NCBI GenBank assembly: GCA_003252455.1
Contig: QKED01000012.1
Coordinates: 1-64,000, forward strand
Direction of reading: 5' to 3'
Origin: Gammaproteobacteria bacterium
GTDB taxonomy: Bacteria > Pseudomonadota > Gammaproteobacteria > Thiohalomonadales > Thiohalomonadaceae
DNA length: 64,000 nt
The position numbers were made by a program, and so were the translations under genes. Under the pieces are notes generated by a model that saw nothing but the letters and a program-made list of their open reading frames with translations, was not told the origin of the DNA and did not search any database. Shown here piece by piece: positions 1-64,000 of this stretch (position 1 is the first letter of the stretch; every line of letters starts with the position of its first letter).

Positions 1-649
1 GCGAGAGCAGCGGACACGCCTCCTGGCCATGCGCGTCGCTACTGGCGTGGGTGTGGCGCAGCAGCGCGTGCATGGTTTGGCCGATCAGCTCGGCGTCCTC
101 ACGACAGCCGAGTAGCTCCAGGCAGGTGCGGTTGACGAAGGTGCAGCGCCCGTCGAGGTCGAGGCCGAAGATTGCCTCGGCGGTGGAGTCGAGCAGGGTA
201 CGTACCTGTTCTTCGCTGCGGCGCAGGTTGCGGTGGGTGCGCGAGAGGTCGAGGTGGGTGCGCACCCGTGCCAGTACCTCGTTCTCCTCCAGCGGCTTGG
301 TGATGTAGTCGACCCCGCCGCTGGCGAAGGCACGGAGTTTGTCGTGGTTGTCCTTCGAGGCGCTGATGAAGATCACCGGCACACTGGCGGTGGCGGGCGC
401 CTCCTTGAGGCGGTCACAGACGGTAAAGCCATCCATGCGCTCCATGCGGATGTCGAGCAGGATCAGGTCGGGCGGCTCGCCCAGGGCCGATTTGAGCGCC
501 GCCTCGCCCCCGGGGAAGGCGCGCACCTCGTAGCCCTCGTCGCTGAGCATACGTGTCAGTAGGCGCAGGTTGGCCAGCGTATCGTCGATGATCATCACGC
601 TCAGTTGCTTGAGCGATTCAGCCACGGCTGGGGTCGGGGGCTGAGTCAT
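1..649 (-). CDS. Response regulator with PAS domain (partial, runs off left edge)
   Basis: The first 216 residues are present; the rest lies outside the window. Residues 17-135 form a CheY-like receiver: the acidic pair in IIDDT, phosphoacceptor Asp66 in LLDIRM, Ser/Thr in FISAS and Lys in TKPLEE are all visible. A PAS domain begins near residue 150 (VRTLLDSTAEAIFGLDLDG) and continues to the edge. The ATG overlaps the stop of the upstream hybrid kinase by four bases (ATGA), so the two are very likely translationally coupled and the regulator is a probable partner of that kinase. The output domain (histidine kinase, GGDEF or other) cannot be seen. The receiver and PAS calls are firm; the function is not known. 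Confidence 0.85.
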   Translation of the reverse strand, partial: MTQPPTPAVAESLKQLSVMIIDDTLANLRLLTRMLSDEGYEVRAFPGGEAALKSALGEPPDLILLDIRMERMDGFTVCDRLKEAPATASVPVIFISASKDNHDKLRAFASGGVDYITKPLEENEVLARVRTHLDLSRTHRNLRRSEEQVRTLLDSTAEAIFGLDLDGRCTFVNRTCLELLGCREDAELIGQTMHALLRHTHASSDAHGQEACPLLS

Positions 650-3486
650 GCGGGGTCCTCACTGGGCAACGCGTCGAGTCGGGCGTAGATCTTGTGATAC
701 GCGTACTCTTCGTACCATGCCTTGAGTTGCACCACCAGCTCGGGGTGCGATTGACGTAGCGGTACCAGGGCCTGATGGAAGGACTCGTCGTTGCCGCTGT
801 CGAGGGCGGCGCGCAGTTGGCGTGCACAGTGTGCGGGGATACCTTCCGGCGCGCCCTCCGCGTCGAGGGCATAGTGCCAGCTGAGCGGCAGTTGCTCGGC
901 GAGCAGGGCCAGCAAGCGCTCCAGGCGCACCGGCTTCTCCAGTACCGCGTCGACCCCGGCGGCAAAGGCCTTGGCCAGCTCCTCTTGCAGCACCCGCCCA
1001 CTGGTGGCGATGAGCGGGATGTGTGTGGGGCTCACCTCGCGCACGGCCTGGACCAGGGTATTGCAGCGCGCTTCGTCGAGCTGCAGGGCGGCGATCAGCG
1101 CATCCGGCGGATCGGTGCGCAGGAGGTGTAGCGCCTCGTTGCCACAGTCACTGCTCACCAGTTGGAAGCCGAGCGGGGCGAGTAACTGCTGCAGGATCGC
1201 CAACTGACCGGGGTTGTCGTCCACCAGCAGGAGCTTCAACGCCTGTTCGACGCCATCGCGGCGTAGGTAACCGGTGGGCTGGGGTAGGTCGGGGCGCGGC
1301 GGGGCCGATGCCAACGGCCTCAGCGGTAGGGAGAGGGTAAAGCTGGAGCCGAGGCCGAGCTGACTCTGTACCCGGCACTCGCCACCCATCAGGCCGAGCA
1401 ACTGTTGCGTGATGGCCAGGCCGAGCCCGCTGCCGGCGCTGCGGTTGTGCAGGTCACCACTCTGTACGAAGGGCTCGAAGATGTGCTCGATCTGCTCCTC
1501 GGCGATGCCGGGGCCGGTGTCGCTCACCACCAGGGTCAGGGTCTCTTGGGCGTAGCTGGCGACCACGCGCACCTCCCCCTGTTGGGTGAACTTGACCGCG
1601 TTACTGAGCAGGTTGCCGACCACCTGACCGAGGCGGTGGGCATCCACCTCCACATAGTGAGGCAACTGCTCGAAGCCCCGGCAGGCGAGCTCCAACCCCT
1701 TGCTCCGGCAGCTCTCGGCCACTTGTCCGCACAGTTCGTGCAGCAGTTCGGGCAGGCGCGTGGGCACGGGGTTGAGCTCCAGGTGGCCTGCCTCGACCTT
1801 GGAGAGGTCGAGGATGTCGCCGATCATCTCCAAGAGGCGTTCGCTGGCACGCATGATCTGCTCCACCGAGCGGCGTTGCGGGCCGCTGAGGGCGCGGTCG
1901 CGCAGCAGGATCTGTGCGTAACCGAGTACCGCGTTGAGCGGTGTACGCAGGTCGTGGCTCATCTGCGCGAGGAACAGGCCCTTGCTGCGGTTGCCCACGA
2001 GTGCCGCCTCGCGTGCGTCGATCAGCTCCTGTTCGGCACGCTTGCGGGCGCTGATGTCGTGCAGAGTGACCACCGCCCCCTGGCAGCTCTCACCGAACAT
2101 CAGTGGCACGGCGGTGAGGCTCATGTCCAGTGGGTGGCCATCGGGTAGTAGGGTCTGGTCGTCTTCGTGGTGATGGCGCTGGTGCTGGCGGATCGTCTGC
2201 TCGATGGGACACGCCTCGGCTGGGTGCTGGGCCTCTGTGTCGGCATGGGTGTGCAGCAGCTGATGCAGATTGTGCCCGAGGAGCTGGTGCAGGGGGCGCT
2301 CTAACAGGCGGCTCGCCTCGCGGTTGGCGAAGGTGATATCGCCCTGGGTGTCGAGCACGAAGAGCCCCTCACCCAGGGTGTCGGCCACCTCGTGCAGGCG
2401 CCGCTCGCTGGCGGCGAGTGCCTGACGTGCGCGTCGGCGCAGCAGCAGGCCGCGCAGCAGGCGCCATTCGAGGTAGGGCAGGAGGATGCCGAGGGCCATC
2501 AGTAGGGGGAGCCAACCGCTGCTGCGCGCGAGCGAGAGGGGGGTGGGCAGGGCCGCACTGGGGGTGAAGGAGACGGCATACCAGCGCAGTACCCCCCCTC
2601 GACTGCGCAGCGCCTGCGGCAGGCTGAAGGCGAGTGGGGTGAAGACGAAGAGCCCCTCGTCGTTGAGCAGGTGCCCGGGCTGGTTGGTGCGTATCGCCGC
2701 CCAGGCTGAGGGGTAGCGCGCGGCGAACGAGGTGCCGTGGTCGAACATGAAGCCCCAGTTCTGGCGCGGGTCGGCGGAGGTGAGCCAGTAGCCATCCGCG
2801 TTGAGCAACATACCGCTCTCGCCGATGTGGGTGAGAAACTCCTCCAGCAGCGGGCCCGCCAGATAGTTGAGTACCAACACACCGCGCGTGTAACCCTGCG
2901 CATCGGTGACCGGCGAGGCGAGGCGCAGCATCGGCTTGAGGGGTTGTTCGATGGCGCCGTTCTCGATGTTCAGGTCGAGCGGCGAGAGGTAGATCTCCTC
3001 GGGCTCCAGTTGGATGCTCTGCTGAAAGTAGTAGCGCTGATGCTTGTCTTGCAGCTCCGCCTCGGGCACCGCCTCGGTGCTGGCGGGCGACCAGTTGATA
3101 CGCACCCGCTCGTGCCCCTTCTCATCGAGTAGACGCACCTGGTCGTAGTGCTGGCGCACCTGCGCCAGATTGGCCATGCCCTGCTCCAGGAGACGGCGAT
3201 TCTCCTCGCTGGGGTCGGCGAGATAGGCCTCGACGCAGGGGGTGTGGGTGAAGATGCGCAGGTCGTCGATGGCCATCTTCAGGCCATCTCGCAGCTGCTC
3301 GCTGTCGATGGCCAGGCGGTTGCCCAGGCGCTGAATCAGCGCGTCACGGCTCTGGCGCTCTTGCGCCTGATAGGTGAGGAGACCGGTCACCAGCAGCAGG
3401 GGCAGGGTGACCAGGTAGGCCAGCAGGAGGTGGCGGGTCAGCTCCCCCTTGGGGCCGAAGATCCAGTTGGCGAGCATGGCACGCAT
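646..3486 (-). CDS. Membrane-bound PAS hybrid sensor histidine kinase with degenerate receiver
   Basis: 946 residues. One transmembrane helix lies at about 19-40 and a second at about 324-342, enclosing a roughly 280-residue extracytoplasmic sensor region of Cache type by layout. A PAS domain follows (about 360-480), then HisKA with the H-box in MSHDLRTPLNAVLG, then HATPase with the N box NLLSNAVKF and G box DTGPGI. The receiver-like domain near residues 748-865 keeps the acidic pair (LLLVDDN), the Thr/Ser (IATSG) and the Lys (EKPV). The expected phosphoacceptor position reads PDALIAALQL, with Ala in place of Asp, so it probably cannot be phosphorylated. The C-terminal 60 residues resemble the tail of the upstream CheB-CheR kinase. 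The gene starts 19 bases after that kinase ends and overlaps the next regulator; it is the middle gene of a signalling operon. The ligand is unknown. Confidence 0.88.
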   Translation of the reverse strand: MRAMLANWIFGPKGELTRHLLLAYLVTLPLLLVTGLLTYQAQERQSRDALIQRLGNRLAIDSEQLRDGLKMAIDDLRIFTHTPCVEAYLADPSEENRRLLEQGMANLAQVRQHYDQVRLLDEKGHERVRINWSPASTEAVPEAELQDKHQRYYFQQSIQLEPEEIYLSPLDLNIENGAIEQPLKPMLRLASPVTDAQGYTRGVLVLNYLAGPLLEEFLTHIGESGMLLNADGYWLTSADPRQNWGFMFDHGTSFAARYPSAWAAIRTNQPGHLLNDEGLFVFTPLAFSLPQALRSRGGVLRWYAVSFTPSAALPTPLSLARSSGWLPLLMALGILLPYLEWRLLRGLLLRRRARQALAASERRLHEVADTLGEGLFVLDTQGDITFANREASRLLERPLHQLLGHNLHQLLHTHADTEAQHPAEACPIEQTIRQHQRHHHEDDQTLLPDGHPLDMSLTAVPLMFGESCQGAVVTLHDISARKRAEQELIDAREAALVGNRSKGLFLAQMSHDLRTPLNAVLGYAQILLRDRALSGPQRRSVEQIMRASERLLEMIGDILDLSKVEAGHLELNPVPTRLPELLHELCGQVAESCRSKGLELACRGFEQLPHYVEVDAHRLGQVVGNLLSNAVKFTQQGEVRVVASYAQETLTLVVSDTGPGIAEEQIEHIFEPFVQSGDLHNRSAGSGLGLAITQQLLGLMGGECRVQSQLGLGSSFTLSLPLRPLASAPPRPDLPQPTGYLRRDGVEQALKLLLVDDNPGQLAILQQLLAPLGFQLVSSDCGNEALHLLRTDPPDALIAALQLDEARCNTLVQAVREVSPTHIPLIATSGRVLQEELAKAFAAGVDAVLEKPVRLERLLALLAEQLPLSWHYALDAEGAPEGIPAHCARQLRAALDSGNDESFHQALVPLRQSHPELVVQLKAWYEEYAYHKIYARLDALPSEDPA

Positions 3487-3505
3487 CGGGTCGCTTTCGG
3501 CTGGG

Positions 3506-8584
<5,079 letters not shown>

Positions 8585-8783
8585 GGCTACGGGGCCTCGG
8601 AGTGCGGTAGTGTGACTTCAGACGCAGAGTCGTGCGGGAATGGGCAGCTAACAGCCTGCCAGAGTATAGCTTTCCTGAGAACCTGGAAAGATTCTATCTT
8701 ACGTTAAAGTAAGTGATTTTGACGGGTTTTGGACGCCGGGAGGGGCCTCAAGGGGAGGTTTTTCGGGGCGGCGTGGGGCCGGG

Positions 8784-8810
8784 CGGCGCCTGTGTGGGGC
8801 TCAGGCGCCG
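8784..8810 (-). terminator. Hairpin just downstream of folE2 (no T-tract)
   Basis: A perfect 9-bp stem (8784-8792 with 8802-8810) and 9-base loop lie 12 bases after the folE2 stop. No T run follows on the minus strand, so this is either a weak or factor-assisted terminator or an mRNA 3'-end stabiliser. Confidence 0.4.
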
Positions 8811-8821
8811 TGGTTCGTGGC

Positions 8822-9622
8822 TTAGACGCGCTTGTCGCGCTCGATGAGGGCGTAGGCGGAGTGGTTGTGGATCGACTCGAAGTTCTCGGACTCGGCGATG
8901 TAGTAGGTGATGCGCTCGTCGTTGTTCAGACGCACGGCGACGTCACGGACCATATCTTCGACGAACTTCGGGTTGTCGTAGGCGCGCTCGGTGACGAACT
9001 TCTCGTCGGGGCGCTTCAACAGGCCGTAGAGCTGGCAGGAGGCCTCCTCCTCGACCAGGTCGATGAGGTCCTCGATCCAGACGAAACCCTCGGTGAGGGC
9101 GGTGACGGTGACGTGCGAGCGCTGGTTGTGCGCGCCGCGATCGGAGATCTTCTTCGAGCAGGGGCAGAGGCTGGTCACCGGCACCACCACCTTGATCAAC
9201 AGGCTCGGGACGCCGTTGGTGATCTGGCCGATGAAGCACACGTCGTAGTCCATCAGGCTCTGCACGCCGGAGACCGGGGCGGCCTTGTTGACGAAGTAGG
9301 GGAAGCTCATCTCGATGTGGCCGGACTTGGCCTCCAGCAGCTCCACCATCTCGCCGAGCATCTCCTTGAACGACTCGACGGTGATCTCACGCTCGTGGCG
9401 GTTGAGGATCTCGACGAAGCGAGACATGTGCGTGCCCTTGTAGTTGTGCGGCAGGTTCACGTACATGTTGAAGTTGGCGATGGTGTGCTGCTCGCCACCA
9501 CTGCGGTCGCTGACCTTCACCGGATGACGGATATCCTTGATACCCACCTTGTTGATGGGGATGTGGCGGGTATCCGTGCTGCTCTGCACGTCGGCGATTT
9601 CGGTCTTGCACTCGTCGGTCAT
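8822..9622 (-). CDS. folE2: GTP cyclohydrolase IB (FolE2)
   Basis: 266 residues, the usual FolE2 length. It converts GTP to 7,8-dihydroneopterin triphosphate, the entry to tetrahydrofolate and queuosine. The conserved SLCPCSK segment with the family's metal-binding/catalytic cysteine, followed by the [11 protein letters not shown] motif, identifies the COG1469 type rather than FolE1. I chose the ATG at 9622, two bases after the queD stop, because GAGGAAGAG precedes it at good spacing; a longer frame starting inside queD is not needed. It is the last gene of the xseB-ispA-dxs-queD-folE2 run and is followed by a hairpin. FolE2 enzymes accept metals other than zinc, and some bacteria use them under zinc limitation; no Zur site is evident here. 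Confidence 0.93.
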
Positions 9623-9624
9623 GG

Positions 9625-10008
9625 TCACTCTTCCTCGGTGTAGCGTGCACAGGCGCGCTCGGTCTCCCATAGGGTGACGGCGCTGACCTGCACACGCGGG
9701 TCGTTCAGCTCCTCTGCCAGGCGGCGGTAGAGCCAGGCGGCCATGTTTTCGGCCGTGGGGTTGATGGTGTCGAAGGGCGGGATCTCGTTGATGTACTGAT
9801 GGTCCAGCTCATCGGTGATGCGTTTGGTGTGCTGCTTGATCGCCTTGAAGTCGATCACCATGCCGAGGGCATCGAGCGCGCGCGCGCTCACCTCCACCTC
9901 CACCTTCCAATTGTGGCCGTGCAGGCGGCGGCAGTCGCCGGGGTAGTCGCGCAGGGCATGGGCAGCGGCGAAGTCGCTGACCACCTTCAAGGTGTATTTT
10001 CCACTCAT
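9625..10008 (-). CDS. queD: 6-carboxy-5,6,7,8-tetrahydropterin synthase (QueD/PTPS family)
   Basis: 127 residues. It acts on dihydroneopterin triphosphate, the FolE2 product, giving 6-carboxytetrahydropterin for queuosine/7-deazaguanine synthesis. Visible features: zinc-ligand histidines in AAAHAL and in LHGHNW, the catalytic Cys in GDCRRLHGH, the Asp-His pair in ELDHQYIN and the pterin-binding Glu in WETE. The Cys-x3-His-Gly-His arrangement favours QueD over the eukaryote-like PTPS. It sits 42 bases after dxs and two bases before folE2, so substrate producer and consumer are co-transcribed. No queC, queE or queF is present in this window. Confidence 0.88.
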
Positions 10009-10050
10009 GTGCGGTGACTTGGTTCTCGTGGAGGGTCTCGTGGCGGGGTC

Positions 10051-11922
10051 TCAATCCTGGCCCAGGGCGAGGCGGGCGAGGATGGCCTGACGGATGCCGG
10101 GGCCATCCAGCCCGCAGCGGGCCAGCAGCTCCTCGCGGCCACCCTGTTCGACAAAGGCGTCGGGTAGCCCCAGGTGCAGTATCTGGGTGGCGATGGCGTG
10201 GGAATCAAGCAGCTCGCGTACGCCGCTGCCGGCCCCGCCCATCATCACGTTCTCCTCGATGGTCACCAGCAGCGTGTGGCTTTGGGCCAGCTCCAGCACC
10301 AGCGCCGCGTCGAGGGGTTTGACGAAGCGCATGTTGACCAGGGTGGCATCGAGCGCCTCGGCCACCTCGGCGGCGACCGCCACCAGGCTGCCGAAGGCGA
10401 GCAGGGCCACCTTCTGCCCACGGCGGCGCAGCTCGCCCTTGCCCATGGGCAGGGGGTCGAGGCTCGCCGCGACCGGGGTACCGGGGCCGGTACCGCGCGG
10501 GTAGCGCACCGCGCTCGGGCCGTTGTGCGCGATGCCGGTGGCGAGCATACGGCGGCACTCGTTCTCGTCCGCCGGGGCCATCACCACCATATTCGGGATG
10601 CAGCGCAGGAAGCTGAGGTCGAAGTTGCCGGCGTGGGTCGGGCCGTCGGGGCCGACGATGCCGGCGCGGTCGATGGCGAACAGCACCGGCAGTTTCTGCA
10701 GGGCGACGTCGTGGATCAGCTGGTCGTAGGCGCGCTGCAGGAAGGTGGAGTAGATGGCCACCACCGGCTTGAGCCCGTCGCAGGCCATGCCCGCCGCTAG
10801 CGTCACGGCGTGCTGCTCGGCGATGCCGACATCGAAGTAGCGCTCGGGGTACTCCTTGGAGAAGCGCACCAGCCCGGAGCCCTCGCGCATCGCCGGGGTG
10901 ATGCCGACCAACTCGGGGGTGACGGCGGCCTGGTCGCAGAGCCAGTCGCCGAAGACCTGGGTGTAGGTGGGGCCGCTGGCGGCCTTGGCCTCCATCTTAC
11001 CGGTGGCCGGGTCGAAGCGCGGCACGCCGTGGAACGAACAGGGGTCGTCCTCGGCGGGGGCGTAGCCGCGCCCCTTCTGTGTCACCACGTGCAGGAACTG
11101 CGGGCCGGAGAGGTGGGTGATGTTGCGCAGGGTCTTGATCAGCGCATCCAGGTCGTGCCCATCCACCGGACCGATGTAGTTGAAGCCCAGCTCCTCGAAC
11201 AGGGTACCGGGGACCATCATCCCCTTCATGTGCTCCTCGGCGCGACGTGCCAGCTCCCACACCGGGGGCATGGCCGAGAGCACCTTCTTGCTCCCCTCGC
11301 GCATGGTCGAGTAGACCCGCCCGGACATCAGCCGCGCCAGGTAGTTGGAGAGGCCGCCGACGTTGGGCGAGATGGACATGTCGTTGTCGTTGAGCACCAC
11401 CAGCAGGTCGGCGTCGAGGTCACCGGCGTGGTTGAGCGCCTCGAAGGCCATGCCGGCGGTCATCGCGCCATCGCCGATCACCGCACAGGCGCGGCGTCGA
11501 TTGCCGCTCGCCTTGGCCGCCAGGGCCATGCCGAGGGCGGCGCCGATGGAGGTGCTGGAGTGGCCGGTGCCGAAGGTGTCGTAGGGGCTCTCTTCGCGCT
11601 TGGGGAAGCCGGCCAGGCCACCGAGTTGGCGCAGGCTCGGCATCTGGCCGCCGCGCCCGGTGAGGATCTTGTGCGGATAGCTCTGGTGGCCCACGTCCCA
11701 CACCAGGCGGTCGTCCGGGGTGTTGAGCACGTAGTGCAGGGCGATGGTCAGCTCTACCGTGCCGAGGCTAGAGGAGAGGTGGCCGCCGGTGCGCCCGACC
11801 GACTGCACCAGGAAGCTGCGCATCTCCTGGGCGAGTTGCTGCAACTGCGCCAGATTGAGGCGACGCAGCTGTTCGGGGGAGGTGATCTCCCCCAGCACAG
11901 GGTATTTGCTCAGCTCGGGCAT
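10051..11922 (-). CDS. dxs: 1-deoxy-D-xylulose-5-phosphate synthase
   Basis: 623 residues, full length. It condenses pyruvate and glyceraldehyde 3-phosphate to DXP using thiamine diphosphate, the first step of the MEP isoprenoid pathway (and a source for thiamine and pyridoxal phosphate). The thiamine-diphosphate motif GDGAMTAGM with the downstream NDNDMSI is clear, as are the transketolase-like middle domain ([32 protein letters not shown]) and the C-terminal domain. It follows ispA by about 130 bases, the arrangement of the enterobacterial xseB-ispA-dxs operon. No strong Shine-Dalgarno is seen before the ATG. Confidence 0.97.
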
Positions 11923-12051
11923 AGGTGGGTCAGGCTCGGCTCGGACGGAAAATCGGCAATGATGACGGTAAGGTCAACGTCATGCAAGACAATTCGAGCA
12001 AGTGCTTGATTGGGGAGGATTCCCCGGTCTTACGCAGGGGTATGCGCCGGG

Positions 12052-12942
12052 TCAATTGGCACGCTCGACAATGTAGGCGGAGATCCAGCGCAGGGGGTCC
12101 GCCGCGGCGCCGAACCCCTCCAGTGCCGCCTGGGCCTGGTCGTTGAGGGCGTGCGCCTTGGCCTTGGCCGCATCGAGTCCGAGCAGGGAGGTGTAGGTGG
12201 CCTTACCGCGCTCGGCGTCGGAGCCCTGGGGTTTGCCCAGCACCTCGGTGCTCGCCTCGACGTCGAGGATATCGTCGCGGATCTGAAAGGCGAGGCCGAT
12301 GCAAGCGGCGTAGGTGTCGAGCCTGGCGAGGGTGGCGGCGTCCACCTCGGGGGCGGCGAGGGCGCCGAGGGCCACCGAGGCGCGGATCAGCGCGCCGGTC
12401 TTGTAGGCGTGCATCTGTTCGAGCTGCTCGACCGTGATCGGTTGCCCCTCGGCGGCGATGTCGATCGCCTGCCCACCACACATACCGGGGGCGCCGGCGG
12501 CGTTGGCCAGGGTCGCTACCTGGCGCAGACGGCGGGCGGCGTCGTCGCCCATCTCCGGGTCGCTGGCGAGGATCTCGAAGGCGAGGGCCTGCAGCGCGTC
12601 ACCGGCGAGGATCGCGGTGGCCTCGTCGAACGCCTTGTGGCAGGTGGGCTTGCCCCGGCGCAGGTCGTCGTCGTCCATCGCCGGCAGGTCGTCGTGCACC
12701 AGGGAGTAGGCGTGGATCAGCTCTACCGCACAGGCGGGGCCGTCGAGGGCGTGTAGTGGCACGCCGAAGAGGCTGCCGGCCATGTAGACCAGCGCCGGGC
12801 GCACGCGCTTGCCACCATCGAGACAGACGTAGCGCATCGCCTGGTGCAGTGCCAGGGGCGGTACCTCGGCGCTGGGCAGGCGCGCCTCCAGGGCCAGCTC
12901 CAGGCGTTGGCGATACTGATCGAGCAGGGGGTTGAGGCTCAT
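12052..12942 (-). CDS. ispA: Farnesyl (polyprenyl) diphosphate synthase
   Basis: 296 residues. It adds isopentenyl diphosphate to dimethylallyl and geranyl diphosphate to give farnesyl diphosphate for quinones, undecaprenyl carrier and, in phototrophs, pigments. The first Asp-rich motif reads VHDDLPAMDDDDLRRG (the short-chain bacterial DDx4D form) and the second FQIRDDILDVE; GKRVRP is the IPP-binding region. The frame stays open upstream, but the ATG at 12942 overlaps the xseB stop (ATGA), matching the conserved xseB-ispA coupling and family length, so the longer start is rejected. Product chain length is inferred from similarity to IspA. Confidence 0.95.
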   Translation of the reverse strand: MSLNPLLDQYRQRLELALEARLPSAEVPPLALHQAMRYVCLDGGKRVRPALVYMAGSLFGVPLHALDGPACAVELIHAYSLVHDDLPAMDDDDLRRGKPTCHKAFDEATAILAGDALQALAFEILASDPEMGDDAARRLRQVATLANAAGAPGMCGGQAIDIAAEGQPITVEQLEQMHAYKTGALIRASVALGALAAPEVDAATLARLDTYAACIGLAFQIRDDILDVEASTEVLGKPQGSDAERGKATYTSLLGLDAAKAKAHALNDQAQAALEGFGAAADPLRWISAYIVERAN

Positions 12943-13226
12943 GCGTCGGGCTCCTGGGGAGGGGTCTCGGATTCGGTGTAGGGGTGTAGCTCGGCCTCGG
13001 CGTCCTGCTCCAGGAGGATCTGCACCTTCTGTTGTGCGGCGTCCAGGCTCTGGCGACAGCGGCGGGTGAGGGCGATGCCGCGCTCGAAGTGGTCGAGGGC
13101 CTGCTCCAGGGTCAGCTCGCCCTGCTCCATCTGCTCGGCCAGCCCCTCCAGCTCGGCCATCGCCTGCTCGAACGCCAGGGGTTCCTGCGCCTTGTTGCTC
13201 GCCTTGCGTGCCACCGCTGCCTCCAC
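12939..13226 (-). CDS. xseB: Exodeoxyribonuclease VII small subunit
   Basis: 95 residues. It is the small partner of XseA in the single-strand-specific exonuclease VII. The core LAFEQAMAELEGLAEQME...GELTLEQALDHFERG is the family signature and forms a helical hairpin. The N-terminal 15 residues (Lys/Ala-rich) and the acidic tail are less conserved. It is the first gene of the xseB-ispA-dxs operon, with the stop overlapping the ispA ATG. The large subunit xseA is not in the window. Confidence 0.92.
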   Translation of the reverse strand: MEAAVARKASNKAQEPLAFEQAMAELEGLAEQMEQGELTLEQALDHFERGIALTRRCRQSLDAAQQKVQILLEQDAEAELHPYTESETPPQEPDA

Positions 13227-13437
13227 GTGGGGATGTCGAAAGGTGGGCTAAGTTAACCCAGCCCCGAAAGGGGGTCAAACTGGCCCCGGCAGGCTGTGCA
13301 CAGGTACTAGGTGGTGTCGCATGGGTGGTTGCAGGGAGCGGCGACGCGACCGCTCTGTGGGACACGAACGCGAGATTCGGCGCGATCGCCGCCTATGGTG
13401 TTAGTATCACCCTGACGACAACGGCACGAGGTGCAGC

Positions 13438-14226
13438 ATGGCCAATGGCTTGAACAGGATGGTGGCGCTGATCGCCCTCACCACGGCGGCACAGGGGGCG
13501 GTGGCGCTCGACCTGGGCTTTGAGCTGGGTGGTGAATATATGCGCTGGGAGGAGTACCACGGCGGTGATCGCCTGCTCGACGAGCAGGGCATGCGCACCC
13601 GCTTTGCCGTGGCCCTGCTCGGCGAGCGGGGTGGGCTCTACGATTGGCGCAGTCATGTGGGCATGTTGGTCGGTCAGCTCGCCTACAGTGGGCAGGACTG
13701 GAACGGCGCGCCGGTCGGCACCAGCACCAACTATTTCGGTGTCGAGGCGCAGCTTGAGCTGAGCCTCAACCGTACCCTGTGGCTCGACCTGCACCCCACC
13801 GCCGCCTATAACTACGCCGCCTGGTCGCGCGCCATCAATGGGGCCGGTGGTTACACCGAGCACTACACCTTGAGTGAGCTGAGCGTCGGCCTGGAGCGGC
13901 GCCTCGGCGAGGTGGGGAGTTGGGGTTATCACGTGGCCCTCGGTCAGCCACTGATGGTGGATGAGCAGACCAAGGTGCTGGGCGTCGAGCTGACACTGGA
14001 GCCCGACCCACGTCCCATGTTCAAGTTTGGTGTCGCCTACCGGGCGCGCAAACAGCTCACCGTGACCCTCGACTATCTGGGCTATCGCTTCGGTGAGTCC
14101 TCGCCCTCAGCGCAGACCATCCCCTACGACCAGGACGGCGACGGGGTGGACGAGCAGGTGCACGTGGTGCAGCCGCAGAGCCACCTGGACCGCTTCGCCG
14201 TCGGGGTGCAGATCGGCTTCAACTGA
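13438..14226 (+). CDS. Predicted outer-membrane beta-barrel protein, function unknown
   Basis: 262 residues with a probable signal peptide (about 1-23, ending AVA). The mature part alternates polar and hydrophobic residues in many short strands rich in Tyr and Trp (for example YDWRSHVGMLVGQLAYSG and LTVTLDYLGYRFG), and the last strand ends FAVGVQIGFN. This is the look of a small barrel of roughly 10-12 strands. A DQDGDGVDE stretch near residue 230 resembles an EF-hand or thrombospondin-type calcium loop, probably in an extracellular loop. GAGGTG precedes the ATG. It is transcribed divergently from xseB and convergently with the next gene. I do not recognise a named family. Confidence 0.75.
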   Translation: MANGLNRMVALIALTTAAQGAVALDLGFELGGEYMRWEEYHGGDRLLDEQGMRTRFAVALLGERGGLYDWRSHVGMLVGQLAYSGQDWNGAPVGTSTNYFGVEAQLELSLNRTLWLDLHPTAAYNYAAWSRAINGAGGYTEHYTLSELSVGLERRLGEVGSWGYHVALGQPLMVDEQTKVLGVELTLEPDPRPMFKFGVAYRARKQLTVTLDYLGYRFGESSPSAQTIPYDQDGDGVDEQVHVVQPQSHLDRFAVGVQIGFN

Positions 14227-14243
14227 CCCCGCCGGTGTGCCGC

Positions 14244-15116
14244 CTAGTCGGCACGAAACTCGTCACGCCGACGCTGGCCGCGCTGGGTGAGCAGGCGCCG
14301 GGTACGCCTCAGGTGCGCCAGCAGCAGGATCCCGAGCATCCCCCAGAACGCCCCGCCGCCGCCGCCACTGCGGTGCTCGACCCGTGCCGGGGCCTTCAGC
14401 CCCTGCTCCTCGGCGCGCTTCAGCTTCGCCTCGAAGCGCGCCATCTCACTGTGTAGCTGGGTCATCATCACCTCGGTCGCCTGGGTGAGGCCGTTGCGTG
14501 CGTTATCGCGCAAGGTCTGCTCCATGTTGACCAGGGTCGAGTTGGCCTGGATCTGACTACTGCCGGGTGCGCGCAGTAGCAGGCGCTGGGTATCGAGGTC
14601 GAAGACCGCCAGGTCGAGCAGGGTGTGGGTGTCGTGCATGTCGCCCCGGATCACGTAGGCGCCGATCACCGTCCAGTAGGTGAAGGAGAGCATCCCCTCG
14701 TCGGTGAACTGCATCTGGTCGTAGGAGATGAGCGCCATCAGGTCGATGCCGAACATGCCGCGCAGCTGCTCTAGGTTGGCGAAACCGCCGCCGCTGCGCA
14801 GGTAGCTCGACGGGATGAGGGCGATGTTCTCGATGTAGTCGTACTGAATGAACTCGTCGCGTACCCGCTCCAGTAGCGCCTGCTCCAGGCTCGGGGTGAG
14901 CGGACTCCCTCGGCTCTCGCGGCTGGAGGGGACGAAGGCCAGACCGATACGCAGCGGTAGGGTGAGCAGCGGCGTCTCCTCCTTGACCACCTGGGGCTGG
15001 CTCTCGGGATAGAGGTAGGCCATCAGGCTGGTACTGTGGTGGCGCTCGGCGTAGAAGGCGGCGCAGCCGCTGAGGGCGAGGGCAAACAGAAGGGTCGCGA
15101 GGCGTGGCAGGCGCAT
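14244..15116 (-). CDS. Rhombotarget-type lipoprotein with GlyGly-CTERM tail
   Basis: 290 residues. A lipoprotein signal peptide ends in the lipobox LALSGC (Cys at about 19), followed by RHHSTSLMAYLYP, a segment I associate with the rhombotarget lipoprotein family. The C-terminus carries SGGGGGAFWGMLGILLLAHLRRTRR: a Gly run, a short hydrophobic helix and a basic tail. This is the GlyGly-CTERM signal that the intramembrane protease rhombosortase cleaves in other gammaproteobacteria. I took the ATG at 15116 rather than a frame 12 residues longer because the signal peptide begins there. It is separated from tonB upstream by 93 bases. No rhombosortase is in the window; the role of the family is unknown. 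Confidence 0.8.
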   Translation of the reverse strand: MRLPRLATLLFALALSGCAAFYAERHHSTSLMAYLYPESQPQVVKEETPLLTLPLRIGLAFVPSSRESRGSPLTPSLEQALLERVRDEFIQYDYIENIALIPSSYLRSGGGFANLEQLRGMFGIDLMALISYDQMQFTDEGMLSFTYWTVIGAYVIRGDMHDTHTLLDLAVFDLDTQRLLLRAPGSSQIQANSTLVNMEQTLRDNARNGLTQATEVMMTQLHSEMARFEAKLKRAEEQGLKAPARVEHRSGGGGGAFWGMLGILLLAHLRRTRRLLTQRGQRRRDEFRAD

Positions 15117-15209
15117 GGTCGTTGAGACTCTTATGGGGTGTGCGATAGGCATACTCTAGGCCAGCGCCCTTGCCGTGACTAGCCATCTGCCGTATTGGGT
15201 TGATCTGGC

Positions 15210-15929
15210 TCAGGTATCGCCCAGAGAAAAGTGCAACTCCACCTCCAGCGACCAGGGCGCGGCGCGCAGCCCCGGTGGGATGGGCCGGTAGCGCCCGAGT
15301 GCCTCGGCGGCGGCCAGGGCCGCCTCGTCGAGTAGCCGCTCGCCGCTGCCGTGCACCAGGCGTATCTGCTGTAGTCGACCGTCCGCAGCGAGTAGAAATC
15401 CGATGCGCACTACCCCCTCCAGGGCGAGGCGTCGGGCCAGGGCCGGATAGCGGCGCTGTGTCGCCAGGGCCGCGCGCAGGCCGTGAAGATAGGCGTCGCG
15501 TTGGCTCGCGTGCGTCGCTCGGACGAGCTCTGCCGCGGCGGTGGGCACAGGGGGTGCTGGCGTGGCGACGGGGGGCGCCCCTGTGAGGTCGGGGGCCGGT
15601 GGCGACGGCGCTCGGGGCCCGGGGGGGGGGGGGGTGCGTACCGGTGTCGGGGTTGGCGCGGCCCTGCGGGGGGGCGCCGTCGGGGTGGGGGCGGCGCGCT
15701 CGGTCACGGTCTGTGTGGGCTCGGTAGGCGCGGCGGACGCTGCGACCGGCGCCGTGGTGGTGGCGGGCGAGGCCTGCGTCTGGGTGTTTGTGAGTAGCCG
15801 CCAGGCGGCGTGCGGGTCGGCGCTGGGCGTGCGGACGGGCCCCGCGTCGGGGAGGTGCAGCAGGGGCGCCGCCAACCCCAGATGCAGCAGGAGGGAGAGC
15901 CCCCAGGCGAGGTGCCGTGGATGACTCAT
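15210..15929 (-). CDS. tonB: TonB energy transducer
   Basis: 239 residues. A single N-terminal membrane anchor (about 8-26), a long Pro/Ala/Thr-rich periplasmic linker (about 40-130) and a C-terminal TonB domain (about 150-235; YPALARRLALEGVVRIGF, then GRLQQIRLVHGSGERLLDEAA). It transmits proton-motive force from ExbBD to outer-membrane receptors. The ATG overlaps the exbD stop (ATGA). The linker contains a run of 14 C on the coding strand (15621-15634), which encodes the TPPPPG segment and is a possible slippage site. Most likely dedicated to the TonB-dependent receptor at the head of this operon. Confidence 0.93.
   Translation of the reverse strand: MSHPRHLAWGLSLLLHLGLAAPLLHLPDAGPVRTPSADPHAAWRLLTNTQTQASPATTTAPVAASAAPTEPTQTVTERAAPTPTAPPRRAAPTPTPVRTPPPPGPRAPSPPAPDLTGAPPVATPAPPVPTAAAELVRATHASQRDAYLHGLRAALATQRRYPALARRLALEGVVRIGFLLAADGRLQQIRLVHGSGERLLDEAALAAAEALGRYRPIPPGLRAAPWSLEVELHFSLGDT
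15621..15634. repeat. Homopolymeric G/C14 tract inside tonB
   Basis: Fourteen consecutive G on the plus strand (C on the tonB coding strand), in the Pro-rich linker. Loss or gain of one base would shift the frame before the essential C-terminal domain. It is a candidate contingency locus, but could also be a place where assembly errors occur. Confidence 0.85.
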
Positions 15930-16306
15930 GGTCGCTCCGTGAGCAGCGTGAGGCGTTCGAGGCCGTGGCGCTGCAGCCGCTCGGCGAGCTGGGCGAAGCG
16001 CTCGAAGGGGGCGGCGGCGTCCACCTGCAGGGTCAGTGGGGTGGTGGCGGGCAGGGTGGCGAGGCGCCGCTCCAGCGCCTCGGCGTCGAGTGCGCTGTCA
16101 TCGAACAGGGTCTGGCCGTCGGCGGTGAGGGTCAGCCGATGCCCCACGGGCGCCGCCTGCAGCGGCTCCCCCTCGACCTTGGGCAGGCTGACGCGCAGCT
16201 GGCCGTGGGCGATGAAGCTGGCGCTGATGAGCACGATGGCCAGCAGCACTAGCATGACGTCGATGAAGGGGATGAGGTTGATCTGTGCCTGGGTCTGCAG
16301 CTTCAT
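15926..16306 (-). CDS. exbD: ExbD/TolR-family biopolymer transport protein
   Basis: 126 residues with one N-terminal membrane helix (about 12-33) that contains the conserved Asp in NLIPFIDVMLVLLAI, the proton-conducting residue of ExbD/TolR. The periplasmic domain fills the rest. The chosen ATG at 16306 overlaps the exbB stop by four bases and the gene overlaps tonB in the same way, so exbB-exbD-tonB form one translationally coupled unit. The frame is open far upstream but that part is antisense-like noise over exbB. Confidence 0.93.
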   Translation of the reverse strand: MKLQTQAQINLIPFIDVMLVLLAIVLISASFIAHGQLRVSLPKVEGEPLQAAPVGHRLTLTADGQTLFDDSALDAEALERRLATLPATTPLTLQVDAAAPFERFAQLAERLQRHGLERLTLLTERP

Positions 16307-16734
16307 CGACGCGCCTCCCGGCTGAGCTGCCAGGCGCTGCTCAGCTCCTCGACGCGGCGCAGCAGGCCGTTGTAGAGCAGCAGGCTCGGGATCGCCACCA
16401 GCAGGCCGAGGGCGGTGGCCTTGAGCGCCATGGCCAGGCCGAGCATCACCGCGGCGGTGTCGAACGACTGGCCGCTGCCCAGCGCGTGGAAGGTGACCAG
16501 GATACCGAGCACGGTGCCGAGCAACCCCACGTAGGGGGCCGTGCTGGCGATGCTGGCGAGGGTGGTGAGCTGGGCGGTGAGGGCGATCTGTAGCCCCTCC
16601 AGACGGGGGTAGGCGTCGAGGTCGATGCGGCGGTAGAAGAGCCAGCGCTCGATGGCGCAGGCGAGGGCGATACAGCTCATCGCCCCGAGCAGCAGGAGTA
16701 CACCGAGGTCGAGGTAGCTCTTGAGTAGTTCCAT
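16303..16734 (-). CDS. exbB: ExbB/TolQ/MotA-family proton channel protein
   Basis: 143 residues, a short ExbB. Three membrane helices: about 8-28 (LGVLLLLGAMSCIALACA), about 58-80 (STAPYVGLLGTVLGILVTFHAL, with the conserved Gly-rich channel motif) and about 96-118 (LKATALGLLVAIPSLLLYN). It forms the proton channel with ExbD that energises TonB. The start MELLKSYLDLG at 16734, 11 bases after the cytochrome gene, fits family length; the upstream extension is Arg/Ala-rich and implausible. Confidence 0.92.
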   Translation of the reverse strand: MELLKSYLDLGVLLLLGAMSCIALACAIERWLFYRRIDLDAYPRLEGLQIALTAQLTTLASIASTAPYVGLLGTVLGILVTFHALGSGQSFDTAAVMLGLAMALKATALGLLVAIPSLLLYNGLLRRVEELSSAWQLSREARR

Positions 16735-16745
16735 GCTGGCCTCCG

Positions 16746-18107
16746 TTACAGCGAGCCGAGGAAGGCGAGCAGTGCCGCGCGCGCCTCGGCGTCCATCTTG
16801 CGCACCGCCTCGCGGCTGCGCAGCCCCTCGCCGCCGTGCCAGAGGATCGCCTCCAGCAGGTTGCGCGCGCGCCCGTCGTGCAGGTAGCCCACCTGGTCGG
16901 CCACCTCCTCGGCGCGCCCCAGCCCCCAGAGGGGCGGGGTGCGCCACTCGCGCCCGGAGGCGGCGAAGTCGGGGCGCCCGTCGGCCAGCCCCGCGCCCAT
17001 GTCGTGCAGCAGCAGGTCGCTGTAGGGGGCGATGAGGCGGTCAGCGAGGAATGCGGGCGTGGCGTCGGCCGCGGTGCGCAGTTGTGGGCGGTGGCACTGG
17101 GCGCAACCGGCCTGGTGGAACAGCCGCTCACCGGCGATCACCTGCGGGGTGTCGGCGCCACGCCGTGCCGGGAGCGCCAGGGCCTGGTGGTAGAAGGTGA
17201 TGGCGTCGAGCTGTGCGGCGCTCAGCTCCAGTTCGCGGTCCTGCTGCTGCAGGCGCTGGCACTGCGCCTGCTCGCTGGCGCAGGGGGCGGCGGGGTGGAG
17301 CGGTGAGGTGATGCCGAGGTCGCCGTGAAAGGCCCCGGCGATCTGCCCGCGCAGGCTGGCGACGTTGGCCTTGAGGCCGAAGCGGCCGATGCGCTCGACC
17401 CCCTGCTCGGCGTCCCACACCCGGTTGGGGCGCCCGGAGATGCCGTCGCCGTCGCGGTCGAGGGGGTCGGCCCACAACAGCAGCTCGGCCTCGGGGAGCG
17501 CCTCCAACAGGCCGAGGCCGACCAGCGCCGGGCCGATGCGCGGCGAGGTGAGCAGGCCGTCGAAGGGGCCGTAGCCCGGCTCCAGCAGGGTCAGTTCGGG
17601 GTGGCGCAGGCTCACCTCGCTGCCGTCGGCCAGGGCCACCGCCTCCTCGCGATAGCGCAGCGCGGCGCGCCCCTCGCCGGGGAGGCCGGGGATGGCCGAC
17701 TCGTTGAGTTGGTCGCCGTAGGCCGGGTGCGGGCGCGGGCCGCCGTGGGGTCCGGGGCCGGGCAGGCTCAGGCGTACGAGCATCGCGCGCAGCTCCTCGT
17801 CGGGGCCATCCGGGGCGCTGCCGCGGCCGTTGCCGGGGTGGCAGGCGACACAGGAGAGGCGGTTGTAGAGCGGGCCGAGGCCATCCACCTCCGCCTGACG
17901 CGAGGGCGTCACCACCCACATCTGCTGAAACAGGCTGCGGCCATGAAAGAAGCGCTCGCGCGCACTCGCGTCGAGGTCCGCGACGGGCTGGGAGAGGGCG
18001 CGGCGCCCCTCGCTCTGGCTCTGTTCGGGCAGCTCCAGGGCGCACACAGGCTGCGCCGCGAGCCATAGACCGAGCGGCAGTAGCAGGAGGATCAGGTGTG
18101 GGCTCAT
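16746..18107 (-). CDS. Di-haem oxidoreductase-like c-type cytochrome (DHOR / COG3488 family)
   Basis: 453 residues with a signal peptide (about 1-22). Two CxxCH haem-binding motifs are seen: SCVACHPGNG (near residue 90) and GCAQCHRP (near residue 335). The family is related to MauG and di-haem peroxidases and is often called a thiol oxidoreductase, but the substrate is not established. In other bacteria these proteins are often found near imelysin-type iron-uptake genes. Here the gene overlaps the solute-binding protein by four bases and leads into exbB, so a role in redox handling of an imported metal or ligand is a reasonable inference. A DRDGDGISGRPN stretch may bind calcium. The longer frame upstream of 18107 is rejected because the signal peptide begins at this ATG. 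Confidence 0.85.
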   Translation of the reverse strand: MSPHLILLLLPLGLWLAAQPVCALELPEQSQSEGRRALSQPVADLDASARERFFHGRSLFQQMWVVTPSRQAEVDGLGPLYNRLSCVACHPGNGRGSAPDGPDEELRAMLVRLSLPGPGPHGGPRPHPAYGDQLNESAIPGLPGEGRAALRYREEAVALADGSEVSLRHPELTLLEPGYGPFDGLLTSPRIGPALVGLGLLEALPEAELLLWADPLDRDGDGISGRPNRVWDAEQGVERIGRFGLKANVASLRGQIAGAFHGDLGITSPLHPAAPCASEQAQCQRLQQQDRELELSAAQLDAITFYHQALALPARRGADTPQVIAGERLFHQAGCAQCHRPQLRTAADATPAFLADRLIAPYSDLLLHDMGAGLADGRPDFAASGREWRTPPLWGLGRAEEVADQVGYLHDGRARNLLEAILWHGGEGLRSREAVRKMDAEARAALLAFLGSL

Positions 18108-19438
18108 CGACGCACCTCCGGGGTTGCGCTGTTCAGGCCCATGGCCGCATCGCCGAGGAGTCCGCGGGCGATGGCGCTGGCCTCGCTGTAGCGCGCGGCG
18201 AAGAAGGCCTGCCAGCGTGCCCCGGCGGCGGCGCACTGGGTCTCGGCCTCGGGCGAGTCATGCCGCGTGGCGCAGGCGCGCAGGGTGGCGTCGTCGTCCG
18301 CCGGGGCGTCGAGCGGGAGGGCGTCGAGGGCGCTGCGCGCACGCGCCAGGAGCGGCTCTGCGCCGGGGTCGTCGGCGTGGCGGCGCTGCGCCTCGGCGAG
18401 CAGGCGGTGGGCCTCCTGCAGTTCGCGGTGCAGGCGGGTGATGGCGGCGTCGAACAGCTCGCTGACCAGCTCGCGTCGGGCCAGACCGAGCCCCTCGTCG
18501 TAGGCGGAGCGGGCGGCCAGCTCAAAGGGGTTGGCGTAACCCGCGGGGGCCTCGGCGTACACCGCCGGGCGGATCGGCAGCTTGCGGATGCTCGGGTGGA
18601 ACAGCAGCCGCTGCCCCTCGGCGGAGAGCACGAAGGTGACGAAGGCCTCGGCGGCGGCGCGCCGTGGGGTGGCGGCGGTGATGGCGATGTGCGCCGGGTT
18701 GAAGGCGTCCTCCGCCGGGTAGACGAAGCGCCCCTCGGCCCCCTCGGCGAGGCTCGCGGTGGCGAAGAAGTCCATGGTCAGGCCGACCGCGGCACGCCCG
18801 CTCACCACCTCTTCGCTGGCGAAGTTGCCGCGCGTGCCGACGAGGCGGCTGTTGACCGCGATGGCGCGCCAGCTCGCCCAGCCCGCCGCCCAACCACGGC
18901 TCTGCAGCAGCAGGTCGACCAGCATCGGCGCGTAGCCGACCCCGGAGGGGATCGGCAGGACCACCTCACCGGCCAGACGCGGGTCGTGCAGGTCGTCCCA
19001 GCCACGCGGTTCGGTGACCCCCAGCGCGGCCAGGCGCGCCGGGTTGAGCAGCAGGCCGTAACCGGCGATCTCGCTGGCCAGGTAGTAGCCGTCGGGGTCG
19101 GCCAGGGCGGTCTGCCCGATCTGCTTTGGCAGACCGCTGCGCTCGATGCCGATGGGGCCGAGCGCCCCCGCCGCCTTGAGCGCGCGGAAGGTGCGCTGGG
19201 AGGGCATCCAGAGCACATCCACGCCGCCCTGCTCTGGCTGCATCAGGTAGTCGCGGGCGTCGTTGGGCATGCGCCAGAGGATGTTAAGGCGCAGCTCGGG
19301 GTGGGCGCGCTCGAAGGCGGCCTCGAACTGGGCCACCACCGCCTGGGGGTAGCTGGTCATCAGGTTGAGTGTCTCGGGGGCGGCCTGGACGCTGCCCAGG
19401 AGCAGCAGCGGCAGGCTGGCGAAGAGTCGACGTAGCAT
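18104..19438 (-). CDS. Periplasmic extracellular solute-binding protein (orphan, no ABC permease nearby)
   Basis: 444 residues with a signal peptide (cleavage after VQA, about 19). Residues 22-330 look like a type 2 periplasmic binding protein of the iron(III)/polyamine-like class (LNLMTSYPQAVVAQFEAAFE at the start; AYVIR-like core absent; AFVTFVLSAEGQRLL near residue 275). The C-terminal 110 residues are helical, with two Cys (near 400 and 414) that could form a disulfide. There is no ATP-binding or permease gene next to it; it lies between a TonB receptor and a di-haem cytochrome. It may hand ligand from the receptor to the cytochrome or to a distant transporter. The ligand is unknown; iron chelate is the first guess. 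Confidence 0.8.
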   Translation of the reverse strand: MLRRLFASLPLLLLGSVQAAPETLNLMTSYPQAVVAQFEAAFERAHPELRLNILWRMPNDARDYLMQPEQGGVDVLWMPSQRTFRALKAAGALGPIGIERSGLPKQIGQTALADPDGYYLASEIAGYGLLLNPARLAALGVTEPRGWDDLHDPRLAGEVVLPIPSGVGYAPMLVDLLLQSRGWAAGWASWRAIAVNSRLVGTRGNFASEEVVSGRAAVGLTMDFFATASLAEGAEGRFVYPAEDAFNPAHIAITAATPRRAAAEAFVTFVLSAEGQRLLFHPSIRKLPIRPAVYAEAPAGYANPFELAARSAYDEGLGLARRELVSELFDAAITRLHRELQEAHRLLAEAQRRHADDPGAEPLLARARSALDALPLDAPADDDATLRACATRHDSPEAETQCAAAGARWQAFFAARYSEASAIARGLLGDAAMGLNSATPEVRR

Positions 19439-19452
19439 GCGCGTATCCCCCC

Positions 19453-21423
19453 TCAGAAGCGGTAGGCGAGGTTGGCGTACCAGGTGCGCCCCGCCTCGGG
19501 GTAGCCCTCCTGGTAGGCGTAGTCGACGTCGGCCAGATTGCTCACGCCGAGGCGGGCGGTGACGGCGGCCAGCGGGCGCCAGTCGGCGCGCAGCCCGAGC
19601 AGGGTGAAGGCGGCCACCTGGGTGCCGTCGCTGCTGCTGTAGCGCGCCCCCTCGTGCTGTGCGTTGAGGCTCAGGTCGAGGTCGGCGTGGGCGTACCAGG
19701 TGAGGCTGGCGGCGAGCTTCTGCTTAGGGGTACCGGTGAGGTAGAGGTCGGAGCTGCGGTTGTCGCGGTTGAGGTGGCTGTATTGGGCGCTGAGCAGCAG
19801 GGCGTCGCCTAGCAGGGTGGTGAGGGCCAGCTCGCCGCCGTAGGCGCGCACCTTGCCGATGTTCTGCAGTTGGTAGGTGTTGGGGTCGAGGTCCACCGAC
19901 TGGATTAGGTCGCGGATGTCGCTGTAGAAGAGCGTGGCGTCGAGGCGCGTGTGGCGTTGCAGCCGCTGCACCCAGCCGAACTCCAGGGTGGTGGCGCGCT
20001 CGACTGCCAGATCGGGGTTGGGGATGGCCGAGCCGAGGCGGTAGGAGTAGCGGTCCTTGATGGTCGGGAAGCGGCTCTTCATGGCCAGGCTGAGGCGCCA
20101 CTCGCGGGCCGCGTCGAGGCGCGCGAAGTAGCCGACCTGCGGGTTCCAGGTGTCAGCGTCGTTGGCGCTGAAGGGGCTGATGGTGGTGCCGTCGTAGTCG
20201 TCGGCGCGCAGGCTCTCGCGGCGGTCGTAGCCGAGGCCGAAGACCAGATAGCGCTCGGTGTCGAGGGTGAGGGTATCCTCCAGGCCGAGGGAGTAGGTGC
20301 GGTCTTCGAAGGTCAGCGCCGGGTCACCGAGGTTGGTCTCTTCGTGGTGGTCGAGTTTGTAGTGGGCGGCGAGTTTGATCAGGTGCACGCCCAGTGGCAC
20401 GCCGTACTCGACGCTGGCGCCGTGGCTGTAGTCGTCGTACCAACTCTGGAAGGCGTAGGGGCGATTTTGCGTGGTGTAGCTGGCGTCGTCGTAGCTGGAG
20501 AGGGCGTTTTCGAAGGTGTCGTGGTAGAGGCGCGTCTTGAGGTAGGCGCCCTCGCCCATGGGGGTGCGGCTGATGAGGTAGAGGCTCTGTTTGTCCCAGT
20601 AGGGCCACTGCCAGTAGCGTGCGCGCACGCTCGGATCGCTGCCTGCGTAGGGCGGGGTGCCCTTCTCGCCGTTCTGGTCGACGTAACCGAGGGCGTACTC
20701 CTCGCCCGCGCGCGGTGTGTAGCCGAGCTTGAGGCCGAGGCGGGTATCGGTGCGGTAGGCGTTGTCGCGCAGACCGCCATCCTCGCTGCCCGCGGGGCGG
20801 TAGTCGTCTGACAGGGCGTAGCTCTCCTGGTCGAGCCAGGCGCCGCTCAGTTGGGCGTACCAACGCCCCTGGCGGCTGCCGAGGTTGACCCAACTGCGCT
20901 TGCTGTCGCTGCCGGATTCGCTGCCCTGGGTGTAGCCGACGCCGACCTCACCCTCCAAGGCGCGCTGCGGGCGGCGGCTCACCAGGTTGATCGCACCGCC
21001 CAGGGTGTTGGCGCCGTAGAGCACCGAGCTGAAGCCCTTCTCCAGGTTCACCTCGGCGAGGTCGAAGGTGGTGAAGCGGCCCAGGTCGACGTAGCCATCG
21101 TAGGGCACGTAGACCGGCACGCCGTCGATGTAGAGCGGCACCTGGCGCAGGTCGAAACCACGCACGTAGACCGCCGCCTCGTTACGTGCGCCGACCCGGG
21201 TGAGGGTCACGCCGGGCAGGGCGTCGAGGGCCTGGGCCACATCCTCGCGCTGTTCGGCGCGCAACTGTTCGGCCTCGATCCGCTCGCTGCCGAGGGCGGG
21301 CAGTGGGCGCTCGGCGGTCACCTCGATGCGCCCGAGGTCGAAGCCCTCCTCGGCCTGTGCCGCGAGGGCGCCACCCAGGGCCAGGGCGAGGAGGGAGAGA
21401 CGGTGAAGGTTGGTTGTATACAT
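19453..21423 (-). CDS. TonB-dependent outer-membrane receptor
   Basis: 656 residues. Signal peptide (cleavage after AQA, about 24); a TonB-box-like segment GRIEVTAERP; plug domain (about 45-150) with DALPGVTLTRVG and VYVRGFDLRQVPLYIDGVPV; then a 22-strand barrel ending in the aromatic YANLAYRF. Size is at the small end for siderophore receptors and near that of BtuB and haem receptors. It heads a six-gene minus-strand operon with binding protein, cytochrome and ExbB-ExbD-TonB. A Fur-box-like sequence lies about 40 bases upstream. Substrate not identifiable from sequence alone; an iron chelate is likely. Confidence 0.9.
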   Translation of the reverse strand: MYTTNLHRLSLLALALGGALAAQAEEGFDLGRIEVTAERPLPALGSERIEAEQLRAEQREDVAQALDALPGVTLTRVGARNEAAVYVRGFDLRQVPLYIDGVPVYVPYDGYVDLGRFTTFDLAEVNLEKGFSSVLYGANTLGGAINLVSRRPQRALEGEVGVGYTQGSESGSDSKRSWVNLGSRQGRWYAQLSGAWLDQESYALSDDYRPAGSEDGGLRDNAYRTDTRLGLKLGYTPRAGEEYALGYVDQNGEKGTPPYAGSDPSVRARYWQWPYWDKQSLYLISRTPMGEGAYLKTRLYHDTFENALSSYDDASYTTQNRPYAFQSWYDDYSHGASVEYGVPLGVHLIKLAAHYKLDHHEETNLGDPALTFEDRTYSLGLEDTLTLDTERYLVFGLGYDRRESLRADDYDGTTISPFSANDADTWNPQVGYFARLDAAREWRLSLAMKSRFPTIKDRYSYRLGSAIPNPDLAVERATTLEFGWVQRLQRHTRLDATLFYSDIRDLIQSVDLDPNTYQLQNIGKVRAYGGELALTTLLGDALLLSAQYSHLNRDNRSSDLYLTGTPKQKLAASLTWYAHADLDLSLNAQHEGARYSSSDGTQVAAFTLLGLRADWRPLAAVTARLGVSNLADVDYAYQEGYPEAGRTWYANLAYRF

Positions 21424-21461
21424 GGCAGGTCCCCAAGTCGTAATCGTTGTGTTGCAAGGGT

Positions 21462-21480
21462 TATAACGATTGTCGCTATT
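21462..21480 (-). promoter_or_regulatory. Possible Fur box upstream of the TonB receptor operon
   Basis: The 19-base minus-strand sequence AATAGCGACAATCGTTATA matches the classical Fur consensus at 13 of 19 positions, with the central GACAATCGTTAT matching best. It lies about 40-57 bases before the receptor ATG, a normal place for an operator. By itself 13 of 19 is suggestive only. Confidence 0.35.
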
Positions 21481-21680
21481 ACCCGTACGCTACAGCGAGC
21501 AAGGGGTGTGCCTACTTTGCCAGAACGGTGCTAGTGCCTTGAATTAGCGCATATTGTGTATGGATGAATAACCGTGTAGTCGGTGAGGTTGTCGGGGGTT
21601 CGGTGCCGTAGGGGGTTGCGTTGTAGTGTAAATAACATAACGCATGTCGGAGATCGCCCCATCCGGGGGCGGGGATAGGG

Positions 21681-22133
21681 TTAATCGCCGCCGCGGCGGG
21701 CGCGTTTACGCAGGGTATAGTGGCTGATGGCCTGCATCATGGCCGGGTAGGGGAGGTGGTGCATGTCGCCGTAGACCTCGGTGGCGCGCAACAGCAGGGC
21801 GTGGATGTCGTCGATCGCCTCGGCCTCGGGTTGCAGGGCGGCGCGTAGGGCGCTGAGACCGCCGCACTCCACCTTCACCTCCTTGGCATGTGGCAGCACC
21901 TGCTCGGGTTGGGTCTGGCGCAGGGCGAAGAGGGCCTTGTCGCGCAGCTCGGCGAGCATCTGTGCGCAGCGTGCGTGGCCGCCGGGGGAGTGGCAGCCGA
22001 CCGCTTCGCGCTCGGCGAGATAGAGGCGCTGCGCCCGCGAACAGGCGGCGCAGCGCATGAGCACGGCCTTGGTAAAGACGCAGGGGCGGTCGTTGAACTC
22101 GCCGTGGGCCTGTTTGAACTCCACCTCGTCCAT
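21681..22133 (-). CDS. Cys-rich conserved hypothetical protein
   Basis: 150 residues, no signal peptide or membrane segment. Six cysteines at 18, 28, 31, 47, 56 and 90; the pair C28-x2-C31 and the later C47 and C56 are spaced like ligands for a zinc ion or an iron-sulfur cluster. The segment EFNDRPCVFTKAVLMRC followed by RLYLAEREAVGCHSP is presumably the conserved core. It sits 18 bases downstream of the Sel1-repeat gene on the same strand, so the two are probably co-transcribed. I do not recognise a named family and propose no function beyond likely metal binding. Confidence 0.7.
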   Translation of the reverse strand: MDEVEFKQAHGEFNDRPCVFTKAVLMRCAACSRAQRLYLAEREAVGCHSPGGHARCAQMLAELRDKALFALRQTQPEQVLPHAKEVKVECGGLSALRAALQPEAEAIDDIHALLLRATEVYGDMHHLPYPAMMQAISHYTLRKRARRGGD

Positions 22134-22151
22134 CGCTGCTCTCCTCGTGCT

Positions 22152-22757
22152 TCAGGCGCCGCTGAGGGCCTGCATCATGCGCTGTTTGTAGCCCTCCAGG
22201 GTGGCGCTGTCGAGGCGCGCGGTGAGCTTGGCCAGCGCCTCTTTGGCCGGTTCGCTGTCGGCCATGATCGCCAGGGTGAGCCACTGGAAGGCGGCCTCGT
22301 CGTTCTGCTGTACCAGCTTGCCCTCGGCGAGCAGGCGCCCGAGGGCGTAACTGGCGTTGGCGTCGCCCTGTTCGGCGGCGCTGTGGTACCAGTAGAGCAT
22401 CTGCTTGGGGTCGCGTTCGGCACCGTACTTGCCGGTCTGGTACATGTGTGCCACGACGCTCTGCGCCTTGGGGTCGCCCGTCTCGGCGGCCTGCAGGTAC
22501 CAGTGGCGGGTCTGCGCCTCATCCTGTTCCACACCGTAACCGGCGGCATACAGCCAGGCGAGGAGGCGCATCGCCTCGGGCAGACCCTGCAGGGCGGCCC
22601 GCTGTAGCCAACCGGCCCCGGCCACGTAGTCGAGCGCCACCTCGTCGCCTTGGGTATAGAGCAGGCCGAGGCGCAGCTGGGCCTCGGCGTTGCCCCCTTC
22701 GGCGGCTTGGGTGAGGGCGGCGAGGATCGGGGCGAAGTCGGGGGTGTCGGCGCGCAT
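22152..22757 (-). CDS. Sel1-repeat (TPR-like) protein
   Basis: 201 residues made of about four to five Sel1-like repeats of 36 residues (examples: AEAQLRLGLLYTQGDEVALDY; AMRLLAWLYAAGYGVEQDEAQ; ANASYALGRLLAEGKLVQ). Such repeats form helical scaffolds for protein-protein binding. There is no signal peptide from the chosen ATG (22757), which is preceded by GAGAAGAG; the frame continues upstream but into Pro-rich non-coding-like sequence. It is likely the first gene of a two-gene unit with the Cys-rich protein. The partner is unknown. Confidence 0.85.
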   Translation of the reverse strand: MRADTPDFAPILAALTQAAEGGNAEAQLRLGLLYTQGDEVALDYVAGAGWLQRAALQGLPEAMRLLAWLYAAGYGVEQDEAQTRHWYLQAAETGDPKAQSVVAHMYQTGKYGAERDPKQMLYWYHSAAEQGDANASYALGRLLAEGKLVQQNDEAAFQWLTLAIMADSEPAKEALAKLTARLDSATLEGYKQRMMQALSGA

Positions 22758-22986
22758 GCGGCTCTTCTCGTGGGTTGGGTGGGAGGGGGTTGGGCTGGGA
22801 TATGGGGCCGGGGCGGCCACATCCAACCCATCTCCCGTTGTGGGGTTGTCCCCATGCCGCTCTCCCTTTAGGATTCGGGGGCCTACGGGTGGGGGTTGCC
22901 GCCGTCGCCCGGGGTGTGATCGACCACAAAACAACAAGCAAAGAGCCGCACCGAGGACACCCCGGTGTGGTCACGAGGAGTCTGGC

Positions 22987-23592
22987 ATGAGTGAGAACAA
23001 GGGTCTGGGTCTGTTTGGGCTGCTGAGCATCCCCTTCGCGCTGCTCGGCGTGGCCGCCCTGGCCGGGGCCGGGTTTGCCTATGTGCAGTACAGCAACTTT
23101 ATGCAGCGTCTCGACCCCGGCGCTCAAGAGGTCTACACCCAGGCCTTCGAGCGCTTCATGCGCGACCTCGACCCGGCCAGCGCCATGGTCAAGCAGGTGC
23201 GTGTGCAGGATGGACTGACCCCGGATGAGGTGGTGGAGTCGCTCAAGTCGTTGGCGGTGCAGCACAACCTCTTCTTCGCCGGTGAGCAGCCCTTTTACAA
23301 ACAGGTGAGCGCGGTGACCGGGATGCCCTACCGCTATGTCGCCTTCTACTCCTTCTGCGACGCCCGCGTCGGCGCGCAGATGGCCGACTACAACAACATC
23401 TACACCGCCTTCATGCCCTGCCGCATCGCCCTGGTGCAGGACGCGGACGGCACCCTCTGGCTGCAGATGATGGAGCTGGACCTGCTGATCCACGGCGGTA
23501 AGCCGCTCCCCGCCGACCTCAAGGCCAACGCCATCCGTGTGCGCGATGCGCTCAACACCCTCATCGAGGGTGCCGCCAAGGGCGAGTTCTGA
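22987..23592 (+). CDS. DUF302-domain membrane-anchored protein
   Basis: 201 residues. One N-terminal membrane helix (about 9-34, LFGLLSIPFALLGVAALAGAGFAYVQ) and a periplasmic or cytoplasmic DUF302 domain with the family signature around YSFCDARVGAQMADYNNIYTAFMPCRIAL (two Cys). DUF302 proteins with this anchor are common in sulfur-oxidising proteobacteria, but the function is unknown. Transcribed divergently from the Sel1 gene; a strong terminator follows at 23648-23685. Confidence 0.82.
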   Translation: MSENKGLGLFGLLSIPFALLGVAALAGAGFAYVQYSNFMQRLDPGAQEVYTQAFERFMRDLDPASAMVKQVRVQDGLTPDEVVESLKSLAVQHNLFFAGEQPFYKQVSAVTGMPYRYVAFYSFCDARVGAQMADYNNIYTAFMPCRIALVQDADGTLWLQMMELDLLIHGGKPLPADLKANAIRVRDALNTLIEGAAKGEF

Positions 23593-23647
23593 GCCCTCTA
23601 GGCCGTTTGTCACACGCCCCCGGTCAAAAATTGTGATCGGGTGAGAG

Positions 23648-23685
23648 CGGCCGTCCCCCCGCACTATAGGGGGGGCGGCCGTTTT
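23648..23685 (+). terminator. Rho-independent terminator after the DUF302 gene
   Basis: A 13-bp GC-rich stem (23648-23660 with 23669-23681, one G-T pair) with an 8-base loop is followed by TTTT. It lies 55 bases after the DUF302 stop and 50 bases before the tpsB start, isolating the secretion operon. Confidence 0.85.
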
Positions 23686-23735
23686 GCTATTCTGGGGCCA
23701 ATAGCCCCTCCGCCCTGCCACGAGATGGATATTCG

Positions 23736-25616
23736 GTGAAGTCGCCCAGCCGCCTACCTCTGCTGACCCTCCTCGCCCTGTTCGGTACGACCGCCCAGGC
23801 CGAGCTCGTCCTGCCGCCGCCCACCGAGATGGGCGAGCGGCTGACCCCCCCCAGCGCCTTCGCCGAACCGGCCCCGGGCGTGGCGCTCGATGTCCCACCC
23901 GTCTACCGTCGGCCGCTGGGGGTGGAGGAGGGGCCGCGCGTGCACGTGGCGGCGTTCCGCCTTACCGGTGTGGTGGAGCGGCCCGAACTGGGTATCACCC
24001 TGGAGGCGCTCGGCGAGCTGGTCGAGGGGCTCAGGCGCGAGCGCCAGGGGCTCAACGAGTCGCTGTTGCAGGGGCTCAGCGGCGAGGATGCCCGCGCCAT
24101 CGCCCGCACCCTACTCGACGAGGAGACCCCGGCGGCGGACTATCCGGCGCTCATCGAACAGCTGCGCCGCAGCAAGAAGTTCCGCGAGTCGCTGACCATG
24201 GGGCAGATCCAGGAGGTGGCCAACGCGGTGACCGCCTACTACCGCCGCGCCGGGCTGGTGGTGGCGGTGGCCTACGTACCGGCACAGATGGTGCGCGACG
24301 GGGTGGTGACCATCCAGGTGATGGCCGGGCGCCTGACCCAGGTACGGGTGCGCGACAACCAGCTCTACGACAGCGCGACCCTGAGCGCCCCGTTCGACGA
24401 CCTGCGTGGCCTGGCGGTCAATCAGGCGGAGCTGGAGAGCGCCCTGCTGCGCGTCTCCGACTTCCCCGGGCTCAACCTCTCTGGCGTGCTGGCGGCGGGC
24501 GAGCGCTTGGGCGAGACCGACCTGCAGCTGGCGGTGACCGGTGAGCGACGCCACGCCTTCAACCTGCGCGGCGACAACTACGGTAGCGGCTCCACCGGCG
24601 AGTACCGTGGACGCCTCGGCTACCAGCTCAACAACCCGCTCGGCCGAGCCGACCAGCTCAACCTCACCCTGCTGCAGACCTATCAGCCGGACAACAGTAC
24701 CTACGGCAGCCTGCGTTATCAGATGCACCTGTGGAACGAGCGCAACCTCGGTGGCTTCGAGGTGAGTAAGAACAGCTTCGAGGTGGGCCAGGAGTTCCAG
24801 GACCTCAAGGTCACCGGCAACGCCCGCGTCGCCTCGCTCTTCTATCGCAACGACATCCTGCGCAGCCGCCAGCTCAACCTCTACGCCGAGGCGAGCCTCG
24901 ACAGCAAGTTCGCCGAGACCCTGCAGGTGGGCACGGTGATCTTCACCGATCGCCTCACCAACCTCGCGCTCGAACTCGGCTTTGACCAGGTCGACACCCG
25001 CCGCTCCGGCATCAACCAGGGCTCCGTGCGTCTGGTGCAGGGGCTCGGTGGTGTACTCGGGGCGATGGACGCCAGTGATGCCCCCATGGCCAGCCGGATC
25101 GGCGGCTCCGGCGAGCGCGCCGGGGCCAGCTTCACCAAGTGGGTAGTCAACTTCTCGCGCTTCCAGAGCCTTGGACGCACGCAGAACCTGCTGCTGCGCG
25201 CCAATCTACTCTACAGTGCCGACTCGCTGGTCTCGCTGGAGCAGAGCAGCCTCGGTGGTCCCGGCAGCGTGCGCGCCTATCCGGTGGCCGAGTACCTGCG
25301 CGACCAGAGCCTCTATCTGGGTCTCGACTGGAACTTCAACGCCCCCGGCTTCGCCGAACGCCCCGCCTTCGGCGGGCGCAGTTGGGGCGAGATCTTCCAA
25401 CTCGCCCTGACCTTCGACGCCGCTTACGGCAAGGCCAGTGACCCGCTGGTGGACGAACGCGAGCCGGTGCGGCTCTACGGTGCCGGCGTGGCCGCGCAGC
25501 TGCTCATCCCCGACACCCTGCAGGTGCGTTTCGACCTCTCCGCGCCCCTTGGCGACGGCGAGCCGAGCAACGACCGCAACCCGCAGTACTACCTGATGAT
25601 CGACTACTCCTTCTAA
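23736..25616 (+). CDS. Two-partner secretion outer-membrane transporter (TpsB / ShlB-FhaC family)
   Basis: 626 residues, GTG start (the only in-frame start compatible with the signal peptide; an ATG 11 bases upstream is closed by a stop). Signal peptide about 1-22 (AQA). A long N-terminal linker with an extra roughly 60-residue insert (about 85-145) precedes a POTRA region (about 150-275), then the 16-strand barrel with DNYGSGSTGEYRGRLGY at its start and LGGPGSVRAYP, the loop-6 motif (usually VRGY), near residue 530. It ends in Phe (YLMIDYSF). It exports the large exoprotein encoded 39 bases downstream. Confidence 0.93.
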   Translation: MKSPSRLPLLTLLALFGTTAQAELVLPPPTEMGERLTPPSAFAEPAPGVALDVPPVYRRPLGVEEGPRVHVAAFRLTGVVERPELGITLEALGELVEGLRRERQGLNESLLQGLSGEDARAIARTLLDEETPAADYPALIEQLRRSKKFRESLTMGQIQEVANAVTAYYRRAGLVVAVAYVPAQMVRDGVVTIQVMAGRLTQVRVRDNQLYDSATLSAPFDDLRGLAVNQAELESALLRVSDFPGLNLSGVLAAGERLGETDLQLAVTGERRHAFNLRGDNYGSGSTGEYRGRLGYQLNNPLGRADQLNLTLLQTYQPDNSTYGSLRYQMHLWNERNLGGFEVSKNSFEVGQEFQDLKVTGNARVASLFYRNDILRSRQLNLYAEASLDSKFAETLQVGTVIFTDRLTNLALELGFDQVDTRRSGINQGSVRLVQGLGGVLGAMDASDAPMASRIGGSGERAGASFTKWVVNFSRFQSLGRTQNLLLRANLLYSADSLVSLEQSSLGGPGSVRAYPVAEYLRDQSLYLGLDWNFNAPGFAERPAFGGRSWGEIFQLALTFDAAYGKASDPLVDEREPVRLYGAGVAAQLLIPDTLQVRFDLSAPLGDGEPSNDRNPQYYLMIDYSF

Positions 25617-25655
25617 ATACCCGAGCCGTCGGCCCCACCGGACGGAGAGCGCAGC

Positions 25656-28600
25656 ATGACCCAGACCCATCCTAACCGCCCCCACCCGCTCAGCGCCCTG
25701 CTGCGCATGCTGCTACTCACCCCCGCCCTCGGCGCCGGGTCCCTGCACGCCGCCCCCGAGGGGGGCACAGTCAGTGGCGGTAGTGGCACCATCGAGCAGA
25801 CCGGGCTCACCACCACCATCGTGCAGCAGAGCGCGCGCCTGGCCATCGACTGGCGCAGCTTCAACCTGGCCAACGGTGAGCACGTACAGTTCATCCAACC
25901 GAGCGCCGACGCCGTCGCCCTCAACCGCATCCTCGACGCCAACCCCAGCACCATCCTCGGCAGCCTCAGCGCCAACGGGCGCATCTTCCTGCTCAACCCC
26001 AACGGCATCCTCTTCGGCGCCAGCGCGCGCCTCGATGTGGGGGGGCTGGTGGCGGCGGGCATGGCGCTCGACGGCGAGGCCCTGGCCGACCGTCTGCGCC
26101 TGGTGGGCAGTGGTCTGGTGGAGAATCGGGGCGAGATCCATGCCGGGGCCGGGGGCATCACCCTGCTCGGTGGCGAGGTGGTCAACACCGGGCAACTGCA
26201 CAGCCAGATGGGCGATGTGACCCTCTCCGGTGGCGAGCAGTTGCTGCTCGACCTCGCCGGTGACCAGCTGCTGCTGGTGGCCCTCGACGCGGCATCGGTG
26301 CGCGCGACCAACAGTGGCCAGATCGTCGCCGAGGGGGGGAGTGTGCGCCTGGGCGGCGACCCCATGGCCGGGGCGGTGAACAACCAGGGGTTGGTGCGTG
26401 CCAGTCGGATCGAAGCGCGCGGGGGCGAGGTCTACCTCAGCGGCGCCCAGCTCGACCAGGGTGGTAGCCTCGTCGCCACGAGCCGAATCGACCTACAGGG
26501 CGCGACGCTGCAACTCACCGGTTCGCTGCTCGGCGGGGCGGGGGCGGTGATCGTCGCCGAGGCGCAGGGCGACCTGCTGCTGCAGGGGGCGGAGCTGCAG
26601 GCCGACGGGGGGGAGGTCACACTGCTCGGTGCGCGGGTGGCGCTGCTCGACGCCACGCGCGTGGACGTGTCGGCGGCGCAGGCGGGGGGGGTGATCCGCA
26701 TCGGCGGTGACTACCAAGGGGGCGAGCTGAGCCGCGCCGACTACACCCTGGTCGACAGCGGTGTCCGCCTCGACGCCTCCGCCGTGGCGGGGCAGGGGGG
26801 CTCCATCGTGGTCTGGTCCGATGTGGCGACCCGCTTCGCCGGCCATGCCGACGTGAGCGGCGCCACCGGCGGTTGGGTCGAGACCTCCAGTGCCGGTGTG
26901 CTCGGTTTCACCGGTAGCGTCTCACTCGACGGTACCCAAGGGGCGGATGGTCGTCTGCTGCTCGACCCGCGCGACCTGACCATCACCCCCGGCGCCGCTG
27001 GCAGCCTGGACGGCTCGGTCGAGCTCGCCGACCTCTGGTTGGCGCTGGCCGAGGGGGGCAGCAGTGAGAGTGTCTCGCTCGCGGCGTTGGAGGCGGTGAG
27101 CGCCGGTACCATCACCCTGCAGGCGGGGCGTAGCCTCACCATCGCCGACCTGAGTCAGGGCGACGACGGTAGCCTCGACCTGGCCGCCGGTGTCAATCTG
27201 GTGCTGGAGACGCGCAACAGCCTCAGCGACGGCAGTGGCGGCATCGACTTCGACAACGCCGATAACGCCATCCGCGCCAGCGGTGGGGGCACGCTCACCC
27301 TGCGCGCTGGCAGCGACGGCGCCGCGCGCGGCGACCTCATCAACATCGGTCGTCTGAGTAGCGACAGCGGCGACCTGAGCCTCAGCGCCGCCGACGCCCT
27401 GGAGCTGGCCGGTGACCTGAGCACCAGCGGTACCCTCACCCTGAGCGCCGGTGGTGGCCTGGAGCAGCGTGCCGGTACGCTGCAGGTGGGGCGCCTCGAC
27501 CTCGATGTGGGCGCCGACGCCACCCTGGCCAACGCCAACCGCATCGGCACCCTCGCCGGTCAAGTGGGGGGGGCGCTGAACCTGCGTAACGCCGCCGACA
27601 TCACCCTCGACGACCTCAGCGGCGGTGGGCTCATCGAGCTGCGCAACCAGGGGGCGATCCAGGTGGCCGGTCTCACGCAGAGCAGCGGGACGCTGCGTCT
27701 CGACAGCGGCGGCAGCGGCGCGATCGGCGGCACCGGCCAGCTGCGCGCCGCGCGCCTGGAGCTGCAGACCCTGACCGGTACCGGCGCCGTGGGCAGCAGC
27801 GCCACACCACTCGCTACCCAGGCCGCGAGCCTGGCCATCGGTCGTCCCGTCGGCGTGCAGGGTGTCGCCCTGCTGCACAGCGGCGACCTGACCATCGACA
27901 CCCTCTATTTGGCCAGTGACGCCCCCCTCGACCTGAGCGTGAGTGGCAACCTACAGCTGCCGGGACAGGGCCTCGATACCGGCAGCGCCGACCTGACCAT
28001 CCGTGCCGCCGACCTCACCACCGGCGGCAGTCTGATCAGCCGTGCGCGGATCACCCTCGCCGCCAGCGGCTGGCTCACGCTCGACCACGGCCTCTACGCC
28101 GGCAGTGAGATCGCCCTCAGCGGCGGTGCCGGTATCGTCCAGGGGGGTGGCAGCCTGAGCGCGCCGAGCCTCACCCTCGACGCCGGTGGGGCGGTGAGCC
28201 TCAAGCGCTACAACCTCATCGACACGCTCAGCGGCCAGGTCACCGACGGTAGCCTGGAGCTGCGCAGCAACAGCGCCACACTCAGCGTCGGTGACCTCCA
28301 GGTCGACCAGGGGACGCTCGTGCTGAACCATACGGGGGATATCCTGCTCGCGGGCCGACTCGAAGCCCGTGACGGGGTCACCCTGGGGGCCAGTGGCGCG
28401 ATCACCCAGAGTGGCGGGGGGATCACTACGAGCACCCTCGCACTGAGCGCCAATCAGGGTATCGACCTGCGCCTGGGGAGCCAGCAGGTGGCCTCGCTGC
28501 AGGCCACCAACCGCACCAGCGGCGACCTGCGCATCGCCAACCAGGGGGCGGTCACGCTCACCAGCCTGGTCGGGGCGAGCGGCAGCCTGGTCGAGCTGGA

Positions 28601-31600
28601 CAACCTCGGCGCTATCACCCTCACCGGCGCCGTGCGCGTGGAGGCCGGTGTGCTCGACCTCGACACCGGGGGGAGCGGGGCGATCCTGGGCAGCGGCTAT
28701 CTCAGTGCCGCCGACATCCGTCTACAGACCCATGCCGGCAGTGGTGCGCTGGGTAGTAGTGCCACCCCCCTGCGCATCACCGGCGCCAGCCAACTGAGCC
28801 TGGGGCAGGGGACGGGGCTGGCCGGGGTCGACCTGCTCGCCAGTGGTGACCTCACCCTCACCAGCCTGCAGTTGACGGCGGATGCCCTGGTCGCGGTGCG
28901 GGCCGGTGGTCAACTCACCCTGCCGGTCGGCGACCTGAGCGCCGCGAGCCTCACCTTCAGCGGCGCTGGTGACCTGAGCAGCGCCGGGGCACTCAGCGCC
29001 AGCGGCGCATTGAGCCTCAAGAGCGGTGCCGCACTCCTGCTCGACCACGACCTCAGTGCGCCCCAGATCACCCTCACCAGCGGCGCCGGTATCACCCAGC
29101 GCGGCGGCGTGCTCAGTGCCACCAGCCTGGCCATCACCGCCGCCGGTGACCTGGCGTTGACCCAGGATAATCACCTCGCCGCGCTCACCCTGCGCAACAA
29201 CCTACTGGCCAGCAACCAGCTGCACAATACCCAAACGCTCAGCCTCGGCAGCGTCACCCTGGCGAGTGGTTCGTCCCTCGACCTGAGCCTGCTCGGCGAC
29301 CTGCAACTGGTAGGTGCCCTCTCACTCGTCGGTGGTACGGCACAGATCGCGGTGAGCGGTGGGGTGACCCAGGGCAGTGCCGGCATCACTGCCCACGGCC
29401 TGACCCTCGCCACTGGCAACGGCGCCACCCTGAGTGGTAGCAACCGCCTCGACCAGGTGGCACTGACCAACCTCGCCGGCACCCTCACCCTGCGTACCCT
29501 CAACGACACCGCCCTGAGCGTGACCGCGCTGAGCCAGAGTGGCGGCGGCAGCGTCACCCTCAACCACGCCGGTGACCTCAATCTGGATGGCGACCTGCTC
29601 GCCAGCGGTGCCGACCTCGCGCTCACCAGTGGTGCTGCCCTGAGTCAGAACAGCGGCACGGTGGTCGCCGAGCGCCTGCTCCTCACCGGCCAGCGTGGCA
29701 TCACCTTGGACAACAGCACGGTCAGTCGCCTCTGGCTGCAGAACAGTGGCTCGGGCGATGTGCGCCTGAGTAATAGCGGCGCGCTGGTGGTAGAGCGTCT
29801 GATCGGCGCCAGTGGCGGCACCCTGCAGCTCGACGTGCTCGGCGACCTGACCCTGGGCGGAACCCTCAGCGCCAAGGGTGGCGCCAGCCTGCTGAGTGCC
29901 AGTGGTCTGCTGCGGCTCGACAGCAACTACGCGGCGGACGCCGGCACCCTGCAGCTGCAGGCCGAACGCCTCGTTGGGACGGGGCGGGTGACGGCCCAGA
30001 CCCTCACCCTCGACAGTGTCGACGGCATCGCCCTGAGTGGTAGCCACAGCATCGCCCGTCTCGCCGTGGGCAATAGTGGCAGTGGCGCGGTGTCGCTCAA
30101 GAGCAGTGCCACCTCGCTGGAGGTGACCCGTCTCGACCAGCTCGGCGGTGACCTGACGCTCAGCCACACGGGCGACCTGCGCTTTAGCGCCCCACTTGAG
30201 GTGGCCGGGGCAGTGACCCTCTCCCTCAGTGGTAGCGCCCAGCTCGACCTGGGTGAGGTGGGACTCAACAGCCACGTGGGCGCCCTGAGCGTCACCGCCC
30301 AAGGGGTGACCCTGCGCGGCGACCTCAGCGCCAGCGCCATCGACCTGAGTCGCGCCGGTGGGGTGACCCTGGTGGGGACGCGCACCCTCAGTGCCGGTAG
30401 TGGCGGTATCGCCCTGCCCGCCAGCCTGGTGCGCAGTGCGCCGGGGGCGACGCTCACCCTCGACGCCAGCGGCGGGGCCATCGCCCTCGGTCGGGTCGGC
30501 GCCGCCGGTGCCGAGCTGGCGGCGCTCACCCTGCGCGGCGCCAGTGCCACCCTGGCGGGAGACATCTACGCCAATGCTCAAGATTTCAGCGCGGTGGGCG
30601 ACCTGACCCTCGCCACCTCCCTTACCCTGGACGCGGATGCGGGCGCTGGCGGTATCTACCTCGCCGGTAGCCGCCTGCACGGTGCCGGCCACGACCTCAC
30701 CCTGCAGCTCGCCAGCGGTGGCAACCTCAGCCCGCTCACCCTGGGTGCGGCGGAGGGGCTCGGGCGGCTCGACATCAACGCCGACGACGGTGTCGACCTG
30801 GGACTGGAGGGGGGGCTGTTGGCGGCGGGGCAGTTGGCGCTGGATGGGCTGCGCGGCGAGTTGCGACTACGCGGCAGCCTGAGTGGCGATGCGGGCATCG
30901 ACCTCACACCCCTCGACCGCGTGGTGTTGAGCGGTAGCGGCGACCAGGTGGCGCTGTTGAGTGCCGGGGGGGCCATCGACCTGAGCGGCACCCCGGTGGT
31001 CGACCCCGGTGGCGACAGCACCCTGCGCATCGACGCCGGTGGCGGGCGTGTCACCCTGGCGGCGGTCGGTGCCAGCGGTGCCGCACTCGATGCCCTGTGG
31101 GTCGACGGTACGGCGGCCAGTGATGGGCTGCTCACCCTCGGCGGCGACCTCTACGCCGATGCCATCGACCTGAGTGGACGCGAGGGGGGGATCCTCATCG
31201 ACGCCAGCCGGACGCTGGTCGCCGACAGCGGGAGCGGTGCCATCGACCTGAGCGGTTCGGCCCTCGTGGCGGGCGCGAGCGGCATGGGGCTCACCCTGCG
31301 CGCGGGTGCCACCGATGCCATCCGCGTCGCCGCCATCGGCAGCGCTGGCGTACCGCTTGCCGCCCTGAGCCTGAGCGGTGGCGCGCTGACGGTGGGCGGC
31401 GACCTGTACGCCGCCGCGCAGCGGTTTCAGGGCTCCGGCAGCCTCACCCTGGTGGGCGATACCCTGTTCGATGCCAGCAGCGGCCCGGGCGACATCGACC
31501 TGAGCGGCCTGACCCTCACCGCCAGCCCCCCCGGTAGTCGACTGAGTCTGGTGGCGCGCAGCGCCGATCGCCTGCTCATCCACCAGCTCGGCAGCAGCGC

Positions 31601-34600
31601 CGAGCCCTTCGCCCAGGTGACCCTGGCGGCGGGTGCGGCGACCCTGGACGGCGACATCTATAGCGCTGGACTCGATGCGCGCGCCCTGGCCCTGCTGACC
31701 CTCGGGGCGGCGGTGACCCTCGACCTCGACAGCGGCGCCGGTAGCCTCGACCTGGCCGCCACGCAGATCGTGGGGGGGGGCCATGACCTCACCCTGCTGG
31801 CCGACGACCCACTGCTCCTCCACACCACCGCGCTGGGGACGATGGTCGGCATCGGCACCCTGACCCTCGCGCTGGACGATGGTCTCAGTCTCGTCGGTGA
31901 TGCCCAGCTACAGCAGCTGGTGAGTAATACCCTCAGCGGCGCGCTGCGTCTCGCCGGTAGCCTGAGTGTGGCCCAGGGTGACCTGGACCTCAGCCAGGCC
32001 AGTGGCATCGAGCTGGTCGGCAGCGGCGACACCCTGCTGCTCAAGAGTAGCCTCGGAGCAGTGCGTCTGGCCGATGTGCATGACGCGGGGGGCGATACCC
32101 GCCTGAGCCTGAGTGCCGCCACTGTGCTCGAACTGGGCCAGGTCGGTGCCGCTGGCGCCGCCCTCGACGCCCTCGACGTGCAGGGCCAGCAGCTAATCCT
32201 CGGCGGCGACCTCTACGCCGACCGTCTCGGCCTCGCCGGGCTGACCCAGGGCCTCACGATCAGCGGCAACCGCCGCCTCGATGCCAGCAGTGGTCGCGGT
32301 GACATCGACCTCCGCGCCACCCCACTGCTGGCCACCAGCGCCAACGCCTCGCTGCAGCTGGTGGCCACCAGCAGCGACACGCTCACCCTGGCGAGTGTGG
32401 GTAGCCTCGGCCTGCCACTCGCCAGCCTCACCCTGAGCGGCGGCACGGCGCACCTCTACGGCGACCTCTATGCCGCCCAGCAGGTCTACAGCGGCCTCGT
32501 GGAGATGGACCTGCACGGCGCCCGCACCCTCGACGCCAGCAGCGGCAGCGGCGACCTGCGCCTTGGCGCCACGCGCCTGCGCGCCGCCGACGAGGATGCC
32601 GCCCTCAGCCTGCGCAATCAGGCGGGGGCCCTCACCACACTCGGCAGTGTCGGCAGCGTGGCCAACCCGCTCAGCGCCTTCGACTTCAGCGGCGGTGCCC
32701 TGCGCCTCGCCGGTGACCTCTACGCCATGCGCCAGGGCTTCAGCGGGAGCAGTGTCACCCTGGAGCGCGACCTGACCCTGGCGGTGGGCGGCGGTGACGG
32801 GGGGCTGGACCTCTCCGGTGCCCCCCTCGTCGGTGCTGGCTACAGCCTGCGCATCGACGCCGCCAGCGGTGCCAACAGCAGTCCGGTGACCCTCGGTGCC
32901 ATCAGTGGGGTGAACCAGCTCGACCTCAACGTCGACGACGCCCTGACCCTGTTCGGTGACCTCGACCTGGTGAGCCTGGCCAGCGATGGGGCCAGTGGCA
33001 CGCTCTCGTTACAGGGCTCTGTGAGCCTCGCCAGTGGCGCGCTGGACCTCAGCACGCTGTCGTCGATCAGCCTCGACGGCCGCGGCGACGCCCTGCGTCT
33101 AGCCACCCAAGGGGGGGCGATCCGCCTGGGCCGTGTGACCCTCGACGACCCCGGTAGCGACACCCGCCTGACGCTGGATGCCGGCAGCGGCACCCTCTAC
33201 GCGCGCGATAGCGCCATCGGCATGGTGGCCGCCATCGGCCAGTTGGGGCTGCGCGCCGCCAACCTACAGCTCGGCGACGTGCACGCCCTGCAACTCGATG
33301 CCATCGATGGCGCCGTGGCCCTCGCCGGTGAGCTGGTGGCCGAGGGTGGCGACCTGATCCTCAACGGCACCCTCACCCTGCAGGGGGCGAGTGCCCTCGC
33401 AAGTGGTGCCGACCTGACCCTCAGCAGCGCTGTCGATGGGGCCTACGCCCTCGACCTGAGCGCCCCCGGGGCGATCCGCGTCACCGCGAGCCTGGGGGCC
33501 ACGCACCCGCTGGCGGGTCTCACCGCCCAGGGCGACAGCCTCAGCCTGACCCAGGTCGATGCCACCGGTGCGGTGCGCCTGAGCGCGGCGGATATCGATA
33601 TCAGTGGTGACCTGGTCACCACCAACCACGCCCCCATCGAGGTGAACGCCGGTCACAGCCTGACCCTGAGCGGCACCCAGGTCAGCGCCGCCGGTGAGCT
33701 GACCCTGCGGGGCGGCGGGACCATCACCAGCGCGGCCGACCTCTCGACCCAGGGCGAGGCGCTGGTGGTCGAGGACACACTGGTCCTCACCGACTCGGTG
33801 CGCATCGACAGCGCCGGTGGGCTGCTCGCCCTCGCCGCCGTCAGCGGCAGCCTCGACGGCACGCCGGAGCAGCTCACCCTGGCGGCCGGTAGTGGCAGCC
33901 TCAGCCTCGGGCCGGTCAGCGGTGCGGCGGGGGCGATCAGTACCCAGGGGCTCACCGACCTCAGCGTGGAGAGCGCCGGGAGTGTGCAACTCGATACCAT
34001 CCGCATCAGTGGCGCGCTGCGCCTCGCCGGTAGCGCCCTGACCCAACTGCAGGGGGCGGTGCAGGCCGGTAGTGCGACCCTGAGCGGTACCGACTACCTG
34101 ATCGGCGCCCCCATGCTCCTCGCCGATACCCTTACCCTGGCCCACAGCGGCACCCTCACCACGCAGACGGGGGCCACACTCAGCGCCGCCAACGGCCTCT
34201 TCGCCACGGGGGCGCTGGTGATCGGTGCCGACCTCGCCAGCGCCGGTGGCGATATCCGTCTGACCCAGGGGCTGCGCCTGGCGGACGGGGCCGTGGTGGG
34301 TCTGAACAGTGCGGGCGGCGCTATCCAGCTCGGCGAATTGCGCGGCACCGCCGGTGGGGCCAGCGAGGCGCTCACCCTGAACGCCGGGACGGGGGACATC
34401 ACCCTGGCGCGGGTCAGTGGTGCCGCCGGGGTGGCCGACAGCAGCGGCCTGACCGACCTCACCTTCACCGCCAGCCACGCCCTGACCCTGAGCGAGGTGG
34501 GCATCACCGGCGCCCTGCGTCAGACCACGGCGGCCACCGGCACCACCACCCTCGGCGGGGTGGTGCACGCGGGCAGTGTGGCCCTGCGCGGGGTCGACCT

Positions 34601-37600
34601 GCTCATTGCCGCCCCGTTGGAGGCGAGCACCACCCTCAGTAGTGACCACTCCGGGCTGCTCACTACCCTCGCCGGGGCGACCCTCAGCGCGGCCACCGGC
34701 ATCACCCTCCAGGGGGATGTGCTGGCGGCCGCCGACCTCTCGACCCAGGGCGGCGACCTGCTGGTGAAGGGTGATTTCACCCTCGCCGAGGGGCGTGCGC
34801 TGCGCCTGGAGAGTAACGGTGGGCGCCTCACCCTCAACGGTGCGGTGGCCGGGAGCAGTGGTGGGGTGGCGGAGCAGCTCACCCTCGATAGCGGCAGCGG
34901 CGCGCTGACCCTCGCCGCGGTGAGCGGCGCGGCGGGTGTGGCCGATAGTCGTGGCTTGAGCAGCCTCACGATCGAGTCGAGTGGCGATGCGCAGCTCGGC
35001 CCGGTGGCACTCAGCGGCGCCCTGACCCAGGGGCAGGGGGGCACCAGCCACTACACCGCCACCCTCGCGGTGGGCAGTCTGGACCTCACCAGCGAGCGCC
35101 TGCTGTTCGACGCCCCGGTGACCATCGGCGCTCAGGGCGTATTGCACGCGACCCAGGTGGAGAGTGCCCTGGGGGCCTCCCTGCAGAGCGGCGGGGCGCT
35201 ACAGATCGTCGCCGATGCCCTGCTCGGTGGTGACCTGCGCGTGACCAGCGGGGCGTTGACCCTGGAGGGGGCGCTGCAACTGCGCGAGGGGGCCGACCTC
35301 AGCCTCACCACCCTGAACGGTGAGATGAACCTGCTCGGCCAGGTGAGTGGCACCGGTGCCGGGGTCGAGGAGCAGTTGACCCTCGACAGCGGCCAGCGTC
35401 GCCTCACCCTCGGTGCACTGGCGGCCACCCCCAGCGGCGCCGTGAGCGGCGGCCTCGGGCGGGTGGAGGTGCGCCAAGCGGGCGAGGTACTCTACGGTGC
35501 CATCGACCTGCTCGGCGACCTGGTGCAGAGCGACAGTGGCACCCTCACCACCCGTTTCACCGAGGGTGTCAGCCTAGGCAGCGCCACGCTCAGTGGTGTG
35601 GCCTTCAGCCTGGAGCAGGCCTTCAGCGCCAGCGGTGCCCTCTCGGTCGACAATCAGGGCACCCTGGTGCAGGCCAGCGCGGCCCCCCTGGCGGCCGCGC
35701 TGGGCATCCAGATCGCCGGTGATGTGCAGTTGGGGGCCGATGTGACCAGCGCCGGGGCGATCCGCATCGGCGGCGAGACGGTCATCGCCGACGGTGCGCA
35801 GGTGCGTATCGACAGCCAGGCCGGGGATGGGGCCATCACGCTGGTCGGTCTGACCCACGGCGTCGACGGCGGGCTCGGTGAGCACCTTACACTGGCCAGC
35901 GGCAGCGGGGCGATCCACCTCGGGCCGCTGCGCTCGTTGGAGAGTGGGGCGGGCAGCAATGGCCTGAGCGACCTGCTGATCGTGTCGAGCGGCGATCTGA
36001 GTTTCGACAGCCTGCTGCTCAGTGGTGGGGTGACCCAGCTGGCCGGGAGTGGCACCACCCACTTCAGCGCCGGGGTCGAGGTGGCCTATCTGGCGCTCAC
36101 TGGGCGTGACTACCTGTTCGACGCCCCACTCCAGGTCTCTGGCCACTTTAGCCTGAGCGACAGCGGCACCAGCGTGCAGGCGGCCGGGGCGAGCATCGAG
36201 GCGCAGAGCCTGCTGCGCGATGGCAGCGGTAGCCTCACCCTCAACGCGGCGCTCTCCACCCTGGGCGGGGCGATGGTGCTCGGCGGTAGCGTGCAGCTCG
36301 GCGCCGATATCACCCTGAGCAGTGCCGGTGGCGACATCACTATCGGTGGTCCGCTGGATGGGGCCCAGCGCCTCACCCTGCTGGCCGACGGCGGTGCCAT
36401 TGTGGCCAGCGCCGGTCTCGGTTCGAGCGTGGCGCTCAGCAGCCTGGAGGCGCAGGGGGCGAGCCTCAGTCTGGCCGGGGTGCGCACCCTGGGCGAACAG
36501 CGCTACAGCGCCGATACCCTCGACTTCACCGGTGGCAGCGCCAGCCTGGTGGGGGGCGGTGAGCTGGTCATCACCCCGCAGAGCGTGGGACGCCGTCTCG
36601 CCCTCGGCTTCGGCAGCGCTCAGGTCGATGCCCTCGACCTGAGCGACACGGACCTCGCGGCCCTCGCCCCCGGATTTTCTCGTATCGTGCTCGGCAGCAG
36701 CGCCAACGCGGGGGCGGTGTTCAGCGACACGGCCCTCTTCGCCGACGACCTGTTGCTCTACGCCAGTGCGCTGACCCTCGGTGGACTCAACGGGGCCGGG
36801 ACGGTGACCCTGGTCGCCGACTCCGTCGTCGCCAGTGGTAGCGGGACGCAGCTCGCCGCCGACCAGTTGAACCTGACCATCAGCGGCGACATGGGGGCGA
36901 ATGACGCGCCACTGCAGATGGCGGTAGGGCGGATCGGGGGTCACCTCGGTGGCTCCCTCTATGGTCTCAACACGGGCGACCTGAGCCTCGTCAGCCAGCT
37001 CGATGTGGCCGGTGACCTGCAGCTCGACGTCGACGGCCTGTTGAGTGTGCCGACCGCACTCAAACTGATGGTGCAGGGGGCGGGCGTGTTGGGCCTAGGC
37101 GACCTCGCCCTGGAGGGGATGCTGCAGGCCGACGCGGGCCTCACCCTCGCCGCCTATGACGGGGCGACCCTGGCACTCGGCACCCAGCTGGGTGCGCTCT
37201 CGATCAGTGAGGCGGAGCTGTTACGCATCGAGACCCCCGACCTCACCCTGGGGGGCGTGACACAGAGTGGTGAGATCCAGCTCGGTGCCAGCGCCTTCGA
37301 CCTGAGCGCGGCCGACTACGACCTGGCCCTGGCCACCTTGGGGGCGGTACGGGTGGTGGGGGGCGAGACCCTGACCCTGCCCAGTGGCCACCGCCTGAGT
37401 GTCAGCGCCGGGCAGGGGGTCGGCCTCGATCACGCGCTGACCCTGGCGGGGGGGCGGGTCCTCCTCGCGGGCGGCAGCGGCGCGGTGAGCCTTGCCTCGC
37501 TCGATACCCTGACCCTGGAGGGGGCCTCCACTACGGCGGCGCTGAGCGTCGTCAGCGGCGCCGACCTGACCCTGACCGGGCTGCTCAGCGGTAGCCAGGT

Positions 37601-38693
37601 GAGCCTGGTGAGCGCCAACCACCTGCGTGGCCAGTCTGGTGCGCAGGTGAGTGCGCAGACGTTGAGCCTCAGCGCTGGCGGCGACATCGGTAGTGCCACC
37701 ACCCCACTGGCCGTGGCCACGGCGAATTTGGACGCGGTGGCGGCACAGGACCTCTATCTCAACAACGCCCCGGCGGCATCCAGCGTGACCCTGACGCGGC
37801 TGCAGAGTGGTGGAGTGCTCGACTATGACCAGCAGTTCGCCGTCGGCTACCCGAGCGGCGCCGTCGGTAGCACCCAGCTCGATGTGTTGAGCAGTGGCGG
37901 TGATGCCCGGCTGCAATTTGCTGCCAGCGACCTCACCCTGGGCACGGTCAGCGCCCAGGGCGATCTGGTCGTCGCCACCACCGGCAGCGGCGACATGACC
38001 CTGAGTGGCGGCATTGTCAGTGGTAACGGCATGGTCGATCTCACGGCCGCCGGGGCCCTGATGCAGCGCTCCGCCCTGCGTACGGCGGGTGCCGCCAACT
38101 TCCTCTTGCGCGCCCAGGGGGGGGCGCTGAGCATGGGCGCCGATGCCCTCACCGGCAGTGTCGGGGGCACCATCGACTACCGCGCCCGTGACCGCCTCAC
38201 GGTCTCGTATATCGATGCGGGGTACGGCGTCAGCGGGGGCGGTAGTGGACAGGTGCTACTCACTAGCCAAACGGAGAATCTCACCAGTTTGATCGCGCTC
38301 ACCCCCAGCGTGCGGGCCAACTCGGTGACCCTGGATGCGGCGCTGAACATCGGTTTGAGCTATATCCAGCCGTTCAACCTACATAGTGATACCCTTGGTG
38401 AGGTGATCCTGCGTTATACTCAGAACGCCTACATCGCCACCTATCCGGTACTCAGTGCCAACGTGCGTGTGGAGGATGCCGGGGGGGGCTACATCAACGT
38501 CTCCGCCAATCGCACCGCCGCCGCGCAGCGCGCCCAGACCCTGGGTCGAGGGGCCATAGGGTATGTCGATGCGGCGCTGTTCAATACCGACTTCTCGCTC
38601 TTCTCCATCGATGGGATCGGCATCAGGATCGCCAGCGATCAACGCCAAGAAGAGGACGAGCGGCCTCGCCTTCCGGCGGAGTTAGTCGAATAG
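25656..38693 (+). CDS. Giant filamentous-haemagglutinin-like exoprotein (TpsA, 4345 residues)
   Basis: Signal peptide about 1-33 (SLHA). The TPS secretion domain (about 34-280) has the diagnostic NPNGILFGASARLDVGGLVA and NRILDANPSTILGSL. The rest is a predicted right-handed beta-helix, rich in Gly, Ala, Ser, Leu and Asp, poor in Lys, with no Cys that I noticed. Three separate tandem repeat families build it: a 320-residue unit (27.4-29.3 kb), a 354-residue composite unit (31.1-33.3 kb) and five roughly 166-170-residue units (33.8-36.3 kb). The last 60 residues (ending RLPAELVE) are different and more charged. No obvious toxin, protease or RGD motif is seen, so a structural adhesin or biofilm filament is more likely than a contact-dependent toxin. 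GGAGAG precedes the ATG. Its downstream neighbour is an FHA-adenylate cyclase starting within 19 bases. Confidence 0.92.
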   Translation: MTQTHPNRPHPLSALLRMLLLTPALGAGSLHAAPEGGTVSGGSGTIEQTGLTTTIVQQSARLAIDWRSFNLANGEHVQFIQPSADAVALNRILDANPSTILGSLSANGRIFLLNPNGILFGASARLDVGGLVAAGMALDGEALADRLRLVGSGLVENRGEIHAGAGGITLLGGEVVNTGQLHSQMGDVTLSGGEQLLLDLAGDQLLLVALDAASVRATNSGQIVAEGGSVRLGGDPMAGAVNNQGLVRASRIEARGGEVYLSGAQLDQGGSLVATSRIDLQGATLQLTGSLLGGAGAVIVAEAQGDLLLQGAELQADGGEVTLLGARVALLDATRVDVSAAQAGGVIRIGGDYQGGELSRADYTLVDSGVRLDASAVAGQGGSIVVWSDVATRFAGHADVSGATGGWVETSSAGVLGFTGSVSLDGTQGADGRLLLDPRDLTITPGAAGSLDGSVELADLWLALAEGGSSESVSLAALEAVSAGTITLQAGRSLTIADLSQGDDGSLDLAAGVNLVLETRNSLSDGSGGIDFDNADNAIRASGGGTLTLRAGSDGAARGDLINIGRLSSDSGDLSLSAADALELAGDLSTSGTLTLSAGGGLEQRAGTLQVGRLDLDVGADATLANANRIGTLAGQVGGALNLRNAADITLDDLSGGGLIELRNQGAIQVAGLTQSSGTLRLDSGGSGAIGGTGQLRAARLELQTLTGTGAVGSSATPLATQAASLAIGRPVGVQGVALLHSGDLTIDTLYLASDAPLDLSVSGNLQLPGQGLDTGSADLTIRAADLTTGGSLISRARITLAASGWLTLDHGLYAGSEIALSGGAGIVQGGGSLSAPSLTLDAGGAVSLKRYNLIDTLSGQVTDGSLELRSNSATLSVGDLQVDQGTLVLNHTGDILLAGRLEARDGVTLGASGAITQSGGGITTSTLALSANQGIDLRLGSQQVASLQATNRTSGDLRIANQGAVTLTSLVGASGSLVELDNLGAITLTGAVRVEAGVLDLDTGGSGAILGSGYLSAADIRLQTHAGSGALGSSATPLRITGASQLSLGQGTGLAGVDLLASGDLTLTSLQLTADALVAVRAGGQLTLPVGDLSAASLTFSGAGDLSSAGALSASGALSLKSGAALLLDHDLSAPQITLTSGAGITQRGGVLSATSLAITAAGDLALTQDNHLAALTLRNNLLASNQLHNTQTLSLGSVTLASGSSLDLSLLGDLQLVGALSLVGGTAQIAVSGGVTQGSAGITAHGLTLATGNGATLSGSNRLDQVALTNLAGTLTLRTLNDTALSVTALSQSGGGSVTLNHAGDLNLDGDLLASGADLALTSGAALSQNSGTVVAERLLLTGQRGITLDNSTVSRLWLQNSGSGDVRLSNSGALVVERLIGASGGTLQLDVLGDLTLGGTLSAKGGASLLSASGLLRLDSNYAADAGTLQLQAERLVGTGRVTAQTLTLDSVDGIALSGSHSIARLAVGNSGSGAVSLKSSATSLEVTRLDQLGGDLTLSHTGDLRFSAPLEVAGAVTLSLSGSAQLDLGEVGLNSHVGALSVTAQGVTLRGDLSASAIDLSRAGGVTLVGTRTLSAGSGGIALPASLVRSAPGATLTLDASGGAIALGRVGAAGAELAALTLRGASATLAGDIYANAQDFSAVGDLTLATSLTLDADAGAGGIYLAGSRLHGAGHDLTLQLASGGNLSPLTLGAAEGLGRLDINADDGVDLGLEGGLLAAGQLALDGLRGELRLRGSLSGDAGIDLTPLDRVVLSGSGDQVALLSAGGAIDLSGTPVVDPGGDSTLRIDAGGGRVTLAAVGASGAALDALWVDGTAASDGLLTLGGDLYADAIDLSGREGGILIDASRTLVADSGSGAIDLSGSALVAGASGMGLTLRAGATDAIRVAAIGSAGVPLAALSLSGGALTVGGDLYAAAQRFQGSGSLTLVGDTLFDASSGPGDIDLSGLTLTASPPGSRLSLVARSADRLLIHQLGSSAEPFAQVTLAAGAATLDGDIYSAGLDARALALLTLGAAVTLDLDSGAGSLDLAATQIVGGGHDLTLLADDPLLLHTTALGTMVGIGTLTLALDDGLSLVGDAQLQQLVSNTLSGALRLAGSLSVAQGDLDLSQASGIELVGSGDTLLLKSSLGAVRLADVHDAGGDTRLSLSAATVLELGQVGAAGAALDALDVQGQQLILGGDLYADRLGLAGLTQGLTISGNRRLDASSGRGDIDLRATPLLATSANASLQLVATSSDTLTLASVGSLGLPLASLTLSGGTAHLYGDLYAAQQVYSGLVEMDLHGARTLDASSGSGDLRLGATRLRAADEDAALSLRNQAGALTTLGSVGSVANPLSAFDFSGGALRLAGDLYAMRQGFSGSSVTLERDLTLAVGGGDGGLDLSGAPLVGAGYSLRIDAASGANSSPVTLGAISGVNQLDLNVDDALTLFGDLDLVSLASDGASGTLSLQGSVSLASGALDLSTLSSISLDGRGDALRLATQGGAIRLGRVTLDDPGSDTRLTLDAGSGTLYARDSAIGMVAAIGQLGLRAANLQLGDVHALQLDAIDGAVALAGELVAEGGDLILNGTLTLQGASALASGADLTLSSAVDGAYALDLSAPGAIRVTASLGATHPLAGLTAQGDSLSLTQVDATGAVRLSAADIDISGDLVTTNHAPIEVNAGHSLTLSGTQVSAAGELTLRGGGTITSAADLSTQGEALVVEDTLVLTDSVRIDSAGGLLALAAVSGSLDGTPEQLTLAAGSGSLSLGPVSGAAGAISTQGLTDLSVESAGSVQLDTIRISGALRLAGSALTQLQGAVQAGSATLSGTDYLIGAPMLLADTLTLAHSGTLTTQTGATLSAANGLFATGALVIGADLASAGGDIRLTQGLRLADGAVVGLNSAGGAIQLGELRGTAGGASEALTLNAGTGDITLARVSGAAGVADSSGLTDLTFTASHALTLSEVGITGALRQTTAATGTTTLGGVVHAGSVALRGVDLLIAAPLEASTTLSSDHSGLLTTLAGATLSAATGITLQGDVLAAADLSTQGGDLLVKGDFTLAEGRALRLESNGGRLTLNGAVAGSSGGVAEQLTLDSGSGALTLAAVSGAAGVADSRGLSSLTIESSGDAQLGPVALSGALTQGQGGTSHYTATLAVGSLDLTSERLLFDAPVTIGAQGVLHATQVESALGASLQSGGALQIVADALLGGDLRVTSGALTLEGALQLREGADLSLTTLNGEMNLLGQVSGTGAGVEEQLTLDSGQRRLTLGALAATPSGAVSGGLGRVEVRQAGEVLYGAIDLLGDLVQSDSGTLTTRFTEGVSLGSATLSGVAFSLEQAFSASGALSVDNQGTLVQASAAPLAAALGIQIAGDVQLGADVTSAGAIRIGGETVIADGAQVRIDSQAGDGAITLVGLTHGVDGGLGEHLTLASGSGAIHLGPLRSLESGAGSNGLSDLLIVSSGDLSFDSLLLSGGVTQLAGSGTTHFSAGVEVAYLALTGRDYLFDAPLQVSGHFSLSDSGTSVQAAGASIEAQSLLRDGSGSLTLNAALSTLGGAMVLGGSVQLGADITLSSAGGDITIGGPLDGAQRLTLLADGGAIVASAGLGSSVALSSLEAQGASLSLAGVRTLGEQRYSADTLDFTGGSASLVGGGELVITPQSVGRRLALGFGSAQVDALDLSDTDLAALAPGFSRIVLGSSANAGAVFSDTALFADDLLLYASALTLGGLNGAGTVTLVADSVVASGSGTQLAADQLNLTISGDMGANDAPLQMAVGRIGGHLGGSLYGLNTGDLSLVSQLDVAGDLQLDVDGLLSVPTALKLMVQGAGVLGLGDLALEGMLQADAGLTLAAYDGATLALGTQLGALSISEAELLRIETPDLTLGGVTQSGEIQLGASAFDLSAADYDLALATLGAVRVVGGETLTLPSGHRLSVSAGQGVGLDHALTLAGGRVLLAGGSGAVSLASLDTLTLEGASTTAALSVVSGADLTLTGLLSGSQVSLVSANHLRGQSGAQVSAQTLSLSAGGDIGSATTPLAVATANLDAVAAQDLYLNNAPAASSVTLTRLQSGGVLDYDQQFAVGYPSGAVGSTQLDVLSSGGDARLQFAASDLTLGTVSAQGDLVVATTGSGDMTLSGGIVSGNGMVDLTAAGALMQRSALRTAGAANFLLRAQGGALSMGADALTGSVGGTIDYRARDRLTVSYIDAGYGVSGGGSGQVLLTSQTENLTSLIALTPSVRANSVTLDAALNIGLSYIQPFNLHSDTLGEVILRYTQNAYIATYPVLSANVRVEDAGGGYINVSANRTAAAQRAQTLGRGAIGYVDAALFNTDFSLFSIDGIGIRIASDQRQEEDERPRLPAELVE
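27420..29340 (+). repeat. Repeat family 1 in the exoprotein: two 960-bp units
   Basis: Marker VGSSATPL/LGSSATPL occurs at 27792 and 28752, exactly 960 bases (320 codons) apart, and the flanking sequence aligns on both sides (for example VALLHSGDLTIDTLYL with VDLLASGDLTLTSLQL). A weaker partial third copy may follow. Unit borders are approximate. Confidence 0.7.
31143..33266 (+). repeat. Repeat family 2 in the exoprotein: two 1062-bp composite units
   Basis: The marker Gly-Asp-Leu/Ile-Tyr recurs at 30558, 31143, 31398, 31650, 32205, 32460 and 32712. Intervals are 585, 255, 252, 555, 255 and 252 bases, so an 85+84+185-residue composite (1062 bases) is present twice in perfect register, preceded by a related 195-residue part unit. 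Confidence 0.75.
33780..36290 (+). repeat. Repeat family 3 in the exoprotein: five ~500-bp units
   Basis: The marker Glu-Gln-Leu-Thr-Leu (or close variant, followed by a Gly-Ser-Gly-like turn) begins at 33867, 34365, 34872, 35370 and 35880, giving unit lengths of 498, 507, 498 and 510 bases. Each unit also carries the conserved phrase VSGAAG..GL(T/S). Unit borders are approximate. Confidence 0.75.
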
Positions 38694-38712
38694 GATGGTC
38701 ACCGGGAGTAGC

Positions 38713-39621
38713 ATGACTGAAGAGAATCAATTCGAGTGTGCCGTGATGTTCGCCGATGTCTCCGGTAGCACGCGACTGTATGAACAACTCGGTGACCAAC
38801 GGGCCCAGGAGCTCATCGCCCAGGTGCTCGCGCAGATGGCCAACATCACCTCCCGTTACGGCGGCGTGGTGATCAAGACCATCGGTGACGAGATCATGTG
38901 CCGCTTCAGCAGTGCCGACGGCGCGGTCAAGGCCGCGTGCAATATCCACGAGGTGATGGAGCTGGAGTCGGTCAGTCAGGAGGTGCCGATGAGTGTGCGC
39001 ATCGGCATCCACTATGGCCCGACTATCCTTGAGGAGGGCGATGTGTTCGGCGACGCGGTGAACGTGGCGGCACGTATGGCCGGCTACGCCAAGGCCCGCC
39101 AGACCATCACCACCAGCCAGACCGTGGCGCGTCTCGCCCCCGATCTGGCGGCCATTACCCGTGAGTACGACCGCGCCGAGGTGAAGGGCAAGCAGGAGGC
39201 GATCTCGATCTACGAGGTGCTGTGGGAGCAGGACGACGTGACCCGCATGGTCGGTATCGGCGCCATCGGCGGTACCGAGACCATGGCGCAGATGCTGCGC
39301 ATCAGCCACAGGGACAAGGAGTTCGAACTCAAGCCCAATGGCGGTGGATTTACTATCGGGCGCGGTAGTACCTGCGACCTGATGGTGGATAGCAAGTTGG
39401 CCTCGCGCCAACACGCCAAGGTCGAGTTCCGTCGGGGCAAGGCGGTGCTGATCGACCAGAGTACCAACGGCACCTACGTGCGTCTGGACGATGGCAAGGA
39501 GATCTTCATCCGTCGTGAGGAGTTGCCCATCACCGGCCACGGCACCATCTGCCTGGGCGAGCCGGTCACCAGCGGCAACGAAAACCTGGTCTACTTCTTC
39601 TTCCACAGCGTGCGCGGCTGA
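38713..39621 (+). CDS. Class III adenylate cyclase with C-terminal FHA domain
   Basis: 302 residues. Cyclase domain about 8-175: metal-binding Asp in MFADVSGST and in TIGDEIM, adenine-selecting Lys (IKTIGD) and Asp (VFGDAVN), and the transition-state Asn/Arg in NVAARMAGY, so it should make cAMP rather than cGMP. FHA domain about 205-300: FTIGRGSTCDLMV, SRQHAKVEF and STNGTYV, with the Arg, Ser and Asn used to bind phosphothreonine. I prefer the ATG at 38713 because GGGAG lies just before it; one at 38695, next to the tpsA stop, is also possible. Soluble. Probably co-transcribed with the exoprotein, and the FHA domain may read phosphorylation by the nearby Ser/Thr kinase. Confidence 0.93.
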   Translation: MTEENQFECAVMFADVSGSTRLYEQLGDQRAQELIAQVLAQMANITSRYGGVVIKTIGDEIMCRFSSADGAVKAACNIHEVMELESVSQEVPMSVRIGIHYGPTILEEGDVFGDAVNVAARMAGYAKARQTITTSQTVARLAPDLAAITREYDRAEVKGKQEAISIYEVLWEQDDVTRMVGIGAIGGTETMAQMLRISHRDKEFELKPNGGGFTIGRGSTCDLMVDSKLASRQHAKVEFRRGKAVLIDQSTNGTYVRLDDGKEIFIRREELPITGHGTICLGEPVTSGNENLVYFFFHSVRG

Positions 39622-39640
39622 GCCCGGGCTGTGCCGCCGC

Positions 39641-39659
39641 GGTCGGGGCTATCCCGACC
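39641..39659. terminator. Small hairpin between convergent genes
   Basis: A perfect 7-bp stem (39641-39647 with 39653-39659) and 5-base loop lie 20 bases after the cyclase stop. No T run follows on either strand, so terminator function is uncertain. A 10-base direct repeat (CCCACCGGTG at 39680 and 39714) lies next to it. Confidence 0.3.
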
Positions 39660-39735
39660 TAACCATCCCCGCTGAACCGCCCACCGGTGCGTGAGGGCCG
39701 ACCCGGCCGAACACCCACCGGTGTCTCTGTGTGCG

Positions 39736-40338
39736 CTACTGATCCAGCGTGCTCTTGAGCCGACGCAGCTCCAGCAGCAGGTCGGTGTTGAGCGCCTGCT
39801 CCTCGCCGGAGAGGTCGCTGAGCGCCTCCAGCTCCTTCATTTTCATGTCGATACGGTCGCGCAGCTTGCGGTATTCGAGCCTGCCGCGCCACTCGACGCG
39901 CTCCTCGGTCCCGGCGGCGCGCCACTGGGCGATGAGGCGGCTGACGTGCTCGACCTCCCAACGGTGGTTGTCGAGCAGGACCCGCACCGAGAGGCCGAGT
40001 GGGGAGATCGCCTTGGGGTTGACCACCGGGGCCGGGGGTTGCACCTCCTGCGTCTCAGGTTGGCGACTGCCGAGCAGCAGCACCGCACCGATGGCGAGGG
40101 CCAGCACCCCACCTGCAGCGCTAAGTAGCAGCGGGCGGTTGGAGCGCGGCGCGAGGGCGTTGGGCAGGTGGTGGCGGCTGCGGTTGGGGTTCATCTCCTC
40201 GGGGGAGATTTCGCCGTTTTGGATCGCCGTCAGCAGCTTGCGACGGGCGTGGCGATACTCGTTCTGCGGCATCTGGTTGTAGGCGGCTTTGAGGGCCAGG
40301 ATGCGCAGGGGAGAGCACTGTTTACAGGTCGCGGACAT
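39736..40338 (-). CDS. Hypothetical single-pass membrane protein downstream of the Ser/Thr kinase
   Basis: 200 residues from MSATCKQC. An N-terminal CxxC (CKQC, residues 5-8) precedes a basic cytoplasmic segment (YRHARRKLLTAIQNGEIS). One membrane helix lies near 83-103 (LLLSAAGGVLALAIGAVLLLG), then a Pro-rich stretch and a helical C-terminal domain (LEYRKLRDRIDMKMKELEALSD). It starts 7 bases after the kinase stop, so it is co-transcribed with kinase and phosphatase and could be an adaptor or substrate. The open frame extends upstream into the kinase gene but in another frame, so the start at 40338 is used. No family recognised. Confidence 0.75.
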   Translation of the reverse strand: MSATCKQCSPLRILALKAAYNQMPQNEYRHARRKLLTAIQNGEISPEEMNPNRSRHHLPNALAPRSNRPLLLSAAGGVLALAIGAVLLLGSRQPETQEVQPPAPVVNPKAISPLGLSVRVLLDNHRWEVEHVSRLIAQWRAAGTEERVEWRGRLEYRKLRDRIDMKMKELEALSDLSGEEQALNTDLLLELRRLKSTLDQ

Positions 40339-40345
40339 AGGTGGT

Positions 40346-43300
40346 TCAGTAGCCCAGGTTGCGGACCACACGCAGGCCGGTGACCGGCTTGCGGCTGTCG
40401 TCATAGTTGATGGACAGGTTGACCGAGCAGCTCGACATGCGGTCGAGATAACTGCCGCCCAGGAGCTTCGGGCTGTTGTCTTGTACGGCCAGTTCGGCGG
40501 CATTCCCGACGTAGTTGACCAGACCCCAACTGTTGGCCTTGCCCGAGGTGACCGGCAGCAGGCTCTGGCCCTTGACCTGCTGGCCACCGATGCGGAAGTT
40601 GCAGTTGTAGTCGCTGTTGCCCTCGTTGCCGCCAGCGCTGGCGGCGTGGCGCCACTCGCGCGGCGTGGGTAGGCGGTAGCGCTGACCACTGCGCTCAGAG
40701 AGCCACTCCACATAGGCCTGGGCCTGCGCCAGGCTGAGACCGGTGGCGGGTAGCTCGTCGCTGCCGGGGGTGTTGCAGCGCTTAGTGTCGGTGCAGTAGA
40801 GGCGGTAGTCCGCGACACTGATCTCATACTTGCCCACGGCGAAGGGGGTGGGGTTGCCGCCGCCAGCGGGGACGACCACCAGGCTCGGGCCACGCTGACG
40901 CTGTGCGCCGACGATGTCGAAGCAGCTGGCGCGGCTCTGGTTGCCATAGCCGGCGAAGCGCTCTTCACACGGTTTGGCCCCAGCTTCGATCTGGCGCTGC
41001 AGGGCGCTCAAGCGTTCGGCCTGGCGCTGATACTCGGGGTTGTCGCGCCACACCTGCTGTGCCTTGACCAGGGCCTGTTCGGCCTGGTCGAAGGTGAAGG
41101 TGGCGAGGGCGCTACGGTAGGCCTGGTAGTGGCGTTGCGCCTCGCCGACGCGCCGCTCCAGGCGCTCGCGCAACTGGGTGGTCTCGCTGTGACGGGGTTC
41201 ATTCGCCAGGGCCAGGTCGAGCTGCTGTTGAGCCGCGCTCAGGCGCCCATCGAGCAGCGCCTCCAGTCCCACCGAGGCGTAGCGTGACGGGGTGGGCAGG
41301 GGCGGCAGGTCGAGCGCGGCGAGGCGCCGACCTTGCGGCAGTACCTCGCGCGCCAGGGTTCGGGCGCGGTGGGCGGCGCGTAGCTCGTTGGAGGCGAGGG
41401 CGAGGATGCGTGCCTCCAGCTGGGAATCGAGGGTGTTGAGCAGCTCGTTGCCATACTCGCCACGCAGCTGCGTGAGGCGTGCCTGGAGTTCGTTGGCGGG
41501 GGTGCCGGCGAGCACCCCGTCGACCATCTGTTGCAGGGCCAGGCGGCGCTGCACCTGTGCCTCCAGGGTGGCGAGTCCCTCGGTCTGTGCGTCGTAGTCA
41601 CGTGCCGCGTTGACCAGCCCCAGGGCGCTCTCGTAGTTGCCGCTGCGGTTGGCCGCCTGGGCCAGGCGCAGGTAGGCCGCGGCGATCGCCTTGGGGGCGG
41701 TGTCGGTGATGAAGGGGTCGTCGGCGGGCAGTTCGTGGCTGAGGGTGGCGAGGGTCTCGCGCGCCTCGCGCAGGGTATTGGCCTGGGTCTGCGCCAGCAG
41801 GGTCTGCTGTAGGCCGAGGATGCGTGCCTGACGCTCCTTCTCGCGCTGCTGTGCCTGATAGGCCTGCTCGGCCAGGTGGACACGCTGCTGTTTGGCGCCG
41901 ATCCCTTCGAGATTGGGCACTAGGCGGAGCTGGCGGTCGAGCAGGCGGCGCGCCTCTAGGAAGCGGTTTTGATTGAGTGCCAGATCGAGCTTCTGCTCCA
42001 GTACGCCGCTCAGCTCGGTCTGGAGTTGGGAGATGGCCGCCTCGCTACCGGCGGCGATAAGGTAGTTGCGGTAGTGGCCGAACAGGGCGTACTCCCACTC
42101 GCGACGGCTGTCGTCCTGGGTGAGCAGTTCGCGGATGGCATCCAGCTCCTCCTGGGCGCTGGCGGCATCGGCGTTCAGTGGGGTGAGTTCGCGCTTACGC
42201 TGTTCACTGAGCAGGGTGAGGCGCCAGTGCAGCAGGGTGCGTACCGGCAGGGCGCCAGCGTGGGTGGCGAGTAGTCGCTCGGCGGGCTCCAGCGCGCCGG
42301 CCTCCACCAGCCGCCCGAGCTCGGCGTCGAAGACATTCGCATAGCGGTTGAATAGGCGATTGGTGAAGGGGCGTGAGAGGTTGAAGGTGGCGAGGCGCTG
42401 CAGGGTCGGGAGCTGGGCGTCGAAGTTGGCCAGTTGTGTACTCTGGTCGAGGCCAGCGAGGCGCATCTCCACCTGCACCAACAATTGGCTGAAGCGCTGG
42501 CTCTCGAGTTCGTCGCGCGAGCTGTCCTGCAGTTCGCGCAGGCGCGGGTCGTCGCCGCTCTGTTCACGGCCGACGTTGATCAGGTTGTCGGCCATCACAT
42601 AGTTGCCTTGGGCGATGGCCTGCTCGGCCTGCTGGGCGTAGGCGATGGTCAGGCGTGGGTCACCCAGCAGTGGGTGTTCGGGGTCGATGCGACGCAGGAT
42701 GTCGAGGACGTCGGTGATGTCGTCCTGCCCCTTGAGCGGGACCAGCAAGCGCGCCTCCAGGGCCTCGTTATAGCGCCGGGTGAGGTCGCTGAGGAGCTGG
42801 TTGCGCCGCTCCTGGAGCCGTTCTCGGGTCTCCTGCAGGCTGGCGGAGTCGGGGAACAGACGCAGGGCGCGGGTCAGGTAGTGTTCGGCCTGCTGGAAGT
42901 CGTAGCGCCCCTGGCCGAAGTCGGTGGCCTCTTCGATGACGCGCTCGTGGGCGCGGATCACCTCTTCACGGTCGCTACTGGTGAGGTAGCGCATGTTCTC
43001 TTCGTTGACCAGGTCGAAGACCCCGAGCAGGCGGTGCAGTTGCGCGCCCTGGGCCTGACGCACCTGTCCGATGAGTTGGGCGAATTCGGCGCCCTGGTAG
43101 TGACCGCGCAGGCTCGGTAGGGCGGCGAGGGCGATGAGCAGGGTGGCCGCCACGCCGGCGCCGGCGTAGAGCCAAGTGCGGTTGGGCTGGGGTGAGATGC
43201 CCTCGATGAACGCCTCGATGGTGGCGGTGCGCTCCTCGCGCACGAAGTGCAGTGCCTGCTGCAAGGTACGCTGCTGGCGGCGGGTGAGGCCGGGGACCGC

Positions 43301-44743
43301 GGCGGGGCGTAGGTGTTGATCGAGTGCCTTGGGGGCGGAGAGTTTGTTGAACGGGTGGCGCCCTGTGAGCAGCTCGTAGCTGACGCAGGCGAGGGCGTAG
43401 ATGTCGTCGCGTGGGTCGGGCTCTTCGCCCTCGAACATCTCTACGGTGGCGTAGGCGGGGGTGAGCGCACCGAGGGTGGAGGGGTCGAAGATGGTCTTCT
43501 CGCCGCTGTTGTCGTCAATCTTGTGCTTGGCGGCGCGGGCGATGCCGAAGTCGAGCACCTTGACCACGCCGCTCTCGGCCTCGTAGAAGGCGTTTCCGGG
43601 CTTGAAGTCGGAGTGCACCAACCCTTTCTGGTGGGCGTAGCTGAGGCCGGAGGCGAGGCCGAGGATGATCTCCAGCGCCTGGGCCACCGGTAGCCCCTGG
43701 CCCTTGAGGCCACGGATGAAGCGGTTGAGCGGCTGCCCCTTGAGCAGCTCCATGGTCATGAAGACGGTGTTGCCGTCGCGGTCGAAGTCGTAGACGGTCG
43801 CGATGTTGGGGTGGGCCAGTCGCTGCGCCTTGCTCGCCTCGCGCTGCAGGGCGATGAAGGAGCCACTCTGGCGTTTGAACGCCTCGGTGAGCACCTTGAT
43901 CGCCACGTAGGGGTTGCGGTCGCGCGCCTCCATCTTGAGCAGGTCGACCGCCTGGTAGACCACGCCCATCCCACCTTCACCGAGGCGGTTCTCCAGCTTG
44001 AAACGCCCCTTGAGGATGGTCCCGGGGCCGAGGCTGGCCTGATCTTTACCTTCGTTGAGTACGCGGAACTGCGGGGTGTCGCGGTTGCGGTTGAGCTCGG
44101 TATCGGTGTGTTCCACCAACACGGTGGAGGTGTTTTCGGTGCGCGAGTGGGTGGGGCTGGTGATCTCGTCGCGATGGCCCAGCTCGGTGGGCGCCTCGTC
44201 ACCGTCGCTGACCCCCATCTGCGTGGGTTCGTCGTCGCGGTGCACCGCGCCCAGTTCGGTGACGTCGGCATCGGTCGACTGGGGGCGGAGCTCGGTGGGC
44301 GCGTCGTCGGCCTCGGCGGTGCCGGAGCGGTAGCCGGGGTGCGTGATCTCCTCGTCCGTCTCCGCGGCGAGCTGGGTGACATCCTCATCGGGCAGCGCCA
44401 GCGGCTCAGGGGGGGAGGCGAGTTGGGTGACGTCGGCGGCGTCGTGCGCGGCGAGTTGCGTCGCATCCTCGTCGCGGTCCGCCTCGGGGGCGAGGTGGGT
44501 GACGTCGTCGTCCAGGGGCTCGTCGGGGAAGAACTGGGTGGCGTCGGGGTCCGGGTGGCGACTGGCGAGACGGGTGGTCTCGGTGGCCCCCTCGACGGCC
44601 CCGAGTTGGGTGGGGTCGTCGGCGTGGTCGATGAGATCGAACTGGTCGATGTGGTACTGCGTCGGCTCGCTGGGATGCCGCGCCCCCTCCTTGTCGGAGG
44701 CGGGGGCGGACCGGTTACCTGTGGGTTTGCGCTTGTCGCTCAT
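40346..44743 (-). CDS. Giant transmembrane Ser/Thr protein kinase with Thr-motif array and C-terminal FGE-sulfatase-like domain
   Basis: 1465 residues. Residues about 25-215 are acidic and carry about thirteen short D/E-x-T-Q/E/H-L-like motifs. Kinase domain about 245-510: Gly loop GEGGMGVVYQA, Lys in YVAIKV, catalytic loop HSDFKPGN (Ser in place of the usual Arg, a non-RD kinase) and VLDFGIARA. A membrane helix follows (about 520-543, WLYAGAGVAATLLIALAAL). A roughly 700-residue helical/coiled-coil region precedes a C-terminal formylglycine-generating-enzyme/C-type-lectin-like domain (about 1255-1465; VGKYEISVADYRLYC, RLPTPREWRHAASAG, LRVVRNLGY) on the outer face. I chose the ATG at 44743; a GTG three codons earlier is possible. 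It lies between PP2C upstream and the small membrane protein downstream. The outer domain probably senses or binds; the kinase target is unknown. Confidence 0.9.
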   Translation of the reverse strand: MSDKRKPTGNRSAPASDKEGARHPSEPTQYHIDQFDLIDHADDPTQLGAVEGATETTRLASRHPDPDATQFFPDEPLDDDVTHLAPEADRDEDATQLAAHDAADVTQLASPPEPLALPDEDVTQLAAETDEEITHPGYRSGTAEADDAPTELRPQSTDADVTELGAVHRDDEPTQMGVSDGDEAPTELGHRDEITSPTHSRTENTSTVLVEHTDTELNRNRDTPQFRVLNEGKDQASLGPGTILKGRFKLENRLGEGGMGVVYQAVDLLKMEARDRNPYVAIKVLTEAFKRQSGSFIALQREASKAQRLAHPNIATVYDFDRDGNTVFMTMELLKGQPLNRFIRGLKGQGLPVAQALEIILGLASGLSYAHQKGLVHSDFKPGNAFYEAESGVVKVLDFGIARAAKHKIDDNSGEKTIFDPSTLGALTPAYATVEMFEGEEPDPRDDIYALACVSYELLTGRHPFNKLSAPKALDQHLRPAAVPGLTRRQQRTLQQALHFVREERTATIEAFIEGISPQPNRTWLYAGAGVAATLLIALAALPSLRGHYQGAEFAQLIGQVRQAQGAQLHRLLGVFDLVNEENMRYLTSSDREEVIRAHERVIEEATDFGQGRYDFQQAEHYLTRALRLFPDSASLQETRERLQERRNQLLSDLTRRYNEALEARLLVPLKGQDDITDVLDILRRIDPEHPLLGDPRLTIAYAQQAEQAIAQGNYVMADNLINVGREQSGDDPRLRELQDSSRDELESQRFSQLLVQVEMRLAGLDQSTQLANFDAQLPTLQRLATFNLSRPFTNRLFNRYANVFDAELGRLVEAGALEPAERLLATHAGALPVRTLLHWRLTLLSEQRKRELTPLNADAASAQEELDAIRELLTQDDSRREWEYALFGHYRNYLIAAGSEAAISQLQTELSGVLEQKLDLALNQNRFLEARRLLDRQLRLVPNLEGIGAKQQRVHLAEQAYQAQQREKERQARILGLQQTLLAQTQANTLREARETLATLSHELPADDPFITDTAPKAIAAAYLRLAQAANRSGNYESALGLVNAARDYDAQTEGLATLEAQVQRRLALQQMVDGVLAGTPANELQARLTQLRGEYGNELLNTLDSQLEARILALASNELRAAHRARTLAREVLPQGRRLAALDLPPLPTPSRYASVGLEALLDGRLSAAQQQLDLALANEPRHSETTQLRERLERRVGEAQRHYQAYRSALATFTFDQAEQALVKAQQVWRDNPEYQRQAERLSALQRQIEAGAKPCEERFAGYGNQSRASCFDIVGAQRQRGPSLVVVPAGGGNPTPFAVGKYEISVADYRLYCTDTKRCNTPGSDELPATGLSLAQAQAYVEWLSERSGQRYRLPTPREWRHAASAGGNEGNSDYNCNFRIGGQQVKGQSLLPVTSGKANSWGLVNYVGNAAELAVQDNSPKLLGGSYLDRMSSCSVNLSINYDDSRKPVTGLRVVRNLGY
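44090..44672 (-). repeat. Array of Thr-Gln/Glu-Leu-like motifs in the kinase N-terminus
   Basis: About thirteen degenerate copies spaced 8-20 residues apart: EPTQY, DPTQL, ETTRL, DATQF, DVTHL, DATQL, DVTQL (twice), EITHP, APTEL (twice), DVTEL, EPTQM. Each has an acidic or small residue before Thr and mostly Leu/Phe/Met two after it, in an acidic disordered context. Confidence 0.85.
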
Positions 44744-44784
44744 CTCATCCACTACCCGCCACAGGCCCCCGGCGGGGCGCCGGA

Positions 44785-45513
44785 TCAGGCCGTGATGTCG
44801 ATCAATATACTCGTGATGTTATCACGTCCTCCGGCGGAGAGCGCGCGCTCGATCAGGGTGTCGCCGGCCCGCTCCAGCTCGGTGCCGCGGATGATCGCGG
44901 CGATGGCACGCTCGTCCAGCTCTTTGTAGAGGCCGTCGCTGCAGAGCAGAAGGCGATCGCCGGGGAGCAGGTGCAGATACTCCATGTCGAGGGAGAGCTC
45001 ATCGGTGACGCCCACGGCGCGGGAGATGACGTTGGCCGAAGGGTGGTTTTCCGCCTCGGACTCTTTGAGCTTGCCCATGTTGACCATCTCCTGCACCAGG
45101 CTGTGGTCTTCGGTCACCTGGCGCAGCTCGCCGTCACGCAGTAGGTAGACGCGGCTGTCGCCGGCCCAGATCACCAGGGCGTGCTCACCCTGGGCCATGA
45201 GCATGGCCACGGTGCTGCCGATGGGGGAGCGGTCATCGCGTGCATTGCCTTGGCCGACTAGGTACTCGTTGACCTCGATGATGCGCTTTTCGAGGTACTC
45301 GGCGCTGTCGGCCAGACTATCGAGGTTGCGGTAGTGGCGCAGGGCGTTGATCACGGCCTGACTGGCGACATCGCCCGCCTGATAGCCACCCATACCATCG
45401 GCCACGCACCACAGCCCCTCGCTGGGTTGATCCAGGTAGGAGTCCTCGTTGAGGTTGCGACGGCGTCCGGTATCCGTGCGCGCGGTGGATTTCCAGTGGA
45501 CCTGGTTGACCAT
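44785..45513 (-). CDS. PP2C-family Ser/Thr protein phosphatase
   Basis: 242 residues from MVNQVHWKS, the normal size for bacterial Stp-type phosphatases. Metal-binding and catalytic motifs are all present: RRRNLNEDSY, ADGMGGYQAGDVAS, WAGDSRVYLLRDG, LLLCSDGLY and GGRDNITSILI. It dephosphorylates Ser/Thr residues, most likely those written by the kinase encoded 41 bases downstream. The frame is open further upstream with other ATGs (for example 45555), none with a clearly better ribosome site, so the start is uncertain. It is first in the phosphatase-kinase-membrane protein operon and divergent from pabB. Confidence 0.92.
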   Translation of the reverse strand: MVNQVHWKSTARTDTGRRRNLNEDSYLDQPSEGLWCVADGMGGYQAGDVASQAVINALRHYRNLDSLADSAEYLEKRIIEVNEYLVGQGNARDDRSPIGSTVAMLMAQGEHALVIWAGDSRVYLLRDGELRQVTEDHSLVQEMVNMGKLKESEAENHPSANVISRAVGVTDELSLDMEYLHLLPGDRLLLCSDGLYKELDERAIAAIIRGTELERAGDTLIERALSAGGRDNITSILIDITA

Positions 45514-45731
45514 GAATTCAACACGTTCCCGTTGACTGTTAATCCTTTGTAACATGCTCACTGCCAAAAGGGTAGACGTGAATAGGGGCGTGCACCGCGC
45601 ACGTGCCACCCTCGGCTCCACGCGGTGGCTGTTGGAGTGGGCATGGCGCCATTCGGGTCGATTTTGCACCGGCTCGGGCGCTGTTTTCGTTAAACTGTGC
45701 CCGCTGTGCCACGTCTTTATCACGAGAGCCT

Positions 45732-47123
45732 ATGTCCGCCTGCGTGCCCTACATCGCCGAGTTGGCCTATCACGCCGATCCCGGGCGCTACTTCGCCCAT
45801 CTGGCCGACTCGGAGTGGAGCCAACTGCTCGATGGCCACGCGTTGGCGAGCGGTCCGGGGGGGCGCTACGCCATCATGGTGGCCGAGCCGCTGGAGCGGT
45901 TGGTGGCGACGCCGACGGGGTTGAGGGTGGAGCTTAGCGGCTCGACCCTGGCGTTGGCCGGTGACCCGCTCACACTTCTTCGCGCTCGACTCGCCCGCTT
46001 CGGTGCCGGGCTGCTCGCCCCACCCTCGGAGCTCCCCTTCGCCGGCGGGGCGTTGGGCTACTTGGCCTACGATCTGGGGCGGCGATTCGAGCCGCTCCCT
46101 GCGCAGGCGGAGGATGACCTCGGGCTGCCCGACCTGATGGTCGGCCTCTATGACTGGGCGCTGTTGCTTGACCACGCCGAGCGGCGTGCCTGTCTGGTCG
46201 GGCTCTCCCCCGACCCCGAGCGGCGTGCCGAGTACGCACGCCGCGTCGCGCAGTTGGTGGCCCCTCCGCCGCCGCCTGGGGCGCCACTGGTCGCACGCGA
46301 GGCCGTGCACAGCAACCTGACACGTGAGGCCTACGGTGTCGCCTTTCGCCGCGTGCAGCACTACATCCGCGAGGGGGATTGCTACCAGGTCAATCTGGCG
46401 CAGCGCTTCACGGTCGCGGTGAGCGGCTCGGGGTGGGCGGGGTACCATCCGCTGCGCGAGGCGAGTCGCGCACCCTTCGGCGCCTATCTGAAACTTCCCG
46501 GGGTGGAGGTACTGTCGCTCTCTCCAGAGCGCTTTCTCTCGGTGGACGCGCAGGGTGAGGTGGTGACCATGCCGATCAAGGGGACCCGCCCGCGCCGGGA
46601 GGCGCCCGAGGCGGATGCCCAGGAGGCCGCCGCACTGGCCCAATCACCCAAGGATCGGGCGGAGAATCTGATGATCGTCGACCTGTTACGCAACGACCTG
46701 GGACGCTGCTGTCGCCCCGGGAGTATCCGCGTGGAGCGACTCTTCGAGGTGCAGAGCTTTCCGCATGTGCACCATCTGGTGAGCCGGATCCACGGCAGGC
46801 TGGCCACCGGGCTCGACCCCCTCGACCTGCTGCGCGCCAGCTTCCCCGGCGGCTCCATCACCGGCGCCCCCAAGGTGCGTGCGATGCAGGTGATCGATGC
46901 GCTGGAGCCGCACCGCCGCGCCCTCTACTGTGGTTCGATCTTCTATCTGGGGGTGGATGGTCGCCTGGATAGCAGCATCGCCATCCGCACCCTGCTACTC
47001 AAAGATGGGCGACTCTACTACTGGGCCGGCGGGGGGCTGGTGGCGGACTCCGACGAAGAGGCGGAGTACCGCGAGACACTGCACAAGGCGGCGCCCTTCC
47101 TCGACCGCTTTCCTCGCAGCTGA
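45732..47123 (+). CDS. pabB: Aminodeoxychorismate synthase component I
   Basis: 463 residues. It makes 4-amino-4-deoxychorismate from chorismate for p-aminobenzoate and folate. The chorismate-enzyme core is clear (YHPLREASRAPFGAYLKL, SLSPERFLSV, SFPGGSITGAPKVRAMQ). The motif PIKGTRPR carries the Lys nucleophile typical of PabB; anthranilate synthase TrpE has Ala there. Start at 45732 is preceded by GAGAG; a longer frame is unlikely. Divergent from the phosphatase gene and ending only 14 bases from the convergent response regulator. The glutaminase pabA is not seen. Confidence 0.93.
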   Translation: MSACVPYIAELAYHADPGRYFAHLADSEWSQLLDGHALASGPGGRYAIMVAEPLERLVATPTGLRVELSGSTLALAGDPLTLLRARLARFGAGLLAPPSELPFAGGALGYLAYDLGRRFEPLPAQAEDDLGLPDLMVGLYDWALLLDHAERRACLVGLSPDPERRAEYARRVAQLVAPPPPPGAPLVAREAVHSNLTREAYGVAFRRVQHYIREGDCYQVNLAQRFTVAVSGSGWAGYHPLREASRAPFGAYLKLPGVEVLSLSPERFLSVDAQGEVVTMPIKGTRPRREAPEADAQEAAALAQSPKDRAENLMIVDLLRNDLGRCCRPGSIRVERLFEVQSFPHVHHLVSRIHGRLATGLDPLDLLRASFPGGSITGAPKVRAMQVIDALEPHRRALYCGSIFYLGVDGRLDSSIAIRTLLLKDGRLYYWAGGGLVADSDEEAEYRETLHKAAPFLDRFPRS

Positions 47124-47137
47124 GGGTACGGGGCGTG

Positions 47138-47833
47138 TCAGCCCCCGGCACTCTCACGTGGTGAACTGCCATCCTTGGGGAAGAGGTTGCGCTCGACGGC
47201 CATCACCGCCGCCTCGACCCGCGAGTGGACCTGCAGTTTGCGCAGGATCGCCTTCACATGCAGCTTCACCGTGCCATCGGAGATGCCGAGGTTACGTGCG
47301 ATCACCTTATTACTCTGGCCCTCGGCGAGCAGTTCGAGGATCTCCATCTCGCGCGGCGTCAGCTCGGAGAAGGGCGATGGGCCCTCCACCTCCACCTCGG
47401 TGCTCACCGGCCGCGTCGGACCACCTTGGATCACCTGGGCCATCACCGCCGTCATCTCGGGGGCCACCACCGTCTTGCCGCCGACGATCTCGTGCAGCGC
47501 CGCGACCAACTCCTGCGGTTCCATGTCTTTGAGTAGATAGCCGTTGGCGCCGTTGCGCAGCGACTCGACCAGGTCGCGCTCCTCGTTGCTGGTGGTGAGC
47601 ATCACCACCGGCATGTCGAGCCCCTCGGAGCGCAGCTCGGAGAGGATATCCAGGCCGTCCATCTCCGGCATGCGCAGGTCGAGCAGGATCACCTCGGGCT
47701 TGAGCTTACGGGCGAAGACCAGCCCGTCACGCCCGCTGCCGACGGCGGCCACCACCTTGATGCCGTGGTGTTCGAGGAGGGTCTCCAGTCCGCGGCGGAA
47801 CAGGGTGTGGTCGTCGATAAGCAGGATGCGCAT
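47138..47833 (-). CDS. NarL/FixJ-family response regulator
   Basis: 231 residues. Receiver about 1-120 with the acidic pair in LLIDDH, phosphoacceptor Asp in ILLDLRMPEMDG, Thr in MLTTSN and Lys in LLKDMEP. LuxR-type helix-turn-helix about 160-220 (LTPREMEILELLAEGQSNKVIARNLGISDGTVKLHVKAI...), very similar in pattern to NarL. The ATG overlaps the TAA of the histidine kinase by one base (TAATG). It is the transcriptional output of that pair; targets are unknown, and the adjacent dsr genes are a possibility only by position. Confidence 0.92.
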   Translation of the reverse strand: MRILLIDDHTLFRRGLETLLEHHGIKVVAAVGSGRDGLVFARKLKPEVILLDLRMPEMDGLDILSELRSEGLDMPVVMLTTSNEERDLVESLRNGANGYLLKDMEPQELVAALHEIVGGKTVVAPEMTAVMAQVIQGGPTRPVSTEVEVEGPSPFSELTPREMEILELLAEGQSNKVIARNLGISDGTVKLHVKAILRKLQVHSRVEAAVMAVERNLFPKDGSSPRESAGG

Positions 47834-49527
47834 TACTTCTCCCCGTGGGTGGCGACGACCGGCGCGCTGTCGTCGGCTGGGTATTTGAAACTGAGCACGA
47901 CGCGGGTGCCCTCGCCAGGCTCACTCTCGAAACGCAGGTCGCCGTTCAGATAGCGGCTGCGCTCTTGCATGATCTCCTGGCCGATGTGTTCGCCCGGGTG
48001 ACCGCTGAAGGCGGGTTGAGAGAGGCCGATGCCATCGTCCTCAACCAGCACAAGATACTCCCCTTCGGGGGTGCAGCGCACCAGTACGCGCACGAAGTTG
48101 GCCTGACTGTGCTTGCGCACGTTGGCCAGCGCCTCTTGCACGATGCGCAGTACCTGCATCTCCATCTCCGGTGGCAAGCGGGTCGACTCCCACTCGGTCT
48201 GCAACAGGGTGTGGATGCCGGTGCGCTTGCGGAAGCTGCTGATCCAGTCCTCCAGTGCGGGGATCAGCCCGCGGGAGCTGATCGGGGCGCGGAAGTGTGC
48301 CAGGAGTTCGCGTAGTTCGGAATAGGCGTCGTTGAGGCCGTCCTTGAGTTGGGCGATCTCCTCGCGTGCCGCCTCTACCCCGTCCTTGCTCAGGGTGTCG
48401 TCGAGCATGCTCACCTGAAAGCGCATGCTGGCGAGGGATTGGGCCAGTGAGTCGTGCAGCTCGTGGGCCAACGTGGTGCGTTCCTGGATGATGGTCAGGC
48501 GGCGCGTCTCCTGGTCCAGCCGTGCCTTCTCGATGGCCATGCCGAGGTGGCGACCGATACTGGTGAAGAGCTCGCGCAGTTCGTCCCGCGCCTCCAGGTG
48601 CGAGGGGTGGATAAAGAGGTTGTAGACGCCTACTTGCTGCCCGCGGTGCTGCAGAGGCACGGCGATCATCACCAACTCGGGGTTGGTGACCAGTGGGTAT
48701 TCGGTCCAGCGTCGGCAGTAGTTGAGGTCGTTGAGGTAGAGCACGGCACCGCCCTTGAGTGCCTCGCCACAGAGGCAGCGGGTGAGGGCGACACTGCGCT
48801 CGTTTTCGAGCACCGCCTGATCGAGGCCGAGACTGCCGACCAGCTCCAACTGGTCATTCTCTCCATGGAAGAGGTGCACCGCGCCCGCCTCGGCATGCAG
48901 GATGTCACGCATGGTGGAGAGGAAGCGGTTGACCAGCTCGCCGATCTCGTCGGTGTTGAGCGGGGCGCGCGGGTCACTGCTACGGGTCGGGCTGCCGAGG
49001 CTGGCGGCCACCTCGTAGAGCACCTGCAGGTGGTGGCGCTTCTGGGCGATGCGCCGTGTCTGCCTGCGCACCTCGGCGTCCATGTGTGCGCTCAGCTTTT
49101 CTAGTGCGTCACCGACGCTGTTGATGTCACGCGCCAGGCCGATGAATTCGCCGCTGGGCGGTGGCTCCATGCGCGTGGTGAGATTGCCCTGGCGCACCTC
49201 GGAGGCCCACCGACGCAGGTTGGAGAGGGGTTGGTAGAACTCCTGCTGGATCGCCTTGAGGGTGGCACGGGCGAAGTAGATCCCGGCCCCGAGCATCAGC
49301 AGTTGTATCGGGAAGATCAGATGGATCCACTCGGTGTGGCGCCACGCGAGATAGCCACCCAAGGTGGTGAGGACCATGGTGGCGAGGAGGCCGAAGAGGC
49401 GGCGCAGCAGGCGACTGCGCTCCAGCCCGCGAATGGCGTGACACCAGCCGAAGAAGCGCCGTGTGAGACAGGCCGCCCCGTGGTGGGGCGGGCTCACGGA
49501 CGCGTTGGTCTTGGCGATGGGGTCCAT
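47833..49527 (-). CDS. NarX-like sensor histidine kinase without periplasmic domain
   Basis: 564 residues. Two membrane helices (about 46-65 and 70-92) are joined by only a few residues (RHTEW), so the periplasmic sensor of true NarX is absent. A HAMP-like linker follows, then a GAF-type domain (about 185-345) with a NarX-like cysteine group (CLCGEALKGGAVLYLNDLNYC), HisKA_3 with the H-box LAHELHDSLAQSLASMRFQ and an HATPase domain with the G box VEDDGIGL. Sensing is therefore likely cytoplasmic, perhaps through the cysteines (redox or metal). It is coupled to the NarL-like regulator and lies 70 bases after dsrR, in the slot held by dsrS in A. vinosum. Confidence 0.9.
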   Translation of the reverse strand: MDPIAKTNASVSPPHHGAACLTRRFFGWCHAIRGLERSRLLRRLFGLLATMVLTTLGGYLAWRHTEWIHLIFPIQLLMLGAGIYFARATLKAIQQEFYQPLSNLRRWASEVRQGNLTTRMEPPPSGEFIGLARDINSVGDALEKLSAHMDAEVRRQTRRIAQKRHHLQVLYEVAASLGSPTRSSDPRAPLNTDEIGELVNRFLSTMRDILHAEAGAVHLFHGENDQLELVGSLGLDQAVLENERSVALTRCLCGEALKGGAVLYLNDLNYCRRWTEYPLVTNPELVMIAVPLQHRGQQVGVYNLFIHPSHLEARDELRELFTSIGRHLGMAIEKARLDQETRRLTIIQERTTLAHELHDSLAQSLASMRFQVSMLDDTLSKDGVEAAREEIAQLKDGLNDAYSELRELLAHFRAPISSRGLIPALEDWISSFRKRTGIHTLLQTEWESTRLPPEMEMQVLRIVQEALANVRKHSQANFVRVLVRCTPEGEYLVLVEDDGIGLSQPAFSGHPGEHIGQEIMQERSRYLNGDLRFESEPGEGTRVVLSFKYPADDSAPVVATHGEK

Positions 49528-49597
49528 GCGGGCGCTGGTCTATCGGCTGGCGGACAAGGGCGCGATATTAGCATAGGCCCGCATGCGGGGGCTCGCC

Positions 49598-49963
49598 TCA
49601 GTGGCAACCACCCGAACCGCAACCACAGCCACCGCCCTCGCCCGGGCCGCCGGCGTTGGGGTCGTAGTTGGCGTCGAGGGGGTTGACGAAGACGAAGCTC
49701 TGTTCACCGGTATCGAGGGTGACGAAATCCACCGTGGTGCTGTTGAGCAGCGGCTCGAACTCGGGGGCCATGATCACCTCGACCCCATTGCAGCGCAGCA
49801 CCAAGTCCTCTTCGGTGGCATCGTCGAAGCCCATGCCGTACTCGAAGGTGCCATTGGCCAGCTTCTTGGCGGCGATGCGCAGTGAGAGGCGCTCCATACC
49901 GCTCTGTTCGGCGGAGGCGATGATCTGTTCGGCAGCGGTCTTGGTCAGGGAAAACATCGGCAC
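49598..49963 (-). CDS. dsrR: DsrR, IscA-like protein of the dsr cluster
   Basis: 121 residues. The fold-defining segments of the A-type iron-sulfur carrier family are present (FSLTKTAAEQIIASAEQ, FEYGMGFDDATEEDL, FEPLLNSTTVDFVTLD, FVFVNPLDANYDPN). The first Cys of IscA is missing. A Gly-rich tail GGPGEGGGCGCGSGGCH follows, carrying three Cys, unlike A. vinosum DsrR, which as I recall ends without Cys. In A. vinosum DsrR is needed for full dsr function and is thought to act other than as an ordinary cluster scaffold. It is 24 bases after dsrN and is the last dsr gene here; no dsrS follows. Confidence 0.9.
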   Translation of the reverse strand: MPMFSLTKTAAEQIIASAEQSGMERLSLRIAAKKLANGTFEYGMGFDDATEEDLVLRCNGVEVIMAPEFEPLLNSTTVDFVTLDTGEQSFVFVNPLDANYDPNAGGPGEGGGCGCGSGGCH

Positions 49964-49987
49964 GGACCTCGTGGGTATCTTGCGGTT

Positions 49988-51367
49988 TCAGGTGGTGGTG
50001 CGGGCGTGTCGGCGCACGAATCGGACGAAGCGCTCGGCCCAGTGGTTGCCTTGGGTGTCACGCAGGTGTGTGTAGCCCGCGAGCAGGTTGCGGTAGACGA
50101 TGCCATCGTATTGGCCATCGATACCACTACCGCGGCGTACCCTGTAGGCAAACTGCGTCCCCTCGGGCAGATTCTCAAGGCTGGAGTGGTGGAACTCGTG
50201 GGCGCGAAAGCCCCCGGCCCCGTCGCCAAGGGCACCTGGCCAGGGGTGGACGGGGGTCTCTTCGAGGCGGATGTAGCCACGCCCGACCGGGCGTTGGTGC
50301 ATCACGACATCGGCAGGGATCACCCCGACCATCTGGTGCGATGCCGCATGCCAACGGATCGAGCGGCACAGGTACATGAGACCGCCGCACTCGGCGTAGC
50401 AGGGGAGACCGGCCTCGATGGCCGCGGCGATCTGCCTGCGCAGGCCGCTGTTGGCCTCCAATTCGGCCATGCGCGTCTCGGGAAAGCCGCCGCCGATGAA
50501 GAGACCGTCGACCTCTGGCAGCCGTGCGGTATGCTGCAGGTCCACGGGAACCAGCTCGGCCCCGGCGCGGCGCAATGCCTCCAAGTCGTCCGGGTAGTAG
50601 AAGCCGAATGCCTCGTCCTGGGCGATGGCGATGCGCACATCGGCACGGGGGATGGGCGGCGTCTCGACCGCGGGGATGCTGCGAGCCTGTCGCGCCACAC
50701 TGAGCACCCTGTCGAGGTCGATATGGGCCGCGACATGGTCGCGGATGGCACTCAGGCTGTCGGCTACCTCACGCGCCTCGTTGCTCGGCACCAGGCCGAG
50801 ATGGCGCTCCTCCATACCCACACGGCCATCGCGTGGCACCAGACCGAGTAGTGGCAGGTCGGGGTGGTAGAGGGAGAACACCTCGCGTAGCCGCTCGGCA
50901 TGGCGTGCACCGGCCACCTTGTTGAGGAGGACACCGGCGATGCGCAGTTCGGGGTCGAACTCCACAAAGCCCTTGACCAGGGCGGCGAGGCTGCGTGTGG
51001 CGCCGTGGGCGTCCACCACCAGCAACACGGGCATTCCGAGGAGTTTGGCAAGGTCGGCGTTGCTCTCGCCACCGCTCGCCGAGAGGCTGTCGAACAGCCC
51101 CATGTTGCCCTCGACCAGGGTCAGGTCGGCCGGGTGGGCATGGCGGGCGTAGAGGTGCTCCAGCTCCGCGTGACTCATGGTATTGAAATCGAGGTTGTAG
51201 CAGCTCTGGCCGCTGGCCAAAGCGAGCCACATGGGGTCGATATAGTCAGGCCCCTTTTTGAACGGCTGAACCCGCAGGCCTCGTGCGGCAAATGCCGCGC
51301 AGAGGCCGAGGGTGAGGGTGGTCTTGCCCGAGGACTTATGCGGGGCGGCGACGAGCAGGGCGGGCAT
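49988..51367 (-). CDS. dsrN: DsrN, sirohaem amidase (CobB/CbiA-like)
   Basis: 459 residues. It resembles cobyrinic acid a,c-diamide synthase and is thought to amidate sirohaem to sirohaem amide, the cofactor of DsrAB. An N-terminal P-loop (APHKSSGKTTLTLGL) and DPMWLALASG belong to the ATP-binding synthetase domain; the C-terminal class I glutamine amidotransferase-like domain has the Cys in LPCYAECGGLMYL and the His pair near AHEFHHSS. Because the surrounding genes are dsr genes and no cobalamin genes are present, DsrN is preferred over CobB. It starts 12 bases after the upstream TrpD2-like gene. Confidence 0.93.
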   Translation of the reverse strand: MPALLVAAPHKSSGKTTLTLGLCAAFAARGLRVQPFKKGPDYIDPMWLALASGQSCYNLDFNTMSHAELEHLYARHAHPADLTLVEGNMGLFDSLSASGGESNADLAKLLGMPVLLVVDAHGATRSLAALVKGFVEFDPELRIAGVLLNKVAGARHAERLREVFSLYHPDLPLLGLVPRDGRVGMEERHLGLVPSNEAREVADSLSAIRDHVAAHIDLDRVLSVARQARSIPAVETPPIPRADVRIAIAQDEAFGFYYPDDLEALRRAGAELVPVDLQHTARLPEVDGLFIGGGFPETRMAELEANSGLRRQIAAAIEAGLPCYAECGGLMYLCRSIRWHAASHQMVGVIPADVVMHQRPVGRGYIRLEETPVHPWPGALGDGAGGFRAHEFHHSSLENLPEGTQFAYRVRRGSGIDGQYDGIVYRNLLAGYTHLRDTQGNHWAERFVRFVRRHARTTT

Positions 51368-51379
51368 AGGACGACGACG

Positions 51380-52375
51380 TTAGCCCAGACGCGCCTTGTT
51401 GCGTGCACCCCACATCTCGCGGGCCATGGCCTCGGCCGTCTCGCGGTCGGTGGCGCGGCCCATCATGAACAGGGCGATAGCGGCGGTGCCGATGACGGTG
51501 GCCTCACCGTACTCATCGTCCAGAGTGCCGTCCCAGAGCTGCTTCAGATGGCTGACGTTGAGGTCATCGGAGCGGATGTGGCGCTTGTCGAACATCTCTG
51601 GCCACTCCTGTTCGGTCAGCTCACCGTTGTGCACCGACTGGATCAGCACCGGCTGGTCGGGGTTGCGCTCGATCTCGCCACCCTCACCTTTGATCACCGC
51701 CATGTGCGGCTGCTCCAGCAGTTGTGCCGCCATCTGGTGAGTAGGGCGGTAACCGGGGTGGAAGATACCCTGCATCATGGACGGCGCCTTGAAGGGGTTG
51801 AGCATGCGCGCGATGGTGTGCACCGGGGAGCGCAGACCGAGCAACGGGCGCAGTTCGATGATCTCGTGCAGTTTGGGGCTCAGCTGCTCCAGGTCCATGT
51901 AGCAGAAGTTCTGCTCCTGCAGGTGGCGGCAGGCGTCGGCCAGGTCGGTGGCCACCGGCAGTCCGAGCATGGGCAGCACCTCTTTGGTGTAGATGCGTCC
52001 GGCGGTATGGCCACTGGCGCCGTGCATGAAGACACGGATGCTGTTTTCGGCCAGCAGCAGGGTGGAGAGGATGAACCAGGGTAGCACACGCTTCTTGCCG
52101 GCGTAGGAGGACCAGTCGAGGTCGACCGCAGGGGCGTCGGTGGGGAGCTTCAGGGTCTCACGGATGGCGCGCACGGCCGCGGCCACCTCGTCGGGGGTCT
52201 CCTCCTTGACTCGCATCAGCATAAGAAAGGCGCCGAGCTGAATCGGTTCGACCTCCTCGTGCATGATCATGCGGAAGGCTTCATAGGCCTCGGCCCCCTC
52301 TAGACCGCGAGAGCCGTTGCGGCCCTTGCCGAGGATGCGTACGTACTGGGCGAATTTGTGTTCTTGCTGGCTCAT
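51380..52375 (-). CDS. TrpD2/YbiB-like glycosyltransferase-fold protein inserted in the dsr cluster
   Basis: 331 residues from MSQQEHKF (preceded by GAGAGG; a longer frame is rejected). The N-terminal helical domain (RILGKGRNGSRGLEGAEAYEAF, then MHEEVEPIQLGAFLMLMRVKEET) and the alpha/beta domain (FMHGASGHTAGRIYTKEVLPML) match the anthranilate phosphoribosyltransferase-like YbiB/TrpD2 group. The TrpD phosphoribosyl-binding GTGGD motif is not present, so it is not expected to be a tryptophan enzyme; E. coli YbiB is reported to bind nucleic acid. It lies between dsrP and dsrN, after the dsrP terminator, and is tightly linked to dsrN and dsrR. No role in sulfur oxidation is known to me. Confidence 0.8.
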   Translation of the reverse strand: MSQQEHKFAQYVRILGKGRNGSRGLEGAEAYEAFRMIMHEEVEPIQLGAFLMLMRVKEETPDEVAAAVRAIRETLKLPTDAPAVDLDWSSYAGKKRVLPWFILSTLLLAENSIRVFMHGASGHTAGRIYTKEVLPMLGLPVATDLADACRHLQEQNFCYMDLEQLSPKLHEIIELRPLLGLRSPVHTIARMLNPFKAPSMMQGIFHPGYRPTHQMAAQLLEQPHMAVIKGEGGEIERNPDQPVLIQSVHNGELTEQEWPEMFDKRHIRSDDLNVSHLKQLWDGTLDDEYGEATVIGTAAIALFMMGRATDRETAEAMAREMWGARNKARLG

Positions 52376-52443
52376 GGGATACCTCTCGATGCATGCGCCG
52401 TCTGTGGTTGGGGCAGACGCGGATAGATTCAATCAGCCAAATG

Positions 52444-52478
52444 AAAAGACCGATGTCGAGTCAATCGACATCGGTCTT
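52444..52478 (-). terminator. Rho-independent terminator immediately after dsrP
   Basis: A perfect 14-bp stem (52446-52459 with 52465-52478) with a 5-base loop is followed on the minus strand by a TTTT tract (52447-52444). It begins 24 bases after the dsrP stop. It should end or strongly reduce transcription of dsrA-P before the TrpD2-like gene, dsrN and dsrR. Confidence 0.88.
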
Positions 52479-52502
52479 GCTCTCATCCGAGCGAGGCTGG
52501 GA

Positions 52503-53708
52503 TCAGCCCTTGGCGTGCGGGTCGACCACGCTGTCCGCGAGGGACTCGGGGAGGAAGCGCAGCACGCGGCTGGCGAAGGTCACCAGCAGGAGGCTGATGG
52601 CGATACCGGCGATACCGAGCATCACCTCGTGGAAGGTCGGGCTGTAGCCGTTGACGATACCGTCGGCGAAGCTGCTGGTCACCGCGTAGCCGGGGAAGAG
52701 CTGCAGCGGGTAGGCCTGACCACCGATGAGGATGACATAGAGCTGAGCGAAGCCGCCGAGGATCACCAGCACGGAGGCGAGGATCAGCGAGCAGCGCTTA
52801 CCCTGGAACATCGGGGCATAGATCAGGGCCAGGGGTACCAGGCTACCGATGAGGATCTGCACCCACCAGAAGAGGTTGGTGAAGACACCGCCGTCGCGCA
52901 GGATGAATGCCTCGACACCGTGATGCTCGGTGGCATACAGGTTGGTCAGGTGGTAGACCAGCACGAAGTAGAGGACACCGGCGATGAAGATACCGAGCAG
53001 CTTGCGCAGGCGATTCAGCACGTAGTCACCCAGTTCGCGCTTGTCCCAGGCGAACAGGCCCATGAGCACCAGGATGTAGGCCGCCAGGCCGAAGGAGAAG
53101 GACATCACCACGAACATCGGCGCCATGATGGCGGCATCATAGGCCTGACGGGCGACCAGGAAGCCGAAGATGGAGCCGGTACCGGTGGTGAGGATCAGAC
53201 GCCAACCGAAGGCGAGAAAGCCGACCGGGGTACTGAACTTGTTCATCTGCCGGTCCATCATCATCCACAGGTAGACACCGACGATGCCCATGAACCCCGT
53301 GTAGAGGAAGATGTTCCAGGTAAAGATGGATTTGAAGTTGAAGTGAGTCATGGCCACGATGAGGCGGTCAGGACGACCCAGATCGAGCACCAACACGGCG
53401 AGGCCGCCAGCGAGCAGGGCAATGGCCAGCAGGCCGGAGAGGCGGGCGAGCGGCTTGTACATCTTCTTACCGAACACGGAGCCGATAGAGGCGACGTTCA
53501 GTGCGCCGGAGGCGGCGACAATGAGGAAGATGGCGAAGACGTGCGGCATGCCCCAGACGATCTGGTTGTCCATGCCGGTGACCCAGTGACCGTTGTGTTC
53601 CATGTGGTACACGGAACCCAGGCCCATCAGGATGATGGCGCCGAGCACGGCCAGGGCGGTATAGAAGCTCATACCGACGTTGAGTTCGAGATAACGGATG
53701 TTTTTCAT
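52503..53708 (-). CDS. dsrP: DsrP, NrfD-like integral membrane quinone-interacting subunit
   Basis: 401 residues, about ten membrane helices (for example FYTALAVLGAIILMGLGSVY, HVFAIFLIVAASGALNVASI, LLGIFIAGVLYFVLVYHL, VMLGIAGIAISLLLVTFASR). It belongs to the NrfD/PsrC family and, in the DsrMKJOP complex, is expected to exchange electrons with the quinone pool on behalf of DsrO and DsrJ. It starts 21 bases after dsrO and is followed by a strong terminator. Confidence 0.95.
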   Translation of the reverse strand: MKNIRYLELNVGMSFYTALAVLGAIILMGLGSVYHMEHNGHWVTGMDNQIVWGMPHVFAIFLIVAASGALNVASIGSVFGKKMYKPLARLSGLLAIALLAGGLAVLVLDLGRPDRLIVAMTHFNFKSIFTWNIFLYTGFMGIVGVYLWMMMDRQMNKFSTPVGFLAFGWRLILTTGTGSIFGFLVARQAYDAAIMAPMFVVMSFSFGLAAYILVLMGLFAWDKRELGDYVLNRLRKLLGIFIAGVLYFVLVYHLTNLYATEHHGVEAFILRDGGVFTNLFWWVQILIGSLVPLALIYAPMFQGKRCSLILASVLVILGGFAQLYVILIGGQAYPLQLFPGYAVTSSFADGIVNGYSPTFHEVMLGIAGIAISLLLVTFASRVLRFLPESLADSVVDPHAKG

Positions 53709-53729
53709 CGTAACGCTTCCACCTTCCGC

Positions 53730-54482
53730 TTAGATGCCGCTGTAGCGGACGCCGGGGTTGAGACCCAGGTCAGCGCGGACTTGAGTCGTGGCGTATTTGG
53801 CCACGGTCTTGGCGATCGCGCTCTTGGGGTCGTTGAGGTCACCGAAGAGGATGGCGTTGTGGCCAGCCTTGGCGCAGGCCTCGGCACAGGCGGTGGTCTG
53901 ACCGGCGTCCACGCGGTGAACGCACATAGTACAGCCCTCCACACAACCCTTGCCGCGTGGCATGTGCGGCAACTGGTCGGTGATGGTCTCGTGGACGAAA
54001 GAACGGGCCTTGTACGGGCAAGCCATCATGCAGTAACGGCAACCGATGCAGATGTGACGATCAACCAGCACGATGCCGTCGGCGCGCTTGAATGACGCGC
54101 CGGTCGGGCAGACATCGGCACAGGGCGGATTTTCGCAGTGCTGACACATCATCGGCAGGGAGTGCTGATGACCGGTTGCCTTGTCGCGCAGTGTGACCTT
54201 GCGGATCCACTGGGCAGACTGGGTTGCACGGGCGTGGGTCTGATTGTCCCAGCCCTGCTCGGTCTTACAGGCGGTGACGCAGTCGTCACAGCCATCGGCA
54301 CACTTGGTGGTGTCGATCAGCATGCCCCAACGCACCTTATCGGTGACCGGCTGATCGTCCGGCTTGGCCTGGGCCACACCGTAGAGGACCACACCCGGCG
54401 CGAGGGTCAGGCCCGCGGCCAGCTGGGCGCCGCTCGACATGAAGTCACGTCGCGCCAGATCCGGTTGCTGTTCATTGCTCAT
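53730..54482 (-). CDS. dsrO: DsrO, periplasmic iron-sulfur protein of DsrMKJOP
   Basis: 250 residues. A twin-arginine signal (LARRDFMSSGAQLAAGL) directs the folded protein to the periplasm. Four Cys clusters of the polyferredoxin type are seen: CADGCDDCVTAC, CQHCENPPCADVC, CIGCRYCMMAC and CVEGCTMC with CAEAC, enough for up to four [4Fe-4S] clusters. It carries electrons between DsrJ and DsrP. The ATG overlaps the dsrJ stop by four bases. Confidence 0.95.
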   Translation of the reverse strand: MSNEQQPDLARRDFMSSGAQLAAGLTLAPGVVLYGVAQAKPDDQPVTDKVRWGMLIDTTKCADGCDDCVTACKTEQGWDNQTHARATQSAQWIRKVTLRDKATGHQHSLPMMCQHCENPPCADVCPTGASFKRADGIVLVDRHICIGCRYCMMACPYKARSFVHETITDQLPHMPRGKGCVEGCTMCVHRVDAGQTTACAEACAKAGHNAILFGDLNDPKSAIAKTVAKYATTQVRADLGLNPGVRYSGI

Positions 54483-54979
54483 TTAGACGCACCTACAGAA
54501 TCTGAATCTTGCTTGGCCTTGGCCAGGCGATTGAGCAGCTCAGCGGAGTCGGCCTGATGGGCACTCTGGTTCCGCTCCATGCCAGGGGTGACGATGGGGT
54601 GGAAGAGGGCGCTCTTCTCGGGCTTGGTGGCGTGACACTGGAAGCAATCGATGGTCACACCCGCATAGCTGTGGCAGCTCTGGCAGAAGTGGTCTTTCTG
54701 CTCGCCGGCTTCAGCCTGTTGTTCGGGGACGTGGCAGTTGATGCACTCTTTCAGGCTGTGCTGCTTGGTGCGGATGCCACGGTGCATGGTCTCGTCGCGA
54801 TGGTGCTTGAGGTACTCCATGTGATTGCGGCGCATCACCTGGGTATCCTCCACGCATTTGCCCTCGGGCAGCGCGTGTTTCGGCATCGGGACACCGGAGT
54901 CACCGGCCAGGGCCGGTGCTGACTGAGTCAGCACCAGCACGGCGGCGAATGACAGAAGCTTGATCATTCGCTTCATCAC
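54479..54979 (-). CDS. dsrJ: DsrJ, periplasmic tri-haem cytochrome c
   Basis: 166 residues with a signal sequence or uncleaved anchor (about 5-25, MIKLLSFAAVLVLTQSAPALA). Three CxxCH motifs are present: CINCH, CQSCH and CFQCH. An extra Cys near residue 42 (LPEGKCVEDTQ) corresponds to the cysteine that ligates one haem in A. vinosum DsrJ. It is the periplasmic redox part of the DsrMKJOP complex. It begins 6 bases after dsrL and overlaps dsrO. Confidence 0.95.
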   Translation of the reverse strand: MMKRMIKLLSFAAVLVLTQSAPALAGDSGVPMPKHALPEGKCVEDTQVMRRNHMEYLKHHRDETMHRGIRTKQHSLKECINCHVPEQQAEAGEQKDHFCQSCHSYAGVTIDCFQCHATKPEKSALFHPIVTPGMERNQSAHQADSAELLNRLAKAKQDSDSVGASK

Positions 54980-54985
54980 GGCACC

Positions 54986-56971
54986 TTATTCGCCCATACC
55001 CATGTCGATGTAGCCGGTGGGGCAGACGTCGGCACAGATGTGGCAACCGATGCAACGGGCGTAGTCGGTGTAGACGTAACGACCGGTGGTCGCCTTGTCC
55101 TTGGGGGTACGCTTGACGGCCTCTTGCGGGCAGTAGACCACGCAGTTGTCACACTCGAAGCACATGCCGCAGCTCATGCAACGCTTGGCCTCGTCGACCA
55201 CGTCCTGCTCGCTGAGTGCGACCAGTCGCTCACCGAAGTGGCCCAGCACCTCGTCGGACTCCACCTCGATCATGTCGCGCTTGTGGCGAGCCACATGCTT
55301 GAAGTGACCGAGGAACAGCTCGTCGGCGGGGATGATCTCGGAGAAGGAGCGGTCCTCGTAGTTGTGGACGGCGTAGTCGTTCTCGGAGGTACCGCGGGTA
55401 CCCAGGTCGATCTCCTTGGCGAAGCCTTCGGCGGCGATCACCTCTTCCTTGGTCAGGGCGTGGAACGCGGAGGGGTTCTTGCCGCTCTCGTCGAGCTTGC
55501 GCATCAGGTTGAAGTGACGCACATCGACCTTAGGACGCTTGGCGACTTCCATGTTCTTCAGGTAGCTGTCGATGCTCTCGGAGGCGATAGCGGCCTGGCC
55601 GATGGCGGTGGTCAGCAGGTGCGGGCGGACGATGTCGCCGCACACGAAGTAACCGGGCTTACCAGGGACCTGGAAGTTCTTGTCGGCGTCGATCAGACCG
55701 TACTTGTTGGCAAAGGCCTCAAGGCCGGTCATCTCACCGGTCTGGCCGATAGCGGCGACGATCAGCTCACACTGGATGTCGAACTCGGACCCCTCGATGG
55801 GGGTCTTGCCGTCGGCCTGCAGTTTGACCACGCGCAGGGCGGTGGCGCGACCATCGGCACCCTTGACCACCTCGACCGGGCTCAACTGACCGATGATCTC
55901 CACGCCCTCGCGGGTGGCGTCTTCGATCTCGTGCTCGGCGGCGGGCATCTTCTCCACGGGGGAGCGGGAGATGAGGGTCACTTCGGCGCCCTGGCGCACG
56001 GCGGAGGAGGCGACATCGTGAGCGGTGTGGCCGAGGACCACATACTCGGGACGGTCCTTCTCGTTCTCCACGGTGATGTGGCCGAGACGGCGTGCGACGG
56101 AGGCGACGTCGATGGAGGTATCACCACCACCGATGACCACCACCTTGCCGGTGACGTGCTGCAGACGACCTTCGTTGAAGGCGGCCAGGAAGGCGACACC
56201 GGTGATGCAGTTGACGGCATCGGCACCGGGTACGGGCAGGGCGCGACCGGCCTGGGCGCCGAGGGCGAACAGGATGGCGTCGTACTCCTTCTCGATCTGC
56301 TCGACGGTCACGTCGACACCGACGCGAGTCTTGCTCTTCACCTCGACGCCCATGTCGACGATGCGCTGGATCTCGCCGTCGAGCATGGCGCGCGGGGTAC
56401 GGTAGCCGGGGATGCCGTAGCGCATCATGCCGCCGAGCTTCTCGTTGGCGTCGAACACGGTCACGGCATGGCCCTTGCGGCGCAGCTGGTAGGCAGCAGC
56501 CAGACCACCGGGGCCACCACCGATGACGGCGACCTTCTTACCGGTGGCATCGCCGACGGCGAAGGTGAAGCCGTTGGCCAGGGCCTGGTCACCGATGTAC
56601 TGCTCGATGGAGTTGATACCGACGCGGTCATCGACCTGGTTACGGTTGCAGCCATCCTCGCAGGGGGCGGGGCAGACACGACCCATGGTGGCGGGGAAGG
56701 GGTTGGCATTGGTGGAGCGACGGAAGGCGTACTCCTGCATGCTCATACCGGCGGGCGGGGTCTCGATACCGCGCACGATGTCGAGCCAGCCGCGGATGTC
56801 CTCACCGGAGGGGCAACTGCCCTGGCAAGGCGGGGTACGGTGCACATAGGTAGGGCATTTATGGCTCCAGCTGGCCTGCCAGATCATCTCATTCCATTCA
56901 TAGTGCTCATTATCGCCATCTTCGTAACGGCGGAAGGTATGATTTTTCATGTCTTCGCTAGAGGTAGCCAT
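54986..56971 (-). CDS. dsrL: DsrL, iron-sulfur flavoprotein NAD(P)H:acceptor oxidoreductase
   Basis: 661 residues, close to A. vinosum DsrL. Related to the small subunit of glutamate synthase: N-terminal Cys group (CPTYVHRTPPCQGSCPSGED and CPAPCEDGC), FAD motif VIGGGPGGLAAAYQL, NAD(P)-binding VIGGGDTSIDVASVARRLG, and at the C-terminus two ferredoxin clusters (CMSCGMCFECDNCVVYCP and CIGCHICADVCPTGYI). It takes electrons from DsrAB during sulfur oxidation and passes them to NAD+. Cytoplasmic. It lies 106 bases after dsrK. Confidence 0.96.
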   Translation of the reverse strand: MATSSEDMKNHTFRRYEDGDNEHYEWNEMIWQASWSHKCPTYVHRTPPCQGSCPSGEDIRGWLDIVRGIETPPAGMSMQEYAFRRSTNANPFPATMGRVCPAPCEDGCNRNQVDDRVGINSIEQYIGDQALANGFTFAVGDATGKKVAVIGGGPGGLAAAYQLRRKGHAVTVFDANEKLGGMMRYGIPGYRTPRAMLDGEIQRIVDMGVEVKSKTRVGVDVTVEQIEKEYDAILFALGAQAGRALPVPGADAVNCITGVAFLAAFNEGRLQHVTGKVVVIGGGDTSIDVASVARRLGHITVENEKDRPEYVVLGHTAHDVASSAVRQGAEVTLISRSPVEKMPAAEHEIEDATREGVEIIGQLSPVEVVKGADGRATALRVVKLQADGKTPIEGSEFDIQCELIVAAIGQTGEMTGLEAFANKYGLIDADKNFQVPGKPGYFVCGDIVRPHLLTTAIGQAAIASESIDSYLKNMEVAKRPKVDVRHFNLMRKLDESGKNPSAFHALTKEEVIAAEGFAKEIDLGTRGTSENDYAVHNYEDRSFSEIIPADELFLGHFKHVARHKRDMIEVESDEVLGHFGERLVALSEQDVVDEAKRCMSCGMCFECDNCVVYCPQEAVKRTPKDKATTGRYVYTDYARCIGCHICADVCPTGYIDMGMGE

Positions 56972-57077
56972 ATTTCAGTCTCCTATGCAAAAAATGCTGA
57001 AGCTGCTATTCAAGCCAGCACGATGTGGTGGTTCGGCTTGACGCTCGGTGTTTTAACCTGGCCCGGGACGCGGTCCG

Positions 57078-58643
57078 TTAATCGTCCTGGGAGTCCTCGT
57101 CATCCTCGTCGTCATCATCCGGGCTGGGTTCAAGGATGATGGCATCGCTGACCAGCTGGTGGACGCTGACAATCATGTCCATGGGCATGTTGTAGTAGGG
57201 CAGCACCTTGGTGAACTGGCTCTTGCAGATCGCGCAAATGGCCGCCAGATTGGTCACCTTGTGCTCGTCTACCACTGCCTTCAGGGCCTCCATGCGGGGC
57301 AGGGCGCCCTTGACACGGATCTCCATCAGGTCGTCGGTAAGCAGACCGCCGCCGCCACCGCAGCAGAAGGTCTTTTCGTGGATGGTATCCGGGTCCATAT
57401 CCACGAAGTTGTTGCACACCGCCTTAATGACGTTGCGCGGGATATCAAACTGACCACCGGGGTAGCCACCCATACCAGAACCACGCGCGACGTTGCAGGA
57501 GTCGTGGAAGGTCAGGGTGCGCCAGTCGTTCTCGCTCGGGTCGAGATTGAGCTTGCCCTCCTGGATATAGCCCCAGGTGAACTCGCAGATGTGCTGCGGG
57601 ATCGGGTAGCTGTGGTCGAGCTGGTCCTGGAGCTTCTTGGCGTAGGGGTCGTTACCGCCAGAGCCGATACCGGCCACGGTGTTCCAGAAGCTGTAGGCGA
57701 CGCGCCAGGCGTGACCACACTCACCGACGATGATGCGCTTGACGCCGAGCTCGATGGCGGCATCGCGGATACGCTCCGCTGCACGCTTCAAGTTGGCGTA
57801 GCTGCCGATGAACATGGAGAAGTTCGCGCCCTCGGAGGCGTAGCTGCTCAGGGTCCAGCTCACACCGGCGGCGTGGAACACCTTGGCGTAGCCCATCAGG
57901 CCATCGATGTGCGGCTCGGCGAAGAAGTCGGCCGAGGGGGTGATGAGCAGGACATCGGCACCCTTCACGTCGAGGGGCAGCTTCACCTTGGCGCCGGTGT
58001 CTTCGAAGATCTCCTCCTCGAAGGACTCCAGGGTCGACTCCAGGGCCGGGGCGGGCAGGCCGAGGTTGTTACCGACCTTGTGCACCTTACCGAGGATCTC
58101 GTTGCAGTACTTCTGACCATGGCCGATGCGGTCCATGATCTCGCGTGCAGCCATGGAGATCTCGGCGGTGTCGATGCCGTAGGGGCAGAACACGGAGCAA
58201 CGACGACACTGCGAGCACTGGTGGAAGTAGCTGTACCACTCGTCGAGCACTTCACGGGTCAGGTCACGGGCGCCGACCAGCTTCGGGAAGTACTTGCCGG
58301 GCAGGGTGAAGTAACGACGATAGACGCTACGCAGCAGGTCCTGACGGGCCACCGGCATGTTCTTCGGGTCGTTGGTACCCTGGAAATAGTGGCACTTATC
58401 GGTACAGGAGCCGCACTTCACACAGGCGTCCATGTAGACGCGGAAGGAGCGGTACTTGTTGAGCAGGTCGCCCATCTCTTCGATGGCCTTCTGCTCCCAG
58501 TTCTCGACCAGCTCACCGGGGAAGCCGAGGGCCTCCTGGTGGTCGGGTTTGGCGATAAAGGGACTCAGATGTGCGGTTGCACCCTCTTCCAGCTTTGGAA
58601 TCGTCGGGTACTCTCGCAGCTCGGGAATCTGAAAATCGGCCAC
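57078..58643 (-). CDS. dsrK: DsrK, HdrD-like iron-sulfur catalytic subunit
   Basis: 521 residues. N-terminal ferredoxin-type clusters (CVKCGSCTDKCHYF and CSQCRRCSVFCPYG) and C-terminal CCG-domain signatures (FHDSCNVARGSGMGG and KTFCCGGGGGLL) as in heterodisulfide reductase HdrD. With DsrM it is thought to oxidise or reduce the DsrC disulfide/trisulfide at the cytoplasmic face. The last 15 residues form a very acidic tail (SPDDDDEDDEDSQDD). It begins 45 bases after dsrM. Confidence 0.96.
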   Translation of the reverse strand: MADFQIPELREYPTIPKLEEGATAHLSPFIAKPDHQEALGFPGELVENWEQKAIEEMGDLLNKYRSFRVYMDACVKCGSCTDKCHYFQGTNDPKNMPVARQDLLRSVYRRYFTLPGKYFPKLVGARDLTREVLDEWYSYFHQCSQCRRCSVFCPYGIDTAEISMAAREIMDRIGHGQKYCNEILGKVHKVGNNLGLPAPALESTLESFEEEIFEDTGAKVKLPLDVKGADVLLITPSADFFAEPHIDGLMGYAKVFHAAGVSWTLSSYASEGANFSMFIGSYANLKRAAERIRDAAIELGVKRIIVGECGHAWRVAYSFWNTVAGIGSGGNDPYAKKLQDQLDHSYPIPQHICEFTWGYIQEGKLNLDPSENDWRTLTFHDSCNVARGSGMGGYPGGQFDIPRNVIKAVCNNFVDMDPDTIHEKTFCCGGGGGLLTDDLMEIRVKGALPRMEALKAVVDEHKVTNLAAICAICKSQFTKVLPYYNMPMDMIVSVHQLVSDAIILEPSPDDDDEDDEDSQDD

Positions 58644-58688
58644 GCGATTCTCCTCTTAATCTCTAGATGCAGTCGGTTACAGCTGGCC

Positions 58689-59408
58689 TTACTTCTCAAG
58701 CTCGGCGGCCCAGGGTGCCAGATGACGCTTCTCGCGGGAGCTGTCGGTCTGGTTTCGGGTCGGGCTGAAGAAGACACCGGGGGCGTGCAGCAGCTTGCTG
58801 AACGGGAAGATCACCATCAGTGCGAACACCAAGAAGAGGTGAATCAGCAGCAGCGGGTCGTTCGGCAGGGGCTGCAGGGAGAAGTTGCGCAGGCCGATGA
58901 AGAACGCCTTGAGGGCGACGATATCGGTGTGGGCGACGAACTTCATGCCCAGGCCACTGAGCCCGATGGCCACGAGAAGGGCCAGCATCAGGTGATCGGA
59001 GGGGCCGGTGATGTAGCGGATACGTTCGACCAGGATGCGGCGGGCCCAAAGGCCGAGCAGACCGATCACCATGGCGAAGCCGGCATACTTGCCGAAGGGC
59101 TGGATCAGCACGACCCAATCCCACACAGGTTGTGTGAAGTAGCGCAGATGGCGCATCAGCACGAGGGCGAGCGCGACATGGAACATCCAGCCGAAGAGCC
59201 AGATCCATTTATTGGACTTGAAAAGGCTCTCGAACAGCACGACTTCACGGAAAAGGCGGAAGGCCACACCCTTCTCCGTGCGCGGAGCAGGCATGGTGGG
59301 AATCACGAGCGGCGCGGGTGTATCGTAGTATTGACGGATTTTGATGTAGAGACCGCCAACGAAAATAATCGTCGCAGCAATAAACAAAAGAGCGTACAGC
59401 GCAGACAT
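58689..59408 (-). CDS. dsrM: DsrM, b-type cytochrome membrane subunit
   Basis: 239 residues from MSALYALLF (GGAGAG upstream; an ATG 10 codons earlier lies in a basic stretch and is rejected). Five or so membrane helices with His residues suited to haem b ligation (WMFHVALALVLMRHLRYF, LLLIHLFLVFALMVIF). NarI-like. It passes electrons between the quinone pool and DsrK. A strong hairpin separates it from dsrC. Confidence 0.94.
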   Translation of the reverse strand: MSALYALLFIAATIIFVGGLYIKIRQYYDTPAPLVIPTMPAPRTEKGVAFRLFREVVLFESLFKSNKWIWLFGWMFHVALALVLMRHLRYFTQPVWDWVVLIQPFGKYAGFAMVIGLLGLWARRILVERIRYITGPSDHLMLALLVAIGLSGLGMKFVAHTDIVALKAFFIGLRNFSLQPLPNDPLLLIHLFLVFALMVIFPFSKLLHAPGVFFSPTRNQTDSSREKRHLAPWAAELEK

Positions 59409-59445
59409 TCTATCGACTCTCCGCGGGGACAAATACAATTAAGAC

Positions 59446-59469
59446 TGAGGGGCGGCGGGCCGCCCCTCA
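59446..59469 (-). terminator. Intra-operon hairpin between dsrC and dsrM
   Basis: A perfect GC-rich inverted repeat (59446-59456 with 59459-59469), forming a 10-11 bp stem with a tiny loop, begins 9 bases after the dsrC stop. The T content that follows is modest (GTCTTAATTGTATTTG on the minus strand). It probably acts as a partial terminator or as a 3' stabiliser for dsrC-containing transcripts. Confidence 0.6.
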
Positions 59470-59478
59470 CCGGTGCAA

Positions 59479-59811
59479 TTAGATGCAGCCGGTCGGCTTG
59501 GGCAGACCAGCGATCTTGCACGCCTGCTTGGCAGGACCGTAGGGGAACAGCTCGTACAGGTACTTGCTGTTGCCCTTCTCCTTGCCGAGCTTCTTGCCAA
59601 TGGCCTTGGTCAGCACGCGGACAGCGGGAGCAATCTGGTACTCGTCGTAGTACTCACGCAGGAAGTCGATCACCTCCCAGTGAGACTCGGTCATGTCGAC
59701 GCCCTCGTCCTTGGCCAGGATCTCGGCGACGTCACGGTCCCACTCGTTCAGGTTGAGGAGGTAACCCTCTTCGTCGGTCTCGTAGGTCTTGCCGTTCAGT
59801 TCGATTGCCAT
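59479..59811 (-). CDS. dsrC: DsrC, sulfur-carrier protein
   Basis: 110 residues, typical DsrC. The C-terminal arm carries the two conserved cysteines: Cys98 (KQACKIAG) and Cys109, the penultimate residue (PTGCI). These bind persulfide sulfur from DsrEFH and present it to DsrAB. The body is the usual helical TusE-like fold (FPYGPAKQ near the arm). It is 32 bases after dsrH; its own hairpin downstream may favour its abundance. Confidence 0.97.
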   Translation of the reverse strand: MAIELNGKTYETDEEGYLLNLNEWDRDVAEILAKDEGVDMTESHWEVIDFLREYYDEYQIAPAVRVLTKAIGKKLGKEKGNSKYLYELFPYGPAKQACKIAGLPKPTGCI

Positions 59812-59843
59812 TGTTACTTACTCCAAGTATTTGGTGAGTTTGA

Positions 59844-60143
59844 TTACAGCCAAGCGGTGGTCTTGTCGGTCTCGCAGACGAGGTCGACAAAGCCGCTGTA
59901 GTCCACAAGCTTAATGCCGTCCATGACCTTGTCGGCGACGCCACGGGCCGCGAGGTCCGGGGCGAGTGCAGCGATGGTCACGGTACCCATGGCCTGGGCA
60001 ATGGTCTCGGCAACGCTGCTGTCCTTGAGCGCGGCGTAGACGCCGTCCTCGATGAGGAGGACGGTGCTGCCGCTGGTGGCCATCTTCAGACAGGTCTCCA
60101 GGGAGTTGCTGCCGAAGGGCGATTTGTTGACGGTGTGTAGCAT
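59844..60143 (-). CDS. dsrH: DsrH, subunit of the sulfurtransferase DsrEFH
   Basis: 99 residues, TusB-like. The N-terminus MLHTVNKSPFGSNSLETCLK contains the conserved Cys (residue 18 here, equivalent to the redox cysteine of A. vinosum DsrH). It forms the E2F2H2 hexamer that hands sulfur to DsrC. It lies 13 bases after dsrF. Confidence 0.95.
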   Translation of the reverse strand: MLHTVNKSPFGSNSLETCLKMATSGSTVLLIEDGVYAALKDSSVAETIAQAMGTVTIAALAPDLAARGVADKVMDGIKLVDYSGFVDLVCETDKTTAWL

Positions 60144-60156
60144 CGATTCTCTCCTC

Positions 60157-60546
60157 TTAGAAGCTCAGGACCACGTCCTGCTCGTCGAGCATGCCGGCGA
60201 TCTCGCTGTCGGCGACCACTTCCACGTCGACCAGCAGGTCGTCAGCGGTCAGGCCACGAGCGGCGAGGGCCTCCTCGGACACATAGAGCTTCTCCACGTC
60301 GTACATTTCGAGTGCACGGTAAGTAGGAGAGAAGTTCTTCATGCCGATACCGTCGGTCTTCTGACCCTTGGTCAGCTGGAATACGCCGTCGTCCAGGAAG
60401 AACAGGCTCACGTCCTGCTCGAAGGCGGCGCCGATCAGAACCACTTCGAGGGATTCCAGGGCATAGATGGTGCCGTAAGGAGCTTTGCGATTGATATACG
60501 CAAACTTCTTGATGGTGCCGCCCTCGTCCATCATTTCATCACTCAT
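60157..60546 (-). CDS. dsrF: DsrF, subunit of the sulfurtransferase DsrEFH
   Basis: 129 residues, TusC-like (KKFAYINRKAPYGTIYALESLEVVLIGAAFEQDVSLFFLDDGVFQL). No Cys is seen, so it cannot itself carry sulfur and is expected to be structural in the hexamer. It lies 17 bases after dsrE. Confidence 0.95.
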   Translation of the reverse strand: MSDEMMDEGGTIKKFAYINRKAPYGTIYALESLEVVLIGAAFEQDVSLFFLDDGVFQLTKGQKTDGIGMKNFSPTYRALEMYDVEKLYVSEEALAARGLTADDLLVDVEVVADSEIAGMLDEQDVVLSF

Positions 60547-60563
60547 TCTTCTTTACTCCCGCA

Positions 60564-60956
60564 TTAGTCGCCGAAGACGACCAGACGATCGCTCTGAATA
60601 CCGGCCTCAATCAGCTGACCCAGACCGGAGATACGGAACCCGGGTGCGATGTTGTCGGCGTCCTTACTGTTACGCTTGGCCTCGTCGGCGTCGGCGATAC
60701 CGCGACGCTGGGCAGCGGCCACACAGATCACCAGGTCGATGTTGTGCTTTTCGGCCAGTGCGCTCCAACGGGCGACGATGTTGCGATCGTCCTGCGGAGG
60801 GGTGGTCAGGCGAGTGCCGTTATTCACGCCATCGTGGTAGAAGAAGATACGGTAGATCTCGTGCCCCTTCTCCAGTGCGGCCTCGACAAACTTGTACGCG
60901 GTGTCGGCGGCCTGATGGGTGTAAGGACCCTCGTTAACCTGAATTGCTAACTTCAT
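60564..60956 (-). CDS. dsrE: DsrE, sulfur-binding subunit of DsrEFH
   Basis: 130 residues, TusD-like. The active Cys78 lies in IDLVICVAAAQRRGI at the expected place; it carries persulfide sulfur for transfer to DsrC. The family segment HDGVNNGTRLTTPPQDD is intact. It is 28 bases after dsrB. Together with DsrF, DsrH and DsrC it marks the sulfur-oxidising (reverse) type of dsr pathway. Confidence 0.97.
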   Translation of the reverse strand: MKLAIQVNEGPYTHQAADTAYKFVEAALEKGHEIYRIFFYHDGVNNGTRLTTPPQDDRNIVARWSALAEKHNIDLVICVAAAQRRGIADADEAKRNSKDADNIAPGFRISGLGQLIEAGIQSDRLVVFGD

Positions 60957-60984
60957 TAGGTCTAAACTCCTTGATTCCCGCGCC

Positions 60985-62055
60985 TCAGAAGCGGATGTGC
61001 GCAGAGGCGTTCAGGTTGACGCGGCCACCGCGCCAGTTGTCGATGTGGAACTTGGTGAAGGGCAGGCCGGTCTTGTCGAAGAACTGCGCCCAGCCGATAC
61101 GCTCGACCCAATCACCGATGCGTTCCCAATCCTTGGCGTCTTCTTTGTAGACGGCGAGGATGTTCTTGACGATGGCAGCGGCCTCGGGCCAACGCGGGGG
61201 GTTGTTCGGGATGCCAGCGGCCACGAGCTTGTGGAACATCGGCTTGGAACGGGCGTTGGAGTGCTTGCCACCGACCCAGATGGCCAGCTTGGAGAACTCG
61301 GGGTCGTTGATCTGCATGGGGGGGCAGGGGGGGAAGCAGGCGCCGCAGCAGACACACTTCTTCTCGTCGACCTCAAGAGAGGGCTTGCCGTTGACCATGG
61401 CGGGGCGGATAGCGGCCACCGGGCAGCGGGCAACAACGGAAGGACGCTCGCAGACGTTGGCAACCAGGTCGTGGTTGATCTTCGGCGGCTTGGTGTGCTG
61501 GATGTTGATGGCGATATCACCCTGACCACCGCAGTTGATCTGGCAGCAGGAGGTGGTGATGTGCACGCGGTTGGGCATCTCTTCCTTGATGAACTCTTCG
61601 TGGAGCTCGTCCATCAGGGCCTTCACCACGCCGGAGGCGTCGGTGCCGGGGATGTCGCAGTGCAGCCAACCCTGGGTGTGAGAGATCATGGTCACTGAAG
61701 GACCGGTACCGCCGACGGGGAAACCCTCGCTGGTCAGCTTCTCGACCAGGGGAGCCACCTTCGCCTCATCGGCGACCATGAACTCGATGTTGGAGCGCAT
61801 GGTGAAGCGGACAAAGCCATCGGCGTACTCGTCACCGATATCGCACAGCTTGCGAATGGTGGCAAGGTCCATCTGGCGCTGGGTACCGGCACGAACGGTC
61901 CACACCTGGTCGCCGCTCTTGGCAACGTGGCGCAGAACGCCCGGACGCGGACGGTCGTGGTAGCTCCACTGACCGAAGTTCTCACGCAGGGTGGGATGCA
62001 TGTACGGGAAAGGATCTGGCACACCACTTTCGATAGGCATACGAGGTGCGGACAT
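60985..62055 (-). CDS. dsrB: DsrB, beta subunit of reverse dissimilatory sulfite reductase
   Basis: 356 residues from MSAPRMPIE, chosen because a perfect GGAGG lies 6 bases upstream; a start 6 codons earlier would place the ribosome site inside the gene. Sirohaem/cluster region with TTSCCQINCGGQGD and CERPSVVARCPVAAI; the ferredoxin insert is CVCCGACFPPCPPMQI. In complex with DsrA it oxidises sulfide bound to DsrC to sulfite. It is separated from dsrA by 114 bases that hold a long perfect hairpin. Confidence 0.97.
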   Translation of the reverse strand: MSAPRMPIESGVPDPFPYMHPTLRENFGQWSYHDRPRPGVLRHVAKSGDQVWTVRAGTQRQMDLATIRKLCDIGDEYADGFVRFTMRSNIEFMVADEAKVAPLVEKLTSEGFPVGGTGPSVTMISHTQGWLHCDIPGTDASGVVKALMDELHEEFIKEEMPNRVHITTSCCQINCGGQGDIAINIQHTKPPKINHDLVANVCERPSVVARCPVAAIRPAMVNGKPSLEVDEKKCVCCGACFPPCPPMQINDPEFSKLAIWVGGKHSNARSKPMFHKLVAAGIPNNPPRWPEAAAIVKNILAVYKEDAKDWERIGDWVERIGWAQFFDKTGLPFTKFHIDNWRGGRVNLNASAHIRF

Positions 62056-62100
62056 GTTTACCTCCAGTTTCACTCAGGAATTCAGACTAGAATTTGTTAT

Positions 62101-62133
62101 ACGGGGCGTTACGGCAAGGCCGTAACGCCCCGT
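62101..62133 (-). other. Perfect 15-bp hairpin between dsrA and dsrB
   Basis: The arms 62101-62115 and 62119-62133 are exact reverse complements with a 3-base loop. It sits about 36 bases after the dsrA stop and 45 bases before the dsrB ATG, and no T run follows. More likely an mRNA stability or processing element than a terminator, since dsrB must be co-expressed. Confidence 0.85.
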
Positions 62134-62169
62134 GGGGACAGCTTCCGTCAGAGGTCGGGAAGCGTGGTC

Positions 62170-63420
62170 TTAGCTGGCGGAGGCCGCCTTGCGCTCGGCC
62201 CACTTCTCAGCCTCTTCATCCCAACCATCCATACGCACATAAGAGTTCATGCGCGGCTGGTTGATCATGTTGGGGTCGACGTCGATGCCGAGGCCTTCGA
62301 GGAAGTTGACCAGACCGATACGCTCGATCATCTCACCGGTACGCTCGTGCTCGAGGGCGTTCTCGGCGAAGAAGTCGATGACTTCACCGGCCAGCTCTTC
62401 GATGGCCTCGAAGTCCTCGTCCTCCTCCATCTTCATGAAGGGGACGATCACGGTGCCCATCAGGTCACCGATCTTCAGGGTACGCTTACCACCGATGAGG
62501 ACGGAGACGCCCTTGTCGTCACCGGGGGAGAGGGCCTTGTTCATGACGTTCAGGCAGTGCATGCAGCGCACGCAGTTCTTGTTGTCGACGGCCAGGGTGT
62601 CGTCGTCGTTCAGGCTCAGGGCGTTGGTCGGGCAGCGGGTGATGACATTGTCGATCACATACTTGCGGCCGCGGTTCTCCACAAAGGCCTTCACCTCGGC
62701 CTGGTCCACCTTCATGTCGTCACGCCAGGTGCCGATGACGGCGAAGTCGGCGCGGTGGATGGAGTTCATGCAGTCGTTCGGGCAGCCGGAGACCTTGAAC
62801 TTCATCTTGTAGGGGAGGGCAGGACGGTGCATGTCGTCGAGGAAGGCGTTCACCAGGGTGCGGTGTACGCGCTGCTCGTTGGTGCAAGACTGCTCACAAC
62901 GAGCGGCACCGACGCAGGACATACCGGTACGCACGGCAGGGCCGGCGCCACCCAGGTCGAAGCCCATCTCGTTCAGCTCGTCGAAGGCGGGCTGGACGTT
63001 CTCGGTGGTGCAGCCCTGGAACATGATGTCACCAGACTGGCCGTGGAAGGCGATAAGACCGGAGCCGTACTTCTCCCACACGTCGCAGAACTTGCGCATC
63101 ACTTCGGTGGTGTAGTGGTTGCCGGCCGGGGGCATGATGCGCAGGGTGTGGAACTCGGCCGCTGCGGGGAACAGGGGCTTCTTGTCCTCGCCGAGCAGCT
63201 CGGTGAAGCGGGGGATGACGCCGCCGCCGTAACCGATAACGCCGACCGTACCACCCTTCCAGTAGCCCTTGCGGGTCTTGTAGGAGGTTTCGAGCTGGCC
63301 GAGCAGGTCGACCATCATGTCGTTGGTTTCAGCCAGACGCTTGAGGCCGGTCACGAAGCTCGGCCACGGGCCGGTCTCGAGCTGATCCAGCATCGGGGTG
63401 TCATGCATCTTCTTAGCCAT
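62170..63420 (-). CDS. dsrA: DsrA, alpha subunit of reverse dissimilatory sulfite reductase
   Basis: 416 residues from MAKKMHDTPML (GGAGAAAG at good spacing; an earlier in-frame ATG is rejected). The sirohaem-[4Fe-4S] ligand motifs GMSCVGAARCEQSC (C-x5-C) and VSGCPNDCMNS (C-x3-C) and the ferredoxin insert NCVRCMHCLNVMNK are intact. With DsrB it forms the catalytic alpha2beta2 enzyme that runs in the oxidative direction in bacteria possessing dsrEFH and dsrL. It is the first gene of the dsr operon, with a 469-base upstream region. Confidence 0.97.
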   Translation of the reverse strand: MAKKMHDTPMLDQLETGPWPSFVTGLKRLAETNDMMVDLLGQLETSYKTRKGYWKGGTVGVIGYGGGVIPRFTELLGEDKKPLFPAAAEFHTLRIMPPAGNHYTTEVMRKFCDVWEKYGSGLIAFHGQSGDIMFQGCTTENVQPAFDELNEMGFDLGGAGPAVRTGMSCVGAARCEQSCTNEQRVHRTLVNAFLDDMHRPALPYKMKFKVSGCPNDCMNSIHRADFAVIGTWRDDMKVDQAEVKAFVENRGRKYVIDNVITRCPTNALSLNDDDTLAVDNKNCVRCMHCLNVMNKALSPGDDKGVSVLIGGKRTLKIGDLMGTVIVPFMKMEEDEDFEAIEELAGEVIDFFAENALEHERTGEMIERIGLVNFLEGLGIDVDPNMINQPRMNSYVRMDGWDEEAEKWAERKAASAS

Positions 63421-63889
63421 TACAGCTTTCTCCAATTGGTTAGGGTTTCAAACCGGTCTGCCGGTGGCATTCTGACCGGCCTTTGCAAGCTTGCAGGTAC
63501 TGCTTGGAAACCCTGCAAGAACTTCAGGTCGTGGCCATGGGCACACGTCGAGAAGAGTGGATCTAATCTGGGCGCAAAGTTTAGAAGCGACGCCTAGGCA
63601 AGCAAATTCTCCCTATGGGGGGGGAGGAGGTATATTAGATACCCCTTATGGGATATATGAGAAATTAATGGCCCCTCATTACCCCTTCCAATGCCGCGCA
63701 AAGGGCCCCTTATCGCCAGCGCGCAAATTAATACCCGACCGCGAACGCCGTGTCTACCCTTATGAACCCATTGATTTTGCTTGCGGAAAGTGCTTCACAT
63801 CAGCGTTTACTTAATCAACAAACGCTAACATACTGATTACACTGAGAGAGTTGACAGCTGGATGACAGTTGTCATTATCCCTACAAATT
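63421..63889 (-). promoter_or_regulatory. Upstream region of the dsr operon
   Basis: This 469-base stretch has no supportable gene and is visibly more A+T-rich than the coding DNA around it, notably at 63600-63890. A weak sigma-70-like promoter facing dsrA is possible (TTGGAA at 63691-63686, 17-base gap, TTAATT at 63668-63663). Three dyads stand out: 63629-63643 (5-bp arms), 63802-63826 (7-bp arms AGCGTTT/AAACGCT, 11-base spacer) and 63862-63875 (6-bp arms ATGACA/TGTCAT). Two related CCC(T)TATGGG sequences lie at about 63611 and 63642. The leader would be about 240 bases if the promoter guess is right. Confidence 0.45.
63802..63826. promoter_or_regulatory. Inverted repeat in the dsr upstream region (possible operator)
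   Basis: Perfect 7-bp arms AGCGTTT (63802-63808) and AAACGCT (63820-63826) flank an 11-base A/T-rich spacer. Size and position, between the dsr operon and the gene at the right edge, suit a dimeric regulator site. No regulator family can be named. Confidence 0.35.
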
Positions 63890-64000
63890 TCAGTTTTTTT
63901 TCTTTACGTCGGCGTTAACCGGTACCTTCGCGGCCTTCTTCGCCTCACGCCGTTCGATGCGTGAGAAGAGACGCCGGTACCAGAGCCAACGGATGAGCAG
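63890..64000 (-). CDS. C-terminal end of an unidentified gene (partial, runs off right edge)
   Basis: Only the last 36 codons and the TGA stop are inside the window. The peptide begins LLIRWLWYRRLFSRIERRE and ends in a Lys/Ala-rich tail (VNADVKKKN). The aromatic start followed by strongly basic residues looks like the end of a membrane helix with a cytoplasmic tail. Codon use and G+C rise sharply here compared with the A+T-rich region before it, supporting real coding sequence. It would be transcribed toward dsrA. Family not recognisable. Confidence 0.55.
   Translation of the reverse strand: MLIRWLWYRRLFSRIERREAKKAAKVPVNADVKKKN

Follow-up and report, generated by a model that had tools for sequence, protein, structure and literature searches.

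The window analysed here, a 64,000-nucleotide stretch of contig QKED01000012.1 from a gammaproteobacterium of the family Thiohalomonadaceae, contains the genes for a membrane-bound Ser/Thr kinase, a PP2C phosphatase, a small SHOCT-like membrane protein and an adenylate cyclase that carries an FHA domain, with a TpsB-TpsA pair that qualifies as a two-partner secretion system directly preceding the cyclase gene (Table 1). The domains named in the original prediction for this DNA (Pkinase and FGE-sulfatase in the kinase, Guanylate_cyc and FHA in the cyclase, and PP2C in the phosphatase) were all recovered with Pfam, with the FGE-sulfatase domain spanning kinase residues 1302-1421 at a score above the cut-off. 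The kinase comprises 1468 amino acids when read from a GTG start codon, while position 44743 would be the start if an ATG were used. In the AlphaFold model, its periplasmic part forms a helical, TPR-like solenoid of about 700 residues and, at the C-terminus, an FGE-like fold; in a fold search, the solenoid retrieved only other TPR-like solenoids, at very low TM-scores, and the FGE-like portion matched PvdO. All scores of the kinase against NCBIfam kinase equivalogs were below the respective cut-offs, and its matches in PADLOC were set aside as generic hits to the kinase domain.

Table 1. Features of the kinase-cyclase locus and its secretion neighbours (positions in the window).
Feature	Position	Strand	Details
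TpsB-type outer-membrane transporter	23736..25616	+	POTRA_2 and ShlB, above Pfam cut-offs
Giant TpsA-type exoprotein	25656..38693	+	4345 aa; TPS secretion domain above Pfam cut-off; 19 bp separate its end from the FHA-cyclase start
Class III adenylate cyclase with C-terminal FHA domain	38713..39621	+	Pfam Guanylate_cyc and FHA above cut-off
Linker motif DDVTRMV (Thr177) of the cyclase	39232..39252	+	Between cyclase and FHA domains, in a disordered segment; 78 of 96 orthologues match the strict motif
Small SHOCT-like membrane protein	39736..40338	-	Follows the kinase gene downstream, as in most related kinase loci
PpkA-like membrane Ser/Thr kinase	40346..44752	-	Array, kinase domain, TM segment (527-545), periplasmic TPR-like helical solenoid, C-terminal FGE-like domain
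Activation-loop Thr420 (GEKTIFDP) of the kinase	43481..43504	-	[DE]xTx[hydrophobic] motif as in the array
Array of 14 acidic-x-Thr-x-hydrophobic-like motifs	44150..44671	-	Covers residues 28-201 of the kinase N-terminus; motif threonines from 31 to 198
PP2C phosphatase (Stp1-like)	44785..45513	-	32 bp upstream of kinase, same strand

The catalytic domain of the cyclase scores 74 bits against PF00211. In an alignment of its orthologues, D15 and D59 are invariant, and K55, D110 and R121 are kept in at least 90% of the sequences. With these positions, the metal, adenine and transition-state residues of such cyclases, the protein has the residue set of a class III enzyme and is predicted to synthesize cAMP. 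The phosphothreonine-binding set of the FHA domain, originally described as intact, is indeed invariant at all seven pocket positions (G216, R217, S231, R232, H234, N252 and G253) in 67 sequences, making the domain, by its GR, SRxH and NG residues, a candidate phosphothreonine reader. In sequence and fold, the catalytic domain resembles those of the class III cyclases CyaB, Ma1120, CyaC and OaPAC, which differ from it in that they lack the combination seen here of an FHA regulatory domain and a conserved linker threonine. This threonine lies in a stretch following the conserved Trp171, where 95 of the 96 orthologues have a Thr residue. Even in 16 orthologues at 34-48% identity, it is preceded by acidic residues and followed by M, I, L or V at position +2, and the cyclases that adjoin the kinase studied here almost always show the sequence [DE]D[VA]T[RQ][MFI]. 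In the AlphaFold model, both domains mostly reach pLDDT values above 90, and residues 175-187 alone fall below 50. The linker site is thus a short, conserved motif within a disordered linker.

The acidic N-terminal region of the kinase, for which about thirteen motifs had originally been claimed, contains 14 motif-like threonines (residues 31, 48, 60, 72, 85, 98, 109, 126, 137, 153, 165, 177, 189 and 198). Ten sites conform to the strict pattern [DE]xTx[LIVMFY], far above the mean of 1.09 and the maximum of 6 obtained in 5000 composition shuffles. Each of the 14 threonines is preceded by an acidic residue at -3, -2 or -1 and followed by Q, E, H, R or S at +1, and 12 of them have L, F, Y or M at +2. 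Their spacing is even (12.8 ± 2.3 residues; p=5e-5 against random placement). No tandem DNA repeat was called across the array region, and its direct repeats are weak (27-40 nt), so the DNA sequences of the copies have drifted apart. Among 1372 open reading frames from the window and the other loci covered, the window kinase has the densest array. Of these frames, 12 encode four or more motifs per 200 residues, and ten of them are kinases of the same PpkA-like family.

At the level of sequence, one motif, with an acidic residue at -2, a threonine and a hydrophobic residue at +2, recurs in the kinase array, in the activation loop of the kinase, where it is kept in about 32 of 41 relatives, and in the cyclase linker; the latter two occurrences were absent from the original prediction. 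The best array sites of the window (EDVTQLA, DDVTHLA, EDATQLA and ADVTQLA) closely resemble the linker motif. A profile trained on the cyclase linkers of other genomes and then scored on the window matched six of the 28 threonines in the kinase N-terminus, none of the 58 in the remainder of the kinase and two of the 1087 in the other open reading frames. Within genomes, the letters of array and linker do not co-vary (p=0.23). We infer that the motif may serve both as the phosphorylation consensus of the kinase and as a ligand of the FHA domain. The sequence RDNITSILI in the phosphatase was considered as a further docking site and rejected, as it reads as what is presumably the usual Asp-Asn motif of PP2C enzymes.

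The kinase, the phosphatase and the FHA-cyclase form a conserved gene set, as expected from the original proposal that they act as a unit. In a sample of 369 genomes of the class, 23 encode a close orthologue of the kinase (at least 430 bits), and 22 of these also have an FHA-cyclase, compared with 5.0 expected (p=4e-15), although these counts are not all independent because a few genomes are near-duplicates (e.g. L039 and L141). The 80 named loci are the best matches to the query and hence a biased sample. In the one exception, G059, the kinase and the phosphatase are present and no FHA-cyclase match was found. The kinase gene is located less than 5 kb from a cyclase gene for 19 of 27 close kinases, as opposed to one of 54 lower-scoring ones, and the usual gene order is cyclase, PP2C, kinase and small SHOCT-like membrane protein. 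The latter follows the kinase in the window (39736-40338) and in L035, L038, L084, L164 and others; a few copies carry a [DE]xTx[hydrophobic] site themselves (RDRTEMR in L164 and RDRTQIT in L096). An open reading frame of 24,301 residues that starts with an FHA-cyclase (L162, G136:C20) was discarded because it is an artefact caused by an extended stretch of masked N.

Within this gene set, the three motif-bearing regions are not equally conserved. The number of strict array copies among the operon kinases ranges from 0 to 10, with the window kinase at the upper end, followed by L084 with nine, partly tandem copies, the kinases of L132, L104, L087, L098 and L168 with four to six, and those of L083, L127, L166, L039, L089, L094, L164 and L037 with none to two. 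Given this variation, the array represents an elaboration rather than a conserved core. Arrays are also found in kinases of type VI secretion system (T6SS) loci that have no adjoining cyclase (five motifs in L038, four to five in L041 and seven in L177) and are therefore a trait of the PpkA family that is not specific to cyclase recruitment, the role originally proposed for the array. Judged by motif conservation, the core consists of the linker site of the cyclase and the activation-loop threonine of the kinase. These findings bear on the idea, central to the original prediction, that the array is a docking platform for the cyclase. Its basis is strengthened by the identity of the array motif with the conserved motif of the cyclase, but an essential role sits poorly with its variable copy number. 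A reading in which the phosphorylated array is indispensable for bringing the FHA-cyclase to the membrane and the linker threonine is incidental would account for an array that is dense, evenly spaced and matched to the FHA-cyclase family's own motif. We nevertheless regard it as unlikely, because operon kinases with none to two motifs still keep the cyclase together with its linker motif, T6SS kinases have arrays without an adjoining cyclase, and conservation is much stronger for the linker threonine than for the array.

The closest relatives of this kinase point to a known pathway. Kinases of the same family are encoded in the T6SS operons of L038, L041 and L177, together with TssK, TssL/DotU, TssM, TagF and PP2C, and in a phylogenetic tree, the cyclase-adjacent kinases cluster beside them in one clade, whose deep forks are weakly resolved. 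The TssL proteins of these loci carry DKTVF, DRTVI or DRTIL sequences (DRTVIRP-type) at their N-termini. The PpkA kinase of A. tumefaciens phosphorylates its substrate TssL at DLPpTVVEI, a site that is then bound by Fha with a Kd of 0.5-1.6 mM (PMC3953482). In A. citrulli, PpkA phosphorylates Fha, whose phosphorylation at T640 is required for T6SS function, and both proteins form condensates (PMC12607579). Given such a weak single-site affinity, a multivalent array could be useful. The PpkA-PppA-Fha pathway of T6SS thus provides a close mechanistic precedent, contrary to the earlier claim that no system with this layout has been described. Like the locus in the window, it comprises a kinase of related sequence that sits in the membrane and extends into the periplasm, a PP2C phosphatase from the same operon and an FHA reader (Fha/TagH), and the acidic-x-Thr-hydrophobic motif recurs in TssL and in the N-termini of the T6SS-locus kinases. 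In contrast, the FHA domain here shares a polypeptide with an adenylate cyclase, the locus is associated with two-partner secretion, and TssK (PF05936), the T6SS component searched for, is absent from the genome, which is 99.7% complete. Moreover, the FHA domain of the cyclase scores 31.5 bits against the TagH model TIGR03354, below its cut-off of 120.25. With no T6SS marker found and no TagH, the locus falls outside the definition of the T6SS pathway, but it probably works in a similar way, with cAMP as the output. Among open-licence papers in PubMed Central, we found no description of an FHA-cyclase, of an operon combining kinase, PP2C and FHA-cyclase or of a link of such genes to two-partner secretion.

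Together, the shared motif and the co-travelling genes suggest an undescribed kinase-to-cAMP switch related to the T6SS control pathway. We consider it reasonably likely that the locus encodes a threonine phosphorylation pathway of the PpkA-PppA-Fha kind that is uncoupled from T6SS and whose FHA protein is an adenylate cyclase, with the linker as the switch and the array as a source of avidity. A periplasmic cue would act on the TPR/FGE-like region of the kinase, which would then autophosphorylate its activation loop and its array. The phosphorylated array could gather FHA-cyclases and thereby raise their concentration at the membrane, where the kinase would phosphorylate Thr177 in their linkers. 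The phosphorylated linker might then enter an FHA pocket either in trans, locking the dimer that class III cyclases require, or in cis, and thus alter cAMP output, until the PP2C phosphatase resets the pathway. The proposed division of labour between a core switch in the linker and a device for avidity or clustering, tuned by copy number, in the array follows from the persistence of the linker motif while array copies vary. Furthermore, because linker and activation loop share the motif, direct phosphorylation of the cyclase is at least as likely as array docking.

It is also conceivable, though again improbable in our view, that the array sites are autophosphorylated to compete with the activation loop and with substrates, to buffer PP2C or to cluster the kinase, and that the FHA-cyclase is not involved. 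Such a decoy or timer would fit with the motif in the activation loop, the condensates formed by A. citrulli PpkA (PMC12607579) and the arrays of T6SS kinases, but it leaves both the likeness of the cyclase linker motif and the gene linkage unexplained. Still more doubtful is the notion that linker and array bind a partner other than a kinase or FHA domain, for instance as a structural element capping the cyclase C-terminus, and are similar by convergence on an acidic-Thr-hydrophobic pattern: the motif is short and comes after Trp171, where the cyclase domain ends, but residues 175-187 are disordered in the model, the linker profile is highly specific in the window, and the locus encodes both a kinase and an FHA domain.

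The phospho-switch proposed here, with its linker and its array, has parallels elsewhere. In eukaryotic checkpoint proteins, SQ/TQ cluster domains and TQxF arrays are read by FHA domains. The kinase array resembles them as a multi-site phosphothreonine cluster with predicted FHA readers, but kinase and consensus are unrelated, and here a bacterial membrane kinase bears its own cluster. The actinobacterial proteins OdhI and GarA combine an FHA domain and a kinase-targeted threonine in one small protein, making a phospho-switch possible. The FHA-cyclase shares this combination, whereas its conserved threonine is located in a linker, its effector part is a nucleotide cyclase, and its phosphorylation and cis binding are hypothetical. 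For OdhI, phosphorylation has been described at Thr14 (PMC2784874).

The cue or the output of the pathway may concern the neighbouring exoprotein. Of the 23 loci that contain both cyclase and kinase, 14 have TpsB or TpsA genes, compared with one of the 80 loci that contain a cyclase but not the kinase (p=1.6e-10), a comparison that is approximate because locus lengths differ and several of the negative loci end at a contig edge near the cyclase. Genes for TpsB or giant TpsA proteins lie by the cyclase-PP2C-kinase genes in the window and in L037, L084, L087, L096, L097, L098, L104, L164, L165, L166, L168, L170 and L171; in L035, they are found beside a kinase locus without the cyclase. This genetic link suggests that the kinase cue or the cAMP output has to do with the giant exoprotein. 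More tentatively, a dedicated kinase-to-cAMP relay might sense or control its two-partner secretion, such that the TPR/FGE-like domain would let the PpkA-like kinase monitor the periplasm, and the kinase would assemble a phospho-platform of many sites and switch the FHA-cyclase via its conserved linker phosphothreonine, with the relatives of the cyclase, found in about a fifth of the sampled genomes of the class (full-length matches in 80 of 369), providing a general phospho-gated source of cAMP driven by several types of kinases.

If correct, this scheme would join Ser/Thr phosphorylation and cAMP signalling through a single conserved residue, Thr177, give the T6SS control pathway a relative with a different output and assign a function to a widespread, uncharacterised family of FHA-cyclases. 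It would also yield a first candidate regulator of giant two-partner-secreted proteins and a bacterial example of a multivalent phosphothreonine array recognised by an enzyme with an FHA domain.

Many FHA-cyclases that carry the linker motif occur without this kinase and are flanked by other Ser/Thr kinases or by none, so that other kinases may be the usual partners of the cyclase. In L068 and L072, the FHA-cyclase adjoins a different Ser/Thr kinase (about 790-800 residues) as well as PilT/PilU-like genes, which hints that the cyclase may have a second kinase partner and be connected with type IV pili. In L114, L115, L151, L152 and L161, it lies next to a different, non-PpkA-like Ser/Thr kinase of about 785-890 residues, and in L077 and L078, it is adjoined by cyclic-nucleotide-binding or Crp-like regulators, consistent with a cAMP output. 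Elsewhere in the window, a 21-nt tandem repeat is present in 5.3 copies at positions 6461-6571, and positions 49598-51367 contain HesB/IscA-like and cobyrinate a,c-diamide synthase-like genes whose order, by reading only, recalls that of dsrR-dsrN in sulfur oxidisers.
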